DNA of 64,000 bases from assembly GCF_003173355.1 (NCBI RefSeq), contig NZ_QGMY01000006.1, positions 1 through 64,000 of the forward strand. Reading direction: 5' to 3'. The DNA is from Methanospirillum lacunae. Lineage in GTDB: Archaea > Halobacteriota > Methanomicrobia > Methanomicrobiales > Methanospirillaceae. The notes beneath the pieces are model-generated. The model had not been told where the DNA came from. It saw only the letters and a list, made by a program, of their open reading frames with translations, and searched no databases. Position numbers and translations under genes: made by a program. This document shows, one piece after another, positions 1 through 64,000 of this stretch; within the stretch, counting starts at the first letter, position 1, and each line of letters begins with the position of its first letter.

Positions 1-63
1 GCATTTTGGTCGATTCAAACATCACTAAGAACTCATTTATTTTTTGTTAGTGGCAAAGTTGGG
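1..63 (-). mobile_element. End of a second copy of the IS1634-like element (cut by window edge)
   Basis: Bases 1-63 match 46330-46392 with only a few mismatches. At 46.3 kb this stretch contains the start codon of an IS1634-like transposase (minus strand, ATG at 46333) and its non-coding end. The equivalent ATG here is at position 4 on the minus strand, so the transposase body should lie just left of the window. Similarity stops sharply after GTGGCAAAGTTGGG, which probably marks the element's terminus. Confidence 0.75.
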
Positions 64-322
64 ATGAAACAGTTTAGAAAATTCAAGCCCACAAAAATCC
101 AGGGATATAACTGCTATATATTTCATTTTCATCTGAAACTGTGCCATTTACACATGATCCAAATATGTGTACTGAATCAGTATTGGCCCCAGAATTTTTG
201 AGTTCTACAGACAAGTATTGGATTATTGTGGTAACTCGGTTTTGATCATGAGTAGTCCAACGGAATTTTAAGTGGCGGAGCCTTTTCCAAATGCTACAAG
301 GAAATTTAGATTAATTATCAGG
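64..322. other. Intergenic, no gene recognised
   Basis: AT-rich sequence between the IS end and the stop of the PHP gene. I see no convincing reading frame, structured RNA or repeat here. Confidence 0.5.
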
Positions 323-1261
323 CTATTCTCTCCGCTTCTCTGAATTATCTTTTTCTTTCATTTGTACTTCCCGGTTTTTCTTACACGTTCCCGAATACCG
401 GGAGACGATATGCTTAATCCTGTGTTTATACGCAGCACTATGTGCCCCAATCAACGAACAGGTATAGGGAACAAAACTCCAGGCAATGACTCCGGCAGTT
501 GCTCCTTTTCGGATAAATGTCCCGGGTTTTCCACATACGATGTTTTTTCTCTTTCTTATGGCTGCAAGAAATTCTTCAGCAGTTTCAGCGGGTGCTCCGG
601 TCAGGACACTCCCAACATCTGACAGGATATGAGCATCTGATCCCCCGGTAAATGGAATAGGATGTCTATGTGCATACCTTATTGCCTTCTGATTCAGGCT
701 GCCGGTCATTCCCCCACAGATAACCTCGATTCCATCAATATTTTCCAGAACTCCGGGAAGCATATGTTTCTCGACACACTTGAGTATACCACGATTAATC
801 CCAAAATACCCAAACGGATGAGCTGCTATCCGGAGGCATGAATACTCTTTGGCAAGGGTGAGGCACTCAGATACGGTGAGATTGTGAGGTACTTCTGGAT
901 TTTGTCGTCTTTTTTCACGGTTCAGATCATGAAAAAAGTCTTCCAGATCACCGGCAACATCAAAATAGATCAGAATGTGAGGGCCTTCCCGGGTTTCAAG
1001 TTCAATGCCAGGGATGACAAGGAGATCATGTTGAGATCTGAATGCTTGAACCGCTCCTTTAATCTCGTTGTGATCGGTTATTGCAACTCCAATCCGATTT
1101 CTTCTGGCATATGAGAGAAGATCAGGAATCCTGATCAGCCCGTCAGAATACCGGGTATGGAGATGCATATCAACCGGTTGGTACCCGGCTTTTATGAGAG
1201 ATCTGGCATCTGGTTTTTGATAGTGAATGGATCCGGGCTCGTATGGCATTATATCCATCAA
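323..1261 (-). CDS. PHP-domain metal-dependent phosphoesterase
   Basis: A 312-residue protein with the ordered metal-binding motifs of the PHP (polymerase and histidinol phosphatase) family: HLHTRYSDG near residue 33, TDHNE near 62, PGIELET near 84, HPFGYFG near 146 and GGSDAH near 205. These His/Asp/Glu residues normally bind a tri-metal centre that hydrolyses phosphate esters. The substrate cannot be told from sequence. The last ~50 residues are basic and low in complexity and lie outside the PHP core. Two adjacent Met codons open the frame; either could be the start. The gene stands alone with no obvious operon partner. No signal peptide is visible, so it is probably cytosolic. Confidence 0.85.
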   Translation of the reverse strand: MMDIMPYEPGSIHYQKPDARSLIKAGYQPVDMHLHTRYSDGLIRIPDLLSYARRNRIGVAITDHNEIKGAVQAFRSQHDLLVIPGIELETREGPHILIYFDVAGDLEDFFHDLNREKRRQNPEVPHNLTVSECLTLAKEYSCLRIAAHPFGYFGINRGILKCVEKHMLPGVLENIDGIEVICGGMTGSLNQKAIRYAHRHPIPFTGGSDAHILSDVGSVLTGAPAETAEEFLAAIRKRKNIVCGKPGTFIRKGATAGVIAWSFVPYTCSLIGAHSAAYKHRIKHIVSRYSGTCKKNREVQMKEKDNSEKRRE

Positions 1262-1578
1262 TAATTCCCTTTATCCTGGCATTCCATATTCTTCGTTGTA
1301 GATATCTGGATATCACTGGTGATGAATCTTCTGCAAATAGTATGTATGAAGAAGATGGAATTTCCTTTCATTCCGGGAATTTTTATCTGGAATTGCTGTA
1401 TCTCCTCGAGATATAGGCCTGGATGGGTTTTCAGATCCTGTGAAATAATGAGAAAAATCCAGAGGGCGTTTTAGAGTACAGATTTTATTCAGATGGTGGA
1501 GGGGATGGAATCATGTTTCAATATTGACTAAGAATTTCTCATATATTAACTAAGGAAAGGATGGAAGAGAATAAAAGA
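1262..1578. other. Intergenic, no gene recognised
   Basis: About 320 bases upstream of the PHP gene and downstream of the next minus-strand gene. Stop codons occur in all frames and I see no clear repeat or RNA structure. It presumably contains the PHP gene promoter. Confidence 0.4.
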
Positions 1579-2208
1579 TTAGACCGGGGTTGCATGAAAC
1601 CCTAGTGTTCCTGTAGTTCCGGCCATCGCAATATCTTTGGTTCCATCAAATCCAGAGCCATTATATTGCGCTTTTACATTCAATATGATTGGATACTGTT
1701 TTCCTGCATATTTAAAGGTAGCATCGTTTGAATGGATTTCCAGTTTGCCTGTTGAAGGGGTTAATGTCCCGGTTACTGTTCCTTTAATTTTTACTGTCCA
1801 TCCCTGTTCAATGAATTTGAAATCAACTGTACCTGTAACTTTGTTATCCGCAGTGATGGTAAAGTTGATGGTTGTTCCCCCTTCAAAGGGTTTTCCATCC
1901 GAAGTGGTTATTTTTTCCATTGAACTTTCAACAAAATCCCCGGCGACATTCAAGGCTGCTTTTTGCACACCGGTAGATGCTTTGTTTTTTTCCGTTATTT
2001 CTTTGGCTTTTTGTGCGAATTTTTGCTGGTCGTCAGGTGTTACTCCAAAACTGGTAAGGAGGGAGGTATCAGAGGAAGGAACATTTCCCTGATCTTTTCC
2101 GGTCTGACCAGTAACTGCTTCTGCAAACACTGATACCACCAGGGTGCTCATCAGCATGAGAAGTATCAAGGTAAATATTTGTGTTCTGATAGTTACTGGC
2201 AGTGTCAT
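1579..2208 (-). CDS. Secreted hypothetical protein
   Basis: A 209-residue protein with an N-terminal signal peptide: basic start, hydrophobic core at about residues 10-28 and an Ala-rich cleavage region near VFAEA. The mature part has a helical, Lys/Glu/Gln-rich stretch (about residues 55-95) followed by a Thr/Gly/Lys-rich beta-type region to the C-terminus. No catalytic motif or family is recognised. It is likely exported or cell-surface. The start is preceded by a purine-rich GGAGAG ribosome-binding site, which supports this ATG. Confidence 0.6.
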   Translation of the reverse strand: MTLPVTIRTQIFTLILLMLMSTLVVSVFAEAVTGQTGKDQGNVPSSDTSLLTSFGVTPDDQQKFAQKAKEITEKNKASTGVQKAALNVAGDFVESSMEKITTSDGKPFEGGTTINFTITADNKVTGTVDFKFIEQGWTVKIKGTVTGTLTPSTGKLEIHSNDATFKYAGKQYPIILNVKAQYNGSGFDGTKDIAMAGTTGTLGFHATPV

Positions 2209-2623
2209 GATTTTCCTCTCCTTACAAGACGAGACCTACATCCCGACTTTGTATGCATCCTAATATTGGACATGAGGGTAAATACTCTTCAAATGAAGTG
2301 CTAATTTACAAAAAAAACCTAATTTATTTAAATTTAAAACACAGAATTTTAAGTCTGTAGTGCGTACAGAATTATTATATACTTTTGAAGATCTCCATAG
2401 GGATTTTTTATGATTATGAAGAGTTTTTATCGGTTCATACAAAAAAAATTCAAACCGGTTCGATTGAAAGATATTACACTTACTTTTTTGAAATACAACA
2501 TGGATTTTTTCAATTTTCTCGAGTAAAGCTTCAGGGAGGAACGGGGGGGTATTTAGTTTTAAGTTGGGAAACAATTGAACATAAAGAATTTATACAAATT
2601 CGTATAATATTCTGTGTTACATT

Positions 2624-2965
2624 ATGTCTAACAAATTTGAGGATAACAAAGAACACTTCTCTGCAAGAATATCAGCATACTTAGTTCAAAAGATTAAAGA
2701 AAAAGCAAAAAATGAAGGCCGTTCGGTTACATCAGTAGTCGAAGAGGCCTTTTTACAATTTTTCAAAGATGAATTGCCCGGATTATGTAAATCCTGCAAA
2801 TTTATGAATGAACCACCAGACAGGTTTTGTAACCGATGTGGTAAGCCACTCGTAGAAGAAGCCTGGGAAGATTACTTTAAAAATTTCGAGGAGTTCTGGA
2901 AAAAAGATGAATATATGGAAAAACTAAAACAGATGATCAGTGATAATCAACATCCGGGAAACTAA
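2624..2965 (+). CDS. Ribbon-helix-helix protein with C-terminal zinc ribbon
   Basis: A 113-residue protein. Residues about 10-48 read as a ribbon-helix-helix DNA-binding fold (a beta strand ending in FSARIS, then two helices with the GRSVTSVVEEA turn typical of MetJ/Arc/CopG proteins). Residues about 55-76 form a zinc knuckle, CKSC followed by CNRC, joined to an acidic, aromatic, lysine-rich tail that looks helical. Such proteins normally act as small transcription regulators; the zinc ribbon may fix dimers or mediate protein contacts (inference). It is monocistronic, in an AT-rich region, with no visible target operon. The upstream region has a TATA-like element before position 2600. Confidence 0.7.
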   Translation: MSNKFEDNKEHFSARISAYLVQKIKEKAKNEGRSVTSVVEEAFLQFFKDELPGLCKSCKFMNEPPDRFCNRCGKPLVEEAWEDYFKNFEEFWKKDEYMEKLKQMISDNQHPGN

Positions 2966-3291
2966 TTTTAAAAAAAATCGCATTTTTCTATTGAGAGGAA
3001 AATTAGATCAGTTCTATTCCAGGGATTACAATTACTTATAACCGCAATTATGGCCCCTCACAACCAAAAAAATTATATCAAAAATTCCAGGGTAATATTT
3101 CGAAAATAAAGTAATAAGAGGTACTGTTACGGTAGTTCTATAATAACTAATCCATAAAAGTAAAATGTTATAAAAAGGTTTTTTCAAGGAAATGAGTAAC
3201 AATAACCTCTTTGGGATTCATAATTTAAATTATGGGATTTCTATCTCTGAACTAATGCTGCCATACTCAATATTCACACGATTATTTGAGT
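2966..3291. other. AT-rich intergenic, nothing recognised
   Basis: A convergent intergenic region of about 325 bases, very AT-rich, with several short A and T runs that could serve as archaeal terminators. No coding signal seen. Confidence 0.4.
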
Positions 3292-4026
3292 TTATTTGGA
3301 TGTTTCCAGACTTTTTAAAAATACCATGACATGATCAGTAATCTGTTCAGGATCTGTTCTTGCAATCATATGATCCCCATCAAGAAGAATTAATTGAGAA
3401 CGCCATATCTTTTCATGCAATTCCTGAGCCATTGAGACCGGAGTTGACCGATCAGATGTTGTATTGATGATACGAGTAGGAACATGAATTGATGACAACA
3501 GTTGAACTCCGTTAAAAGTAACCAGTGCCTTAAACAGTCTTTTAAATGACGGTATAGTCGGAGGATAAAGCAATGCTTTTTCCATAAAGCCAGGCATTAT
3601 CATCGTGTTATATAATCGGTCATATACTTCCTGTGCTTCAGGTTCGTCAGATCCAGGTGAACGGGCAGCGGCTACATGAAGAATAAGACTTTTTACCTTA
3701 TTTGGATACCTACTGGCAAGTGACAGGGCAATCCGAGAACCGGTGGATATTCCCAGGATATGAGCAGACCTGATATTTAAGGAATCCATGAGCGATGCTG
3801 TATCATCTGCCATCATTTCAATTGAATATTCACGATCAGGTTTATCTGATCGCCCCGAACCCCTGGTATCAAAATTAATAATCTGGTACAGCCCATGGGC
3901 CTTTTGCTTGAGTGATTCTATAAATGGGAGGATTTCACCTCCAATTCCCCAGATAACAAGAATTGGAATCCCTGTTCCATACACTTCATAATACAGTGAG
4001 ATACCATTGCAGTCAATTTTGGGCAT
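3292..4026 (-). CDS. Alpha/beta hydrolase
   Basis: A 244-residue alpha/beta-hydrolase fold protein. The oxyanion region WGIGGE lies near residue 25. The nucleophile elbow GISTGS near residue 91 supplies the Ser. The DRSTP segment near 190 is a candidate acid, and the GDHMIA segment near 214 supplies the catalytic His. Substrate unknown; relatives include lipases, esterases and 3-oxoadipate enol-lactonase-like enzymes. I chose the ATG giving MPKIDCNG because family members begin just before the first beta strand; an in-frame TTG 12 bases upstream is possible. The next upstream gene is a small Cys-rich protein, 20 bases away on the same strand. Confidence 0.8.
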   Translation of the reverse strand: MPKIDCNGISLYYEVYGTGIPILVIWGIGGEILPFIESLKQKAHGLYQIINFDTRGSGRSDKPDREYSIEMMADDTASLMDSLNIRSAHILGISTGSRIALSLASRYPNKVKSLILHVAAARSPGSDEPEAQEVYDRLYNTMIMPGFMEKALLYPPTIPSFKRLFKALVTFNGVQLLSSIHVPTRIINTTSDRSTPVSMAQELHEKIWRSQLILLDGDHMIARTDPEQITDHVMVFLKSLETSK

Positions 4027-4046
4027 GTGAGACAACAATCCTACAT

Positions 4047-4256
4047 TTACAATTTAAGGAATTTTTTATCAAATTGAAAGAGAATACACCCTCTTTCATC
4101 CCAGTGATTACACACATTACAATTCTTGTGATCCAGAAGGCATTTTCTGCCAGCACTTTCAAACGGGCATCCTTCACGTTTTTTGCAGACAACACAACAT
4201 GTTCCTGTAGGTCTGTTTGCAAGATAATCAGGATTAAGATATGAATCAGTGTTCAT
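4047..4256 (-). CDS. Small Cys-rich protein
   Basis: A 69-residue protein with nine Cys in the central part (TCCVVCKK, GCPF, KCLL, NCNVCNHW, RGC). The pattern suggests one or two structural zinc sites or an Fe-S site. Its start overlaps the stop of the upstream methyltransferase gene by one base, which suggests translational coupling. Family not recognised. It may accompany the two methyltransferases upstream as a short accessory protein, or be a chance frame; the dense Cys pairs argue for a real gene. Confidence 0.5.
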   Translation of the reverse strand: MNTDSYLNPDYLANRPTGTCCVVCKKREGCPFESAGRKCLLDHKNCNVCNHWDERGCILFQFDKKFLKL

Positions 4257-5134
4257 CAGATAGTCACTTCCATGAATGAAAGAAAGTCACAAACACATCG
4301 ATTCGCATTTTTCCCAGTAAATAGGAGTTTTTTATACTCTTCACTACTGACAATTCTGATTTCAGAAAAATTCCACTGACTCAAAAAAACTCTCTCATCA
4401 TTATCAGGAATACCAAATTTCAGTGGTTCACCATTCATCTGAGTAAATTTTACAATATTTTTAGCATACTCATTTTTTTCTCCACTAACCACAGATTCTG
4501 GATAATAATCAAAAAGGATCTTACTTCCAACCGGACATCTCTGTGAGAAATATGAAAATATCCTGTGAATGGAGTCTGATGAAAGATACATAATCAGGCC
4601 TTCCATAATTACAAGGGTTTTCTTTAATTCGCTGAAGCATGTAGATGATATTGCGAGATCTAAATCTCCAGTTTCAAGATTTAACGGGATATAGGTTACA
4701 TTACCGGGCAATTTTCCAAGAATTCGTGTTATTATCTCTTTTTTGAACGACTGAGTGTCTGGGTGGTCTACTTCAAAAACCTTAAAATTGTTGTCTATTT
4801 CAGGAATCCGATACGGACGGGTGTCATAACCGGCTCCGAGAATTATCAGTTGAGTAATATCGTGCGAAATGCACTCTTTAAGAACTAGATCAAAATATGA
4901 GACCCTGGCACGAATTGAGTTTCCCAGACCCGGAAATTGGTTTTCCATCTCCTGAACTTTCTGTTCTGCTTCACGTGGATGTTCTGCTGCAAACTTCAGG
5001 ATCTCCGGGTTAATAAAATGAACAGCATATGGATCTGAGAATATTCTCACATCTTCAGGAAGCATTGTTTCAGCCAGACGATGCATCGCCATACCCTCAG
5101 CCATTCTGCTAGGTCTTTTCTTCATGTTTACCAC
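4256..5134 (-). CDS. SAM-dependent methyltransferase, leucine carboxyl methyltransferase-like (Ppm1/TIGR00027 type)
   Basis: A 292-residue class I methyltransferase. It shows the N-terminal helix typical of this family with RIFSDPYAV, the SIRARVSYFD segment, the SAM-binding loop IILGAGYDTRPYR near residue 97, the acidic strand end FEVDHPDTQ near 120, and the MEGLIMYL motif near 178. The last is characteristic of leucine carboxyl methyltransferase-like enzymes, many of which act on small molecules or polyketide-type substrates in prokaryotes. The start is ambiguous between GTG at 5134 (7-base overlap with the upstream gene) and ATG at 5125. It lies directly downstream of a membrane methyltransferase and upstream of a Cys-rich protein, probably as one operon. 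Confidence 0.8.
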   Translation of the reverse strand: MVNMKKRPSRMAEGMAMHRLAETMLPEDVRIFSDPYAVHFINPEILKFAAEHPREAEQKVQEMENQFPGLGNSIRARVSYFDLVLKECISHDITQLIILGAGYDTRPYRIPEIDNNFKVFEVDHPDTQSFKKEIITRILGKLPGNVTYIPLNLETGDLDLAISSTCFSELKKTLVIMEGLIMYLSSDSIHRIFSYFSQRCPVGSKILFDYYPESVVSGEKNEYAKNIVKFTQMNGEPLKFGIPDNDERVFLSQWNFSEIRIVSSEEYKKLLFTGKNANRCVCDFLSFMEVTI

Positions 5135-5832
5135 ATTTCCGGAATGAGACGATACCGGACATTTTTTGCATACTCTTTGTAGCCGGTCAATTCTCTCTGT
5201 AAGGTTTCATCCTCCAGGTATGTTCTAATGACAAACGCTACAACTACAACCGCTGCCGGAACGAGGGCCCAGACAGAACCCAGCATAAAACATTGGAAAA
5301 TTGTGTAGGAACATACTCCAAGATAACCAGGATGACGAAGAAATCGATAAGGGCCATGAGAAATTACCAGATGACCACGTTCAGACTGAATTCGTACTGT
5401 CGTTGAAAAATAATTATTAGATAGGATACCCCATGTAAAGAGAACATTGCCAAAAATAACCATTAATGTAGAAAAAACCTGGATTGTTATCGGAATATTG
5501 CCAGACCAACCAAACCTGTGATCAAGACCCGCGATAATCCAGACAATTACTCCAAACAGGAATATAAGTATCAAAAGATAATGATCCCATTTTTTTGAAT
5601 TGGTATGCTTTTTTATTCGTTCATTTGAGAGGTCTGAATTGATATATATCGAGATGAATGAGTTGGTTATTAGGAAAATCAGAATATATAGCCAGCCCAT
5701 TGCCCAATAAACCGTTCCAGCGGATAAAAACAACAGGATTCCATTTGGAAGATTAAAAAAAAGTAGTATCTTTATTATTGAGAAAATACTTTTTGTATTC
5801 GCATTTCTCTTGTTATCCAGGAAATCAGTCAT
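5128..5832 (-). CDS. Isoprenylcysteine carboxyl methyltransferase-like membrane protein
   Basis: A 234-residue integral membrane protein with about five hydrophobic segments. The C-terminal half carries the signature of the ICMT/PEMT methyltransferase family: GPYRFLRHPGYLG near residue 163, then a hydrophobic pair and the acidic, basic ending YLEDETLQ with GYKEYAKNVRYRLIP. In this family the His and Arg of the RHP box and the EE/ED region bind SAM. The substrate in archaea is unknown; lipids or prenylated compounds are plausible. A homologous but clearly different gene occurs at 52577-53161, with a broken copy at 49977-50558. Confidence 0.8.
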   Translation of the reverse strand: MTDFLDNKRNANTKSIFSIIKILLFFNLPNGILLFLSAGTVYWAMGWLYILIFLITNSFISIYINSDLSNERIKKHTNSKKWDHYLLILIFLFGVIVWIIAGLDHRFGWSGNIPITIQVFSTLMVIFGNVLFTWGILSNNYFSTTVRIQSERGHLVISHGPYRFLRHPGYLGVCSYTIFQCFMLGSVWALVPAAVVVVAFVIRTYLEDETLQRELTGYKEYAKNVRYRLIPEMW

Positions 5833-6618
5833 ATCTGATACCTCCAGATGATGATGGGAGAGGTAGTTTCAGAATGAGTTTACCATATTGCCAGTTGAGA
5901 TACTGGAGCAATGCACAAAGATCAGGATTTAACCGGTTAGGAATAACAATCTTAATTATATTCCAATTCTCTCTTCTCTTTATACCAGACTTTAATGTGA
6001 TTTTTCTCAAAATATTTGAATTATCATTCCCTTTTGATTGCAAAACACCGTGATGGATTAAGTATCCGAGATTCCTGGTTGTTCTTTTCATAATCAGGAT
6101 TAAACATAAATTAATTCTCCTGAAAATTGTAAATTTCTTAATTCTTTTAATGCAATCAGTGTTTTTTATCCATTTGATCCTATCAGTTAACATTCTTGAT
6201 CGTATGTTTTCTGATGCTATAAATGTATTCATACGTTATGTTCAAGAAAAACCATAATTAATAATTACTACTACAAAAAACTTCAGAAAAATTAGCGTTT
6301 CAATTAATTACAATTTTAATCTCGAATAAATCCTATAAATCATAAAAAATATCATAACGGTAAATATTTGGGATTTTGATGGATGCAAATTGATAATTTA
6401 TAAGAATTCAATACTATAATTAATTATTTATATTAAAAATGGAGTCATATTTTTAAAAAAACACCTTAGTTTGGGAAACGATGGCTGAAATTATTCCCAA
6501 CACTTTAAAGTGTCATATAAATATATGCGTTACAAAGACACCGGGTTCACAGTTGTCATCTCTACATGGTATGCCATAAACAGTATAACATTAATGCTAA
6601 AAATAGAAGTGGAACCTT
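5833..6618. other. AT-rich intergenic region
   Basis: Nearly 800 bases upstream of the membrane methyltransferase and downstream of the TetR gene. A 135-codon frame on the minus strand (5825-6232) is very rich in Ile, Asn, Arg and Lys and matches nothing I recognise; I treat it as chance. The remainder is AT-rich with A/T runs. Confidence 0.35.
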
Positions 6619-7245
6619 TTATTTCGTCTTTGACTGGGTTTTTGGAACTTTTGAGTCCACTTGGTTTTTTGTAAACATGTGAGATTCAAAGCCATCCCAA
6701 ATCTTATCCGTTTTGTCCTGGGACAACCATAATGTGGATAACAGGTGTATTCCAAGATACTGACTTACTACTAAAAACGCAAAGGTTTCCGGATCAATAT
6801 CATCATCCAATTGATGATTTTTTTGTTCAATCTCAATAATCTCTTTTATTGTTTGTACAAAATCCATAAGGAATTTGGAGAGTGAATTCTTCTCTATGGT
6901 ACTTCGTTGAGCTAACGCAACCATCTCAAAAAAAACTCTCCGTAATTTATAGTCGTTTGAAGAGAATTTATTAAAGAGAATCTGCAAAAATTTGTTTATT
7001 GACTGATTATAATATTTCTTGTAATGAACTCGCTTAAAATCTTCTTCAATATACGTATAGACTTCTTTTACAAGGGCATCCTTATTTGGAAAGTACCAAT
7101 ATACTGCTCCTTTACTCACTCCAAGTCGGGTAGCAATCTCATCAATGGTAGTTAAGGCAAATCCCCGTTCTGCAATAACATCAATAGCTGCCTGAATAAT
7201 CTTCCTTTTTGCATCATCTTTATAGCCAGGAATAACTTTAGGCAT
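6619..7245 (-). CDS. TetR/AcrR-family transcriptional regulator
   Basis: A 208-residue regulator. Residues about 10-60 form the TetR helix-turn-helix: IIQAAIDVIAERGF, then TTIDEIATRLGVSKGAVYWYF, a very clear family signature. The remaining all-helical part is the ligand and dimerisation domain. The C-terminus ends in a basic, polar tail. TetR proteins usually repress a neighbouring or own gene until a ligand binds. No adjacent divergent efflux gene is present, so its target is unknown and it may act in trans or on itself. Confidence 0.9.
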   Translation of the reverse strand: MPKVIPGYKDDAKRKIIQAAIDVIAERGFALTTIDEIATRLGVSKGAVYWYFPNKDALVKEVYTYIEEDFKRVHYKKYYNQSINKFLQILFNKFSSNDYKLRRVFFEMVALAQRSTIEKNSLSKFLMDFVQTIKEIIEIEQKNHQLDDDIDPETFAFLVVSQYLGIHLLSTLWLSQDKTDKIWDGFESHMFTKNQVDSKVPKTQSKTK

Positions 7246-7690
7246 TCATTAAAAGGTATGGCTATAAAAACTTATAATAGAAGCAGTTAAGTTTTCGACG
7301 TAAAACGGAGAATAGGAGATGATAATAATGCTAATACGGTCAACACCACTTTTCGAAATTTTTTTATGCTAAAAACCTTGACCACTGTAATGATTCAATA
7401 ATACTGTTTTTTTAGATGGGTAAAGATCCAATTTCTGTTCTTTCAAAAAGGAACCAAAATATACCAATAATAATCCAAACCGTTGGCCTGTGTCAGTAAG
7501 TTATACACTCAATCTGTATACAGATCTCATTACACTATAATGGACCAATTAAATGTCAGAAATTATGATATCCAGGAGTTTCTGAATAATTATAACATAC
7601 TCCATATATCCAGGAGTAATCAAACCCAACGGCAAGACCATTACTTTAACGTATCATATCTTTGGTATCACCTCAATATAGCCTATGATT
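7246..7690. other. AT-rich intergenic region
   Basis: About 445 bases between two minus-strand genes. A 74-codon plus-strand frame here (7483-7707) lacks any family features and is probably chance. The part next to the TetR start should hold its promoter and possible autoregulatory operator; no clear palindrome was found. Confidence 0.35.
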
Positions 7691-8032
7691 TCATGTATTC
7701 CCGGTGAGGTTTAAATTCACAAACGGACCTTGAGACAAGATTACATCTTTAAATTCATACCCGGACGTTTCTTTTTTATCCGTACTATTAAAGATGGCAG
7801 TCGTCAGGTTTTCATCTCCAATATGTAATATGTGAAATCCATCACCTTTCTCAACATACACGCTTATCGGCATATTGATGTAGATGTTTACCGTGGTATT
7901 ATTTGAAAGACCCATTGAAGAGTTAATCAGATAACTCAAATTATTGTTCAGATCTATAGGTTGTTCGCCTGATACTACCCCGGCTCCCATAGATATCACA
8001 AACAGCCAGCATAAAAGGAAGATTCTTTCCAT
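7691..8032 (-). CDS. Small secreted hypothetical protein
   Basis: A 113-residue protein with a classical signal peptide (MERIFLLCWLFVISMGAG, cleavage near VVSGEQ). The mature ~90 residues are Asn/Thr-rich with several N-x-S/T sequons, as expected for an exported, possibly N-glycosylated archaeal surface protein. It is predicted to be mostly beta strand. No family recognised. It appears monocistronic. Confidence 0.55.
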   Translation of the reverse strand: MERIFLLCWLFVISMGAGVVSGEQPIDLNNNLSYLINSSMGLSNNTTVNIYINMPISVYVEKGDGFHILHIGDENLTTAIFNSTDKKETSGYEFKDVILSQGPFVNLNLTGNT

Positions 8033-8489
8033 CTTGGTAAATGGGATTGATCGATATTTGTAAGTATTGATAAAATCCGGACAATGTCTTAATCATTCTT
8101 TCATTCCGTCATGTAATATCAGAACAAACCGAACCGAAGAATTTATTTCGGAAGGACGAAAATCCTTTTTTTATATAATAATTATAAATAACAGATTCTT
8201 ATCCTGCACTATAGAAGACACTCTTAGAGGGGCAAAAATAATGTTTCAAGAGATATATCCCCATCATTCAGTGACTCATCCTCATACTGTCCTTAAAAAA
8301 GGACTGCTTTTATAATTGAACCTGAAATGTAGATGTCAGAGATTATTCGATTAGTCTTTCTTTATGCTATTTACTATTAGTAATATAATTACCAATAGTA
8401 TTATACATACTTGCAGTAATATAGATTTAGCGATCACCATGAACCACACAGATCATCAGGCACCGGGTTCTTCCAGGATTTCCGGAACT
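8033..8489. other. Intergenic region upstream of the flavodoxin gene
   Basis: Contains scattered short frames only. The sequence around 8364-8400 is highly AT-rich and repetitive (ATTAGTAATATAATTACC, then TAATATAG), resembling a promoter region. Upstream in-frame starts for the next gene at 8364 and 8439 fall here but encode residues not typical of the family. Confidence 0.35.
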
Positions 8490-9224
8490 ATGAACCAATT
8501 AAAGGTTGTTGCCATCAACGCAAGTCCGCACAAAGATAATGGGAATACTGCATTGATTCTCGGTCCCTTCCTTGAAGGGATGAAGGAAGCAGGAGCTGAA
8601 GTCCAGATTTTTTATACCAACAATCTCAAGGTCAACCCATGTCGGGGTGACGTTATCTGTTTCTGCCGGAAATCCGGACGATGCATACAATCGGATGATA
8701 TGGACTGGCTGGTTCCAAAAGCCCGGGATGCTGATGTACTTGTTTTTGCCTCACCAATTTATACCGACGGTGTCACCGGTCCTATGAAGATGGTCATCGA
8801 CCGGCTCGTCCCCCTCATCACTATGCCAATCGAGGTCCATGAGGGTCATTGCCGGCATGTTCCCCGTGATGAAAAGGTCCGCAAAATAGTCTTTGCCTCC
8901 AATTGTGGTTTGTGGGAGAAGGACAACTTCGATCCAGCCATCGCCCATATGAAAGCAATTGCCAGAAACATAAATGCAGAATTTGTTGGGGCCTTGATCC
9001 GTCCTCATGGAATGTTAATGAACCAGGCCATGGAGTTGGGTCTCGCTGTTGACGAAATATTAAGTGCTGCCCGGCAGGCAGGTCATGAACTAGCCATTAC
9101 CGGAACTATTGCAGATTCAACCCTCGATGCGATCAGCCGCGATCTGCTTCCCCGTGATCAGTACATGATACATGTGAATCATGTTTGCGCCGGGTTATGC
9201 GAACGGTTAGGAAATGAGAACTGA
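8490..9224 (+). CDS. Flavodoxin-like / NADPH-dependent FMN reductase family protein
   Basis: A 244-residue protein if started at the ATG giving MNQLKVVAINASPHKDNGNT. That N-terminus is the flavodoxin phosphate-binding loop (SPHKDNGNT), which fixes the start better than the two upstream in-frame ATGs. ADVLVFASPIYTDGVTGPMK near residue 80 is the second FMN-contact strand of the iron-sulfur flavoprotein/NADPH-dependent FMN reductase group. Cys residues near 49 and 56 (PCRGDVICFC, then GRC) match the compact Fe-S cluster spacing of methanogen iron-sulfur flavoproteins, so an Isf-like protein is likely. It is followed by a TetR regulator on the same strand, which may control it. Confidence 0.8.
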   Translation: MNQLKVVAINASPHKDNGNTALILGPFLEGMKEAGAEVQIFYTNNLKVNPCRGDVICFCRKSGRCIQSDDMDWLVPKARDADVLVFASPIYTDGVTGPMKMVIDRLVPLITMPIEVHEGHCRHVPRDEKVRKIVFASNCGLWEKDNFDPAIAHMKAIARNINAEFVGALIRPHGMLMNQAMELGLAVDEILSAARQAGHELAITGTIADSTLDAISRDLLPRDQYMIHVNHVCAGLCERLGNEN

Positions 9225-9297
9225 ACCGAATTTATAGAGAGAATTAAGGGTTCCAGATCTGTATGGTCGGATGGTTATTATTAACTGATTAAAACAG

Positions 9298-9307
9298 ACT
9301 GATCAGT
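9298..9307. promoter_or_regulatory. Possible operator palindrome upstream of TetR gene
   Basis: ACTGATCAGT is a perfect 10-base palindrome 27 bases before the TetR start at 9334. Its position fits autoregulation by the TetR protein it precedes. A short palindrome can arise by chance, so this is tentative. Confidence 0.3.
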
Positions 9308-9333
9308 GTGAATCGGTCAATTTAGAGGTGTAG

Positions 9334-10020
9334 ATGGGAATCAGCGAACGGAAAATGCGTGAAAAAGAGGTACGTAAAAAGGCAATATTCGATGCTGCAG
9401 AGAAACTCTTCTTTGCCCGACCATATGACGCCGTCTCGATGGATGATATTGCCGAGGCACTTGAACTCTCCAAGCCCACCATCTACCTCTATTTCCAGGA
9501 TAAAGAATCCCTCTATCTATCCATCGTTGAGCGTGGGTACCGGATTCTTGCAGATATGATGTACGAGTCAGTAAAAAATCTAGATAACGGCATTGAAAAG
9601 CTCGCTGCTATCGGGATGTCATACCATACCTTTGTCATAACATACCCGGATTACGACAGGGTGCTCAGTACGTATCGGTCCGGCAGGTTTGAGACTTTGG
9701 ATCAGGAAAAAAGCGAAGCACTCTGCTCAGTTCACAGGGTTTTACAGGAAATATCCACGCTGAACGATGATGCAATCCAGGCCGGGATTAAAGACGGGAC
9801 TATCCGGTCTGACATTGATCCGGTTGTTCTTTCCATCCTTCTTTCAACGTTTTCAACCAGTGTACACAACCTGAACTCCTGGGACATGAAGCGACTTGAA
9901 TCTCAGGGGTTTTCAAAAGAACAATTTGCTGATGAGTTCATTAACATGATGTACAACATGATGGAGAACCCGGATCACCTTGTCCAGCGACGTACCAATA
10001 GAAGAAAAACTGGGCGATAG
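9334..10020 (+). CDS. TetR/AcrR-family transcriptional regulator
   Basis: A 228-residue regulator with a basic N-terminus and the TetR helix-turn-helix at about residues 13-60: AIFDAAEKLFFARPYDAVSM, then DIAEALELSKPTIYLYF. The all-helical ligand-binding domain follows, and the tail is very basic (VQRRTNRRKTGR). It lies 109 bases downstream of the flavodoxin-like gene on the same strand, so regulation of that gene or of itself is plausible. It is not closely similar to the TetR protein at 6619-7245. Confidence 0.9.
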   Translation: MGISERKMREKEVRKKAIFDAAEKLFFARPYDAVSMDDIAEALELSKPTIYLYFQDKESLYLSIVERGYRILADMMYESVKNLDNGIEKLAAIGMSYHTFVITYPDYDRVLSTYRSGRFETLDQEKSEALCSVHRVLQEISTLNDDAIQAGIKDGTIRSDIDPVVLSILLSTFSTSVHNLNSWDMKRLESQGFSKEQFADEFINMMYNMMENPDHLVQRRTNRRKTGR

Positions 10021-10303
10021 GAGATGAATACATATATTCCGGTTGAATAATTGATAATCCAGTTTAAGGAACGGAAACAAACAACTTTTTTCTACATTCC
10101 GGATATTTTTGTTTGAAATGTGAGTGGAATTCTGAAATTATAATATTCGGACAATATTCGAAAACTATTTTGAATTATTTAGCATCAACCCAAAAATTTG
10201 CCCGGGTATGTGTATTGTGAAGATCTGGCGGCTTTTCGAAAATTTAAACATTTTCTGTTTTGTTTATTTTCAAGATTGATTGGATAATGACATTCCATTC
10301 AGA

Positions 10304-10846
10304 CTACTGATGTTGTTCATTGTTCAGAGAATACCTGAGTTCAACGATACCGGTCTGGTACTTCACAGTATCAATGAGGTCAAGGGAGATCTCTCTTGTG
10401 AGTTGACTATAAAGCGGGATGCCGTCATGCAAAATCACCGGAACGATAAACTGTCGTACTTCGTCTACCAGCCCTTCATCAATAAACCGGGAGATTATCT
10501 GCCCACCACCGACAATGAATATATCCAGGTCAGATTCTTTTTTAATGGTAGCAACAAGGTCTGATAGTGAATCGTGCCAGAACACAGTATCAATACCGGG
10601 AATCGTTTTAAGGACTCTTCGGGTGATGATATAATTCTTAACCGAAGTGAGTAATCGTTCAGGGTGAAGGAGAGATTGTTCATAGGTCCGTGCTCCCATG
10701 ATTGCGTTACCGACATTTTTCATAAACTCTGTATACCCGTAATCAACAGAATCACCTGAAAATTTGTCCAGCCAGGATATATCGTCATCACGTCGTGCAA
10801 TAAACCCATCCAGACTGGATGCGATGTATACAAGAACCTTACCCAT
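10304..10846 (-). CDS. Dihydrofolate reductase / RibD C-terminal-domain family protein
   Basis: A 180-residue protein of the DHFR/RibD superfamily: VLVYIASSLDGFIA at the N-terminus (the A-strand and DG loop), GNAIMGARTYEQ near residue 46 (NADPH-binding turn), and IFIVGGGQIISRFI near residue 109 (the second dinucleotide loop). Small stand-alone members reduce pterin or flavin-like substrates with NADPH; the actual substrate is unknown. Monocistronic, with the serpin gene downstream on the same strand about 125 bases away from its relevant ends. Confidence 0.85.
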   Translation of the reverse strand: MGKVLVYIASSLDGFIARRDDDISWLDKFSGDSVDYGYTEFMKNVGNAIMGARTYEQSLLHPERLLTSVKNYIITRRVLKTIPGIDTVFWHDSLSDLVATIKKESDLDIFIVGGGQIISRFIDEGLVDEVRQFIVPVILHDGIPLYSQLTREISLDLIDTVKYQTGIVELRYSLNNEQHQ

Positions 10847-10971
10847 ACTACTAAATTCAGATCATCTTACTTAAACATTAAGATAATCAGATAACGCCGG
10901 GGATATCATATATTGAGTTTGATATCAGGTACGGAATTATTCTCTCTGATATTTTTTCCATATTGTCATCT

Positions 10972-12300
10972 CTATTCTGAAAAATGATTGAGACCTGCTG
11001 GGATTTCCGGGGCCATTGTAGGCGTTTGGGTAAAATCGTCGGTGGATGGGACTGCTCCTGTCGGATCCATTACCTGCCCGATAAAAAGTATAATTCCAGA
11101 CTTATGATCACAGATCAAAAAAATGAATGGATGATCTACATTGAAAATGACAGAAGTTTCAGGAATATACTCTGCATTATATAAACCATTTAGAGAAGTT
11201 ACTGTAGTTGAAGCAGCTTCTGTACCTTCCTCATTTACCTCTATGAAGGCTTTGTGAATAATATTATCAATAAATATATCCTGTTTTCCGATCATTCCGG
11301 AAAAATCGGCATATCTTGTGAATGGTGTAACCATCCCCATCTTTTTCAATAAGTCTGGGAGTTGATATTCTGTTTCAATCCTGTATTTTGGGAAATAAAT
11401 TTTTACTTCTTTTGGCTCCATTGCATGAACAATTGAAGAAATATTTTCCATGGTCAGGAGATGTTCTGCAGCGAATATACTATCTCCTTTTGGGAGGAGA
11501 ATAAGCATTGACATCTGACTTTTATCCCCAGATACATAGGGGATATCAAGAACCTGTACATCCCCGGTGTCTGTGTATTGATATTTCGGTTTAGAATCTG
11601 TCCTTTCCATCATCTGAACTTTTACTCCTTTATGGGGTTCAATTCTAAAAACCTGTTCCACGCCTTTGTTAAACCGGGTTTCCCACGAACCTTTAAAATA
11701 TATGGAATTTGTGATGATAAGCCGGGTTGCTGGATTTACTGATGAAGAAGATAACAGATTTTGAATTTTATTCTCTGTTCGTGATGCGATCCATGTATTA
11801 ATGATATCTCGTGATTCTCCTGATTTGTTTGCAAAATCAAGGTTCATTATATTTGCACCGTAATATTGGTTTGATATAGTGAGATATTCGGGAAGGAATG
11901 GAAATCTCTGGTTTGCCCAGAGGCCGTTTGCCATATAGAGAGTTGATCCAGAACTATTGAGATCCATTCCAGTGTATCCTTCACGAAGAACGGTATCAGA
12001 AACAGGAAAATGAAAAATATCCCTGATTTCCTTTGCCGTTCTTCCTCTGGCACCTTCGTATGTCAGAGCTCCGGCAGAGGTAATGGTGTAAGGAGAAAAG
12101 AAGATATTTTTTCCGCTGTAACCGGGATTATGTGAAATATTCAGATATAATTCACATGCAAAACGATTGTTTGCATCCACTATACTTTGAGAGGATCCAA
12201 AGCCCGAATTATTATCCTCCATTACCGGCGATTCCGGAGAACTGATGCCACGTTTTTCTACAGTCTGAAGACAACAGGCGGTTGTGATACACAGCATCAT
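10972..12300 (-). CDS. Serpin-family protease inhibitor, exported
   Basis: A 442-residue protein with a full serpin domain. Visible hallmarks are NIFFSPYTITSAGALTYEGA near residue 62, the strand-3A region, and the C-terminal signature FNVDHPFIFLI. The hinge of the reactive-centre loop reads EEGTEAASTTV, with Thr at P14 and small residues at P12-P9, which is the pattern of inhibitory serpins. By counting, P1 falls near the Leu of SLNGLY, so chymotrypsin-like or elastase-like targets are plausible (inference). The hydrophobic reading continues upstream of this ATG without a normal start codon, so the signal peptide (MMLCITTACC, possible lipobox Cys) may be longer than shown. Likely protects surface proteins from proteases. 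Confidence 0.85.
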   Translation of the reverse strand: MMLCITTACCLQTVEKRGISSPESPVMEDNNSGFGSSQSIVDANNRFACELYLNISHNPGYSGKNIFFSPYTITSAGALTYEGARGRTAKEIRDIFHFPVSDTVLREGYTGMDLNSSGSTLYMANGLWANQRFPFLPEYLTISNQYYGANIMNLDFANKSGESRDIINTWIASRTENKIQNLLSSSSVNPATRLIITNSIYFKGSWETRFNKGVEQVFRIEPHKGVKVQMMERTDSKPKYQYTDTGDVQVLDIPYVSGDKSQMSMLILLPKGDSIFAAEHLLTMENISSIVHAMEPKEVKIYFPKYRIETEYQLPDLLKKMGMVTPFTRYADFSGMIGKQDIFIDNIIHKAFIEVNEEGTEAASTTVTSLNGLYNAEYIPETSVIFNVDHPFIFLICDHKSGIILFIGQVMDPTGAVPSTDDFTQTPTMAPEIPAGLNHFSE

Positions 12301-12407
12301 CAGAAGAAGAGAACAGTATAACCAGTTCGATGAAATGCCATATCAAGGATATAGTATCTGCCTGATACAAAGAGCTTCTTTAAAAAAAGGGTTCGGATTT
12401 AATTAAA

Positions 12408-14414
12408 TCAGGGGGTGACGATATTAAACCCTGGATCAAAAACATCAAGCATTGAAACGAACCGGTCAAATACATCAGCATCACCGGTAGTGGTCACATC
12501 TGCTGGAGTTACTGAAGGATCAAGAGCCAGTTGTTCAAGTGTTTTACGTGGCATCTCAACAGTGACATCTGCAGTTGGAGATGATGTATCCACCCAGTAT
12601 TCAAGAACTTCATTCTTTACCTGAATGAGTGCTTTATCACCGGTATCTGAAAGTTTCAGATTGATCTGGTAATCCTCATCCTTTGCTTTCTCTCCATTGA
12701 CCCGGACAGAGATATAATCCAGTAACTGGGATACAGACATAGCAGCCATAATATCTGGTGAAATGCCGCTTATCTCTTTGATTGGAGTGGTTCTTCTGAG
12801 ATCCTGTGCTCCGGAGAGGTATGCATTCCTGGCTGTTCCCGAAACTTCCTGGTATCCAAGCTGCTCAAGTGCTGCTGCCTCCATCTCCCTGGCCTTCATA
12901 TTTGTCGGATCAGCAAATACCAGATAATTTGCAATACTTGCTACCAGTTCATACTTACCGACATCATAATCCTGTTGCAGATGTCCCATTGCCGCATCTG
13001 CTCCTCCCATGTATTGAGTTATCTCTTCTGCATACTCTTCCGGAGGAAGACGATTGAGGTTTATGGGATTTGCATCATAAAATCCAAGATATTTCTGGTA
13101 TGTAGCCTTGACTCCCATATACATCTGACCATAAAATCCGTAGGTATACCAGAACTCCCTCAGTGAATCAGGAGGTTGGATCATGTTTGAGATCTCATCC
13201 ATGGTGTATCCCTTATTGATGAGATTCAGAGTTTGATCATTAACGTATTTGTACAAATCACGCTGGTTTTCAAGAATCTCTATAACTTTGTCGTTACCGA
13301 ATCGTGGCCAGTGATGAGAACTAAACATGACTTCAGCCTTATCACCATACAATTGTCTGACTTCATCGAGAGATCGTGCCCAGGCAAGTGAATCACGGAC
13401 CTGTGCTCCCCGAAGAGTGAGGAGATTATGAAAGGTTGCCGTACAATCTTCAGATACCAGAAGGGCATTCTTCTGTGGGAACCAGATATCAAGTTCAACC
13501 GGTGCCTCGGTATCTTCAGACAGATGGAACTCCATGTTCACTCCATCTATCGAAACCTTCTGCCCGGTGTGCGTAATATCCAGGGTCGGGGAAATAAGAG
13601 ATGCTGTTCCAACTGAGGGACTCTTTCCAAGACCTATGTCAATGTTTCCTTTGGCATCCTTGGGTAATTGTATTCCATACTGGTAGGTAGCCCTGCGTTG
13701 CATGGCATTTCCAGCATAGACATTCTCGCTTAAAGCGTGGTCCATGAAGTGTTCAGGAGCAATGATCTGGACATCCCCGTTTGCTACTTGTTCAGCAGAG
13801 ACAACTCCCTTTACTCCCTGGTAGTGGTCTGCGTGAGGATGCGAATAGATTACCGCTTTGACCGGATAGTGTCCGAGTGTTTTGTTCACCAGGTCCATTG
13901 CAGCTTTTGCGGTTTCGACTGAGATCATGGGATCAACGATAATCCAGCCGGTATTACCTTTGATAAAGCTCATTGATGTGACATCATATCCCCTGACCTG
14001 GTATATGTCGTCGGTTACATTGAACAACCCGTTAATGTTGTTGAGCATAAATTGCCGATAGAGTAACGGATTTATCGTATCCGGTCTGGTTCCATTGGCA
14101 ATGGCCTTGTATGCCTCCATATCCCATGCAGTTATACCGGGATAGGGAGACGGAATAATCAGGGGATTATCTGTTGCTACAAACCCTTTGTTTGCGAAGA
14201 TAAAATCCTCTTGATTGTTATTCCATGCAGGAGTGTTGTTTTTCTCTTCCTGAACGGCGATAGTGTATTTCGTTGCATCATTCCGATCATCAGCATATAC
14301 TGCCCCACATACAAGAATGAGACAGAATAATCCCATACAAACCCATTTGAATGTCATACGTGATATCGAAAAATTTAGCATCATTGAAGATAAATGAATC
14401 GAAATGTGCTCCAT
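12408..14414 (-). CDS. Exported alkylsulfatase (SdsA/BDS1-type metallo-beta-lactamase fold)
   Basis: A 668-residue protein with a signal peptide (hydrophobic core MGLFCLILVCGAVYA near residues 27-41). Started at the internal ATG at 14357 the signal would be more typical. The catalytic domain shows YSHPHADHYQGVKG near residue 190, the di-zinc HxHxDH motif, and SSHHWPRFGND near 366, both characteristic of secondary/primary alkylsulfatases. The C-terminal ~120 residues resemble the SCP2-like sterol-carrier domain of SdsA1. These enzymes release sulfate from long-chain alkyl sulfates such as detergents. An exported enzyme of this kind is unexpected in a methanogen and suggests transfer from bacteria. 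Confidence 0.9.
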   Translation of the reverse strand: MEHISIHLSSMMLNFSISRMTFKWVCMGLFCLILVCGAVYADDRNDATKYTIAVQEEKNNTPAWNNNQEDFIFANKGFVATDNPLIIPSPYPGITAWDMEAYKAIANGTRPDTINPLLYRQFMLNNINGLFNVTDDIYQVRGYDVTSMSFIKGNTGWIIVDPMISVETAKAAMDLVNKTLGHYPVKAVIYSHPHADHYQGVKGVVSAEQVANGDVQIIAPEHFMDHALSENVYAGNAMQRRATYQYGIQLPKDAKGNIDIGLGKSPSVGTASLISPTLDITHTGQKVSIDGVNMEFHLSEDTEAPVELDIWFPQKNALLVSEDCTATFHNLLTLRGAQVRDSLAWARSLDEVRQLYGDKAEVMFSSHHWPRFGNDKVIEILENQRDLYKYVNDQTLNLINKGYTMDEISNMIQPPDSLREFWYTYGFYGQMYMGVKATYQKYLGFYDANPINLNRLPPEEYAEEITQYMGGADAAMGHLQQDYDVGKYELVASIANYLVFADPTNMKAREMEAAALEQLGYQEVSGTARNAYLSGAQDLRRTTPIKEISGISPDIMAAMSVSQLLDYISVRVNGEKAKDEDYQINLKLSDTGDKALIQVKNEVLEYWVDTSSPTADVTVEMPRKTLEQLALDPSVTPADVTTTGDADVFDRFVSMLDVFDPGFNIVTP

Positions 14415-14647
14415 ATTATCGGTAGATTTCTATAAAATCCATAAAATTCTAATTTTGTATTCTGACACGATAAAACGTAAATGTGTTAGCTTACTATCAA
14501 TGCTGCCCACTGTATTTTTCTTTTTTTACTTTTTCAAAAGTGATAATTGTGTTTGTGCAGTTTAATGATGCAAAAGTGAAATTATTCTGCCCGGTTTTGA
14601 AAAACAATCAGTGATACCGTATTAACTAAATTACTGACGCTTCACTA
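14415..14647. other. Divergent intergenic region
   Basis: Lies between the divergently transcribed alkylsulfatase and RDD genes and should contain both promoters. T-rich around 14515-14540. Confidence 0.4.
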
Positions 14648-14660
14648 ACAAATATATATA
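14648..14660 (+). promoter_or_regulatory. TATA-like archaeal promoter for the RDD gene
   Basis: The sequence ACAAATATATATAG is a good archaeal TATA box. Transcription would start about 25 bases downstream, near 14680, after the first in-frame ATG (14670) and before the second (14694). This favours the second ATG as the start. Confidence 0.45.
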
Positions 14661-14693
14661 GATTGGGATATGTACAATGTGAATTGTGATTGT

Positions 14694-15233
14694 ATGGTAA
14701 ATTATTGCCCGACATGTGGAAAAGAGATTGAGTATAAAGAAGCCGAAATCTGTCCGAATTGCGGAGTGAGAATTCCAAATCAGGTCAGCACGGAGAGAGC
14801 ACCATATGCCGGATTTTTAATCAGATTAGTTGCTGCACTCATTGATTCTATAATAGTGTTTATCCCAGTCTGCATTATTGAATTTTTATTAACCAGTATG
14901 TTTTTTGTACATCATTTTGAAAGAGGGTTTCATCCACCCTTTTTCCCAATGGGAATACCCATGATTATTATTGGTATTATTATTGGGTGGATCTATTATG
15001 CAGTACAAGAAAGTTCAACCTACCAGGCAACTCTTGGAAAGAGAGCAGTGGGTGTGAAAGTTGTTAATGAGAGTTTTGAACAAATTACACTCAGTCAGGC
15101 AACGGTCAGATTCATTATAAAGGAGATTCCAATTCTCAACCTGATATCGTATATAGTTCTCATCGTTGATGAAAAGAAACAGGGGTTGCATGATAAGGCA
15201 GCACGGACATTTGTAGTATATCGAGAGAATTAA
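14694..15233 (+). CDS. RDD-family membrane protein with N-terminal zinc ribbon
   Basis: About 179 residues from the second ATG. The N-terminus YCPTCGKEI, then EICPNCGVRIP, is a classic zinc-ribbon pair. It is followed by the RDD domain: an AGFLIRLVAALIDSIIV start with the Arg and Asp residues that name the family, three hydrophobic segments (near residues 54-78, 90-110 and 135-155), and QATLGKRAVGVKV between them. RDD proteins are small multi-pass membrane proteins of poorly known function, some linked to ion transport. Zinc-ribbon fusions of this sort are common in methanogens. Monocistronic. Confidence 0.85.
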   Translation: MVNYCPTCGKEIEYKEAEICPNCGVRIPNQVSTERAPYAGFLIRLVAALIDSIIVFIPVCIIEFLLTSMFFVHHFERGFHPPFFPMGIPMIIIGIIIGWIYYAVQESSTYQATLGKRAVGVKVVNESFEQITLSQATVRFIIKEIPILNLISYIVLIVDEKKQGLHDKAARTFVVYREN

Positions 15234-15360
15234 CTGATTCAGGGGAATCTCCGGACTCCCTTATTTCATAGAATAACATATACCCAGAGTCATGTCAGAG
15301 TATATTCTGCAGACCGTGGGCAATAGAGTCATTTCAATAGTCCGGGTGGATAAATCCACT

Positions 15361-15510
15361 ATTCATTTTTTTTTGATCTCCACTTTTCAACCCTTACTGA
15401 AGATATCTCTGATCTTTTCAAGATAGTTAAATTCCTCAAGCCTCTGGAAAAATACCCGGCATTCTTTGGACATCTGTTTGAGTCCCGGTTCAAAATGATA
15501 GAGAGAATTT
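15361..15510 (-). pseudogene. Remnant of a RelE/ParE-type toxin gene
   Basis: On the minus strand the stretch from about 15505 down to 15391 reads EPGLKQMSKECRVFFQRLEE and continues to a stop. It aligns with residues 15-45 of the RelE-like toxin at 39883-40152 (EQGFKQIPKEYRLTIYQRLE). The N-terminal codons are out of frame and the C-terminal half, including the usual basic motif, is missing. The adjacent region has no antitoxin gene, so this is a dead fragment. A T-run at 15367-15374 may be a terminator for the upstream RDD gene. Confidence 0.55.
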
Positions 15511-15696
15511 GTCAACCCACCGAATCACATGATCATCGCCGGTGATAGGACTTTTTTGTTGATGGACACACCACCGGGTGGATACCCACACCCGCTTGCC
15601 GCCATACTCAACCCGCTCTCTCACATGATTATAGAGGTACAGATGACCAGAATCGTTTCATCTATTGAAAATCGTCATTATGCTTCAGGATAACAT
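15511..15696. other. Intergenic, upstream of methyltransferase
   Basis: Contains no gene that I can support. AGGA at 15686-15689 is placed as a ribosome-binding site for the GTG start at 15697. Confidence 0.35.
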
Positions 15697-16464
15697 GTGT
15701 ATATGCAGCCTGCCACCCAAGGAGCAGATCAAGAATGGTTTGAGAACGAATCCTTCTGGGAAGACCTCTATCCGGTATTATTTCCTGATGAACTGTTTGA
15801 ACAGGCTCAGGAAGAGATGGAGAAGATCCTGGATCTTATTGATCACCCTGTACACTCGGTTCTCGATCTCTGCTGTGGTCCGGGACGATTTGCAGGACTG
15901 TTAGCCAGAGAGGGATTTCAGGTAACCGGTGTCGATAAGTCTCCATTTCTTCTCGAAATAGCAAAGAGAGAATGTGCAGATACAGGAAATATCGAATGGG
16001 TTCTTTCTGATATGAGGGAGTTTGTCAGACAGGAGTCATATGATCTGGTCCTCAATCTCTACACTTCTTTTGGATATTTCAAAGATCCTGCAGACGATCT
16101 CCTGGTTCTGAAAAATATTGCCCAAAGTCTCCGGCCAGGTGGTTCGTTTGTCATTGAAGTGATGGGAAAAGAGGTTATTGCCAAGGAATTTGAAGAAATT
16201 ATGGCATCAAAGACTGAAGACGGCCTGTTTATCCAGTCTCATGAGATCCTGGAGAACTGGAACAGGATCAGGAACGAATGGACCCTTATCAGAGGCGGGA
16301 ATATCAGAACCTTCACGTTTGAACACAGTCTCTATGCGGCAAGTGACCTCATCAGACTCTGTGAAATGGCAGGGTTTTCAGATATACAGGTATTTGGTGA
16401 TTTTGATGGGAGACCCTATGATCATTGTGCTACGCTATTGATCATCACCGGGAGAAAAAGATAG
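15697..16464 (+). CDS. Class I SAM-dependent methyltransferase
   Basis: A 255-residue methyltransferase. The SAM-binding motif I reads VLDLCCGPGRFAGLLA near residue 54, the acidic strand-2 end GVDKSPFLL near 77, motif II with LVLNLYTSFGY near 117, and the LRPGGSFVIEV motif near 146. The type resembles cyclopropane/UbiE-like small-molecule methyltransferases; the DLCCGPGR version is common in archaea. A GTG at 15697 with an SD-like AGGA seven bases upstream is the probable start; an ATG at 15703 is the alternative. No operon partner is obvious. Confidence 0.85.
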   Translation: MYMQPATQGADQEWFENESFWEDLYPVLFPDELFEQAQEEMEKILDLIDHPVHSVLDLCCGPGRFAGLLAREGFQVTGVDKSPFLLEIAKRECADTGNIEWVLSDMREFVRQESYDLVLNLYTSFGYFKDPADDLLVLKNIAQSLRPGGSFVIEVMGKEVIAKEFEEIMASKTEDGLFIQSHEILENWNRIRNEWTLIRGGNIRTFTFEHSLYAASDLIRLCEMAGFSDIQVFGDFDGRPYDHCATLLIITGRKR

Positions 16465-16672
16465 AGGAGATCAGTCACAGGTTTACTCATCTGGTGGAAA
16501 GGCCCCCTCATTCAGAAAGTGAATAACAAATGGAGTATATAATCATCCGAAAACACCACATCACCTCTACCGGTTTAGTTCTCCCAAAATCCAAATATCT
16601 GCAACCAGAACCCGGGTATACCGGACCGGTTGAATACCATTATTATCCCAAACGATAATTCAAAAAAAGAAT

Positions 16673-17464
16673 ATGACGGAGATCCTCACTCAGGACAATA
16701 TCCCTCTCAGGTATGTCATCCAGGGAAGTGGGCCGACTATCGTCTTTGTCCTCGGATATGGGATGACACTGGACGAATGGCCGGGTCGAATGATATCAAC
16801 CCTTGCCACATCGTTCCGGGTTATTCTCTACAATCACCGGGGAGTTTCAGGGGTGATGAACCCGTCGGTAAAGTTCACTATCCCCCAGGGTGCTCGGGAT
16901 CTTTATGATCTGGTCTCCGAGCTGGCAGATGGTCCGGTTCATATTGTAGGCTATTCCATGGGAGGGATGATTGGGCTTGAATTTGCGATCCGGTACCCGG
17001 ATTTGCTGGACCACCTTGTTCTCATTAGTTCTGACTGTGGTGGATCAGAGTGTATCACCCGGGATGACAGGGTTACTGAAGAGATGGGAAAGGAACTCCC
17101 GGATATTGAGGCATATCTTGAACGGGCCGGTCGTCTCCTTTTGACCGAATCGTTCCGGAAAAAGCACCCTGATCCGATGAGCTGGTTTGTGGACCACGGC
17201 GAAGTAGCGGATCCACGATCTGTTATAGAGCAGTATGAGGCTTTTGAGACCTGGGAAGGAGTATATTCAAATCTCCATGAAATCAGGAAACCAGTTCTCG
17301 TGATTACTGGTGATCGGGATATTGTGACTCCGCCACAGAATGGAGCGATCATTGCTGATGCTATTCCGGGAGCAGAACTTGTCGTTGTCGAAGATGCAGG
17401 TCATGGGGTGATATTTCAGGAGCCGGTCAGGGTTGGTAATATAATCTCCCGGTTCCTTTCGTGA
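16673..17464 (+). CDS. Alpha/beta hydrolase
   Basis: A 263-residue alpha/beta-hydrolase. VFVLGYGMTLDEWPG near residue 24 is the oxyanion region, YNHRGVSG near 53 the conserved RG turn, GYSMGGMIGLEFA near 92 the nucleophile elbow (Ser), TGDRDIVTPPQNG near 212 the acid-bearing strand, and EDAGHGVIFQEP near 241 the catalytic His. All triad elements are present, so it should be active. Substrate unknown; esterase or haloperoxidase-like. It is not close in sequence to the two other hydrolases in this window. Confidence 0.85.
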   Translation: MTEILTQDNIPLRYVIQGSGPTIVFVLGYGMTLDEWPGRMISTLATSFRVILYNHRGVSGVMNPSVKFTIPQGARDLYDLVSELADGPVHIVGYSMGGMIGLEFAIRYPDLLDHLVLISSDCGGSECITRDDRVTEEMGKELPDIEAYLERAGRLLLTESFRKKHPDPMSWFVDHGEVADPRSVIEQYEAFETWEGVYSNLHEIRKPVLVITGDRDIVTPPQNGAIIADAIPGAELVVVEDAGHGVIFQEPVRVGNIISRFLS

Positions 17465-17934
17465 ACGGGCACGAATCGGGCTTATGTATCGTGCATGGCA
17501 TACTATTTTTGAATGATTGTAATGAAACGGAGCTCAATCTAACGTGTATTATTGAATTTCTATTCGGAATACAAGATACACATTCAAAACGTTTAGGCCA
17601 CTCCTGAAAATCTCAAAAATCCCGGAGTCTCTGTATACCTATTCATCATACTATTCTCAAATCTCACTGGATCACAAAAATTTCATGCCGATAACTCTTA
17701 TTTTTAAAATTATAAGAAATTAAACTGAAAGATCGAAGCCACAACGAGGAGATATAGGAGAGAATAACAAAAAATGATCTCCATTATTGACAATCTCATC
17801 TTCATCCTTGATATGTGTTCCAGATATTTTCTGCTTTTAACAGACCTGATTTATATTAGAAAACAAATTCTCACCTGTTTGAAAAGGGTATATGGGAGAT
17901 GCTCATTCCCTATCAGTTATGATAATACCTTATC
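17465..17934. other. Intergenic, no gene recognised
   Basis: 470 bases between two same-strand hydrolase genes. AT-rich towards the right. No frame, repeat or RNA structure that I can support. Confidence 0.4.
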
Positions 17935-18816
17935 ATGAGAATCTTCAGTATGGCAACACCCTCGTGGCTGAATATCGATGAGTATCCATTCGGGTCACAT
18001 TCTTTTCAGGTTCCTGCAGGACAGATGCATTATCTTGATGAAGGAAGAGGGAAATCAATTGTTTTTGTCCATGGCAATCCTTCATGGTCATTTCAGTTCA
18101 GAAATGTTATCAGGCAACTATCTCAAAAATATCGATGTATTGCCCCGGATTTTATAGGGTTTGGCCTGTCTGATAAACCGGGATTATGGACATACCTGCC
18201 ACGTGATCATGCTGAAAATCTCAATCTTTTATTGGAAAGTCTGGACCTTTCAGATATCACTCTGGTTGTAGGTGACTGGGGTGGACCAATAGGATTATCC
18301 TATGCCATTAATCATCCGGAAAAAGTCACGAATATTGTTATTACGAATACATGGATGTGGCCGGTTGATCAGGATCTCCATTTTATTCTGTTCAGTTCCT
18401 TTGTTGGTGGTCGTATTGGGAAGTGGCTGATTAAGTGGCGGAATTTTTTTGCTCAGGATATTGTACGGCATGCTTTCGGGGATAAAAGGAGATTGACAAA
18501 AGAGATTCACCGTCATTACCTGAAGCCGTTTGAAAAAAAGGGAGACAGAACCGGAACATGGGTGTTTCCCAGGGAGATTATCGGTTCAACTGAATGGCTG
18601 CGGTCGTTGTGGAACAATGTTAAGCGGCTCAAATCAAAGAAGGTTCTCATTGTCTGGGGGATGAAGGATATTGCATTCAGAGAAAAAGAACTGAACACAT
18701 GGTCATTAACGTTCCCAAACGCACGGATCGTACGATACCAGGATGCCGGCCATTTTATTGCAGAAGAGAAACCAGAAGAATTTGCCAGGGAGATAGAAGA
18801 ACTCATCGGAATGTAA
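17935..18816 (+). CDS. Haloalkane dehalogenase-like alpha/beta hydrolase
   Basis: A 293-residue protein (288 if started at MATPSWLNID, which looks more typical). VFVHGNPSWSFQFRNVI near residue 43 is the haloalkane dehalogenase oxyanion/Trp motif. VVGDWGGPIGLSYA near 103 has an Asp rather than Ser nucleophile in the GDWGG elbow, which is diagnostic of the haloalkane dehalogenase/epoxide hydrolase/fluoroacetate dehalogenase group. VWGMKDIAF near 240 and QDAGHFIAEEKP near 268 supply the acid and His. In cytosol it could hydrolyse halogenated alkanes or epoxides. Whether the halide-stabilising Trp pair is complete needs modelling. Confidence 0.85.
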   Translation: MRIFSMATPSWLNIDEYPFGSHSFQVPAGQMHYLDEGRGKSIVFVHGNPSWSFQFRNVIRQLSQKYRCIAPDFIGFGLSDKPGLWTYLPRDHAENLNLLLESLDLSDITLVVGDWGGPIGLSYAINHPEKVTNIVITNTWMWPVDQDLHFILFSSFVGGRIGKWLIKWRNFFAQDIVRHAFGDKRRLTKEIHRHYLKPFEKKGDRTGTWVFPREIIGSTEWLRSLWNNVKRLKSKKVLIVWGMKDIAFREKELNTWSLTFPNARIVRYQDAGHFIAEEKPEEFAREIEELIGM

Positions 18817-19017
18817 TACCGCAATTTATCCCCGAATTCTGCTTTAATTTCACGGAGGGATCGTTATCAGTTATTATTTGGAAATTAGCCTGGGCTCTGG
18901 TGTCCCTTGTCCCTTTTTTACGTACCAATTTCCTGAGGGAATAGACATCTCCTATGTAGTGATGAGGGTCACTCGAGTTGATGTTGGATGAGGAAATATC
19001 ACAGAATGTTTAAAAAA

Positions 19018-19158
19018 TTCAGAGGATGCGATATCCCATATACAATTGCAATTGGCGATGTTGAGCACCTGGTTTTTCCAGATAATATATGTGATGCAGT
19101 AGTTTTCATACACCTTCTTAGAATACTACCAAATCCATGGATACGCCGTCAAGTATGA
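19018..19158 (+). pseudogene. Fragment of a SAM methyltransferase gene
   Basis: A 46-codon frame reads IAIGDVEHLVFPDNICDAVV, then HLLRILPNPWIRR and a stop. It matches the motif II/III region of class I methyltransferases and is similar to residues about 105-140 of the intact gene just downstream (SGDAENPQFPDNSFDCVICR). Motif I is absent, and there is no start codon of its own with a plausible N-terminus. It is best read as a truncated relative of the 19587 gene. Confidence 0.6.
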
Positions 19159-19586
19159 AGAAAATAAATTCAGATATAATTATTTATGTTATAGATCAAC
19201 ATGAAAAAAGTTAGCCGAGGTTTAGTTCAAAGAATCTCATACCATACCGAGGTCTTATTCTCACAATTCTGTCTGTTTTTCTTACTTGTAGGATTTGAAT
19301 TCTGATTATCCACATTCTGGGAGTTCCATGGAAACGCCCATTACATTTTTTACTCTGGTTTTGATGATCTTCAGGTAAAGATTTCACCCGCACTCGTACA
19401 TTTTAATAAAAAAAACCCAGATACATGAGATCTTGCGATTCAATACTGTATATGGAATACAAGAGTAAGTCAGTTTAAAAGTCCAATCTAAAAAAAATAT
19501 TTTATATTCCTGTCATTGCCACAAATAATATCACACAAATAAATCAAATAGTATAACAATATGCATCCCAAATATATATTATACTC
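19159..19586. other. Intergenic, promoter region of methyltransferase/ABC operon
   Basis: About 430 bases. A 60-codon minus-strand frame (19211-19393) shows no family features. The segment 19535-19586 is AT-rich with TATA-like elements and should hold the promoter of the downstream gene. Confidence 0.4.
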
Positions 19587-20345
19587 ATGAATTCAGAAAT
19601 AGTATCTCCAGATGAAGTTAAAACCAGGATTAAAACCTACTGGAATGAACGAAGTGAAACATTTGATCAGGATGTCGGACATGGAGCAGATGAAACTGAA
19701 TCTGCTCTCTGGAAGAAATATCTCTCATCCATAATCGGCACACATCCTCAAAAAATCCTGGATGTTGGCACCGGTACCGGAATGATCGCCCTGAATATGG
19801 CAGAAATCGGACATACTGTTACCGGTATTGATCTTGGAGAAAAGATGCTGGCAATTGCAAAAAAGAAAGCAGAGACCAGAAATCTTGATGTCTGTTTTAC
19901 CTCCGGAGATGCTGAGAACCCGCAGTTTCCAGATAATTCATTTGATTGTGTTATCTGTCGCCATCTTCTCTGGACTCTCCCCCATCCAGACAAGGCTATC
20001 AGAGAATGGGCTCGTATCACCAGGCCCGGAGGAGTTGTTATTGCAATTGACGGGCATGCACAGCCCATAAATTACTTCCCACAACCTGATGAGAATCAGC
20101 CTGTAACATCAGACCGGGAAAAACTATGGCATCAGATGTATTGCCAGGAAGTTGTTAACTCGCTGCCATATCGGGAAAACCTGACTATAGATGCGATAAA
20201 ACAACTCTTTACATCACAAAATCTGATTGATGTCAGATCAGAATACATCCTGGAGATTTCAGAGTATCAGAAAAAACTCATGGAAGGCAGCACGTCAAAT
20301 GATCATGCAGAAGTTCAGATAATCTACGGTCGAGTGAAAGAATAG
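19587..20345 (+). CDS. Class I SAM-dependent methyltransferase (UbiE/COQ5-like)
   Basis: A 252-residue methyltransferase: motif I ILDVGTGTGMIALNMAE near residue 52, acidic turn GIDLGEKMLAIAKKK near 75, SGDAENPQFPDNSFDCVICR near 100, and the TRPGGVVIAIDG motif near 139. The N-terminal helix with YWNERSETFDQ is typical of Methyltransf_11/UbiE-like proteins. It lies 170 bases upstream of a peptide/nickel-type ABC importer on the same strand, an arrangement seen for methyltransferases linked to nickel or metallophore uptake, although here the link is only positional. Substrate unknown. Confidence 0.85.
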   Translation: MNSEIVSPDEVKTRIKTYWNERSETFDQDVGHGADETESALWKKYLSSIIGTHPQKILDVGTGTGMIALNMAEIGHTVTGIDLGEKMLAIAKKKAETRNLDVCFTSGDAENPQFPDNSFDCVICRHLLWTLPHPDKAIREWARITRPGGVVIAIDGHAQPINYFPQPDENQPVTSDREKLWHQMYCQEVVNSLPYRENLTIDAIKQLFTSQNLIDVRSEYILEISEYQKKLMEGSTSNDHAEVQIIYGRVKE

Positions 20346-20515
20346 GGGTATTTGACCCTCTTTCTTATTATAAAAACATGAATCGTGAAATTAAAGGTTT
20401 CCTGATATCCATGATTTTTGAGAACCCATACAACCAATGTGATACCATAATTTTTCAGGACCAAAACCACGCCGGATAATTCATTTTACAGTAGGTATTT
20501 CTTGAAATTTTTTAC

Positions 20516-21478
20516 ATGAAACCAATCCTTGAGATATCAGATCTCTCAGTCTCATTTCCTGGAAATGATGGCGTCCTTTCTGCGATAGATAATATCAATC
20601 TTACTATCAGAAAAGGTGAAACCCTGGCTGTAATTGGGGAAAGCGGGAGCGGAAAATCTATTCTAGGCCTCTCGATAATGAGGCTTCTTCCTGCCAATGC
20701 CCGGATTACCGGAAGTGTTCTCTTCACCGGGACTGACCTTCTCTCAATTCCTCACTCTGAAATCGAGGCTATCCGTGGTAGTAAAATCGCCTGGATACCT
20801 CAAAACCCAAAAACGAGTTTTAACCCGTCAATGAAGATGTGGAAACAGATCGCAGAACCAGCGGTTGTTCATCTGGGTAAATCCTGGACACACGCCCGTA
20901 TCCAGGCTGTAAAACAATTAGAAACATACAGCATTTTTCCACCAGAGTTTTGGGCTGAGGAATATCCGGTAACGTATAGTGGCGGGATGCTCCAGAGGGC
21001 AACAATTGCCATGGGAACCTCAACAAATCCGGATGTACTTATTGCAGATGAACCAACGAAAGGAATCGACAGGATAACCAAGAAAGACATTATTGAGAAG
21101 TTTGCCAGGTTAAAAAAGACTGGAGTTACCCTCATGCTCATCACCCATGACCTGGATTTTGCAACAGAACTGGCTGATCGAATAGTTGTGATATACTGCG
21201 GCCAGATTGTAGAAATTTCAGATGCAGGATGTTTTTTAAAATCTCCTCTTCATCCCTACTCCCGGGGATTGGTTCATTCTCTTCCCCAGAATGGTCTCTT
21301 TCCAATACCCGGGACTGCTCCTCCAATGCATATGCGGTTTTCAGGATGCAGGTTTAGAGAACGTTGTGCAGACAGGTCGGATCAATGTGATTGTGATATC
21401 GGGTTAAACCAGTCAGGAGATGGATATGTCAGATGCATCCAGTGTGATAATTGGGATCGGACTAAAAAAACTGTATGA
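20516..21478 (+). CDS. ABC importer ATPase, peptide/nickel type (DppD/NikD-like)
   Basis: A 320-residue ATPase. Walker A is GESGSGKSILG near residue 41, the Q-loop WIPQNP lies near 93, the ABC signature reads YSGGMLQRA near 156, Walker B VLIADEPTKG near 172, and the H-loop LITHD near 205. The C-terminal extension has the Cys-rich oligopeptide/dipeptide transporter domain (FRERCADRSDQCDCD), which binds an Fe-S cluster or helps assembly in this family. It is the first gene of the five-gene importer; its 3' end overlaps the next ATPase gene by 59 bases. Confidence 0.9.
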   Translation: MKPILEISDLSVSFPGNDGVLSAIDNINLTIRKGETLAVIGESGSGKSILGLSIMRLLPANARITGSVLFTGTDLLSIPHSEIEAIRGSKIAWIPQNPKTSFNPSMKMWKQIAEPAVVHLGKSWTHARIQAVKQLETYSIFPPEFWAEEYPVTYSGGMLQRATIAMGTSTNPDVLIADEPTKGIDRITKKDIIEKFARLKKTGVTLMLITHDLDFATELADRIVVIYCGQIVEISDAGCFLKSPLHPYSRGLVHSLPQNGLFPIPGTAPPMHMRFSGCRFRERCADRSDQCDCDIGLNQSGDGYVRCIQCDNWDRTKKTV

Positions 21479-22340
21479 ATCGGGCATAGTTTCAAGAAAA
21501 AGAACGTATGCAGTCAATGGTGTCGATATAGCGATTCGACATGGTGAGACATATGTGCTTGTTGGTGAGAGCGGGAGTGGGAAGACAACTCTTGGAAGAG
21601 TCCTCCTCCTTCTCATTCAACCAACAGACGGGGAAATAATCTGCAATGGTGTCAATATTACCCATAAAACCCATTATGAGATGATACCATTTCGAAAGAA
21701 AATGCAGATTATCCCCCAGCATCCGGAAGATGCCTTTAACCCGCGATGGAAAGTCAGCCGTTCTATCCTTGAACCATATTATCTGCACCCTGAATCGTTT
21801 CACCTTCAGTCGAAAACTGAATTATTAACCGGTTTATTGCAACAGACCGGGTTGGATCCTGAATATGTGAACCGGTATCCTCACCAGTTATCAGGGGGAG
21901 AACTTCAGCGTGCAGCAATAGCCCGAGTTATTGCTTTAAAACCTGAATTTATCATCTGCGATGAACCAACTTCCATGCTCGATGTTTCTGTCCAGGCCTC
22001 GATAGTACATTTGCTTAAAGATATCCAGAAAAAAACAGGAGTTTCTCTCTTATTTATTACTCATGACATACAACTTGCCAGAGTCGTGGGAGACCGCGTT
22101 GGAGTTATGTACAAAGGACAGATCGTTGAAGAAGGCTCCGATACTCTTACTAATCCACTCCATCCGTACACTCACGCACTTACAACGAATTCTCTTCCAG
22201 GAGAAAAGTCTTATGAAGCACGTTATGAATCCGGATGTACGTGGCGTTCAGTATGCCCTAAAGCAGATGATATCTGCCATACAATGCCGGGGTTACAGAC
22301 ATGCGGTCCTGTAAAAATACGGTGCCATCATCCCACTTGA
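21420..22340 (+). CDS. ABC importer ATPase, peptide/nickel type (DppF/NikE-like)
   Basis: A 306-residue ATPase with GESGSGKTTLGR near residue 42, IIPQHPEDAFNP near 92 (Q-loop), LSGGELQRAAIA near 148, FIICDEPTSMLDVS near 170 and LFITHD near 204. The C-terminal Cys cluster (GCTWRSVCPKADDICH) is the oligopeptide-transporter extension. The NPLHPYTHAL motif is typical. The start is one of two ATGs (21420 or 21426), inside the upstream gene. The protein is expected to pair with the previous ATPase at the membrane beneath the two permeases. Confidence 0.9.
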   Translation: MDMSDASSVIIGIGLKKLYESGIVSRKRTYAVNGVDIAIRHGETYVLVGESGSGKTTLGRVLLLLIQPTDGEIICNGVNITHKTHYEMIPFRKKMQIIPQHPEDAFNPRWKVSRSILEPYYLHPESFHLQSKTELLTGLLQQTGLDPEYVNRYPHQLSGGELQRAAIARVIALKPEFIICDEPTSMLDVSVQASIVHLLKDIQKKTGVSLLFITHDIQLARVVGDRVGVMYKGQIVEEGSDTLTNPLHPYTHALTTNSLPGEKSYEARYESGCTWRSVCPKADDICHTMPGLQTCGPVKIRCHHPT

Positions 22341-22416
22341 TGAGAAAATATTTCATATTAGTTATTACGAATTTCAAATAAATATACATTTATATGAATC
22401 ATCCCCATCTTGTATT

Positions 22417-23955
22417 ATGAAGATGGCTAAACTTCTTACCTTCTTTTGTCTAGTCCTTCTTCTTTTCTGCAATACCATGGTACTTGCAGAAGGAGGAGGA
22501 AAAACTCTTGACATTGCAGCCCCATGGGATGCAAAAACCACGGACCCTCATGTAAATGGAGCTATTGCCCAACGAATGGGCGTAACCGAGACGCTCGTTG
22601 ACATAAATGATGAAGCCCTGATTTCACCCGGACTTGCCACGTCCTGGGATGTTTCAGGCGATCAGAAGACATGGACTTTCCACTTACGCGATGGCGTGAA
22701 ATTTCATGATGGAACTCCTTTTACTGCACAGGCGATGAAGAAGTCTCTTGAAGATTCTCTTAAAAAGTCACAGACCTTTTCAAGTGTCCCGATTCAGGAG
22801 ATTCAGGCAGTCGATGACAAGACATTAAAAATTGTACTCAAGTCCTCTTTCCCATCTTTACCTGCATATATGGCAAAGGGTGAGAGTGCAGCATTATCTG
22901 AAGCCTCTATCGATCAAGGGGATATCTCTATACCGTACTCTACCGGTCCGTTTAAATTCAGTTCCTACACCCCGAAAGAGAAGTATGTCGGTGTAAAGAA
23001 CCCTGATTACTGGGGAAAAATCCCATCGGTTGATGAAGTTGTGTATCATGTCGTTCCTGAGGCAGAAACCAGATCTATGATGCTGAAAGGAGGAGATGTG
23101 CAGATCGCCCAGATTCTTTCTCCTGATATCACTGAAGGGTATAAATCTTCAGGATCATTCACCATTAATACTGAACCTATCTCAAGAGACAGGATTCTCT
23201 CATACAACTGTGAATCCGGCCCGTTCGCAGATACAGCTGTTCGCAAGGCTATGAATTATGCAATCAACCGACAGGATCTCATAAACTATGTTCTCGAAGG
23301 AGTTGGCGAATCGGCCACCAGTCTCTTTCCGCCAACCTTCTACTGGGGAAATAAGGACATCAAGGCATATCCATATGACCCGGAAAAAGCCAAATCGATG
23401 CTAGCCGAAGCAGGCTGGAAAGATAGTAATAATGATGGTATTCTTGACAAAGATGGCAAGAAGTTTTCCATAACGTTAGTAACGTATCCTGAACGTGCTG
23501 AGCTTCCGCAGATGGCTGAGATTATTCAGGATGAATTGAAGAAGATTGGAATAGATGTTCAGGTAAAATCAGTTGATATTGATACTTCTGAAACTCTGAA
23601 GAACAGTGGTGACTTTGATATGTATCTCGGAGGGCGATCTCTTATGAATGCCCCGGATCCAGACTGGATCCTGATGGCAGATTATCACTCTTCAGGTACA
23701 TTTAACAACGGATACGGCCCTTACCACTGGAAGAGTGAGAAACTGGACAGTCTGCTTGGTGAAGCCAGGTCACTTACTGATCAGGCAGCACGTAAGAAGA
23801 TCTATGATCAGGTACAGGAGATCATCAATGATGAGGCACCGGTTTCAGTATTAAGTTACTATGTGAACCAGGATGTCACATCAAATAGCGTAAAAGGATA
23901 CCGGATGCACCCGACAGAGTTTGCCTTCCATCTGGAAGATGTATCCTTGTCATAA
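22417..23955 (+). CDS. Extracellular solute-binding protein family 5 (peptide/nickel)
   Basis: A 512-residue exported binding protein. The signal peptide is at residues 1-25 (LLTFFCLVLLLFCNTMVLA). The mature part has the SBP_bac_5 features: an early TETLVDI segment, LATSWDVSGDQKTWTFHLRD near residue 70, VKFHDGTPFTAQ near 90, and the long lobe with YPYDPEKAKSMLAEAGW. Compact length and the absence of a longer peptide groove make a nickel or short peptide ligand possible, but sequence alone does not decide. A separate TATA-like element near 22385 suggests an internal promoter, which would give extra binding protein. Confidence 0.9.
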   Translation: MKMAKLLTFFCLVLLLFCNTMVLAEGGGKTLDIAAPWDAKTTDPHVNGAIAQRMGVTETLVDINDEALISPGLATSWDVSGDQKTWTFHLRDGVKFHDGTPFTAQAMKKSLEDSLKKSQTFSSVPIQEIQAVDDKTLKIVLKSSFPSLPAYMAKGESAALSEASIDQGDISIPYSTGPFKFSSYTPKEKYVGVKNPDYWGKIPSVDEVVYHVVPEAETRSMMLKGGDVQIAQILSPDITEGYKSSGSFTINTEPISRDRILSYNCESGPFADTAVRKAMNYAINRQDLINYVLEGVGESATSLFPPTFYWGNKDIKAYPYDPEKAKSMLAEAGWKDSNNDGILDKDGKKFSITLVTYPERAELPQMAEIIQDELKKIGIDVQVKSVDIDTSETLKNSGDFDMYLGGRSLMNAPDPDWILMADYHSSGTFNNGYGPYHWKSEKLDSLLGEARSLTDQAARKKIYDQVQEIINDEAPVSVLSYYVNQDVTSNSVKGYRMHPTEFAFHLEDVSLS

Positions 23956-23956
23956 C

Positions 23957-23964
23957 TTTTTTTT
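23957..23964 (+). terminator. T8 tract between binding protein and permease genes
   Basis: Eight consecutive T residues two bases after the binding-protein stop and nine bases before the permease start. In archaea U-rich runs can terminate transcription, so partial read-through here would yield more binding protein than permease. No stem is needed in archaea; strength unknown. Confidence 0.3.
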
Positions 23965-23972
23965 GTTCTATC

Positions 23973-24914
23973 ATGCGAACATACATTCTCTTTCGGGTCC
24001 TTCAGACTATTCCGGTTTTAATCGGCATTTCATTTGTTGTTTTTGCTCTGCTTCTCTATTCTCCCGGGGATCCGGCAGTAATTAACCTTCGGGCAATTAT
24101 GAATACAGAACACCCACCTGAGGAAGCTGTTGCTGCAATGAGGATCGAAATGAATCTGGATAAACCATGGTATATCCAGTATTGGTCCTGGCTTGCACGA
24201 GTTTCAACAGGTGATCTCGGGTATTCATATCAAAGTCGGAGAAGCACTGTTGAAGAAGTAGGTAATGCATTCCCTGTAACCTTTCTCCTTTCTACCCTGG
24301 CTATGTTTTTTTCCTGTATTGTTGCAATTCCGCTTGGAATCCTCTCAGGAATGCGTCAAAACTCCTGTATTGATCATATAACCAGGGCAGTATCCATAAT
24401 TGGCCTCTCAATTCCTGATTTCTTCATAGGAATTATCGGGATTATGGTGTTTGCTGTTTACCTGAACTGGGTTCCTGTTGCAGGATATGAAGGATTTGAA
24501 TATCTTATTCTTCCTGCAATTGCCCTCGCAGTCGGGATGTGTGCAATCACAATACGTCTGATGAGAACCAGCATGGCAGAAGTACTTGAAGAGGATTATA
24601 TCAGAACTGCAAAATCAAAGGGTATTTCACAGCGATTAGTAGTACAGCGGCATGCACTCAAAAATGCAATCATTCCCGTCATCACGTATATGGGCACACA
24701 ATACGGATGGTTGTTTGGAGGTTCCATGATCATTGAATCGTTATTTGCGATTCCCGGTCTTGGAAGACTTTTTGTTGAATCTGCCTCTACAAGGGATATA
24801 ATGGTTCTTCAGGGCTGTGTTCTTGTCTTTGCATTGGTTTTTGTCTTTCTCAATCTCGGTGTTGACATCTTGCAGTATATTCTCGATCCACGGGTGAGAC
24901 AGGAGTATGAATAA
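23973..24914 (+). CDS. ABC importer permease (DppB/NikB-like)
   Basis: A 313-residue permease with six hydrophobic segments. The N-terminal TM YILFRVLQTIPVLIGISFVV is the hallmark of DppB/NikB proteins, and the cytoplasmic EAA loop reads VLEEDYIRTAKSKGISQRLV near residue 205 (ATPase contact). The C-terminus has IPGLGRLFVES before the last TM. The reading frame overlaps the next gene by 8 bases, as expected in a coupled operon. Confidence 0.95.
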   Translation: MRTYILFRVLQTIPVLIGISFVVFALLLYSPGDPAVINLRAIMNTEHPPEEAVAAMRIEMNLDKPWYIQYWSWLARVSTGDLGYSYQSRRSTVEEVGNAFPVTFLLSTLAMFFSCIVAIPLGILSGMRQNSCIDHITRAVSIIGLSIPDFFIGIIGIMVFAVYLNWVPVAGYEGFEYLILPAIALAVGMCAITIRLMRTSMAEVLEEDYIRTAKSKGISQRLVVQRHALKNAIIPVITYMGTQYGWLFGGSMIIESLFAIPGLGRLFVESASTRDIMVLQGCVLVFALVFVFLNLGVDILQYILDPRVRQEYE

Positions 24915-25782
24915 TCAATTTTTGATAAGTCCAATTAGGGACAATTTTCACGAGTACCAGGCAAAGATACAACAAAGACCACTCCTGCTGACCGGACTGA
25001 TAATCCTTGTTTTCATGTGTCTCATAGCAATTTTTGCTCCCTTTGTTGCCCCTCATAATCCTGATGAACAATCACTCAAAAACCGGTTTATGGGTCCCTG
25101 TCTGGAATACCCGCTTGGAACAGATCAGTTTGGGAGATGCATTTTAAGCCGGGTTATTTATGGATCACAGACTTCTCTTGCAGTTGCAGTAATAACCACA
25201 ACAATTGTGGTGGCCATTGGGTTATTAGTTGGATTGTATGCAGGATATTACCGGAGACTGGACGGTCTGCTCATGAGATTTACTGATATTATGCTTGCAT
25301 TCCCGTCCATGGTTATTACCCTCGCCCTTGTTGGAATCCTTGGGCCAAGTGTCCCGACAATTATCCTTGCTCTTGCAATTCCGGGATGGGCTAAGTATGC
25401 ACGAGTGGTTCGGTCAACGACAATATCACTAAAAACAAGTGGGTTTGTGACTAGTGCCCGGGCACTCGGAGCAGGAGACAGACATATTATTTTCAATCAT
25501 ATCCTGCCAAATTCTCTGGCTCCTATCATGGAGATTGCAACACTTGGACTAGGCGGGAAGATTATCTCAATCGCTGGTTTAGGTTTTTTAGGGCTCGGGA
25601 TTCAGCCTCCTACTGCTGAATGGGGGACAATTATGAACCAGGGACTTGCGTATATAGGTAAAGCTCCGCTCATCACCCTGTCGGCCGGGGTAATGATAGT
25701 GCTGTTTGTTCTCTCAACCAACCTCATAGGGAGTGAAATCAGGGATTTAATGGATCCAAAAACTGATTCGGTTATATTCTGA
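24907..25782 (+). CDS. ABC importer permease (DppC/NikC-like)
   Basis: A 291-residue permease. The N-terminal ~80 residues carry one TM (LLLTGLIILVFMCLIAIFAP) and the conserved HPLGTDQFGRCILSRVIYGS-like motif near residue 75. The EAA loop is near residue 180 (FVTSARALGAGDRHI), and the terminal motif is FLGLGIQPPTAEWGTIMN near 225. It completes the binding protein/two permeases/two ATPases set. Confidence 0.95.
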   Translation: MNNQFLISPIRDNFHEYQAKIQQRPLLLTGLIILVFMCLIAIFAPFVAPHNPDEQSLKNRFMGPCLEYPLGTDQFGRCILSRVIYGSQTSLAVAVITTTIVVAIGLLVGLYAGYYRRLDGLLMRFTDIMLAFPSMVITLALVGILGPSVPTIILALAIPGWAKYARVVRSTTISLKTSGFVTSARALGAGDRHIIFNHILPNSLAPIMEIATLGLGGKIISIAGLGFLGLGIQPPTAEWGTIMNQGLAYIGKAPLITLSAGVMIVLFVLSTNLIGSEIRDLMDPKTDSVIF

Positions 25783-26026
25783 TAAATGTTGCTCTCTCGG
25801 ATGTATATCAGAGGTGGTCACCTGTCCGGAGATTGCTGTTTGGCTTTAAGCCTCAGGCTTTCACCTTGAGTTCAGATACTCAAGATGCCTACAATTTGCA
25901 GTTTATTTCTCCAGATTTTCACCGGAAACATATTTTCCAATGATCGGGATGGGTTTAAAAAAATCTGTATTCAAAAAAAGTTAGGATTACGATGAGGTAC
26001 ACTACGTAGATGAGATCGTTGTACTG

Positions 26027-26764
26027 TCACTCCACTTCGACAATAGCGTTCATATCATAAGGATTGGTTCTCACTGCTAGTGAATAGAGATAGGGATAAT
26101 GAAGAGACAAATATTCCATATAACTAATCCACTCCTTTGTCAGGGCCTGGTAAACCCGGTTGATATCTCCGGTCAGATGAGCACGGTCAGAAACAGTGAG
26201 GTTGCTTAAATTTTTCCTATATCCAAGTTCTGCTGTCAGATGAAACGCTGCCATGAGAAGTGATGTAAAACTCTGGTGTTCGAGCATGACCGGATTCTCC
26301 ATTAGTCGCAATAGAAAATTACGATTTTCCTGCAAGAAATCATGCATCTCTTTCAGATCAATCACTTCAGAGTTCAGTTCAAAGTGGTGACTTTCAGCGG
26401 CACGTATCATTGAATGTCCATCCGGCACTTCCTTTCCATTAAGAATAAATGACTTGCCAAAATTAGAAGCATTTTTATCGGCAGGAACAATTCGTTTTAG
26501 TAATTCATTCCCTACCTCTGTAAAAAAAATGCCAATAACAATATTAAGTTTCTCAAGTCGCTCATTTTTCGCTCGTCTTGCCAGTAATCCATTGATTACC
26601 AGTGTGACAAAAAGAACATTGATAAATAAAAATCCGGCTGAATTAAAGATATATTCAATCGTTCCTGGAAGATTATCGATCAGAGTAATTTTTAATATAT
26701 ATACAAGGACAGAACATGACACCAGGATAAGTCCTAATCGTACTTGCCATGCCAATTTGAACAT
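26027..26764 (-). CDS. Two-TM hypothetical membrane protein
   Basis: A 245-residue protein with two N-terminal membrane helices (about residues 9-28 and 38-62) followed by a ~180-residue soluble, helical part with many aromatic and acidic residues. The cytosolic part contains SHHFELNSEVIDLKEMHDFL and other unplaced motifs. No known family recognised, although similar proteins occur in methanogens in my general experience of such layouts. Monocistronic, convergent to the ABC operon. Confidence 0.6.
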   Translation of the reverse strand: MFKLAWQVRLGLILVSCSVLVYILKITLIDNLPGTIEYIFNSAGFLFINVLFVTLVINGLLARRAKNERLEKLNIVIGIFFTEVGNELLKRIVPADKNASNFGKSFILNGKEVPDGHSMIRAAESHHFELNSEVIDLKEMHDFLQENRNFLLRLMENPVMLEHQSFTSLLMAAFHLTAELGYRKNLSNLTVSDRAHLTGDINRVYQALTKEWISYMEYLSLHYPYLYSLAVRTNPYDMNAIVEVE

Positions 26765-26785
26765 ATGAATTACTTGTTTTTTTAA

Positions 26786-26974
26786 GGGATTACCCTTTCA
26801 CAGGATTTGCCGGATAGAAAGAACGAGAATGATTGGTCTTACCATGTCCCTGGAGAAATATTGCAGATTGGTTATCCTGACGATGACACCGCAATACCTA
26901 TTCCTGCTAGGAGGAATGCCCCCAAACCCACGCTAATCTACTCATCGATTGTTCAATATGATATTTTCCAGTAA
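26786..26974 (+). pseudogene. Possible C-terminal fragment of a nitroreductase-like gene
   Basis: A 62-codon frame without a start codon reads NDWSYHVPGEILQIGYPDDD and ends after a short tail. The EILQIGYPD segment followed by Pro- and Arg-rich residues resembles the C-terminus of nitroreductase-family proteins (LIALGYPxE type). It lies in debris between a membrane-protein gene and other relics. Identification is weak. Confidence 0.3.
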
Positions 26975-27051
26975 TCTTCATTTAAAATAGAGATTCCTCT
27001 TTTATTTATACGATATTTCAAACTATGATGTATCCTGGGTTGAATCACTTC

Positions 27052-27130
27052 CCCGGGTATCGTTGATTGGACAAGACGTATTCCGGGTGCCTGGGTTTAT
27101 TGAGGGTGGTGAGTTCGAACATTCTTGGAG
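27052..27130 (+). repeat. Solitary piece of the 41-kb repeat unit
   Basis: The sequence CCGGGTGCCTGGGTTTATTG with a following GGTGAGTTCGAAC closely resembles segments inside each unit of the ~295-bp tandem repeats at 40.86-41.82 kb (for example near 41380-41430). The similarity covers about 80 bases, flanked on the left by a CCCGGG-TTGATTGG block found in the same order in the array. A dispersed copy 14 kb away means the unit is a mobile or repeatedly copied family. Confidence 0.45.
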
Positions 27131-27166
27131 TCATTGTCACCAAGAAATGCAAATACAATACCGATT

Positions 27167-27500
27167 TTAAGCAGGAATTGCTGAATATGAGATATGGGCA
27201 TCTTCGAGATCTTTTTCTTTAGTTTCTACGGAGAGGATTAGGAAATCGAAGATGGAGGGATCCTTTAGGGTTTGACGAGCAAGTCAGGACTGGACTAGAG
27301 GAAGAGTGAGAGCAAAATTCGTTGTTTATGTTCCTTCCCGAAGGTGAAGACCGGATTCTCGCTGATGGACGAGGATGTTTCTACTCCACCCATGTTCAAT
27401 GGCTTTTTTTATGTAATATATCCTGATATCAAGATCTTTCACATATTGTAGGAGGGTAATGGTATGGCACCAGGAAATTATGCAAGCACCTCTTGCACAA
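27167..27500 (-). pseudogene. Remnant of a DUF1016/YhcG-type nuclease gene
   Basis: On the minus strand the frame reads ISWCHTITLLQYVKDLDIRI, then IEHGWSRNILVHQRESGLHL, two in-frame stops, and LARQTLKDPSIFDFL before a final stop. This is the N-terminal DUF1016 domain in correct order, including ENGWSRNVLVHQ-like and TLKDPYxFDFL-like motifs. The C-terminal PDDEXK nuclease half is missing, as are a start codon and the first ~100 codons. An intact relative is at 60683-61795. It is a decayed gene, probably once part of a restriction locus. Confidence 0.75.
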
Positions 27501-27833
27501 ATTAAAGGTCAGGGTTAGATACAGCAAATGACTGCATGAAAAAATGGGGTTAAATCTGGGATGCTATCTGGTTATGAGATTTACCAGCATAAACCGTTCA
27601 GTAGTTTCAGATAACTAAGAGCGCTGCATACTTATTTATCGTTATTTGGACAGATAATCGACTAATAATTGAAATTATTCTCTTTTTATTCACTACAGGT
27701 TTTGATACCTTAAAAATTTGATTGATGTTTTACATCAGGTTTACTGATTTACTTTATTGCAACGCATACTATTATTATGTAATAATTTGAGTGTCTTCTT
27801 GTTCAAGAATAGAATATAAACAGGTGTAAGGCG
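27501..27833. other. Intergenic, upstream of large membrane protein gene
   Basis: A region of about 330 bases, strongly AT-rich from 27650 on, where the promoter of the next gene should lie (TATA-like sequences near 27770-27800). Nothing coding recognised. Confidence 0.35.
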
Positions 27834-30455
27834 TTGTTGATCTTTTGTTTTATACCGGGGCTCATGTCTGATACTTTTTTGACATTTTTGTGCATTATTT
27901 TCTTTAGTTGGTTATATTTCCTTATCTATGGCCCGTATATGTTAGTTATCGTATTCATTCTGGGAGAGGTAACAAGATCAAACCCTTTACAACTGATCTA
28001 TATTTTTTTCAGTCTTTTCTTCTTAGTTGGTCTGTTAATAAATATTACATACCGGATTAAAGGTTGGAATCACTTTGCAATGTGGAGAACTTTGACATCA
28101 GCAAAGTTGATCTGGAATATCAATTCCCTGACTCAGCAGATAAAAAACTGTTGGCCTCAATATATCCTCATATTTTTAATTTCCAGTACAATTATTGCCA
28201 TTTTTTTATATGGCGAAGGTTTGATCAGGCGAATTTTTGACGCATCTGTTCGTTATCTGGAACCATTAACAAGTATATACTCCTCGATTGGTCAGATTAT
28301 ATTGCCGTTCATTGCAGTTTTGGGCTTTTTCTTTCTCATTTCTTTTGTAATTGAATTAGTGAACTCAATTAATGCAAACGAAAACCTGCATGACAAGAAG
28401 TATCTCCAAAATATCAATCTCATATTCCTGGTATCTCCAGTTATCTTTCTCATTCTGATTGGGATTTTTATTCCTAATCCGGTTCAAATAATACTTTCCA
28501 ATATATTCGGGCAGATTTCAGCAATTTCTCGATTTATTTTTATTAATATTGAGATCATCTTTCTGGTAATGATCCTGATTCTCATCATTCAATGGATCAA
28601 TAAACGGCGTTATATCACAAAAATTGAAGAATTTATTGTAATACAAGATGATAAAAAACAGGATTTCTGTGATATTGATGATGGAATTAAAAATGAGATC
28701 GGGAGAATAAAAAAGTTATATCTGGATATCGGGGCTTTTAGAGATATTGAGAGCATTGCTCAGGGAGATTTTCGGATGTTTCGAATGACTGATGATCCTA
28801 TCGTTGCTAGTCTGTCATCGATCACCGGAACGGTAAAACTGGGATCAACCTTATCAATTCCGGTGACTTTTTTTACATCCCTCACAAACAGCATAATCTG
28901 TGCCCCCCGGATTTCAGGAGTATTAACAAAGCAGGGCACTTCATGGCAGATGTACTCTTCGTATCAGGACAGGTGGAAATCATATACATGGAGAGTAACA
29001 GATGATGATATAAAAAAAATTACGGATGTATGCACACAAAAAAAAACTGATACCCAAGGTCAGCAACAACCTGCAACTCCTGTAGAACAATCAACCGGAA
29101 ATTTATTCTTTTCTGTGTATCTTAACAATTATCCAATATCTCTCGAACTTCCAGTAAATTTTCAGTTGAAAAAAGGAAACCTTCCTTCAGATCCTCCTAA
29201 TCAATCAGATAACCCTAAAACTGAAACAGATAAAAAAGATACAGCAACTGACACCAAACCTGTCTCAAGCACCCTCACATCAGAGGATCATTCCAAGATT
29301 GTTGAAACTTTAACCGCAAAAATTATCATAGATCTTTCAGATCCGGGAACACCAAGATGGGAAGCATATATCTACTATAACCGAGGACTCAAGTCATACC
29401 GACAAGCTCTTCGAGAAGGAAATAGTAAAGAGATAAAGGATACGCATCTGAAAGAAGCCTTCTCTAATTTTATCAAAGCAGTCACGTTTGATGACTCATA
29501 TGCTGTCGCATATTATGGAATGGGCCTTATTCTTCACGAATATTCTTCTGATACCTATTACCCATTGATTTCATATTTGTTTAAAAAATCAATTTTCCTA
29601 AATCCTGGGTTTTGGCAGGCAAAATATGCAAAGATGATCATCGATATTAAAAAGCACTTAAGAAGCCCCTATCAAAGGCAAGATGATTTTAAATTTAATG
29701 ATTTAAAGGATTATATTTCAGAAATTTCCGATTTTTTTACCTTTTTAACAACTGAAGCAAACCAGAACAGTGGCATTTCTTGTTCTATAACGTTTGAGGA
29801 TCTAAACAAAGTATTTGGTGAAATCTTACAATATTCATGCAACCTGGAATTAGATGATCTTGTTGATATTGATAATAACTATTTTAATAGGTTTATTATT
29901 GAATTCATTTTTTCTCTAAAACAGTATTATGAAGATATTCGAAAGGTTCCTGATTTAGATGAGATTATAGAGGACTGTAATAATCTAATCAAAAATGATC
30001 CTGATTATCCTGCGTTTTATTATTGGAGAGGGATTGCGCAATGCCAAAAATCTGTAGAGAATATGAACTATGATAAAAACTCTGGTTCACAGAGCATTAT
30101 TTCATTTCAAAAAGCAATTGCTCTTCATAAGAAACAGTATATCCTTTCGGGAATGAATGAGGATCTGTACTTTGACATCCAGGATAATAATCTCATGTAT
30201 CGCTCCTGTATCCAGGATACATATTTGCATCTCTCTGTTTCTGAATACATACAAAAGAATGGTGGGAATTACTGGAGACAGGAGACTGACTATTTCAATA
30301 AGATCAAGGAATTATCCTCTTATATTAATGCCGGGTTAATTATGCCAGAATATTCTTCTAAGGAATTATGGTCTAAGGTAAAGATAATACATAAAAAATA
30401 TTCAAAACAGAAATGCCAATCTAATGAATTAAATAGTGAGAAACAAGGCTTTTGA
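27834..30455 (+). CDS. Large membrane protein with C-terminal TPR-like repeats
   Basis: An 873-residue protein. The first ~270 residues contain about seven hydrophobic helices. A cytosolic domain at residues ~290-430 has a beta-rich stretch (FRMTDDPIVASLSSITGTVKLG). A Thr/Lys/Gln-rich linker lies near 410-490. The rest is helical with TPR-like pairs (residues ~500-600 AYIYYNRGLKSYRQALREG and ~715-760 YYWRGIAQCQK). The start is TTG at 27834 with an SD-like AGGTG 7 bases upstream; ATG at 27864 is an alternative. Function unknown; perhaps a membrane scaffold. It shows lower GC than its left-hand neighbours. No operon partner downstream. Confidence 0.7.
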   Translation: MLIFCFIPGLMSDTFLTFLCIIFFSWLYFLIYGPYMLVIVFILGEVTRSNPLQLIYIFFSLFFLVGLLINITYRIKGWNHFAMWRTLTSAKLIWNINSLTQQIKNCWPQYILIFLISSTIIAIFLYGEGLIRRIFDASVRYLEPLTSIYSSIGQIILPFIAVLGFFFLISFVIELVNSINANENLHDKKYLQNINLIFLVSPVIFLILIGIFIPNPVQIILSNIFGQISAISRFIFINIEIIFLVMILILIIQWINKRRYITKIEEFIVIQDDKKQDFCDIDDGIKNEIGRIKKLYLDIGAFRDIESIAQGDFRMFRMTDDPIVASLSSITGTVKLGSTLSIPVTFFTSLTNSIICAPRISGVLTKQGTSWQMYSSYQDRWKSYTWRVTDDDIKKITDVCTQKKTDTQGQQQPATPVEQSTGNLFFSVYLNNYPISLELPVNFQLKKGNLPSDPPNQSDNPKTETDKKDTATDTKPVSSTLTSEDHSKIVETLTAKIIIDLSDPGTPRWEAYIYYNRGLKSYRQALREGNSKEIKDTHLKEAFSNFIKAVTFDDSYAVAYYGMGLILHEYSSDTYYPLISYLFKKSIFLNPGFWQAKYAKMIIDIKKHLRSPYQRQDDFKFNDLKDYISEISDFFTFLTTEANQNSGISCSITFEDLNKVFGEILQYSCNLELDDLVDIDNNYFNRFIIEFIFSLKQYYEDIRKVPDLDEIIEDCNNLIKNDPDYPAFYYWRGIAQCQKSVENMNYDKNSGSQSIISFQKAIALHKKQYILSGMNEDLYFDIQDNNLMYRSCIQDTYLHLSVSEYIQKNGGNYWRQETDYFNKIKELSSYINAGLIMPEYSSKELWSKVKIIHKKYSKQKCQSNELNSEKQGF

Positions 30456-30606
30456 TCAAAATTCAATACATAATATGATTTTTTCTTTTCCTATTCCTGT
30501 CAAAAGAATCTATACATGGAAATCATGTATGAATCATTAAATTACTTGTACTTCTCATCATCTTAAATTCAAATCTATATTACCGGGGAATCAATTCTGA
30601 ATTATT

Positions 30607-30753
30607 TTAATCATATATACAATCAAATACTGTTAGTGGAGCAGAATGAACCGACATCACCAACTCATTAATCCTTCTCCCTGGTTTTTTACCATTTATA
30701 GTTACTATTTTGCCAGTATCTGAGTTTTCCGATTTCTTCGAACAAAACCTCAC
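30607..30753 (-). CDS. Possible 48-residue protein downstream of the ABC permease
   Basis: A GTG-started frame of 48 codons reads KIVTINGKKPGRRINELVMS and ends FDCIYD before a stop. It lies about 30 bases downstream of the permease stop on the same strand and could belong to that operon. Its composition is protein-like rather than AT noise. No homology can be named; it may equally be a fragment. Confidence 0.3.
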   Translation of the reverse strand: MRFCSKKSENSDTGKIVTINGKKPGRRINELVMSVHSAPLTVFDCIYD

Positions 30754-30785
30754 TCACAACCTAATATCAAAGTAAAACACATCTT

Positions 30786-31766
30786 TTAGATCCCTCTGGC
30801 TCTCCATATTACAAAGACAAAAAAAGGAGTACCGATTAGTCCTGTGACAATGCCAATTGGCATCTCACCAGGGATTATCGTTCTAATTGCTAGATCAACT
30901 AACAGAAGATAAATAGCTCCACCAACCAAGGAAAAAGGGAGAAGTAATATGTGGTCATTTCCTGTTACCATTCGACAAATATGGGGTATGACAAGTCCAA
31001 TCCATCCGATAACACCACAAAGAGCAACTGAAACCGCAATGATAATCGTGGTCGTGATAATGAAAAGAGTCTTAAGCAGACGAGTATCCTGCCCCAGCAT
31101 GTTCGCCGTTTCTTCACCATATGCAAGAATATTTAGTTGCCACCTCATCAGATAGAGAAGAATAATCGCGACAAAAAACAGGGGAAGGACAAGCCCTACT
31201 TCACCAAGGGAAACACGACTGAACGATCCCAACAACCAGAAAGTGATGAACGGCATAACGGTGAACGGATCTGCTATCCATTTAATAAGTGCAGTCAATG
31301 ATCCACATAATGTTCCTATTGCCATACCTGCAATAACTGTGGTAAACCGGTCAATCCCCCATGTGATACTCGCTACAAGAAGACCACCAAAAAATGCACA
31401 GATTGTGGTAATGAAAATATCCCCGGTAAAAAGAATTGCAAGAGCTGCTCCAAAGGCTGACCCGGAACTGATACCAAGAATATATGGCGAAACAAGGGGG
31501 TTGCGATATACGGCCTGTAACGTTACCCCACACCCAGACAAAGCTGCCCCGACAACGAGAACCATTACTGTTCTTGGTAATCTCAAATTCAGAATCAAAT
31601 CTGTGTATTGATTTGAAAAGTAATCAGGATTGAATACCCCATATACAGCACCTGCAGTCTCTATTGGAGGTATCCAAATCCTACCAGCACAAACAGAAAT
31701 ACATCCAAGTACCATACATACAAAAAACAGGATAATACACTCATAATGCCTTGAACTTGTTCTCAT
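30786..31766 (-). CDS. FecCD/BtuC-type ABC permease
   Basis: A 326-residue permease with about nine membrane helices. LRLPRTVMVLVVGAALSGCG near residue 62 is the classic FecCD entry motif, and the GCGVTLQAVYRNPLVSPYIL, LGISSGSAFGAALAI region follows. GVIGWIGLVIPHICRMVTGN near 250 is the conserved segment contacting the ATPase. It is downstream of and co-directional with the binding protein, in a likely two-gene operon. It would import an iron-siderophore, cobamide or similar metal chelate. A second, different permease lies across the divergent promoter. Confidence 0.95.
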   Translation of the reverse strand: MRTSSRHYECIILFFVCMVLGCISVCAGRIWIPPIETAGAVYGVFNPDYFSNQYTDLILNLRLPRTVMVLVVGAALSGCGVTLQAVYRNPLVSPYILGISSGSAFGAALAILFTGDIFITTICAFFGGLLVASITWGIDRFTTVIAGMAIGTLCGSLTALIKWIADPFTVMPFITFWLLGSFSRVSLGEVGLVLPLFFVAIILLYLMRWQLNILAYGEETANMLGQDTRLLKTLFIITTTIIIAVSVALCGVIGWIGLVIPHICRMVTGNDHILLLPFSLVGGAIYLLLVDLAIRTIIPGEMPIGIVTGLIGTPFFVFVIWRARGI

Positions 31767-31813
31767 GGCTGCTCAAGTAGATAAGAACAATAAATATTGG
31801 ATTTTTCACACAT

Positions 31814-32935
31814 TTATGAGTTTGAACTATATGAACCACGTAATATTTTTTCAATCTGAAGATCATTTAAAGAATAATTAAAGAATTCCTTAAAATACTC
31901 CCGAAGAATATCTGAAAGATTGACATCTGAAAACCGATCAGGATACACTGTTTTTGCAAGCCACATCGAATAAAACACTGCTGATTCAGCATTCGGACGG
32001 CTCCACTTAAAAATTCCCTGCGGCTGAACATACACCCGGTGATTCCGTACTGCATTAATAGGAGCCCATCGTTTATCTGAATAAATTTCATCAGGACTTC
32101 CGGAGTCGATAATAATAACATCAGGATTCCATGCAAGGATCTGTTCCATGGTAACCTCGCTTTGGGATGGAGTGATTTTTTCGACAGTATTATTTGGTGA
32201 TTCTAATATCGCAGCATTTTTACAGCCTGCAACATTCAACCGCTCCTGAAGGAATGTATCATTGCCATATGTCATCATGTGACTTGTATCATATCCACAA
32301 AAGACCTTTAGTCGGGTATCATCAGGGATAGAGGCAACCCGAGTGGACACAAAATCATTAATTCTATGTATAAATGTTTCATACTGCTCAGCTTTGTCAG
32401 TCTGATTAAAAACAAGTCCAATAAATTTGACCTGATCAACGATCTGCTTAAAACTATCTCCTTGAGTATTTTTTATCACAACCACGGGTATTTTTGCTCT
32501 CTTTTTTATGAGCTGACCATCAAGAGGCGGACAGAGAACCATATCCACACCTGTAATAGTAAGGATTTCATAATCTACCTCTCCGGTAGCTCCACGGACA
32601 TCAGTTAAATTCAATAAAGATGGATCGATTTCCTGAAGCAGAAGAGATTGTTTCATACCCGGTGTGGTGGCAGCAATCCTGTCACTTACTCCTAGTATAT
32701 ATGGAATTTGTGCTATCGGGCCGGAAAAAAGAGCAACTTTTTGAGGACATGCTGGGATTTGCACCACAGTGCCACTCATATCTGTGATATTTCTAAATGA
32801 GGAAGAATTTGTATGGAGGTTAGAATTTACAGGATCATCTAATCCAGGAGTACTGTTTAGATCAGAATGAGATATACATCCTCCTGATAGAGTAAAAATA
32901 CATACAATCAGGACAATCGGGATGAAACTTCTCAT
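31814..32935 (-). CDS. Metal-chelate/B12-type ABC binding lipoprotein
   Basis: A 373-residue class III binding protein. The N-terminal MRSFIPIVLIVCIFTLSGGC ends in a lipobox Cys, so it is probably anchored by lipidation. The mature protein begins with ITDMSGTVVQIPACPQKVAL, the typical Fe/B12 binding-protein opening (DxxGRxVxxP-like), then GVSDRIAATTPGM and VDMVLCPPLDGQ. The C-terminal lobe has WNPDVIIIDSG and NHRVYVQPQGIFKWSRPNAE. That last motif is like many FecB/FepB relatives of methanogens. It forms an operon with the downstream permease and is divergent from the FLD gene. Confidence 0.9.
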   Translation of the reverse strand: MRSFIPIVLIVCIFTLSGGCISHSDLNSTPGLDDPVNSNLHTNSSSFRNITDMSGTVVQIPACPQKVALFSGPIAQIPYILGVSDRIAATTPGMKQSLLLQEIDPSLLNLTDVRGATGEVDYEILTITGVDMVLCPPLDGQLIKKRAKIPVVVIKNTQGDSFKQIVDQVKFIGLVFNQTDKAEQYETFIHRINDFVSTRVASIPDDTRLKVFCGYDTSHMMTYGNDTFLQERLNVAGCKNAAILESPNNTVEKITPSQSEVTMEQILAWNPDVIIIDSGSPDEIYSDKRWAPINAVRNHRVYVQPQGIFKWSRPNAESAVFYSMWLAKTVYPDRFSDVNLSDILREYFKEFFNYSLNDLQIEKILRGSYSSNS

Positions 32936-33006
32936 AGATCTTATTTTATAATTAATAATGTTAAAATCTTTGATACATCTTTGAAATTGAGCTTTGGAAT
33001 GAAACT

Positions 33007-33705
33007 ATGGTAGTATATCTCGCACTTGATGATACCGATATGCCTGATTCCATTGGAACAGGACGATTAGCCCGGTTTATTGCTGATGAAATGGGGAAAA
33101 AATACCCGGTTCTCTGCGTTACAAGACATCAATTCTATGTTCACCCTGATATTCCTTATACTTCCCATAACAGTGGGGCTGTCATTCATTTTGCAGATAT
33201 TCCACCAGAATCTGAGTCGCAGTTTTGTGATGAAGCAATCGCTCTCATGAGGGAGAAATTTATTTTAGGAAGTGATCCAGGGCTTTGTTTTGCACGACAC
33301 GAGCAGATAATTGCACCAGTCATTACCTTTGGACAAGATGCAAAAACAAAAGTTCTGACTCAGGATCAGGCCAGGAAATTAGCTTATAATTTAAATATAT
33401 TTCTTATTGGTCTAGGAGGGACCAATGGTGGAATCATAGGGGCATTGGCAGGGGTTGGCCTTGCAGCAACAGGATGTGATGGTCGATTTTTGCTTGTGGG
33501 TACTATTCGTAGTCGTGAGGGAGATCAAGAAGTCAAGGAGATTTTGAAGACTGGTATCGAAGAGGTACTTACAATAGATGGACGTGTTGTCACGGATGGA
33601 ATGATTAGAATTCGAAAATTTCCTCAACCAGTTAGAATTATGGGAAGACCGGTGTTACTTGTGGAGGAATTAGAGGGTGAATTGATCGCAGTAAAACGGG
33701 ACTGA
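33007..33705 (+). CDS. TiaS-like FLD-domain protein in ABC importer operon
   Basis: A 232-residue protein that opens VVYLALDDTDMPDSIGTGRLAR and has a RHQFYVHPDIPYTSHNSGAV segment. These are the nucleotide-binding motifs of the TiaS FLD/DUF1743 region (archaeal tRNA-Ile2 agmatinylcytidine synthetase), DDTDxxxxGxT and RxNPNIPxxxxGNGA. The protein is only half the length of TiaS and lacks its RNA-binding OB and zinc-ribbon parts. The second half contains GLGGTNGGIIGALAGVGLAA, a glycine-rich loop. It is 7 bases from the permease gene downstream and lies in the divergent region opposite the binding protein. A role tied to the transported substrate is plausible but unproven. Confidence 0.7.
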   Translation: MVVYLALDDTDMPDSIGTGRLARFIADEMGKKYPVLCVTRHQFYVHPDIPYTSHNSGAVIHFADIPPESESQFCDEAIALMREKFILGSDPGLCFARHEQIIAPVITFGQDAKTKVLTQDQARKLAYNLNIFLIGLGGTNGGIIGALAGVGLAATGCDGRFLLVGTIRSREGDQEVKEILKTGIEEVLTIDGRVVTDGMIRIRKFPQPVRIMGRPVLLVEELEGELIAVKRD

Positions 33706-33712
33706 GGGAATA

Positions 33713-34765
33713 ATGAGATGTCAAGAAGAACCTCAATTATATCAAAGAAAGATAACCAGGTTTTCTGATGGATTCTCTATTTTTTTGCTTGTTATTCTTA
33801 TTTTTCTGATTGCTATTTCGGTTTTTTGTGGTAAGTATCAGGCAAGCCCATTTGATGCACTGTATCAAGTCATTCAAGGCAACAGTGTGTCAGGAGATTT
33901 AACAGGAATTGAAACTGTTTTTTGGGAAATTCGTGTTCCAAGGATTATTGCCGCAGTACTCGTTGGAACAGGATTGGCAATATCTGGAGCGGTATTACAG
34001 GGAATATTTAACAATCCTATTGTTTCACCACAATTTCTCGGAATTACAAGTGGAGCCGCTTTTGGAGCAGCCGTAGCTTTATTATTAAGTTTTAGCTTTG
34101 CAACAGCTGGTATTTTCGCTTTTTTAGGAGGAGTTCTTGCAGTTGTATTTGTGATACTTATCAATAGACTATTTTCATTTCAAACAATTACGGGCCTTGT
34201 ACTTGCCGGGATCATTGTAGAAAGTATATTTCAATCAGGTATTGGGTTGATTAAATATCTAGCAGATCCAGGAGGTCGTCTTCCCTCATTGATGTATTGG
34301 ATGATGGGATCGTTCAATCATGTTACATCTGATGGATTGCTTATTGCCGGACCTGTATTGATGATTTTGATAATGTTCCTCTACTCAATCAGGTGGCAGA
34401 TAAACCTTCTTTGTTTTGGTGAAGAAACGGCAAATAATCTGGGGGTTCCAGCTTCTCTCCTCTATGTTATAATCTTACTTGCAGTATCTCTGATAACAGC
34501 CGCATCAATCTCGCTTGCAGGCCCAATCGGGTGGATTGGACTTGTTATCCCTAATATTATTCGATCTCTATCTGGTCTGGATCACCTGTTGAGTATCCCC
34601 AGAAGTGCACTCCTTGGGGGATCGTATCTTCTCATAATGGACACCATTGCAAGAACAGCAGCACCAACTGAGATACCTGTGGGTATTCTAACAGCTCTCA
34701 TCGGTGTTCCTTTTTTTCTATTTATTCTAAAATCTCAACACAGGGTTCATAATTATGGAAATTGA
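33713..34765 (+). CDS. FecCD/BtuC-type ABC permease (second)
   Basis: A 350-residue permease with about nine helices. IRVPRIIAAVLVGTGLAISG near residue 79 and the following GAVLQGIFNNPIVSPQFLG, ITSGAAFGAA are the FecCD signatures. AGPIGWIGLVIPNIIRSLSG near 265 is the ATPase-contact loop. The sequence differs from the first permease by enough that the two could form a heterodimer, or serve separate binding proteins. The FLD gene precedes it by 7 bases and its end overlaps the ATPase gene by 11 bases. Confidence 0.95.
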   Translation: MRCQEEPQLYQRKITRFSDGFSIFLLVILIFLIAISVFCGKYQASPFDALYQVIQGNSVSGDLTGIETVFWEIRVPRIIAAVLVGTGLAISGAVLQGIFNNPIVSPQFLGITSGAAFGAAVALLLSFSFATAGIFAFLGGVLAVVFVILINRLFSFQTITGLVLAGIIVESIFQSGIGLIKYLADPGGRLPSLMYWMMGSFNHVTSDGLLIAGPVLMILIMFLYSIRWQINLLCFGEETANNLGVPASLLYVIILLAVSLITAASISLAGPIGWIGLVIPNIIRSLSGLDHLLSIPRSALLGGSYLLIMDTIARTAAPTEIPVGILTALIGVPFFLFILKSQHRVHNYGN

Positions 34766-35549
34766 AATTAATAATCTGTCTTTTTCATATTCACAAAAGG
34801 TGAAACCCGCCTTATCAGATATTTCTCTTTTGATACCTTCTGGGCGTCTTGTATACCTCATTGGCCCTAATGGTTCAGGAAAATCAACTCTTCTTCGATG
34901 TATTGGTGGATTGGTAAAACCATTATCAGGTTATGTAAAAATACAAGGCAGAGAGATATTTGCATTCAGTAAGAAAGAAAGAGCACAGTTGATAGGATTT
35001 GTTCCCCAACAAGAGATTCCTGTCTTTTCATTCAAGGTTCGGGATGTAGTTGTAACCGGAAGGGTATCAAGGCATAGTATTTTTGGATTACCATCAGCAT
35101 CAGACTACCAAATAGCAGATAAAGCACTTTTTGAAGTTGGAATAGCGCACCTTTCCGAACGAGTATGTTCAGAGATCAGCGGAGGAGAATGGCAACTCGT
35201 TATGATTGCAAGAGCCCTTTCACAAGATCCGAGAATTTTACTTCTTGATGAACCTACTTCCCATCTTGATCTAGCTAATCAGATGAAGGTCTTATCAGTT
35301 ATAAAAAAACTTGTTTTAAATGGATATACATGTATTTTGGTCTCCCATAATCCAGACCAGGTATTTCTCATTGATGGATTTGTTGCTGCTATGAAAGAGG
35401 GACATCTGATCTATTCAGGGCTTGCTGTTGATGTGATAATTCCAGAAATAATGCAGGAAATTTACGATATTCCTGTTATGGTAGCTGGTCAGACAAATGG
35501 ATTAGTCAGGGGTATCTGTGTTCCATTACTACCAGATGAAAAGGAGTAA
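34755..35549 (+). CDS. FecE/BtuD-type ABC ATPase
   Basis: A 264-residue ATPase. Walker A GPNGSGKSTLLRC near residue 36, Q-loop FVPQQ near 84, signature ISGGEWQLVMIARAL near 140, Walker B ILLLDEPTSHLD near 159, H-loop LVSHNPDQ near 196. ATPases of this family power both permease copies. It is the last gene of the plus-strand operon and the only ATPase in the cluster. Promoter is shared with the upstream FLD/permease genes. Confidence 0.95.
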   Translation: MEIEINNLSFSYSQKVKPALSDISLLIPSGRLVYLIGPNGSGKSTLLRCIGGLVKPLSGYVKIQGREIFAFSKKERAQLIGFVPQQEIPVFSFKVRDVVVTGRVSRHSIFGLPSASDYQIADKALFEVGIAHLSERVCSEISGGEWQLVMIARALSQDPRILLLDEPTSHLDLANQMKVLSVIKKLVLNGYTCILVSHNPDQVFLIDGFVAAMKEGHLIYSGLAVDVIIPEIMQEIYDIPVMVAGQTNGLVRGICVPLLPDEKE

Positions 35550-35556
35550 AATAGGT

Positions 35557-36156
35557 TTAAACCGTCAAAGACCAGGATCCAATAGGAGTGGAATCTGACT
35601 CTTTAAAGAGTTGTATAACCCATTTTCCAGATGGTGATATTGCCTGGTTTGTTGATTGTTTCGATCCAGTACCTCCACCTCCTCCACCACCACATCCACT
35701 TTGAGTTATGTCCTCGACAATAAAGAAAACCGGCTTGTTTCTTTTTATTAGATAAATCGAGTCTCCAGGCTTTAATGTGAGATTCGGATTTGTCGAACTG
35801 CAAAGTGCCACATCCTGGCTGACACCATTAGGATCAGTCAGGTTAACAGTAAAACTCTGAATAGGAATAGCCAAAGCGACATTATCTTTGGACTCTTTGA
35901 GTGTTAGATCAAATGCAGTAACCGAACCAGAAGTATCTGATACTGTGGTTACGTTAAAATCCGGGGCATCTTTCAGACTTTCTGAAGATGAATCTGCGAA
36001 AACAAATGAAGTAAAGGAAAGACAGACTACAAGAGTTAAGAGAACAAATCTCCGGAAAATCTGATATACCGTTTCATTTTTCAGGCAATTATAATGAAAA
36101 CTTTTCATTTCTACCTCTTCATAAAATAGATATATAAAATTAGCTGTAAAGGTCAT
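35557..36156 (-). CDS. Exported hypothetical protein with poly-Gly stretch
   Basis: A 199-residue protein, probably shorter at the N-terminus (ATG at 36108 gives MKSFHYNCLKNETVYQIFRR). A signal peptide core FVLLTLVVCLSFTSFVFA is followed by a beta-rich mature part. A GCGGGGGGGTGSKQ run occurs near residue 155, unusual for archaeal proteins. The last ~45 residues (GKWVIQLFKESDSTPIGSWS) look like a beta-sandwich tail. No family recognised. It ends eight bases from the convergent ATPase gene. Confidence 0.6.
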   Translation of the reverse strand: MTFTANFIYLFYEEVEMKSFHYNCLKNETVYQIFRRFVLLTLVVCLSFTSFVFADSSSESLKDAPDFNVTTVSDTSGSVTAFDLTLKESKDNVALAIPIQSFTVNLTDPNGVSQDVALCSSTNPNLTLKPGDSIYLIKRNKPVFFIVEDITQSGCGGGGGGGTGSKQSTNQAISPSGKWVIQLFKESDSTPIGSWSLTV

Positions 36157-36512
36157 TTACGTAATTTTAATTATAATATTATATATGTTACGCTTATTTA
36201 TTCGATTTTTCTTACAGAGAGTCATAGTAACCGATATTATTGCGTCAATTTTTCGACATTTTTTAATCGATAGAGGGTATATTCAAAGCAAAAAAACATT
36301 TTTTACGTGTACACGTTCATCAGTTGTAACTATTAAATGACCACCCTTGAAAAATATTTTAAAATTACGTAATATTTTTTTACTATTCAGCCGTCCTCAG
36401 CACCCCCAACCCACTCATCCATCATTCTCCTCAAATATCATTTATTTGGTTGAAAAATCAGAAAATCACCGAAAGATCGCAGTATAATGAGAGTAAATGC
36501 TCTTTTAACAGA
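36157..36512. other. AT-rich intergenic region
   Basis: Very AT-rich, with T-runs near 36210-36270 and TATA-like boxes. Upstream of the exported protein gene; presumably contains its promoter. No coding signal seen. Confidence 0.4.
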
Positions 36513-36749
36513 ATGGAAATACCTGAAGAGATTTAATCCAAATTTTCTGAATGTCCTCCTGAAATCGTTACATATATTTACTATTTGCACGAAAAAATCG
36601 ATACATTAGAAATTAGGGTATCGGAACTTGAATCCCGGTTATATCTCAACAGTACCAATTCTGGTAAACCTCCATCATCGGATGGGTACACCCGTAAAAA
36701 CCGTCCAACCTCCCTTCGTAAGCATAGGTATATATATCGAATAATTTGA
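36513..36749 (+). pseudogene. N-terminal remnant of an IS66-type transposase gene
   Basis: From an ATG at 36513 the frame meets a TAA after seven codons, then continues as YYLHEKIDTLEIRVSELESR, then YLNSTNSGKPPSSDGYTRKN and stops. The coiled-coil followed by NSxNSxKPPSSDG is the hallmark N-terminus of IS66-family TnpC. The catalytic part is absent. It is an old insertion relic. Confidence 0.75.
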
Positions 36750-36867
36750 GATATCACAAATCATTATCGAATCAAGATGACAGAATATGTCTTGTTGGAT
36801 AGTCGTATCATTTGAACATTCTTGAGTCTGTGGAATTTTTACTCAGAGAATGTATTGAAGTTTTGTT

Positions 36868-38142
36868 ATGTCATCAGCCCATAATTCAGGGGATATTCCG
36901 ATTAAAACGCTGTTACCACTTATCGCTGGTGGAACATTTCTTGGTATGACCATCTATGAATCGGTAAAAGATATCGTTCTCCCTGAAATCAGCAAATGGC
37001 AATCCCATCTCATAACTATAGCGGTATCGGTCATACTCGTCACTTTTTTGACATACATACTCCTGAAAAAACAGAACAACCTTCAGAGACAGATATTCCT
37101 GACTCGGCAAAATGCAGAATCGGCATTGAAACACCTCGCTTCAATAGTAGAGTCAAGCGATGATGCCATCGTGAGTATGACACAGGATGGGAAGATCATA
37201 TCCTGGAATCCCGGTGCTGAACGAATGTTTGGAATATCTGCAGATGAGATGATACATCAGACATTTAATCTTCTTCTCCCCCCGGATATGCCAAGTCGTA
37301 TCCCGGATATCATAAAACAGGCAGGTCTTGGAAGATCAACTCGTCATACAGATGGAGTGTTTATTAAAAAAGATGGAACACACATTCATCTTTCGCTGAC
37401 TATAACTCCAATATTCAATGCTCGGGAATACTCCGGAATGATTTCACTCATCGCTCGGGATATTTCTGAACAAATGAAGAGAGAAGAGATGCTAAAGACG
37501 CTCAATTTAAAACAACAACTTCTCTCATCCATCACCCGACATGATATCAATAACCGGTTGCATATCCTTTTGGGATATTGCTCAATACTTGAAGAAAAGA
37601 TATCTGATCCGGAGATAAGCCGACTTATTTCAGTCATAGAAGAACAATCGAACAGTATTAACCAACAGGTCCTGTTCATGAAAGACTACGAGTCCCTGGG
37701 AATAAAATCTCCGGCCTGGGACTGGGCAGATGAGATCTTTTCACGAGCAACGACATCATTTTCGAAAGATCCTATCGTCTTTGAGATATCACTAGACCAT
37801 CTGGAAATTTATGCAGATCCTCTGATTGAAAAAGCCATTTACAATATCTGTGAAAATGCTATCAGATATGGGAAAAAAATCACCTCCATTCATACATGGT
37901 TTTCCTATGACGAGGATATATGCACCTGGATTATAGAGGACGACGGAATCGGTGTTCAGGAAGAGTTTAAAGAGAAAATATTTGAGAGAGGATTTGGACA
38001 AAATACCGGTCTCGGACTGTTTCTGGTCCGTGAAATTCTGGCAATTACCAATATTCAGATCACAGAGACAGGTAACGCAGGCAAAGGTGCCCGGTTTGAA
38101 ATGACAATACCATCTGGTTCCTGGCGGATTGGCAAGCACTGA
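36868..38142 (+). CDS. PAS-domain sensor histidine kinase
   Basis: A 424-residue protein with two N-terminal membrane helices (about residues 9-27 and 45-65), a PAS domain at ~85-200 (ESSDDAIVSMTQDGKIISWN, then a PAC-type end FNAREYSGMISLIARDISEQ), and a kinase core. The H-box reads SITRHDINNRLHILLGY near residue 225, with the His in RHD as the expected phosphorylation site. The ATP-binding part has CENAIRYGK (N-box), EDDGIGVQEEFKEKIF (G1) and TGLGLFLVREI (G2). All key kinase motifs are present. A partner receiver is not nearby. It follows an IS66 relic. Confidence 0.9.
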   Translation: MSSAHNSGDIPIKTLLPLIAGGTFLGMTIYESVKDIVLPEISKWQSHLITIAVSVILVTFLTYILLKKQNNLQRQIFLTRQNAESALKHLASIVESSDDAIVSMTQDGKIISWNPGAERMFGISADEMIHQTFNLLLPPDMPSRIPDIIKQAGLGRSTRHTDGVFIKKDGTHIHLSLTITPIFNAREYSGMISLIARDISEQMKREEMLKTLNLKQQLLSSITRHDINNRLHILLGYCSILEEKISDPEISRLISVIEEQSNSINQQVLFMKDYESLGIKSPAWDWADEIFSRATTSFSKDPIVFEISLDHLEIYADPLIEKAIYNICENAIRYGKKITSIHTWFSYDEDICTWIIEDDGIGVQEEFKEKIFERGFGQNTGLGLFLVREILAITNIQITETGNAGKGARFEMTIPSGSWRIGKH

Positions 38143-38370
38143 ATAGGCATTAGCCACATAATCGGGCCTGGATCTCTCTATGATGTATCTCTCTGGCACA
38201 TTGTAATGGGTAGTATATCCATATCCGGTTCCTTTGATACCGTTTTATACAGGAATGCCAAGAACAAAACCCAGAATATTATTTATTTTCTAATGGCCAG
38301 GGTCAAAGATCTTTTTTTCCCTGTGAGATGAGTAACATCTTTCCCGTTCCCCCCCTGATATTATCATCAT

Positions 38371-39687
38371 ATGAATGCTGAACATTCACGATGGAAATCC
38401 GGGTTTACAATCGGATTACTCCTGACAGTGATTTTTTCATTCACGATTGGGGTGGCAGATCAGAATTCCTCATCGTTTCTTGATATGACCTTTAATAGTC
38501 CAAATGGATACGCCCTCTGGCATACGCACAATGCCAGTCAGGACCGGAATCTTGAGATGGCTATCCAACAGAACGGGAATATCCTTGTTGGTGGCTATAC
38601 GAATAATACGAACCAGAAAGATATCCAGGTACTCAGATATTATCCAAATGGGACTTTGGATTCCGGGTTTGGGAAGGGAGGGTGGTTAACCTATTCAGGT
38701 GCTGCGGGCAAGGACGACTATGCTTTTGGTATAGCTCTTGATGCGAAGAATAACATTCTCGTCTCTGGTAGAGAAGACAATGGAAATAACGCCGATATTC
38801 TATTGCTGCGGTATACTCCGGACGGGATACGTGATTCTTCATTCGGTGTTAACGGAACGGTTACCTATAGAGGGAGTGGTAATGGCACTGATTCCGGCCG
38901 GGGGCTTGTCGTCCAGAAGGACGGGAAGATTGTTGTGTGCGGCGAGGTGAATGTAAGTTCGCACAAGGAGCTTGCTGTTCTCCGGTATACTCCGGAGGGA
39001 AAACTCGACCCTGATTTCGCCTCTTCCGGAGTCTTTACTCTTTCGAATATGAGTGGGGCAGAGAGTTATGGATTTGCAGTCGCTCTCGATCAGAATGAGC
39101 ATATTCTGGTGACCGGATCTTCTCATGAAGACGGAACAGATAGGATTGTTCTGGTGAAACTTGATGAAAACGGTCTCCTTGATTCTTCGTTTGGATCAGG
39201 TGGAACAGTTGTCTGGAATGGACAGCAAGGAGGGCCCGACTATGGAAACTGGGTGAGTGTCACCGCAGAAGATAATATCCTGGTGACGGGAGTTGAGACT
39301 GACACTTCCGGGTCTTTTGATATTGTGCTCATTCGGTATCATTCGGATGGAACGCTGGACACAACGTTCGGCACCGATGGGGTTGCCCGGTTTGGATATT
39401 CCGGATATCAGTATGCCTGGGGTCAAACCCGGATGCCTGATGGGAGAATCATCGTCGCCGGGGCTTCATTGGTTGGCACCCATGTAACACCGGTGCTTAT
39501 TGGCTTTACCAAGGATGGAAAACTCGATACCTCTTTTGGTTCAAATGGGGTGGTTTCATTTGAGACAATTGGTATTGGTCGTCTATATGCAGTTCATGAG
39601 GATGATAAGGGAGGTCTTGTTGCATGTGGGTATATTACCGAGAGTGATACTGATCTGAGACTTCTTCTCAGAATGAATCCGGAATAA
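38371..39687 (+). CDS. Secreted delta-60 repeat protein
   Basis: A 438-residue exported protein with a signal peptide (IGLLLTVIFSFTIGVADQ). The mature part is composed of about six repeats of ~55 residues, each with the pattern LVxGxxxxxxxxDIxVLRYxPDGxLDxxFGxxG, the delta-60 (TIGR02608) repeat. Examples are VLRYYPNGTLDSGFGKGG, LLRYTPDGIRDSSFGVNG and LIRYHSDGTLDTTFGTDG. The fold is beta-propeller-like. Such surface proteins are common in Methanospirillum and related genera; the ligand is unknown. The sequence is much less AT-rich than the island that follows. Confidence 0.85.
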   Translation: MNAEHSRWKSGFTIGLLLTVIFSFTIGVADQNSSSFLDMTFNSPNGYALWHTHNASQDRNLEMAIQQNGNILVGGYTNNTNQKDIQVLRYYPNGTLDSGFGKGGWLTYSGAAGKDDYAFGIALDAKNNILVSGREDNGNNADILLLRYTPDGIRDSSFGVNGTVTYRGSGNGTDSGRGLVVQKDGKIVVCGEVNVSSHKELAVLRYTPEGKLDPDFASSGVFTLSNMSGAESYGFAVALDQNEHILVTGSSHEDGTDRIVLVKLDENGLLDSSFGSGGTVVWNGQQGGPDYGNWVSVTAEDNILVTGVETDTSGSFDIVLIRYHSDGTLDTTFGTDGVARFGYSGYQYAWGQTRMPDGRIIVAGASLVGTHVTPVLIGFTKDGKLDTSFGSNGVVSFETIGIGRLYAVHEDDKGGLVACGYITESDTDLRLLLRMNPE

Positions 39688-39689
39688 TC

Positions 39690-39697
39690 TTTTTTTT
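39690..39697 (+). terminator. T-run terminator after delta-60 gene
   Basis: Eight T residues three bases after the stop codon. Archaeal termination commonly uses such runs. Confidence 0.4.
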
Positions 39698-39882
39698 AGA
39701 CCTGTGGGCTTGATTCCCGGTGGGTTGTCTGAGGATAAACTGTGATGTCAAGCGAGTGTGAGAAATAAAGGAAGAACCTGGCCGATGTCTGGGAGATCTT
39801 TCGATTTGGTTAACCGAATCATTCATGAGTGTGTGATCTTTTGCTTGTGAGCCCTTCTGTTATGTTAAAGTGAAATACCAGA

Positions 39883-40152
39883 TCAATATTTTCGATACAC
39901 GTGTTTTCTATGACCTGCATCAAGGACTATGATAACCATGGTATCATCTTCGATCTTGAGGATGACACGGAATATCCCTACCCGTAAGGAGTAGCGTCTA
40001 GCTCCATCCGGGCTTTTGAGTTTTTTTAAAAATAGTAAAGGATTTTCGAGGTGGCAAAGGTCTTCGAGTCTCTGATAAATAGTGAGCCGATATTCTTTGG
40101 GTATCTGTTTGAATCCCTGTTCAGCAGAATGGGAAAATACGAGAGTAAATAT
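39883..40152 (-). pseudogene. RelE/ParE-type toxin gene with an ATA in place of a start codon
   Basis: The minus-strand frame 89 codons long reads FTLVFSHSAEQGFKQIPKEY, then LEDLCHLENPLLFLKKLKSP, then GARRYSLRVGIFRVILKIED and ends in GHRKHVYRKY. These are the full RelE fold markers, including the terminal basic/Tyr motif thought to act in mRNA cleavage. The codon at the natural start (40152-40150, one base after the antitoxin stop) is ATA. No ATG, GTG or TTG lies upstream in frame. Either the toxin is silenced by this change or it uses a non-standard start. A dead relative is at 15.4 kb. Confidence 0.75.
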
Positions 40153-40153
40153 T

Positions 40154-40393
40154 TTATTCGTCTCCCAGTCTTCTTTTTAATTCATCAAGGGTGTATGTTT
40201 TTCCATTTTTATATTCAGTTTCTGCCTGTTGTATTCGTGCCCATTCTTCTGGAGTAATATCATCTTCAGTATTGGAAAGCACGATAAGTCGCTCGATAAC
40301 CTCTGCATATGTTTCATTGGGATACGCTTTCAGATGATCAAGAGCGTGGATGGTTGATTCAGGGATCTGGATAGTTGAGGAGGACATAGACAT
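40154..40393 (-). CDS. Antitoxin of RelE-type pair
   Basis: A 79-residue protein. The start SSTIQIPESTIHALDHLKAY and EVIERLIVLSNTEDD is a short DNA-binding N-terminus of the small archaeal antitoxin type; the C-terminus is acidic then YTLDELKRRLGDE, which would wrap the toxin. The toxin frame begins one base after its stop, as in coupled pairs. ATG at 40393 or 40387. As the toxin may be dead, this could be a surviving partner with a cross-neutralising role. Confidence 0.8.
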   Translation of the reverse strand: MSMSSSTIQIPESTIHALDHLKAYPNETYAEVIERLIVLSNTEDDITPEEWARIQQAETEYKNGKTYTLDELKRRLGDE

Positions 40394-40860
40394 GTGATAT
40401 TTGGATTGGGTAGTAATGAATATAATGGAAATCCGTATTTATGAAGAGGGGATCAGTACTCTTCGTCTAACGGTATTGCACGTCAGTTATATGTACACCA
40501 GATAATAAAAAAATGCCCGAATTCCAGGATATCTGAAACTATGTACGTGTCATCACGGGTACAATTGTAATTCTGGTTTCAATATCTCACCGGGTATATG
40601 AGTTTCCCAGCAAGAACCAGAGGTATAAATTCAAATCAGCCACAATAGCGGATTCTCATATTACTTTCCGGTATATTAGAGATCATTGCATTCAGATCCA
40701 GGAAACTGGGGACTGGTTTTGGACAATAGGTCTCTGAAACCCGAACAGATGACAACTTGAACAGAGGCACGTGATCTGTTCACCAATAAGTGAATTCTGA
40801 TCCACCGGTTCATGGTAACCGGACCATCTCACTACATTCACGTTTACTGGATAGGTTTAT
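40394..40860. other. Intergenic, no gene recognised
   Basis: Upstream of the antitoxin. The part next to 40400-40450 should contain the promoter of the antitoxin. No coding region supported. It leads into the tandem repeats. Confidence 0.4.
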
Positions 40861-41820
40861 AGCGAGTTCTTCAGGCAATGCTGACTGATGTAATCATATA
40901 TCACCGGGGCAAGTCCGGGGATGGTTTGGGCGAATATATCCGGTCTGTTCAATGATGGCTTGCCCGTTCCAGACCGGGACAAGGGCTGTGTGCTTAATTC
41001 ACCTCGGTTCACCTGAATGGGGGGGTCTTCTTTGTTACTGCCACCTCCCGGGGTTTAGTTACCTGCCCGGTTTTGGTTGATTGGGCTGAAGGATATGACC
41101 GGAGCCTGGTTTTGGGGGTGAGTTCGAATTGTCAGAAGGGTTTCCCGGATGTATTGATAGCGAGTTCTTCTGACAATGCCGACTGGTGAGGGGATAGTTC
41201 AGAGGATGAGTCAGGGTATGCCACATAGTCCGGGAGATGAGAAGGGTAAAACCGGGGATGGTTCGGGGATTAATTCACCACGGTTCACTGGATTGGGAGT
41301 TCTCTTTTGTATGATACTGCTCCCTTCCGGTGAGATAGTCCGGGGGTGAGGCACCTGCCCGGGATTGGCTGATTGGGGTGAGAGGTAATCCGGGTGCCTG
41401 ATTTCATGTGGTGAGTCTGAACGGTCAGAATGGTTTCCCGGATGTATTGATAGCGAGTTCTTCTGACAATGTCGACTGTTGAGGGGATATTTCAGAGGAT
41501 TGATCAGGGTATGCAGAATAGTCCGGGTAGATGAGAGGGGAAAACCCGGGGATGTTTCGGGTGAATATATCCGGTCTGTTGAATGATGATTTGTCTGGTC
41601 CAAACCAATAGGTTTATGCTATCACGGGACTAGGGTTCAGTGCTCATTTCACCACGGTCCACTTGAGGGTGAATTTTCAATTATTATGATGTTGGCCCTC
41701 TCCCGGTGTGATAACCCGGGGGTGAGTTACCTGCCCGGGATTGGTTGATTGGGGGGAAAGGTATGGCCGGTGCCTGAGTTTGGATGGGGAGATGGAATTG
41801 GAAGACGGGTTTCAGGACGG
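40861..41820 (+). repeat. Non-coding ~295-bp tandem repeat array
   Basis: About three imperfect units begin with AGCGAGTTCTTCTGACAATG-like sequence at 40861, 41159 and 41452 (298 and 293 bases apart); the last unit trails off near 41820. Each unit contains in order a CCGGGGATGG block, a CACCACGGTTCACTTG block, a CCGGTGTGATA-CCCGGG block, TTGATTGG, and GGTGAGTCTGAACGGTC. The unit lengths are not multiples of three and mutated positions do not follow codons. A 130-codon frame on the minus strand is therefore chance. GC content is well above that of the neighbouring island. Confidence 0.8.
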
Positions 41821-41981
41821 ATGGAGAGACAATTTCAGCAAGTATCTTCTTAATTTTCTCGCGACACTTTGAGCCGGCAATATCAAAATATTTTATTTAA
41901 CCGCTCCATGTCCTCCTGCATTCGGATGAGAACAACACTGGTCCCATAACCGTTAATGATACCATATAATTTTTCGAAAAA
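41821..41981. other. Transition after repeats
   Basis: Short AT-rich stretch between the array and the HTH relic; nothing recognised. Confidence 0.3.
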
Positions 41982-42280
41982 TTAAAGGGCTGATTGAATT
42001 TGTCTATCGACCTTATACCGGTTCTGAATATCCAGAGTCTTTTTCATCTTCTTGTGTAGATAAACTAGTTCAGCGGTGACATCCACAAATTGTTGGAGAG
42101 GTGCTGGATTTAAAGAGTCCGGTAAGGTGCGATCATAGCATCCTTGACCTGCTCGGTCTGATGATCTATGTGCTGTTTGTATCGGTATGCCGAAAATATC
42201 GATAATCCATATCGTTTTGCGATATCGGAGATCGAAATATCAGCACGGATGTCAGAGCCGATCCGTTTATGCTCGTAATG
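41982..42280 (-). pseudogene. Frameshifted gene relic with helix-turn-helix
   Basis: The upstream part (about 42280 down to 42140) reads HKRIGSDIRADISISDIAKR, then GLSIFSAYRYKQHIDHQTEQ, which has a plain helix-turn-helix (ISDIAKRYGLS). A frameshift follows near 42130, and the continuing frame reads LQQFVDVTAELVYLHKKMKK and TLDIQNRYKVDRQIQSAL with a stop at 41982. Both parts are protein-like and in order, so this was one gene. There is no start codon. Family not identified; it resembles small HTH proteins near phage or transposon genes. Confidence 0.55.
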
Positions 42281-42618
42281 GTTATAGCATTTTCATGGTT
42301 TTACCACGAATTAACTCCCGAATTATCCAAACCCTGCATTGTGATATCTTTCGATAAGAGATAAAAGGAAGCGAAAAATGAATAATATTCAAGTGATGAT
42401 GCCTTATAATTTTACTGCCATCAGTAAACTATCATAAATAATAGTTTCCAGTATTTGCTTTTTTACTATCAATTTTTCAAACGTGTTCATTGTCGTCTTT
42501 TGGAGAAAATAACCCAGATTAAAGATTCTCTCATAATCATAATTCATTTTTTAGCATACTATTATGAGTAAAATCAACTAAGAGAGATTTAATGAAAACA
42601 TAGAGAGATATCATTCTA
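42281..42618. other. AT-rich intergenic region
   Basis: The GC content falls sharply here, marking the left boundary of the AT-rich island. No gene recognised. Confidence 0.4.
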
Positions 42619-42635
42619 GCAAATATATATATATA
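42619..42635 (+). promoter_or_regulatory. TATA-like promoter
   Basis: AAATATATATATATAAA is an extended TATA box; a transcription start about 25 bases downstream would give a short leader before the ATG at 42664. Confidence 0.5.
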
Positions 42636-42663
42636 AAACAGTGAAATTTATTTAATTAATATT

Positions 42664-43482
42664 ATGACATCCGATCAAACCGAAGAAACACCAGAATTAA
42701 TGACATTTCTATCAAACATTTCCCATTTTATTACATCTAATCAAAAATCATTAATTGATTGGGAACCATATTTTCAACGATTCACTTTTTCAGATATTTA
42801 TAAGAAATGTCCGCGAGTTTATCAAAGTCAATATTTTGGTGATAATGATTATGAATGGAGGTTAACAGAAGCACTAAAGATGGCATATCTAAAAAATCCC
42901 ACATATGCCCACTCAATGATAATAGCAATGATTCAAGAAGAAATAAAACCCAATGACCAATTATTACAAAATAATCCCTTCATCGAGGAGGTATTAAGTA
43001 AGGGAGGAACTCCAATAAATATGATTGTTCCATTATCCCAATCAAATAAATATATCAAAATTTCTCCTTTACCTAATCCTTTTTACGAGGAATTAGTTGA
43101 AAATATTTGTAAAACATACAATTGTGGAATATACATCGCAACCGAAATTCTTTCTAGAAAACTCATTGAAAATTTGGTTATTGATGTTTTACGTAAGAAA
43201 TATGGAACTACTAGGCTTGATTTATATTATATTACTGCAAACCGCAGATTTCAACCATTCTCCACTCTTGTGAATAATTTTGAAATCAACATATCTGATT
43301 TTCATTACATTATTCCCTCACTTGATAGAGATTTCATTAACAAGATAAACAAATTTCGAGACAGTGGAAACAGTGCAGCACATAATCTTGAATTCCAAGG
43401 TGTAAAGGATAAATTGGACAAAAATAACCTAGATTTAGAATCTGTTGTAAAAACCCTTTTGAGATTACTTAGTTCCCTTTAA
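42664..43482 (+). CDS. AT-rich accessory protein of unknown function, possible DUF4145/HEPN-like C-terminus
   Basis: A 272-residue protein, largely helical. The C-terminal part contains FRDSGNSAAHNLEFQGVKDK near residue 235, similar to the R-x-x-GN-x-AAH motif of DUF4145/HEPN-type proteins, whose RX4-6H motif is an RNase site. Whether the strict HEPN RxxxxxH motif is satisfied is uncertain. The N-terminal portion is unclassified. Codon use is AT-rich like the defence genes further right and unlike the genes on the left. It may be an accessory or defence gene; it stands alone, next to an insertion sequence. Confidence 0.5.
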   Translation: MTSDQTEETPELMTFLSNISHFITSNQKSLIDWEPYFQRFTFSDIYKKCPRVYQSQYFGDNDYEWRLTEALKMAYLKNPTYAHSMIIAMIQEEIKPNDQLLQNNPFIEEVLSKGGTPINMIVPLSQSNKYIKISPLPNPFYEELVENICKTYNCGIYIATEILSRKLIENLVIDVLRKKYGTTRLDLYYITANRRFQPFSTLVNNFEINISDFHYIIPSLDRDFINKINKFRDSGNSAAHNLEFQGVKDKLDKNNLDLESVVKTLLRLLSSL

Positions 43483-43679
43483 TATATTGATCAGGGTTTA
43501 TTCTCTTTCTTTAATTACTCATGCCGTGATCCTACACTATTACCATGAGAGAATAGTTAAAACCATAATTTACCACTTTGATTTCAAACACCACTGATAT
43601 CATCCGCTATAGTGACCTATTTTTTCCTTAATTTCATCGAGAAACTGTATATGACAGTCACTATTTTTTCGTCAAAACT
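43483..43679. other. Left flank of IS1634-like element
   Basis: Contains the unlocated left end of the insertion sequence. I searched by eye for CCCAACTTTGCCAC, the reverse complement of the right end, and did not find a clean match, so the left end may be degraded. Confidence 0.35.
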
Positions 43680-44987
43680 TCATGTAATCACCCAATTATA
43701 GTCCGAAATCATCGTGTTGATGGCATCAAAATTGGAGTGAATGAACCTTTTTGTCTTCCTCATCCACGAATTAATCGTAACTGTCAAATTTGATAGCGTC
43801 GTTTTGATGAATTTCGTTGACGTATGCTTCAGTTCCGGGATCTCAAATCGGATCAGTGAGACAAATACCTGTGTGATAAATCCAATGATTAACACCCCAT
43901 AAATACTGTTATCGGTCCAGACACGTAATGGTTTGATATCAATCTCATTTTTGAGAGAGTTGAATATCTTCTCAATCGAGTCCTTTTTCCGATAGGTCAG
44001 AAGGGCTTCAGTAAGTGTCAAATTCTTACTCGATTTTAGACAGAAGAATCCTTCTCTCCCTGTGATGAACTTTCCTTCAAGAAGCTTGACGGTATCATCT
44101 TCGGAGAGTTCAATCAGCTTTGTCTGGATGGAGTAGTCCACCTCCACAAGAAGATTGTTTATTCTGAATCGTTTTGGAAGAGCCTTATTCTTGTCAATAC
44201 TCTCCTGAATGGCCTTTGTTCTTTTATCTCACTGACGATTTTTCTGGCTCTGTATTCTAACTGCTCTTTCTGCAACTTTTCTGAGACGTAGAGATAATTA
44301 GTACTGTTAGGCTTCTCTATTTTAATTCCGCGAATCCCTGAATCTTTTTCAATAACCTGAGGATTATAGGTTTCAAACTCAGCGATTATCTTGTCATCGC
44401 TCTTGTTGAGCTTCTTTCCGGTGACGTACTGAAGATTATCTGCCTGGATAATCTGAGTATTAGCGACACTGTTGGCTCCTTTATCGAATATTACCAGAGA
44501 TCCTTCTCTCAGCCGGTTCCTTGACTGCCGATATGTCTTCGTGAAGTGGGTCTGATCATTGAGATTGCCAGGTTCGATTGTCATCCCAATAGGGATATTT
44601 ACCGGGTCAGAAAGGTCTGTAACACCAACATTGTCCATACTTTCCAAGCCGGGTCTCATTGCTATGAAGTACTATGCTGGTCCAATCCATGTTGATGTTG
44701 GTATGCTCAAAATCATACCTCAAAAAGAGTACATCCTGGATATCAGAGATGATTTCTTCCCGATTAACACCAAGGATTTCAAGGACACGGTAAAGAGTTC
44801 TTTCGCTGAAGGAAGGGAGGGAAAATTCAGCAAGCACTTCAGGCCAGTTGATCCAGTCATGAGACCTCTTTATGCTGAAGTTATCCGTCAATTTGTAACA
44901 GATGAGGGCTCGAAGGAGATGATTGATATCGATACCCCTCGTCTTGTGTTTTCCGAAGATTTCGCAAAAGTTCAGGACTTCATACAA
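43680..44987 (-). pseudogene. IS1634-like DDE transposase, body (frameshifted)
   Basis: The reconstructed protein is about 460 residues. Frame A (44987-44607) holds the N-terminal domain with LLRALICYKLTDNFSIKRSH; it continues in another frame (44659-44159) with GSLVIFDKGANSVANTQII and KLNKSDDKIIAEFETYN, then returns to the first frame at 44147 with EALLTYRKKDSIEKIFNSLK. The VIFDKGA (second Asp) and the KDSIEKIF (catalytic Glu region, IExxF-like) support a DDE transposase of the IS1634/IS4 group. Two frameshifts plus the inserted IS mean it is dead. Confidence 0.75.
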
Positions 44988-44992
44988 CTTAT

Positions 44993-46247
44993 TAGCCCCC
45001 TCCTCAACTTACCACTCAGCGGCCTGTTTAATTCTCTTCTTTATGTCTGAATCAGTTAATAGTAAGAGTCCCAGTAAAAGTACATTCAATGCTACGGTTT
45101 TTTGAACTGATTTTTTTGTATAACAATGTAAAGACTCCCAAGAAAGAGCCTTTTTAACGAATTTGAATAAATCTTCAATTTTTGAGCGTATTGAGATCCA
45201 TTCAGTAGGGTCATTAAGAAATTCAAACAATTTTCTGAGTAAATGTTGAATTTTTTCAATGTGCTCATGTACTCTGCTTGAATTAAACCAAATAATTGAT
45301 GAATTAAATAAATTTTTTAGTTTTTTGATGTTGAGATTCTTTTTAGGCAAGATAAGCGGTAATATCCTATGATTTAAAAGTGGTTCAGCATAATTTTCAT
45401 ATGCGTAGTATCCTCGGTCAAGGATTACACAATCGATCTCTTTCAAAATTCGTCTTCTCATCAATTCAATAATGATTTCAGGAAATATTTTAGAATCATG
45501 TGGAGAACCTGAATGCAACAAAAAAGCTAATGGCAATAATGATTTTGAATCAATTGCTAGTGTTAGTTTATATCCAATATAATACCCTTTTGAAGGCGAA
45601 TACCCCCAGGAATATGGTACTGAACCAAGTTTTGATTTTGTGTATTTCCTTCAGAACCAATTCAATTCAATAGATAATGCAGAACCATCAATTATGATTC
45701 TTTGTGGCTCTTTAGTTCTTTTCTTCGGTTTTATTGAGTTCAATATTCCATTGGTTAAAGCAACAAATTGCTCATCTGAAAATTGACTCGAAAACCGGTA
45801 AATCCAATCAGCTGATGGAACCGTCCGAATATTTAGAAATTTACGTAATTGAGGACGTTTCTTAATTTCACTTATGGCATACGTGATGTCTAAAGAGAAA
45901 AACATCGAAACAAAAATTATTGATAGGTATATTCGAGCAAGAGGAACTGGATTTATCTCAGCTTTAGAGATTTCTTGTCCCACCCTGCGCTTATCGAAAT
46001 TTCGGATAACCGTTTCAAGCAATAACCATTTATGGTCTTTAGGATCAACTATTAATGGAGATTTCATTGTTATAACCAAATAATAAACCTCCTTCTTGTA
46101 CCGTAGATCTTTCGGTTTGAGTCTCTTCTTTTATTGAAAATAAGGGATATTTGAATGTACTTTTTATGTTCCCGTGAAATTTTCAAAGTATCTACAAAAT
46201 TGGGTTAGATTTACTCTCTGATTTTGAGTCTCCTTTGGAGGGGGCTA
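44993..46247 (-). mobile_element. 1,255-bp IS4-like insertion sequence with 7-bp target duplication
   Basis: The ends are TAGCCCCCTCC and its exact inverted copy GGAGGGGGCTA (44993-45003 and 46237-46247). They are flanked by the identical heptamer AACTTAT at 44986-44992 and 46248-46254. The insertion lies inside the N-terminal codons of the IS1634-like transposase. The perfect ends and duplication show that the event is recent compared with decay of the host element. Confidence 0.9.
45009..46067 (-). pseudogene. IS4-like DDE transposase gene with in-frame TGA
   Basis: One frame of 353 codons from ATG 46067 (MKSPLIVDPKDHKWLL) to 45009, broken only by TGA at 45651-45649, after the SALSIELNWF segment. 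The continuing frame is RKYTKSKLGSVPYSWGYSPS. DDE elements: IIIDGSALS (first Asp), VILDRGYYAY (second Asp), RSKIEDLFKFVKK (Arg-3-Glu-6-Lys of the YREK motif). The TGA is best read as a nonsense mutation because the rest of the gene is intact and nothing suggests recoding. Confidence 0.85.
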
Positions 46248-46587
46248 AACTTATCAACGAGGAAAATAGTACCGATAGGAAAGGATATATTTTCATTAGG
46301 CGCTAGTTCATTAGTTCTTAGTTTTGTTTGCATTTTAGTCGATTCAAACATCACTAAGGACGCATTTATTTCTTGTTAGTGGCAAAGTTGGGTTAGAATA
46401 ATCCGACTGATATTGCCATAAATTCAAGGTGTTTTTTACCAATCGGTGATAACTAACAAGTTTGAAGAAATGATTATTATAAAAGCAAATGCAGGATATT
46501 ATAATTTAACCATTCTCATAAAAAAATATTTGTAATATTAGCTGTTTAGCTCAAATTAATATAATAAAAAATGCCACTAAAAAATAC

Positions 46588-48210
46588 TTATTTCTTTTCT
46601 TCATTCCACTTTAAGGGATATAACGTATTTTCATATGATAATTGTAAAACTTTCTTAATATTCAATATTTTTTGGGTTTTTTCATTATAATTGTTAATAC
46701 TATCTGTGGAAATAAAAATTTGTTTCGTTTGATTATAATATAATTCTATAATTTTTTCAAATGAAGAAGTTTGAATATTTTTAAACAACATTGAATCATG
46801 AATTATTATGGATAAAGGTGTTAATGAAAATATTGCAAGATCTAAAATTATTATACCAGTATAAGCTTTACCAGTACCTGTGTCGCTTTCATTATTGAAG
46901 GAATATTTATTATCTTTTAAATCCAAACTTGGGGGAAATTGATGATTATCGTAAATCTGGTTGTTTATATTACCCATTTTAGTATTTAATTGGAGCATAA
47001 TATCCGATTGAATTTTTAATTTTATATCGGATAAGAGTATAATATTTTGGGATAAATCATCTTGAATTGAATTTTTATCAATATATATGTTAATAATCTC
47101 GAAATTTTTTATTTTCTGTTGTGATAAATCAATTAATTTTTCAATAGCTAACCTGGAAACATTATTCTCATTATATGTAATTAGATTATCAAATTCAGCA
47201 TTTTGTTGAAGAATTTCGTTATCTAAATTTTTAATTCGTTCATTTAATATTTTTTCTCTTTCTTTCAGTTGATCTTTAAGTATATTAGAAATGTTATTAT
47301 GAAAAGTATCTATCAATTTTAATTTATCTAAATTTATATCTGGAAAAAACTCAGCCAAATTAGATAATTTCCCCCTTATTTTTTTATCTTGAGTAGTTAA
47401 GTTTATTACAATCGAGTTTAATTCACTTTTTAAAATATTTCGTTTTATATGTAACTGACTTATCTTATTTTTAAGTGATAATAATTCATCAGATAATAAA
47501 ACATCAAGATTGGTCCTATTTTTTTCTAAATTATTTGTTATATCCAATATTTCTGTTTCAATTTTCTCATTTCGTTTTATTGCATCTTCATATATTTTTT
47601 TAGTAATACCATCAGGAATAATATCATATTTGGTTGCATCTTTAAATGTTTGTTTTTTCTTAGTTAAATAATCAATTTTTTTATCATGACTATTAATATT
47701 ATCATACATATTAAATAATTTTAATAGTCTTGTTATTGCTTTTTTATCCGGTTCTTTATCAATATTTATAGGTTTATTTAAATCGTATTTTTTCCCCCAA
47801 ATTCTTGAATATGGACCTATCACTTCTCTAAATGAAAGATATATTAAATGTTCCAATTCATATTTTTCTTTTAGAAATTCACGGAAATTTTGGATACTAA
47901 TTTCCTCTATTAAATTTTTATTTTTATCATAAATTTTTACAATATTGTGTTTGTCACTTTCACGAGAAAAATAATAATAGACATGTGAAAATTTGAATGT
48001 AAAATATACTATGTGATGACCCAAATGTTTAATGGCACCACCATTTTTTTTTAAAAAAGATTCACCACCAAACACAAAGTCAATGATCATTAAAAAAGTA
48101 GTTTTGCCAATGGAGTTAGTAGCTTTTTCATCACCTAATATTACATTCAACCCCTCATGAAATGTAATTAATTCATTCTTAAACAATTGACATCGAATTT
48201 CAACTAACAA
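46588..48210 (-). CDS. ABC-3C system ATPase (DUF2326, SMC-like)
   Basis: A 540-residue ATPase of the SMC/Rad50-like type. The N-terminal Walker A lies in DEKATNSIGKTTFLMIIDF near residue 28. A long coiled coil spans about 190-400 (repeating Glu/Lys/Asn/Leu). The signature-like ESDTGTGKAYTGIIILDLA is near 450 and IIIHDSMLF near 475, both characteristic of DUF2326 proteins. In ABC-three-component systems this ATPase is thought to sense invading DNA or a repair intermediate and release the effector. The start is a TTG at 48210 overlapping the upstream middle-component gene by 11 bases. Strongly AT-rich. Confidence 0.9.
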   Translation of the reverse strand: MLVEIRCQLFKNELITFHEGLNVILGDEKATNSIGKTTFLMIIDFVFGGESFLKKNGGAIKHLGHHIVYFTFKFSHVYYYFSRESDKHNIVKIYDKNKNLIEEISIQNFREFLKEKYELEHLIYLSFREVIGPYSRIWGKKYDLNKPINIDKEPDKKAITRLLKLFNMYDNINSHDKKIDYLTKKKQTFKDATKYDIIPDGITKKIYEDAIKRNEKIETEILDITNNLEKNRTNLDVLLSDELLSLKNKISQLHIKRNILKSELNSIVINLTTQDKKIRGKLSNLAEFFPDINLDKLKLIDTFHNNISNILKDQLKEREKILNERIKNLDNEILQQNAEFDNLITYNENNVSRLAIEKLIDLSQQKIKNFEIINIYIDKNSIQDDLSQNIILLSDIKLKIQSDIMLQLNTKMGNINNQIYDNHQFPPSLDLKDNKYSFNNESDTGTGKAYTGIIILDLAIFSLTPLSIIIHDSMLFKNIQTSSFEKIIELYYNQTKQIFISTDSINNYNEKTQKILNIKKVLQLSYENTLYPLKWNEEKK

Positions 48211-48424
48211 GTCTTATCACCCTACTTTTAGATAAAAATTCAATTTTATCTAAAATAAAAAGAATATCTAAACAAAATATAAACTCATTTATATTCGTAA
48301 ATTTAGATTCAGTTATATCGTATAAAACATTAATATTTAATTCTGCCTTATTTAATTCTTCAATAATATATGGCAATTTCCAAATAACACTCTCTTTCAC
48401 ACTAATGACCTTATTCGGAAACAT
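48200..48424 (-). CDS. ABC-3C system middle component (MC6-like)
   Basis: A 74-residue protein from the ATG giving MFPNKVISVKESVIWKLPYI; the longer GTG start at 48439 adds five residues. The order MxPNK, SVIxKLPYI, INVLYD, FTNINEFIFCLDILFILDKI, then RVIRLV fits the short middle component (type 6) that couples effector and ATPase in ABC-3C systems. It overlaps both neighbours (14 and 11 bases), so the three genes are translated as a unit. Confidence 0.8.
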   Translation of the reverse strand: MFPNKVISVKESVIWKLPYIIEELNKAELNINVLYDITESKFTNINEFIFCLDILFILDKIEFLSKSRVIRLVS

Positions 48425-49217
48425 ATTCAAAAACCTCACAATTTTGAATAAAAAATGATATTATTATTTTACAAGTATCAACGCTACCAGTATTATTTGA
48501 TTCCAGTTTTATCCAATCAGCCATTTGATTATAAATATCTTCTTGGTTTTTAGTTGAAGGAAGAAGTGAATAATAAAATAATTTAATTTGTTGAGAAATA
48601 ATTTTAAATTTACCAGGCGATAATTTGTCGATTTCTGAGAAAAGGTGTTTAATTAGTAAAAAATAACTTGTAATATTGAACTTAATTTGATTTTTTAGAA
48701 TAAAATTAAAATCAAAATCTAATTTTTGATCAATTTTTAATGCTGTATAATCCAATCCAATGTCACATTCATCCCAATTTTTTTCATTAAGTGAATTTAT
48801 GACATCAATTATTTCTTTTTCTAAAAAAGATTTCCCACATAATTTATGAAATCTATCTTTTATTATTAAATCTTGTTTTATTTTCTTCAATGATTCATAT
48901 TCTTCAATAGTTTTGGATTTATCATATTTTGTATGGCAATTACTACATAATAAAATAACATTATCTAAATCATTAGGATTAGTGCTCAGTTTTTCTACAT
49001 TCTGTAATATTTTTTTATCATTTTCAGATGGATGTAAAGGATAAATATGAGCGACTTCATAATTTTTTAATTTTCTTGACTTTTTTTCATTCATTAAACT
49101 AGTATGACAAATCGGACACATACCATCTACTTGAGAATATAGAATTATTTGGTTATTTTCAGAGTATTCTTTTCTCTCCTCCTTAATGTCTTCATTCTTA
49201 TCTAGATCAACTACCAT
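48411..49217 (-). CDS. ABC-3C system effector with HNH nuclease domain
   Basis: A 268-residue protein. Residues about 30-105 form an HNH endonuclease: CPICHTSLM (first Cys pair), YEVAHIYPLHPSEND (catalytic His), LDNVILLCSNCHTKYD (Asn, second Cys pair and His). The remaining ~160 residues are helical (KKIKQDLIIKDRF to the FEYVSE end) and correspond to the C-terminal docking domain of ABC-3C effectors. It should cut DNA when released by the ATPase/middle-component complex, giving a self-killing or DNA-degrading response. Upstream AT-rich DNA presumably holds the promoter. No toxin immunity gene is seen. Confidence 0.85.
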   Translation of the reverse strand: MVVDLDKNEDIKEERKEYSENNQIILYSQVDGMCPICHTSLMNEKKSRKLKNYEVAHIYPLHPSENDKKILQNVEKLSTNPNDLDNVILLCSNCHTKYDKSKTIEEYESLKKIKQDLIIKDRFHKLCGKSFLEKEIIDVINSLNEKNWDECDIGLDYTALKIDQKLDFDFNFILKNQIKFNITSYFLLIKHLFSEIDKLSPGKFKIISQQIKLFYYSLLPSTKNQEDIYNQMADWIKLESNNTGSVDTCKIIISFFIQNCEVFEYVSE

Positions 49218-49542
49218 TTCCTTCTCGATTATCCATTAGATATTCTTATCCAATAGAAAGGATATTATTTTCAAGTATTTATATTTATCATTTTAATTTA
49301 CAGTCAAATTTTCAATCAACTTTCATCATAGCATTAATATAGTATTAATAGATATCGTGAAATGATTAAATTTAAATAATCACAGATATGATTAAATAAA
49401 TAATTTCAAGAACAATTTAAAAAAATCATTTATTGATGAAATTGAGTTATTGTACAAACTTCATAAATATTTTTCATGCTTATCCTTCATATAGAATGAT
49501 TTTTTAACCATATGATAACCATAACCTGATCAGCGGAGAAGA
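49218..49542. other. AT-rich region upstream of ABC-3C operon
   Basis: Around 325 bases with extreme AT content. The promoter of the ABC-3C operon must be here (TATA-like boxes are many). No gene recognised. Confidence 0.4.
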
Positions 49543-49711
49543 GGTACACTACAAAATTTGAAGGTAGCAAATTTTTAACGAAATTAAAATTTGACTCTAA
49601 AATGATGTTTTCATGTAGTGTCTGCTGACACTCTACGCAATTGCTCCGATCTTAAGTTCTTTTTTTGATTGAATCTCATATAATCAAATTTTAAAAAGTG
49701 TAGTGTGTACC
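49543..49711. repeat. 169-bp element with imperfect terminal inverted repeats
   Basis: The left end GGTACACTACAAAATTTGA (49543-49561) has an inverted counterpart at 49684-49711 (TCAAATTTT, then GTAGTGTGTACC). An internal TGTAGTGT also repeats the motif. The size, AT-rich core and paired ends suit a small non-autonomous transposable element (MITE). No flanking duplication was identified. Confidence 0.45.
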
Positions 49712-49789
49712 AACTTATCTGATCAGGCCATAAATATTAATTAACTATTGACTCAAATTTTCGTACAATTAATTTTCTAATCTTAAGAA

Positions 49790-49887
49790 CCGAAAAATTT
49801 CCCAATCATTCCTCCAAGCAGAAGGTTCCGCTCGCTTTTCTCGGACATCCCATCGGTTAAACTAAGATCTAATAAATATTTTTGATT
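49790..49887 (+). repeat. Partial copy of the DUF3795 leader element
   Basis: GCTCGCTTTTCTCGGACAT followed by ACTAAGATCTAATAAATATT matches the promoter-proximal part of the DUF3795 leaders at 50.9 and 62.45 kb, and the decayed one at 59.57 kb. Here it precedes a different gene pair, so the element is not tied to DUF3795. Confidence 0.6.
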
Positions 49888-49980
49888 ATGACCGAAAAAA
49901 ATCCGAAAGATACGATCAAAAAACCCACACCTGCCTATGATTATTCTGGTACCGGAACCTACGGTACAGCTGATCTATGA
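49888..49980 (+). CDS. Possible 30-residue leader peptide
   Basis: The frame MTEKNPKDTIKKPTPAYDYS plus GTGTYGTADL ends in a TGA that overlaps the next start as ATGA. Its last codons have a counterpart upstream of the intact copy at 52577 (YSYPGAYGTTDL ending), but there the frame is interrupted by an in-frame stop right after the ATG. Shared coding-like C-termini suggest that this was once a small gene coupled to the methyltransferase. Confidence 0.35.
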   Translation: MTEKNPKDTIKKPTPAYDYSGTGTYGTADL

Positions 49981-50558
49981 TCCTCTCTCCAGCATTCACC
50001 TCATCGTATACCCCCATCTGGTATCTCACTCTCATCCTATGGCTTCTCAGTGAACTCTACCTGATATACCGGGACCGGAACACCACAAAAAGCAGGACCG
50101 GGGATCCCGGAGATATATCGGGATTGCTGTCATCACCGGAATGGCACTCTCATGCTTCATAGGATTCAACCCGATCTTCTGGATCCAGATTGATCCTGAT
50201 ACCATCATGGGTATCAGCATCGCCATCATGTGGGCCGGAATCATCATCAGGTTCGTTGCAATCCGGACACTGGGCTGTCATTTCCGGACCATCATTCCAT
50301 CAGGAATGACCTACTATTGCAAAGACCGGAATATACCACTACATCAGACACCCGGCCTATCCCGGATCCATCATCAGTGCAACCGGCGTCACCCTGGCTT
50401 TTCAGAATATTCTCATTCCCATTATTGTTGTGGGAGTTCTTATACCCGCAGTTCTTCTCAGGATATCATATGAGGAAGCAGCCTTCTGTGATCATCTGGG
50501 ACCGGCTTATGAAGAATACATGAAAGAGACCTGGAGACTGATACCCTTCATCTACTGA
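49977..50558 (+). pseudogene. Isoprenylcysteine methyltransferase-like gene broken by three 1-bp deletions
   Basis: Same gene as 52577-53161, with about 90% identity by eye. The reading starts MILSPAFTSSYTPIWYLTLI, shifts after NTTK where one base is missing (50089 area), and shifts twice more near 50310-50325 where two single bases are lost compared with the intact copy. The three deletions sum to one codon, so the original frame and stop codon are restored and the length is exactly three bases shorter (582 against 585). The middle ~80 codons are nonsense. Confidence 0.85.
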
Positions 50559-50869
50559 GATATCGTAGTAAAAATCAGCATTTTTAAAAATAATCGATAA
50601 GAACCAGGATTAATTCTAAACGTGGAACTAAAAACGTTTCATAGGAGTAAACAACCGTTCTGGATTGCTCCAGAGCGTTTGCACTATACCATAGCCAGAG
50701 AACTCCGGATAGTTCATCCTGATTAATGGCATCATAACCTCCCAAGTCCCGGGAACCTGAACACCCCGGATCTTTTCTCAGCTTTTGATACTCCTCTCCC
50801 TGCCTTTCCCAGATTCACGGTTCTTGAGCCTGAAGAAATCCGACCACCCTGATAGGTCAGTAGCAGGGA
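50559..50869. other. Intergenic between methyltransferase pseudogene and DUF3795 leader
   Basis: Starts with a block (GATATCGTAGTAAAAATCAG) also found after the intact copy (AAAGATCGTAGTGCAAATCAG), confirming a segmental duplication that includes 3' flank. Otherwise nothing recognised. Confidence 0.5.
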
Positions 50870-51239
50870 ACCAATCCAGGAACTTTGTTTAAGAGCGGGA
50901 CAAAAACCCTATTCCTTCCCCGGAGCGGGAGGCCCCGCTCACCATTCCCGGACATATAACAGAAAATACTAAGATCTAATAAATTATTTTTATTATTACT
51001 AAGAGAGAGCGGGAAGATTAGAGTATAGAGCACGTATCCACCCACATGATCTCGTATCTCTGTATACCCGGATCTCCCGCTCTCCCGCCCGGAGATCAAA
51101 CAACCACAGACACATTGAGAGATCACACAACAAGCTAATAATAAAAAGCGGATTCTTCCCGCTCAAACCATACCTCTCCCGCTCTCAACGAACTGAAAGA
51201 TTCACTACCAAAGACCCCATACGATTACCATAACCAACC
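50870..51239 (+). ncRNA. Structured leader upstream of DUF3795 gene, copy B
   Basis: About 370 bases nearly identical to 62400-62751. It contains a short hairpin (GAGCGGG, loop, CCCGCTC near 50927), a likely promoter (AATAAATTATTTTTATTATT), then a ~230-base leader. GAGAGCGGGAAGAT (51005-51018) can pair with GATCTCCCGCTCTC (51071-51084). Downstream are further CCGCTC repeats and an AAGCGG, then CCGCT hairpin before the ATG at 51240. The multiple alternative partners for GAGAGCGGG suggest a switch-like leader. Confidence 0.55.
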
Positions 51240-51635
51240 ATGATCCAGCCGGACCTGATCGCTCCATGTGGTATGAACTGTGCATTATGTCTGGCCTATC
51301 AGCGTCCGAAAAATAAATGCCTGGGATGCAGGGATGACACCCCCAAAAAAGCTAAAACCCGTCAGACATGCATCATCAAAACCTGTGAAACCATCCAAAG
51401 CAGCTCATCTCATTTCTGCTATGACTGCCCTGATAAACCATGCAAGCGACTCAGACAACTGGACACCCGGTACCGGACAAAATACGCAATGTCCATGATA
51501 GACAACCTGAATGAGATCAAAGAAAAGGGCATGAACTCATTTTTAGAAAGTCAGACTGCAAAGTACACCTGCCCGACATGTGGCGGTCTCATCTGTGTAC
51601 ACCGTGGGCAATGCCTGACCTGTAAAAAGGAATGA
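51240..51635 (+). CDS. DUF3795 family protein, copy 1
   Basis: A 131-residue Cys-rich protein. LIAPCGMNCALCLAYQRPKN at the N-terminus is the DUF3795 signature, followed by KCLGCRDD, CIIKTCETIQ, HFCYDCPDKPCKRLRQLDTR and a C-terminal zinc ribbon CPTCGGLICVHRGQCLTCKK. At least twelve Cys suggest Fe-S or zinc sites. The family is common in methanogens with no firm function. A second copy at 62752 is about 85% identical, and a third dead copy is at 59723. The stop is followed by A-rich DNA without clear terminator. Confidence 0.85.
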   Translation: MIQPDLIAPCGMNCALCLAYQRPKNKCLGCRDDTPKKAKTRQTCIIKTCETIQSSSSHFCYDCPDKPCKRLRQLDTRYRTKYAMSMIDNLNEIKEKGMNSFLESQTAKYTCPTCGGLICVHRGQCLTCKKE

Positions 51636-51945
51636 GATCGTATCTCACTAACCGTACCGGACCCTTGGCGGTTCCTTTCTTCCTGCCATCAAGGATCTCC
51701 TGATAACCCTCTCTCTATCAAAGGAGTCCTGATCTCTTCGGACATGATCCTGTACCCAGGGTTCTTAGACTTTAGTAACTGCCAGATATGAGACACTACA
51801 TAAAGACGCAAAAAGATTATCAGAAGTAATGGCTACAACTTTTAGTTTTAGAGAGACTGATTCTGGAAAGGAATTCTTTTATCCCCATATACAGATCATC
51901 TACTCATTGGTCCTTAATAATCTCATGAGAACTGAAGGGATATTT
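51636..51945. other. Intergenic between DUF3795 and SRPBCC genes
   Basis: About 310 bases with no recognised feature. The first part is non-coding; a possible upstream start of the SRPBCC gene lies at 51829. Confidence 0.4.
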
Positions 51946-52401
51946 GTGAAAGAAATCAGAACTGAAATAGTGATAAAGGCCAGCCCGGTTAAAATATGGA
52001 AGATCCTAACAAACTTTGAAAGGTATCCTACATGGAATCCATTCATTATTTCGATTCAGGGAACCCTTGCTGCCGGGAATATCATCCAGGTAGAACTGGC
52101 CCCACCTGATGCAAAACGGATGAAAATGAAACCCAGAGTCCTCAGGGTTATTCCAAATCAGGAATTTCGTTGGTTGGGACGAATACTAATTCCCGGAATA
52201 TTTGATGGAGAACACATCTTTGAATTACGGGACAATAAAAACGAAACCACAACCGTTATTCAAAGAGAGATATTTACCGGAATCCTTGTTCCATTTCTCA
52301 AAAAATTGTTAGATGATAATACCAGACGGGGGTTCGAATCAATGAATAGTGAATTGAAAAAGATTTGTGAAGCAAATAGTGAGGGAATTCCTGGAAACTA
52401 G
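51946..52401 (+). CDS. SRPBCC-superfamily protein
   Basis: About 151 residues from the GTG in ATTTGTGAAAGAAATC, preceded by AGGGA. This start places EIRTEIVIKASPVKIWKILT first, which is the typical SRPBCC opening (strand, helix with VWxxLTN). FERYPTWNPFIISIQG and FRWLGRILIPGIFDGEHIFE are the next recognisable blocks, and a C-terminal helix RGFESMNSELKKICE closes the fold. Such proteins bind lipids or small hydrophobic ligands. Longer starts at 51829 or 51925 are possible. Situated between two duplicated units. Confidence 0.75.
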   Translation: MKEIRTEIVIKASPVKIWKILTNFERYPTWNPFIISIQGTLAAGNIIQVELAPPDAKRMKMKPRVLRVIPNQEFRWLGRILIPGIFDGEHIFELRDNKNETTTVIQREIFTGILVPFLKKLLDDNTRRGFESMNSELKKICEANSEGIPGN

Positions 52402-52576
52402 AAATTTCCAACGATTATACTTATTTTTCAGGTTTATGTTCAAATTGCCTTTTTCAAAATCTCATATTTCGAAGATAATCTCATTCTATGTAGTACAGAT
52501 CCGAAGGACAGGACCATACAGCAAATACCGGCCCCCATAATTATTCTTATCCCGGAGCCTACGGTACAACAGATTT

Positions 52577-53161
52577 ATGATCATCTCTCCAGCATTCACC
52601 TCGTCATATACCCCCATCTGGTATCTCACCCTCATCCTGTGGATACTCAGCGAACTCTACCTCATATACCGGGACCGGAACACCACAAAGCAGCAGGACC
52701 GGGGAACCCGGAGATATATCGGGATTGCTGTCATCACCGGAATGGCACTCTCATGTTTCGTAGGATTCAACCCGGTCTTTCGGATCCAGATCGATCCTGA
52801 TACCATCATGGGTATCAGCATCGCTATCATGTGGGCCGGAATCATCATCCGATTCCTGGCAATCCTGACACTGGGCCGTCATTTCCGGACCATCATTCAC
52901 ATCAGGGATGACCATACCATTGTAAAGACCGGAATATACCACTACATCAGACACCCGGCCTATCTCGGATCCATCATCAGTGCAGCCGGCGTCACCATGA
53001 TATTTCAGAATATTCTCATTCCCGTCATTGTTGTGGGAGTACTCATACCCGCAGTTCTTCTCAGGATATCATATGAGGAAGCAGCCCTCTGTGATCATCT
53101 GGGATCGGATTATGAAGAATACATGAAAGAAACCTGGAGATTAATACCCTTAATCTATTGA
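52577..53161 (+). CDS. Isoprenylcysteine carboxyl methyltransferase-like membrane protein
   Basis: A 194-residue protein with about four to five hydrophobic helices (WYLTLILWILSELYLIY, IGIAVITGMALSCFVGF, IGISIAIMWAGIIIRFLAI). GIYHYIRHPAYLGSIISAAG near residue 120 is the SAM-binding RHPxYxG box, and ISYEEAALCDHLGSDYEEY near 165 is the conserved EE pair with YxxY ending. It is intact; the neighbouring copy at 49977 is broken. The flanking 3' sequence is shared with that copy. The 52500-52576 region has the remnant of a small upstream frame. Confidence 0.85.
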   Translation: MIISPAFTSSYTPIWYLTLILWILSELYLIYRDRNTTKQQDRGTRRYIGIAVITGMALSCFVGFNPVFRIQIDPDTIMGISIAIMWAGIIIRFLAILTLGRHFRTIIHIRDDHTIVKTGIYHYIRHPAYLGSIISAAGVTMIFQNILIPVIVVGVLIPAVLLRISYEEAALCDHLGSDYEEYMKETWRLIPLIY

Positions 53162-53249
53162 AAGATCGTAGTGCAAATCAGCATGTTTTGAAATAATCGA
53201 ATTCAACAGAGAATAATTTAATCGTAGAATCGAAGTTTGGTTGAACTCT

Positions 53250-55424
53250 TCAGATTACAGGAATGTCATCGATCCAATTATCAGAATAATACTTATATGC
53301 AGTCGATTTTACTAATAAATCATAGGGTAAATAATGATCATATTTCTCTCTACCCATAATTTCTCCTTTTTTAACAATATCGTATATATCCGGAGTATTA
53401 TCTATAAGGCTAGAATAAGCTTCAATAATTTCATTAGGGGTTTTATTTTTTATTTTAAATGCGATATGATTTCTATCCATAATATCTAAATTCAAAAAAT
53501 ATTTCCCCAAAGTGTATAATGTATTATGTTGGGAAGAGCCAGTCCATGTAAACCAGTAAGTATAATCTGAGTTAGTAACAAAATTACTAGTATACAGGCC
53601 AGCTTCCTTAGCAGATAATCGGGCAGTTGATAGAATCATCTTGCCAGTTTCTGTTAAATATGATGGATTTTTTGATGACAGTAATATTTCTTTCATTTTT
53701 TGTCGAATTCGTTTATGTATATCCGGAATAATGGGAGTTATGAAAAGTGGGTCTTTTTTTCCAGATGAGTGTTCTACCCACATCTTCTTTTGATTTAAAT
53801 CAACTTCCTTAATTCTCCATCGAATACCTGCTAAAAGAATAAATTCATCAGATTTGTAATTTGGTGAAAAACCCACACTCCCAATAGGGTGCCCTTCATT
53901 TATAACATCTATCTCGACAGAACTTGAAAAGGCAGAATAGAAATCGAAATTCTTTACTATTTTTTCTCCTAATAATCCTAATATTAAATAATTATCATCA
54001 GTTTGGTCGATGAGGTCATGTTTACCCATTTCCTTCAATAATGCAACAAACTCCTTTTGGTCAATATTTTTAAAGGACCCATTCACGAGAAGGATTTTAT
54101 GAATGTTCTCGGCAGTTATTCCTCCTTTTTCAGTAATAACACTCATTATCTGTTGAATAAGCGTTGAATAATGAGGGGCACTTATCTTTGGCGGCTCACA
54201 CCATTTTTCGAATAGAAGTTCTGATGTTGCAAGTCCATGAAGAAAAAAAGGATAGATTTGATCAACTATATCAGGTTTTTCTGATATCTGTTCGCTTAAA
54301 TATATAACCATTTGATGAGATTTTCCCTCACCTCTTCCACTTCGTCCAAGTCTTTGTACAAGAGAATTAACACTCCAACAAGGGCCGACCTGTCCAACAC
54401 GAGAAATATTTCCTACATCAATGCCCATCTCAAGAGTACTTGAACAAAAAACTGTAATCCAGGGTTTCTCCTTTAAATTTTTTTCCGTACTTTCTCTAAA
54501 TTCTTTTGAAAGAGAACCATGATGAATTTCAAAAAGATTTGGTAGATTTTTTCTCTCTAAATATCGAATTGATTCATCAGTTATACTCTCTAAATGAGAT
54601 TTAGTATTAATGAAAACTAACCCATTGCGCCCATAAAAATCGTTGATAATATCTGGAACAACTGGGTTGACATTTATTTCATCATTCATTTCTTGATAAA
54701 CAGGATCACCCTGTTCATCTAGAAGATATGAACGTACTAGGAAATCAATTCCTTTTTCCTCCGATTCATTTTGAATTATCTCAATTGTTTTTTCATTCCC
54801 TGGCAACATCCAAGTTTTTGCAAGGTTAAAATCTCCTATTGTTGCAGATAATCCAATAATCCGGATTTTATTTTTATTTAATTGTGAAATTCTAGAGATA
54901 AGACTTTTTAAATGAGCACCTCTTTCTGTACCAATAAAAGAATGCATTTCATCGATTACTATGAACTTAACTTCGTTAAAAATACTTTGAACCTCATTAG
55001 AATGACGAATAAACAGAGCTTCAATGGATTCAGGAGTTATTAGAAGGATACCGGATGGATTTTTTATAAATTTTCTCTTTTTACTTTGATCTACGTCACC
55101 ATGCCATCTAAAAACTGGAATATCTGAAAGATTACATAGATGCTCTACTCTCTCAAATTGATCATTAATAAGTGCCTTCAATGGACCAATGTAAATTGCA
55201 CTGAGAGAATTTGAACCGGAATCGATAATTTGAGACAAAATGGGTAGGAATGCAGCTTCCGTTTTTCCAGAGGCTGTACTAGCCGAAATAATGAGATTGT
55301 TTGAGGTATTGTATAACGAATTGATGGAATCTCTTTGGATCGGCTTTAAAGTTTTCCATTGCATATCATATAATTTTTTTTGGATTAAAGGATTTAATAA
55401 TTGAAATGAAGTATTTATTACCAT
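53250..55424 (-). CDS. DEAD/DEAH helicase, Lhr/BrxHI-like
   Basis: A 724-residue superfamily 2 helicase. Motif Q region LKPIQRDSINSL near residue 26, Walker A SASTASGKTEAAFLP near 48, Ia IGPLKALINDQFE near 78, DEMH box FIVIDEMHSF near 153, SAT motif IGLSATIGDF near 188, motif IV/V FCSSTLEMGIDVGN near 330 and VI QRLGRSGRGEG near 357. The C-terminal ~330 residues contain Lhr-type winged-helix material. The Lhr-like layout matches the helicase (BrxHI) that accompanies BrxD in BREX-type loci. It is the last gene of a three-gene operon, starting one base after the BrxD-like stop. Confidence 0.85.
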   Translation of the reverse strand: MVINTSFQLLNPLIQKKLYDMQWKTLKPIQRDSINSLYNTSNNLIISASTASGKTEAAFLPILSQIIDSGSNSLSAIYIGPLKALINDQFERVEHLCNLSDIPVFRWHGDVDQSKKRKFIKNPSGILLITPESIEALFIRHSNEVQSIFNEVKFIVIDEMHSFIGTERGAHLKSLISRISQLNKNKIRIIGLSATIGDFNLAKTWMLPGNEKTIEIIQNESEEKGIDFLVRSYLLDEQGDPVYQEMNDEINVNPVVPDIINDFYGRNGLVFINTKSHLESITDESIRYLERKNLPNLFEIHHGSLSKEFRESTEKNLKEKPWITVFCSSTLEMGIDVGNISRVGQVGPCWSVNSLVQRLGRSGRGEGKSHQMVIYLSEQISEKPDIVDQIYPFFLHGLATSELLFEKWCEPPKISAPHYSTLIQQIMSVITEKGGITAENIHKILLVNGSFKNIDQKEFVALLKEMGKHDLIDQTDDNYLILGLLGEKIVKNFDFYSAFSSSVEIDVINEGHPIGSVGFSPNYKSDEFILLAGIRWRIKEVDLNQKKMWVEHSSGKKDPLFITPIIPDIHKRIRQKMKEILLSSKNPSYLTETGKMILSTARLSAKEAGLYTSNFVTNSDYTYWFTWTGSSQHNTLYTLGKYFLNLDIMDRNHIAFKIKNKTPNEIIEAYSSLIDNTPDIYDIVKKGEIMGREKYDHYLPYDLLVKSTAYKYYSDNWIDDIPVI

Positions 55425-55425
55425 A

Positions 55426-56763
55426 TTATGTCTGTTTATTTAAACTAAAATGTTTTAATTCATTATCTGAAGGTTTTTCTAATTCTTCTTCAGAAATATC
55501 TTCTAGATCAGGATCCTTTGATACCTGTAAATCAGATAATTTGATAAGTTTATTTAATTCTACTTCTGGATTCTGCTCTAATATAGATAATATTTTTACA
55601 TATCCAATTATAATATCACGTGGTGTTAAGAAAAATTCAGAACCCAATTGTTCTGAACAATATTTCTGATATTGGGCTATTCCATCATCAGAAATGAGAT
55701 ACTTTGTATTATCACCCAATGCATACACATGACGAATTTTCCGAAGTAATTCTAAATTTTCGTCAAATGTAAACTTTTGCAGTTCGATAACCGGACCAGA
55801 AAAATCTTTTAACCCTTCATCAATAAATTTACTCTTTTTTAAACGGGATTCAAATGCTCCATAACTTATTAAACCTCGTTTGGTGTCATAAATAAATTTA
55901 TCAAATCCTGCAAAAAAGAAACCAATTCCTTCTGAAACCCCTTGTTCACTTTCGTTATATATTTGGAGAATTATTTCGTAATTGGAATTTCGAGCTATTG
56001 AATTATTTAATCGATGAGAAAGAACCCCCATTTCATCCAAGCAAATTATTAGACCTTTATATCCAGCCATTTGAACAAATTTAGCCCACAACTTAAGGTA
56101 ATCATAAATATTCTGATCTGAAATAATATTTTTTACACCTAAATCATCTTTTGCATCTGTTTTGTTTGAATATTCACCTGATAACCAACGGATTGCTGAT
56201 GCCATAAGAATATCATCTTCTTTATAAAATCCTTCATAATATCTGCTTATAGCAATAGTAAAATCGAATCCATTGACATATGCTTGTAACGGTGTCAATT
56301 CTTGACGAATATGACGAATAATTTCATCCTGACTCTTTCCTAATTGCTTATCATTGAAATCGATATCGGAAATCCATCTTTCGACAATACTTGCTAATGC
56401 ACCCCCATTTGGTTTTGTTTTTATGGCCATATTTTGCATTAAGGTCGCATATAACATTCTCGCTTGACTATTTGATCCATGAAGGCGTTTATCGATTGTA
56501 ATATCAGTTTGAAGAACAACGAGATCTTTTTCTAAAGCTAACATCCGACATAAATTAAGAAAAAAACTTTTTCCTGAACCATATGGTCCAATAATAAAGC
56601 GAGCCGCAGATCCATTTTTGCTTATATTATCAATATCTTTTAAAATAGCAAGAATTTCTTCTTTTCTTCCAACCTGTATATGTTGAAGTCCAATTCGTGG
56701 AGATACTCCAGCTTGTAAAGCTTTAATAATTGCATTACGTTCATTTTGCCTGATTGTTACCAT
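55426..56763 (-). CDS. BrxD-like ATPase (DUF2791 family)
   Basis: A 445-residue P-loop ATPase. RNAIIKALQAGVSPRIGLQH leads to VGRKEEILAILKDID and Walker A FIIGPYGSGKSFFLNLCRML near residue 60; GLIICLDEMGVLSH near 250 is the Walker B region. The GVSPRIGLxxIxVGR start is diagnostic for the BrxD/DUF2791 group. GGAG six bases before ATG 56763 supports that start over the TTG at 56775. BrxD acts with a helicase in BREX-type defence, but its mechanism is unclear. It lies between a TerB protein and a helicase in one operon. Confidence 0.85.
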   Translation of the reverse strand: MVTIRQNERNAIIKALQAGVSPRIGLQHIQVGRKEEILAILKDIDNISKNGSAARFIIGPYGSGKSFFLNLCRMLALEKDLVVLQTDITIDKRLHGSNSQARMLYATLMQNMAIKTKPNGGALASIVERWISDIDFNDKQLGKSQDEIIRHIRQELTPLQAYVNGFDFTIAISRYYEGFYKEDDILMASAIRWLSGEYSNKTDAKDDLGVKNIISDQNIYDYLKLWAKFVQMAGYKGLIICLDEMGVLSHRLNNSIARNSNYEIILQIYNESEQGVSEGIGFFFAGFDKFIYDTKRGLISYGAFESRLKKSKFIDEGLKDFSGPVIELQKFTFDENLELLRKIRHVYALGDNTKYLISDDGIAQYQKYCSEQLGSEFFLTPRDIIIGYVKILSILEQNPEVELNKLIKLSDLQVSKDPDLEDISEEELEKPSDNELKHFSLNKQT

Positions 56764-56776
56764 ATTTGTCTCCAAA

Positions 56777-59275
56777 TTATACTTTATCTACAATAATTTT
56801 TGAAAGTAATTCTGGATTTGCAAAAATTCCATTATCATCTTCAATGACAACATAATCATCATAATGAGTAATAGACCACATATTTAGCGCATCTATCACA
56901 TGGTTTATTCCAAATAAATTATTTTCTTTTACAAATGCATGAAAACTTTTATTTGACCATTTCAAATTATTTAATAGGGCTTCCAATACTGGATAATATT
57001 GTTTTTCCAGTGAACATATTACAGAATAGTCGATATAATGTTGTAGCAATTCATATTTCATCAAATCGGTTTTATTTATTAGATTTAACTTTCTTTCAAC
57101 AGGTTTTTTATCTTGGTTATTATTAAAAACACCATCGAGAATTACTACAATTTCATCATCTTTATCAATTATTACATTATTTTCTTCGGAATTTATAATG
57201 GGCACCGAATAATTAGATTGAATTAACTCACCCTTATCCAATGAAACGGAGGTTTTTATCGATATTAGTGAAGAACTTTCATCTTGGATATTCAATTTAA
57301 TCAAACGATTTTGAATTAAAATTTCTACTTCAGACTTAGGAATATCCATAGATTCTAAAACTTGACTTAAAGAGGCAATTTCTAAGTCATGAATAACATT
57401 ATCTGCAATAATAATATCTACAATATAGGATGCAATAATTTCTCTTTTATGAAAAGGAACCTTATCTTTCACTCGTTTTAAGATAAAATTTATATTAGGA
57501 GGATGAGATATCAAAATTTTTTGATACAATCTAATACATTCAAGATCATGAGAATTTAATATAAATTTGTTTGTCACATAATCAGAAAGATAATTTAATT
57601 CTTCAGAAGTAATTTTTTTGTCTGCATGAGCTATATGCATACCGAGTTCTATAAAAAAAACTGCCGTATTATATTGAATTGAATGTGATTCAGAATTAGG
57701 AGTGCTTAATACTAATCCTACATAATCTGCCGATTCTAATGCCCCATAATTACTTGGTACTACCTCATATCCTTGAGATTTTATAAATGAAATAATACTT
57801 GAGATCTTTTCACTATCAATGGTAATATGCTCAATTGGAGTCTTTAATTTATTAAATTCACTGATTGAAATAATAATGTCTTCATCTTCATTATTTATAA
57901 AAGGTAAAATAATTGATTCCCAAACATCAACTAATTGAAATTTTTTATTACTTGAAGAGTCTTTTTTATTTAGGATAATTTCATTATTTTTTTCTAAAGA
58001 ATTATTTAATTCATCAATTGATTTCAAATTTATACTTTGTATCCATAATTCTCGTAAAGGATTGAATTGAGACTTTTTACCGATTGGGTTTTGAAGAATA
58101 ATCTCATCAATAGAGCCATTATGTTGAAATTGATCTCGAATTGTTGGATTTGCAGCGTAATATTTAAACCTATAAGGAAATCGGGATACTTGAAGAGTAA
58201 ATCCTGAAGGATAATAATGTTTGAATAATTTTAAGAATAAATCCCTTTTTTCACGTATTGTCTTTTTATCAAAATTTTTTGGGACATTTAAAAAGTAATA
58301 TAGTATTAAATACGACAATAACCCAGAAATTGGTTTCTGATGTTGAATGTACCAAGAAAGAATTACTTTAAGTTCATCGGGACCTATCTCATCATTTGGT
58401 GGATAAAAATTAGATAACTCTTTATTTGATAGATTAAGAATACGTTTACCTAAAAGATATGCAATAAAACTTGAAATAAAAGAAAAATTAGAGCTAGGAG
58501 AAGAGACAATTTTCTTTAAATTATAACACTCATTTAAAATAGGCCCATAATCTTCATTGTCTAAAAATATACGCCGCTCTAAACCAAAAAAGTACAAAAA
58601 GAGGTACCCATCATCTTCCAATTTTTTCTTTCTACCCTCATGTAACCAAGATAGGTAGAGATATCTTTGATCTGGATCTAGATTTGAGTAATTCGGGAAT
58701 GATGGTAGTCTTTTTATTGTATTACTATATGATCCAATTGGAAGAGTGACATCAATACACGATGGTTCGATAGAATCAGATTTGCCTTGTGACCAATATA
58801 CTAAAGGATTCGAAAACGAAAATTTCTGAATGTATACGCCGTTTTTTCTTCTTCCTCCCCAATTGATTGGTACACTGATAAATTTTGGTTTTTCTCTATT
58901 AGTTTTTTCTTGAATAGTTCGGAAAATATTTTGAGTAATTTCATTATTAGGGTCAAGATCAAGACCCTTTTTTATATTAATTAAGGCTTCAGAATTTTTG
59001 TTAGCTTTCAACAAAAATAGGGACCTAAAAACATATAATGTTGACAAGTTAGGATTAATTTCAATTGCTTTTGAAATGCTCAAAATTGCATCGTCGATAT
59101 TTCCTTGCTTTTCAAGACTTATGCTAAGCCCTTGATATGCTAAATAATCCTTAGAATTATTATAAATGAGGTGATTGAAATGTTCAATTGCTTTTTGAAA
59201 ATTGCTTGAATGAATAAGTGCATATCCATGACTGTGTGAATCTGATATTGATGAAGACGATAATTCAGAGTTCAT
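56777..59275 (-). CDS. TPR-TerB_N-TerB-TerB_C protein
   Basis: An 832-residue multidomain protein. Residues about 10-130 are TPR repeats (ALIHSSNFQKAIEHFNHLIY, YLAYQGLSISLEKQGNIDDA, TLYVFRSLFLLKANKNSEAL). About 165-430 is TerB_N: VTLPIGSYSNTIKRLPSFPN, LDPDQRYLYLSWLHEGRKKK, YLFLYFFGLERRIFLDNEDY. About 560-690 has TerB-like helices with IAHADKKITSEELNYLSDYV and IIIADNVIHDLEIASL, each with the D/E metal-binding pattern. About 740-832 is TerB_C. The fusion of TPR to TerB_N is distinctive. It is the first gene of the operon with BrxD and helicase genes; the ATG lies after an AT-rich promoter region. Confidence 0.85.
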   Translation of the reverse strand: MNSELSSSSISDSHSHGYALIHSSNFQKAIEHFNHLIYNNSKDYLAYQGLSISLEKQGNIDDAILSISKAIEINPNLSTLYVFRSLFLLKANKNSEALINIKKGLDLDPNNEITQNIFRTIQEKTNREKPKFISVPINWGGRRKNGVYIQKFSFSNPLVYWSQGKSDSIEPSCIDVTLPIGSYSNTIKRLPSFPNYSNLDPDQRYLYLSWLHEGRKKKLEDDGYLFLYFFGLERRIFLDNEDYGPILNECYNLKKIVSSPSSNFSFISSFIAYLLGKRILNLSNKELSNFYPPNDEIGPDELKVILSWYIQHQKPISGLLSYLILYYFLNVPKNFDKKTIREKRDLFLKLFKHYYPSGFTLQVSRFPYRFKYYAANPTIRDQFQHNGSIDEIILQNPIGKKSQFNPLRELWIQSINLKSIDELNNSLEKNNEIILNKKDSSSNKKFQLVDVWESIILPFINNEDEDIIISISEFNKLKTPIEHITIDSEKISSIISFIKSQGYEVVPSNYGALESADYVGLVLSTPNSESHSIQYNTAVFFIELGMHIAHADKKITSEELNYLSDYVTNKFILNSHDLECIRLYQKILISHPPNINFILKRVKDKVPFHKREIIASYIVDIIIADNVIHDLEIASLSQVLESMDIPKSEVEILIQNRLIKLNIQDESSSLISIKTSVSLDKGELIQSNYSVPIINSEENNVIIDKDDEIVVILDGVFNNNQDKKPVERKLNLINKTDLMKYELLQHYIDYSVICSLEKQYYPVLEALLNNLKWSNKSFHAFVKENNLFGINHVIDALNMWSITHYDDYVVIEDDNGIFANPELLSKIIVDKV

Positions 59276-59539
59276 ATAATCTTTCGATCCTTTCTAACTG
59301 AACACGATAAATTTATCCTTAAAGTAAATAAACAAAATCCATACTAAATATCGACTAAACTTCTTAAAATGTAATTTTAATAATCTTTCAGGAGAATAAT
59401 AGTAATAAAGATTTTAGAGGTTACAAATAAAGTATCTTACCCATAGAAATCTATATATACAAGATTTTTAACTTTATATTCATTATAAAAAAGGCTTATG
59501 GCATCTCTTTTTGTTTTTGAAGATACGAGCGTGAAAAAA
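59276..59539. other. AT-rich upstream region of TerB operon
   Basis: Should contain the promoter of the TerB/BrxD/helicase operon; TATA-like ATCTATATATAC near 59448 is oriented either way. Nothing else recognised. Confidence 0.4.
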
Positions 59540-59722
59540 ACTACAACCCCCCCCCAGAATGGGAACCCCTGCTCGCTTTTCCCGGACGTATCTTCCTCCA
59601 AACGTAGATCTAACTAAGAATACTAATAATTATAATAATAATGCAGGATAATAGAATCATAAAGTAAACACCTGCCCCCATGATTACACATCTCTGCATA
59701 TCTGGATCTCCCACTCACAACC
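59540..59722 (+). repeat. Decayed copy of the DUF3795 leader
   Basis: TGCTCGCTTTTCCCGGACGT and AGATCTAACTAAGAATACTAA, then ACATCTCTGCATATCTGGAT with TCTCCCACTC correspond in order to the leaders at 50.9 and 62.4 kb, with many mutations and deletions. Confidence 0.6.
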
Positions 59723-59960
59723 TTGATCCAACCAGACCTGATCGCCCCATGTGGCATAAACTCTTCATTTGGCCTGGCCTATCAACGCCCTAATAATAAA
59801 TATGTGTGATACAGAGACGAAACACGGATAAAAACAAAAACCCGGCAATCATGCATCATCAAAAACTGTGAGACCATCAAGAATAGCCACAAAAATGATT
59901 CATACCTGCCCCATTTTGATAAATTGCGACTTCATACAATTCTCCTTATTTCCAATCTTT
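59723..59960 (+). pseudogene. Decayed DUF3795 gene, copy 3
   Basis: The reading LIQPDLIAPCGINSSFGLAY matches the intact copies. The ATG has become TTG at 59723, a TGA interrupts the frame at 59817, and later codons read TRQSCIIKNCETIKNSH before homology is lost. Several Cys are gone. It lies beside its own decayed leader and shows that leader and gene were duplicated together. Confidence 0.8.
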
Positions 59961-59983
59961 TTAGATCATCGATTCAAACCTGA

Positions 59984-60690
59984 TTATCTAATGGAAGAGT
60001 AAAAAAATAAAGAATTATTACCTATTTTAGAGGTTCTTGAATCAAACATGCCAATATTGGTCATAGTGACGTGCAAAAAATCTTTTGAGTTCAACAATCC
60101 ATCATTATATAAATCTCGTGTAATTTGTTCGTATAATTCTCTTTTATATATTAAATCAGGAAAAGTATATTCCAACACAACTGCAGGTCCACCCATCGTC
60201 CATGAAGGATAATTTATATTTCTTTTTTCGCTATATTTCGAGGATTTTAAAAAAAAGTTGAGCAATTTTAAATGTTATGAAGTATATCTACCGACAAGAT
60301 TCAGGAAACTTGTTGGATATTATCCTCGAATGAAACATTAATAGTAGAATTAATAACTACATTTCATAATGCTTCGAGTTTTTCCTATTGGTGTGTTCTC
60401 ATCGTAATATTTGTACCAAACAACAAGACACTGATGAATTGTTCATTATCCTTCAGATTATCAATTTAAAATTCATCAATTACTGTTTGTAATCTCAATA
60501 ACTATTAATATATTGTTGTCATCCATTCATCCCTTCTTTTTTCTAATGGAGGAGCAATAACCATAGAAAAAAATTCTGAAATCGGACCTCCTATTACTGG
60601 AACGAATGATAAACCCGCTTTCACACCTGCATGAGCATAATCTCCGTAACTAGGCGCTAAATCTTCACGGATATCTTTCTTTTCACTCAT
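59984..60690 (-). pseudogene. Broken gene of unknown family (GVKAGLSFVPVIGG type)
   Basis: Starts MSEKKDIREDLAPSYGDYAH, then AGVKAGLSFVPVIGGPISEF with APPLEKRRDEWM; a TAA follows at about 60505. The reading resumes in the same direction as LQTVIDEFKIDNLKDNEQFI and TVNVSFEDN-like sequence interrupted by TAG and TGA, and after further shifts ends with YPSWTMGGPAVVLEYTFPDL, then NDGLLNSKDFLHVTMTNIGM and SRTSKIGN. These parts look like start, middle and end of one ~240-residue protein. The start overlaps the upstream nuclease gene by 8 bases, indicating former coupling in the same operon. Confidence 0.65.
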
Positions 60691-61795
60691 CCCGGATAAC
60701 CCCTTCAACAAATTCCCGGATCTCCTCTGTCCCCGGAAGTCTCACCTGGTACTTGGAAACAAACACCTGATTATCCATACCGGCACAGGCATATTGAACG
60801 AGGGCATGATTCTTTTCTGTACACAGAAGTAATCCGACCGGAGGATTATCCCCTTCAGTCATCACATGTGCCTTATACCAATTCAGATACGTATTCAGTT
60901 GCCCAAGTGCTTCATGAGAAAACCCACCCACTTTCAGCTCAATCAGGACATGGCATTTCAAAACCCGATGATAAAAAACAAGGTCTACAAAGAAGTACTC
61001 CTCTCCAATCAGAATCCGTTTCTGCCGTGCCTCAAAACAGAAACCATATCCAAGTTCTAGGAGAAACGACTCGATCTTAAAAAGTAACGCATGTTCAAGA
61101 TCCGACTCATACAGCACTTCCTGACTCTTGATCCCTAAAAACTCAAACACATATGGATCCCGGATCATCAGTTGAGGAGAATCCACCTGTGCTAGAGATC
61201 GAACATGATCAGATAGTGCCTTTTTATCCCGAGATAATGCTGAACGTTCAAAAAGAAGGCTCTCGATCTGACGTTTCAATTCTCTGACTGACCAGTTCCC
61301 CCTGACACATTCTACCTCATAGAACATTCTCTTCAGAGGATCTTCAAGAGTGATAAGCAGGGAAAAATGACTAAATGAAACAGATCTGATAAAAGTTTCA
61401 TAAAATGAGTGGAATTGATCCAGGTCCTCATCTATGAGATCTCCATGATGGGCATAACTGTCATACAATTGGGCAGACGGTGTCTGCCTAATTACATTGC
61501 TGGGACATTGGGCAAACATTGTCTGCCCAAACTGAGGGTAAATTGTATAAGACTGGCGGTATAGTTTGAGTGATCGATAAGAAAATCCATCATTATGAGG
61601 AAGATGATGAGAAAGATCCTGGAGAATATGATCTCCATATGATGCTCGATCTGATCCTTTCTGCTCAAACTCCTTAATGTAATATCCAATGAGCCAGTTT
61701 CTAACTGTGAGGGAGAAGTTCACCGCCTTGGTAGCCTGGCCGGTGAGCTCCTCATGAATTGCAGATATGGCCTGGATCAGGTCGTTAAAATTCAT
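60683..61795 (-). CDS. DUF1016/YhcG PDDEXK nuclease-family protein
   Basis: A 370-residue protein. The N-terminal domain reads VNFSLTVRNWLIGYYIKEFE, then DHILQDLSHHL and SYRSLKLYRQSYTIYPQF; the central DUF1016 segment has RGNWSVRELKRQIESLLFER. The C-terminal nuclease domain has DPYVFEFLGIK, ESDLEHALLFKIESFLLELG (Glu), YFFVDLVFYHRVLKCHVLIE (Asp and ExK-like) and LKVGGFSHEALGQLNTYLNW. The PDDEXK pattern with DxxFYH-(x)-LxxxVLIELK is preserved, so nuclease activity is likely. The family often sits within type I restriction loci; here its 4-base overlap with an HsdM relic confirms that. Confidence 0.9.
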   Translation of the reverse strand: MNFNDLIQAISAIHEELTGQATKAVNFSLTVRNWLIGYYIKEFEQKGSDRASYGDHILQDLSHHLPHNDGFSYRSLKLYRQSYTIYPQFGQTMFAQCPSNVIRQTPSAQLYDSYAHHGDLIDEDLDQFHSFYETFIRSVSFSHFSLLITLEDPLKRMFYEVECVRGNWSVRELKRQIESLLFERSALSRDKKALSDHVRSLAQVDSPQLMIRDPYVFEFLGIKSQEVLYESDLEHALLFKIESFLLELGYGFCFEARQKRILIGEEYFFVDLVFYHRVLKCHVLIELKVGGFSHEALGQLNTYLNWYKAHVMTEGDNPPVGLLLCTEKNHALVQYACAGMDNQVFVSKYQVRLPGTEEIREFVEGVIRDE

Positions 61796-62217
61796 ACCTT
61801 ATATCCTAAACTAACACAGTTTTTTCTGATATCTGTATCCAATTGTCTCCCTTCTTTGATTCGGTCATGTACCTGTTTGGTGAAACGGGCTATCTTATCA
61901 AAGAACAACTCACCACCACCCCCACCCTCTTCAGTTCCAAAATATCGGCCAGGAATCAGCACATGCCCATGTTTTGTGATTTCATCAAGGGTTACAGAAG
62001 CATAGAAAAATGTCAGATATGTAAACTGATGTGATTTTTCTGGATTATGGTCAAGTTTAGTACTCATCACTTCATGAAGAACTCCAAAGGCGTCAGACAG
62101 ATACTTAGGAAAAATGAACCCCGGAATAACATGCATATATTTAGCTGTTTTCCAAAGTATCGCTTTAATTCCCAGGTTGGTATTGGTTAATGGGCAAGTT
62201 TTTTTCTGACAGGCCAT
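61792..62217 (-). pseudogene. Internally deleted HsdM (type I restriction methylase) relic
   Basis: The frame of 141 codons joins the N-terminus of HsdM (TNLGIKAILWKTAKYMHVIP, GFIFPKYLSDAF) directly to its C-terminus (SVTLDEITKHGHVLIPGRYF, GTEEGGGGGELFFDKIARFT, then RQLDTDIRKNCVSLGYKV). A full HsdM has about 500 residues, so the SAM-binding and NPPF catalytic core has been lost. A short deletion also occurs in the KYMHVIPG segment. The reading frame has nevertheless stayed open. It overlaps the DUF1016 gene by four bases. Confidence 0.85.
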
Positions 62218-62399
62218 ATTGGTGGAATAGAGGATTTCTTTTAAAGTTCGATATATGTTTTCAAATAGTGATGTGTTCAGTTATTCAAATCGTTTGCAAT
62301 ATTTTTTGATAAGAATTGATAACGCCAGTTGAAAATCATTACAGTTCGTAATATTTCGAAGAAACCCGATAAATAAAAATTAAATTCCATCTTTTATCT
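62218..62399. other. Intergenic, upstream of HsdM relic
   Basis: AT-rich; presumably holds the promoter of the residual restriction operon. Nothing coding seen. Confidence 0.35.
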
Positions 62400-62751
62400 C
62401 CGTAAGCGGGACAAATCATTCAATCCTTCCCCGGAGCGGGAGGCCCCGCTCTCTTTTCCCGGCCATATAACCGATAATACTAAGATCTAATAAATTATTT
62501 TTATTATTACTAAGAGAGAGCGGGAAGATCAGAGTATAAAGCACGTATCCACCCACATGATCTCATATCTCTGTATACCCGGATCTCCCGCTCTCCCGCC
62601 CGGAGATCAAACAACTCACATTTCAGGAAAAGATCTCTGAACGAACTAATAATAAAAAGCGGATTCTTCCCGCTCAAACCATTCTTCTCCCGCTCTCAAC
62701 GAGCTGAAAGATTCACTAACCAGAGATCCCATACAATTACCATAACCAACC
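62400..62751 (+). ncRNA. Structured leader upstream of DUF3795 gene, copy A
   Basis: Nearly identical to 50870-51239. GAGCGGG-AGGC-CCCGCTC (62434-62451) is a perfect 7-bp hairpin ahead of the presumed promoter (AATAAATTATTTTTATTATT). Downstream, GAGAGCGGGAAGATC (62516-62530) pairs with GGATCTCCCGCTCTC (62581-62595), and later CCCGCTC repeats offer alternative partners. An AGCGG-loop-CCGCT hairpin follows. The leader is ~230 bases from promoter to ATG, long for an archaeal gene. Confidence 0.55.
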
Positions 62752-63147
62752 ATGATCCAGCCTGACCTGATCGCTCCATGTGGCATGAACTGTGCATTAT
62801 GCCTGGCCTATCAACGACCTAAAAACAAGTGTAAAGGATGCAGGGATGAAACCCCGAAGAGTGCGAAGTCCTGCGAACAATGTATCATCAAAAACTGTGA
62901 AACCATCCAGAATAGCCCATCTCATTTCTGCTATGACTGCCCGGATATGCCATGCAAGCGACTCAAACAACTGGACACCCGGTACCGGACAAAATACGCA
63001 ATGTCCATGATAGACAACCTGAATGAGATCAAAGAAAAGGGCATCAACTCATTTGTGGCAAGTCAGACAGCGAAGTACACCTGCCCGACATGTGGCGGCC
63101 TTATCTGTGTACACCGTGGGCATTGCCTGACCTGTAAAAAGGAATAA
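62752..63147 (+). CDS. DUF3795 family protein, copy 2
   Basis: A 131-residue Cys-rich protein, about 85% identical to the one at 51240. LIAPCGMNCALCLAYQRPKN, KCKGCRDE, CIIKNCETIQ, HFCYDCPDMPCKRLKQLDTR and the terminal CPTCGGLICVHRGHCLTCKK are all present, so the predicted metal sites are conserved. Differences are concentrated between residues 25 and 45. Both copies appear intact, so either each is used under a different condition or the duplication is recent. Confidence 0.85.
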   Translation: MIQPDLIAPCGMNCALCLAYQRPKNKCKGCRDETPKSAKSCEQCIIKNCETIQNSPSHFCYDCPDMPCKRLKQLDTRYRTKYAMSMIDNLNEIKEKGINSFVASQTAKYTCPTCGGLICVHRGHCLTCKKE

Positions 63148-63355
63148 GATCGAATCCCGCTACTGCCTCTCATCACGTAATTTCCGATTTCATTCTCTAC
63201 GAATGTTATCCACGATGTAATTAGCGAGAGACAGGAGAGGTTTTAGATCGGGCTTCATTATTCTACCCGGCTATTCGATCATCTGACTGGTGAATGATCT
63301 GTCCGTCAGGCTGGACAGATAAAAGAGACGAACTAGTGATTCCTGGATCTCTGAC

Positions 63356-64000
63356 TTATTCCTCGTCCAAAGCAGTACCAAAATCATGAATCGTACGTTT
63401 TAAGAATTTCCTCACCTTTTCAGATTCGGTGAATCCCTGGTCCAGGCGGTCTACCAGAGAATTAATCATGTGTACTCCTTCAAGAATTTTAGTCTGTTCA
63501 GGTCCTGGATTCACTCCGGCACTCATGGCGATTAATGTCAGGGGATTTCTTATCTCGTCATTTAATGCTGCAAGTTGAGCCATGTTTTTGTCTATCTGCC
63601 GAAGTGAGATCTCCTGTTCTTCAATAAGTTCGGTTTCACGGGTAATATCACGGCCAATGCAGAACCTGAATGTATTGCCTTCGATGGTCACGAATACTAT
63701 CTGCATATCAAGAACAATTTTCTTATTGTGTGTGCTCGTAAATGACCATGAAAACCGTTTTCCTGAATACGTAGAATCTTTCCAGTATGTTATGAATAGG
63801 CTACAATCTTCCGGATGAGAATGGCACATAGGAAGATGAGATATCTGGTATCCAAGGATCTGCTCAGACGTGAGCCCGGTCAATTTTTCAAAACAGGGAT
63901 TACATACCAGGATTCCTTCTTCATCTCCAATTATGATGGGGTCTGCTACTTCACGAAACAGAGTCCCCCAGCGAATATCAGATGCCAGTGTCTGTTTCTT
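63356..64000 (-). CDS. PAS-domain protein, 5' end outside window
   Basis: The reading frame stays open to the window edge, 215 codons, so the start lies beyond 64000. Visible are two PAS-type segments: REVADPIIIGDEEGILVCNP with CFEKLTGLTSEQILGYQISH, and the PAC-like end QIVFVTIEGNTFRFCIGRDI. A helix follows with QLAALNDEIRNPLTLIAMSA, a HisKA-like H-box in which the phospho-accepting His is replaced by Asp (NDEIRNPL instead of HEIRNPL), and the frame ends without an ATPase domain. It is therefore probably a non-catalytic signalling protein rather than a kinase. Confidence 0.75.
   Translation of the reverse strand, partial: KKQTLASDIRWGTLFREVADPIIIGDEEGILVCNPCFEKLTGLTSEQILGYQISHLPMCHSHPEDCSLFITYWKDSTYSGKRFSWSFTSTHNKKIVLDMQIVFVTIEGNTFRFCIGRDITRETELIEEQEISLRQIDKNMAQLAALNDEIRNPLTLIAMSAGVNPGPEQTKILEGVHMINSLVDRLDQGFTESEKVRKFLKRTIHDFGTALDEE

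What the first reader, a model, noticed from the sequence alone, without database searches (positions are those of the whole stretch)
53250..59275. TPR-TerB / BrxD-like ATPase / Lhr-like helicase operon without other BREX genes
Three genes read in one direction with 1-13 base spacings: a large TPR-TerB_N-TerB-TerB_C protein, a DUF2791 (BrxD) ATPase and a BrxHI/Lhr-like helicase. In known BREX loci BrxD and BrxHI go with PglX, PglZ and others, none of which are present here, and no methylase accompanies the trio. The AT-rich composition and the location beside HsdM and DUF1016 relics fit a defence island. The combination looks like a self-contained helicase/ATPase/stress-sensor defence module, which would be worth testing as a distinct system.
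Basis: partly seen in the sequence, partly recalled or inferred. Interest (0 to 1): 0.8.

Follow-up and report, generated by a model that had tools for sequence, protein, structure and literature searches.

The report
Shango antiviral operon in an archaeon
The three genes are a complete copy of Shango, a virus-defence system already described in bacteria and reported in archaea, here in a methane-producing archaeon; its one unusual feature is that the sensor-like protein carries a protein-binding repeat where most relatives have a membrane anchor.

Summary
In detail: three co-directional genes on the minus strand (59275-53250), a TPR-TerB_N-TerB-TerB_C protein, a BrxD-like AAA+ ATPase and an Lhr/BrxHI-like helicase, tightly spaced and without BREX partners. 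The reading as a distinct, undescribed system does not hold. PADLOC models name all three as Shango: SngA (1.5e-28), SngB (2.3e-144), SngC (2.5e-218), far ahead of BrxD and BrxHI. The same gene order occurs in dozens of bacterial and archaeal genomes, and 436 of 5426 E. coli genomes hold a relative. Shango protects Pseudomonas aeruginosa against phages (PMC10250203). The operon looks intact. It sits in a variable defence locus: a same-genus genome with homologous flanks carries other genes there. New here is the SngA N-terminus: a TPR, found in none of 35 other SngA proteins, 26 of which have a predicted membrane helix instead. Likely mechanism, inferred: SngB, an Orc/Cdc6-like ATPase, loads the helicase SngC on invading DNA under control of SngA. 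In passing: unlinked BrxD-like and BrxHI-like genes co-occur perfectly (62 of 99 genomes) in this archaeal class. Verdict: new member of a known kind.

The parts
56777..59275 (-). sngA: 832 aa, N-terminal TPR + TerB_N + TerB + TerB_C
   Evidence: PADLOC SngA PDLC03958 1.5e-28, residues 133-827; Pfam TerB_N, TerB, TerB_C all above gathering cut-off
58901..59275 (-). N-terminal TPR region of SngA (about residues 1-125), not part of the Shango SngA model
   Evidence: Pfam TPR_2 2.6e-9; PDB consensus-TPR matches over residues 11-124; present in 1 of 36 SngA; AlphaFold confidence low here
58550..58825 (-). TerB_N domain of SngA (residues 151-242)
   Evidence: Pfam PF13208 2.2e-17
57323..57649 (-). 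TerB domain of SngA (residues 543-651)
   Evidence: Pfam PF05099 3.5e-6; best solved-structure match of the model is 2h5n (PG1108), prob 1.00 but E 1.6e-2
56795..57139 (-). TerB_C domain of SngA (residues 713-827)
   Evidence: Pfam PF15615 1e-6
55426..56775 (-). sngB: BrxD-like AAA+ ATPase (likely true start ATG 56763)
   Evidence: PADLOC SngB PDLC03959 2.3e-144 against BrxD 1.1e-42; PF10923 1.6e-129; SD-like GGAG before the ATG
56563..56589 (-). Walker A of SngB (GPYGSGKSF, residues 63-71)
   Evidence: G63, G66, G68, K69, F71 invariant in 45 SngB
56032..56037 (-). Walker B acidic pair of SngB (D247 E248)
   Evidence: invariant in 45 SngB
53250..55424 (-). sngC: Lhr/BrxHI-like SF2 (Ski2-like) helicase, 724 aa
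   Evidence: PADLOC SngC PDLC03960 2.5e-218 against BrxHI 3.2e-119; DEAD and Helicase_C
55254..55277 (-). helicase motif I of SngC (TASGKTEA, residues 50-57)
   Evidence: T50 A51 G53 K54 T55 E56 A57 conserved in at least 95% of 51 SngC
54942..54953 (-). helicase motif II of SngC (DEMH, residues 158-161)
   Evidence: D158, E159, H161 at least 95% conserved
54333..54356 (-). helicase motif VI of SngC (QRLGRSGR, residues 357-364)
   Evidence: Q357 R358 G360 R361 G363 R364 at least 95% conserved
53200..59517 (.). segment with no homology in the syntenic locus of the same-genus genome G032: the Shango cassette
   Evidence: homology to G032 ends at 53199 and resumes at 59518

Best explanation
This is a complete, apparently functional Shango anti-virus operon (sngA-sngB-sngC) in a methanogenic archaeon of the order that holds Methanoregula (genus probably Methanospirillum), placed in a variable defence locus. 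Shown: family identity of all three proteins, gene order, intact ATPase and helicase motifs, and a SngA whose N-terminus is a TPR. Inferred: SngB, an AAA+ ATPase of the Orc/Cdc6 type, assembles on DNA or on a replication intermediate and loads or activates SngC, a Ski2/Lhr-like helicase that unwinds or displaces the virus replication machinery; SngA, built from TerB domains, senses infection or holds the pair inactive. In most relatives SngA has a predicted membrane helix; here the TPR would tether it to a partner protein instead. No nuclease domain was detected, so the effect is most likely a block of virus DNA replication or recruitment of host nucleases. I put about 0.97 on the identity and about 0.45 on this mechanism.
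For: PADLOC: SngA 1.5e-28, SngB 2.3e-144, SngC 2.5e-218, each the best model. Conserved A-B-C order in genome-contig loci from many bacterial phyla, haloarchaea (L073, L093) and Methanoregula (L046), and 436 of 5426 E. coli genomes with a place covering at least 80% of an Enterobacter Shango operon. Pairwise distances of A, B and C are strongly correlated over 51 loci (Mantel r 0.93-0.95, 0 of 999 permutations), so the three travel as a unit. Catalytic motifs kept. SngB model (pLDDT 92) matches Orc2, Cdc6/Orc1, TnsC, RFC and the RADAR ring RdrA in the PDB, weakly (TM 0.35-0.42). PMC12839542 reads BrxD as an Orc-Cdc6 ATPase that may load the Ski2-like BrxHI, a tightly linked dyad. PMC10250203 shows phage protection by PA14 Shango, same gene order. 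Own observation in support of the ATPase-helicase partnership: core, unlinked BrxD-like and BrxHI-like genes co-occur in 62 of 62 genomes and are both missing from the other 37.
Against: No biochemical mechanism for Shango was found in the papers searched, so the loader and sensor roles are analogy. SngA here is the most divergent part: 98.8 bits to the SngA model against 158-344 for five other SngA, and it departs from several positions conserved in 90% of relatives, so a changed function is possible. Core BrxD/BrxHI co-occurrence rests on few evolutionary events.
Confidence: 0.88

Rival explanations
1. A distinct, undescribed defence system that shares parts with BREX.
For: No BREX partner genes; SngA has a TPR not seen in other SngA and a weaker SngA score.
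Against: All three proteins have Shango models as best match and the order is the Shango order; nearest relatives of all three proteins are the same loci (L035-L039, L048).
Confidence: 0.03
2. A remnant of a type 2 BREX (Pgl) locus that kept only BrxD and BrxHI plus a TerB gene.
For: SngB and SngC are homologous to BrxD and BrxHI (1.1e-42 and 3.2e-119).
Against: SngB and SngC models score 335 and 328 bits above BrxD and BrxHI; no PglZ in the genome; A, B and C co-evolve as a unit across 51 loci.
Confidence: 0.02
3. A housekeeping DNA-repair or replication module rather than defence.
For: The genome has separate, class-wide BrxD-like and BrxHI-like genes that look housekeeping.
Against: Those are different paralogues (BrxD and BrxHI are their best models). 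True SngC-level hits (over 700 bits) occur in only 12 of 135 class genomes, the locus is swapped for other defence genes in the same-genus genome G032, the composition is unlike the surroundings, and the bacterial counterpart protects against phages.
Confidence: 0.05
4. A decaying Shango copy that no longer works, with SngA drifting.
For: SngA lost some near-invariant residues (for example S192 for Y, S508 for D, D706 for T); neighbouring genes include fragments.
Against: Three full-length open frames, all catalytic motifs of SngB and SngC kept, tight spacing with plausible start signals.
Confidence: 0.1

Closest known systems
Shango (SngABC), P. aeruginosa PA14 and E. coli (PMC10250203, citing Millman et al. 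2022)
   Same: Same three families in the same order, all three best-matched by the Shango models; widely spread, in defence hotspots.
   Different: Archaeal host; SngA has an N-terminal TPR and no predicted membrane helix; SngA is divergent (about 23-25% identity to its closest relatives).
Type 2 BREX (Pgl) BrxD-BrxHI dyad
   Same: Homologous ATPase and helicase encoded side by side.
   Different: No PglX, PglZ, PglW or BrxC; an SngA in their place; much lower match scores.
Core BrxD-like and BrxHI-like genes of the same archaeal class
   Same: Homologous ATPase and helicase, and a TPR protein beside the ATPase gene.
   Different: Unlinked, present in nearly all genomes of three families, no TerB protein, best matched by BrxD and BrxHI models.
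Hachiman (HamAB)
   Same: A Ski2-like SF2 helicase as a DNA-sensing part of a defence complex (PMC12278908).
   Different: Hachiman has a nuclease effector HamA and no Orc-like ATPase or TerB protein; HamB matches SngC only at 5e-18.

Membership tests
Shango | SngA: TerB-domain protein matching the SngA model | tested here: met
   PDLC03958 1.5e-28, residues 133-827; TerB_N, TerB, TerB_C above Pfam cut-offs
Shango | SngB: ATPase matching the SngB model better than BrxD | tested here: met
   479.8 against 144.7 bits
Shango | SngC: DEAD/DEAH helicase matching the SngC model better than BrxHI | tested here: met
   725.3 against 397.2 bits
Shango | Three adjacent genes in the order TerB protein, ATPase, helicase | tested here: met
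   PA14 order from PMC10250203
Shango | Protection against viruses | not testable with these tools
   shown for PA14 Shango only
BREX (any type) | PglZ phosphatase/nuclease gene | tested here: not met
   no PF08665 match in the whole genome
BREX type 2 | BrxD at the NCBIfam equivalog cut-off | tested here: not met
   NF033438 142.9 bits against cut-off 350
BREX (any type) | BREX methyltransferase PglX | not tested
   no search of the whole genome with a PglX model; none evident in the window ORFs or the 19 kb read beyond the operon

The most novel reading that the evidence does not exclude
A Shango subtype in which SngA is not membrane-anchored but is recruited by its TPR to a cytoplasmic partner, so that the module senses a different cue from the bacterial, mostly membrane-tethered form; SngA N-termini (membrane helix, TM2, peptidoglycan-binding domain, TPR) would then be exchangeable localisation or sensing modules.
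Probability: 0.3. Interest if true: 0.45.

Novelty: new member of a known kind. Interest (0 to 1): 0.22.

Why it matters
It removes a candidate new system from the list and adds a methanogen Shango with three intact genes. The comparison shows that the SngA core (TerB_N-TerB-TerB_C) is fixed while its N-terminus is exchanged, mostly a membrane helix, sometimes a TM2 or peptidoglycan-binding domain, here a TPR. That gives a simple test of what SngA does. The class-wide unlinked BrxD-like and BrxHI-like pair, seen in passing, may show what this ATPase-helicase partnership does outside defence.

Tried and rejected
A single-sequence SngB scan of genome contigs found no relatives; an alignment query did. 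PDB sequence search with SngB found nothing useful, with SngA only TPR proteins. Structure search with the SngA model found only a weak TerB-like match (2h5n, E 1.6e-2). The idea that the TPR came from the TPR protein beside the core BrxD-like gene was considered; the nearest TPRs in the genome are generic (26-32% identity), so no source is claimed. No paper on the Shango mechanism was found in the papers searched. BREX remnant rejected.

Full report
What is there. Three minus-strand genes, 59275-56777, 56775-55426 and 55424-53250, run in one direction with 1-base gaps (13 bases if the second gene starts at its ATG at 56763, which has GGAG just upstream). Pfam gives TPR, TerB_N, TerB and TerB_C for the first, BrxC_BrxD for the second, DEAD and Helicase_C for the third. 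The segment is AT-rich, 28-33% GC against 40-45% on either side.

What it is. PADLOC's best model is SngA for the first protein (1.5e-28), SngB for the second (2.3e-144; BrxD 1.1e-42) and SngC for the third (2.5e-218; BrxHI 3.2e-119). These are the three parts of Shango, described as TerB-like protein, ATPase and DEAD/DEAH helicase in that order in P. aeruginosa PA14, where the cloned operon reduced plating of several phages 10- to 100-fold (PMC10250203). The system has also been listed for archaea, including Asgard archaea (PMC11291487). The NCBIfam BrxD model is far below its cut-off (142.9 against 350 bits), and PglZ is absent from the whole genome, so it is neither BREX nor a visible remnant of it.

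Spread. An SngB alignment found 80 loci in genome contigs, most with SngA- and SngC-like genes on either side of sngB in the same order, in Proteobacteria, Cyanobacteria, Verrucomicrobia, Acidobacteria, haloarchaea (L073, L093) and Methanoregula (L046). An Enterobacter copy has a match over at least 80% of its length in 436 of 5426 E. coli genomes. In the window's own class, 12 of 135 genomes have a SngC-level helicase above 700 bits. Over 51 loci the pairwise distances of SngA, SngB and SngC correlate at r 0.93-0.95, with no permutation of 999 reaching this. The closest relatives of all three window proteins are methanogen loci L035-L039.

Host. G069:C7 (25084 bases) equals the Methanoregula sp. 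fen_34 record NZ_PMZU01000063.1 in length and sequence coordinates, so the host is in that family as grouped by GTDB. The genus is probably Methanospirillum: a same-genus genome, G024, has the size I recall for M. hungatei JF-1 (3,544,738 bases). This last step rests on memory.

State of the genes. SngB keeps its Walker A (G63, G66, G68, K69) and Walker B pair (D247, E248), invariant in 45 proteins. SngC keeps motifs I, II, III and VI at positions conserved in at least 95% of 51 proteins. SngA is the divergent part: 98.8 bits to its model, against 158-344 for five other SngA, with some near-invariant residues changed.

What differs. The SngA model and all phylum hits start near residue 133-139 of this SngA. 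Residues 1-125 form a TPR. In an alignment of 36 SngA, TerB_C is found in 36, TerB_N in 35 and TerB in 33; TPR in this one only; peptidoglycan-binding domain in 3, TM2 in 2. Upstream of the conserved W139, 26 of 36 have a hydrophobic stretch typical of a membrane helix (19-residue Kyte-Doolittle mean of at least 1.6), and this one does not (0.93). The closest Methanoregula copies L037 and L038 lack both, so the N-terminus varies even among near relatives. The sample leans to relatives found through SngB, so a TPR-SngA elsewhere may have been missed.

Surroundings. The same-genus genome G032 has homologous flanks: window 52534-53199 matches 236164-235500, and 59518-59883 and 62421-69513 match 233027-222000. 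Between them it has a permease, an AAA_21 ATPase with a DUF4276 protein (PADLOC HEC-01A, HEC-01B) and an apparent HsdR fragment instead of Shango. Repeated copies of a DUF3795 gene and an ICMT-family gene lie around the island. The site therefore behaves as an exchangeable defence locus, and the cassette is about 53200-59517.

How it may work. The SngB model (mean pLDDT 92) resembles Orc2, Cdc6/Orc1, clamp loaders, TnsC and the RADAR protein RdrA, at low TM-scores of 0.35-0.42. PMC12839542 reads the homologous BrxD as an Orc-Cdc6 ATPase and proposes that it loads the Ski2-like helicase BrxHI. I carry this over: SngB loads SngC, SngA controls or places them. No nuclease domain was found in any of the three. 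These roles are inferred. A side observation fits the partnership: unlinked BrxD-like and short BrxHI-like genes are both present in 62 of 99 class genomes and both absent in the other 37, including G024, whose relatives in the genus have them. Because the presence follows family lines, this is few independent events.

Verdict.

Noticed in passing
own genome G000:C11:24335-25582 and G000:C7:341998-344013 (L040, L155): A BrxD-like ATPase (next to a TPR protein, near hisD, pyrG and guaA) and a roughly 700-aa BrxHI-like helicase, far apart, occur together in 62 of 99 genomes of the class and are both missing in the other 37; no PglZ in the own genome. Looks like a housekeeping ATPase-helicase pair misnamed BREX.
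   Followed up: partly
window 46588-49217: HNH-CTD11 protein and DUF2326 ATPase with a 79-aa ORF between them: looks like an ABC-three-component defence system (PADLOC PDC-M68A/B, weak), in 22-26% GC DNA.
   Followed up: partly
window 60683-61795: DUF1016/YhcG nuclease-family gene (PDC-S02), apparently full length rather than a relic.
   Followed up: partly
window 49934-53214 and 59718-63018: Repeated copies of an ICMT-family gene (49934-50611, 52534-53214) and a DUF3795 gene with its upstream region (50894-51506, 59718-59887 partial, 62405-63018) around the defence island.
   Followed up: partly
L146 (G032:C1:222000-241500): Same locus in a same-genus genome carries an AAA_21 ATPase and DUF4276 pair (HEC-01A/B) and an apparent HsdR fragment in place of Shango.
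   Followed up: yes
L066, L068, L086 and similar SngA proteins of Alphaproteobacteria: Some SngA carry an N-terminal signal or membrane stretch and peptidoglycan-binding sequence (PG_binding_1 in 3 of 36), which suggests envelope anchoring. The three members were not identified one by one.
   Followed up: no
window 43680-46079: Broken pieces of transposase-like genes beside the defence genes; no family was assigned.
   Followed up: no
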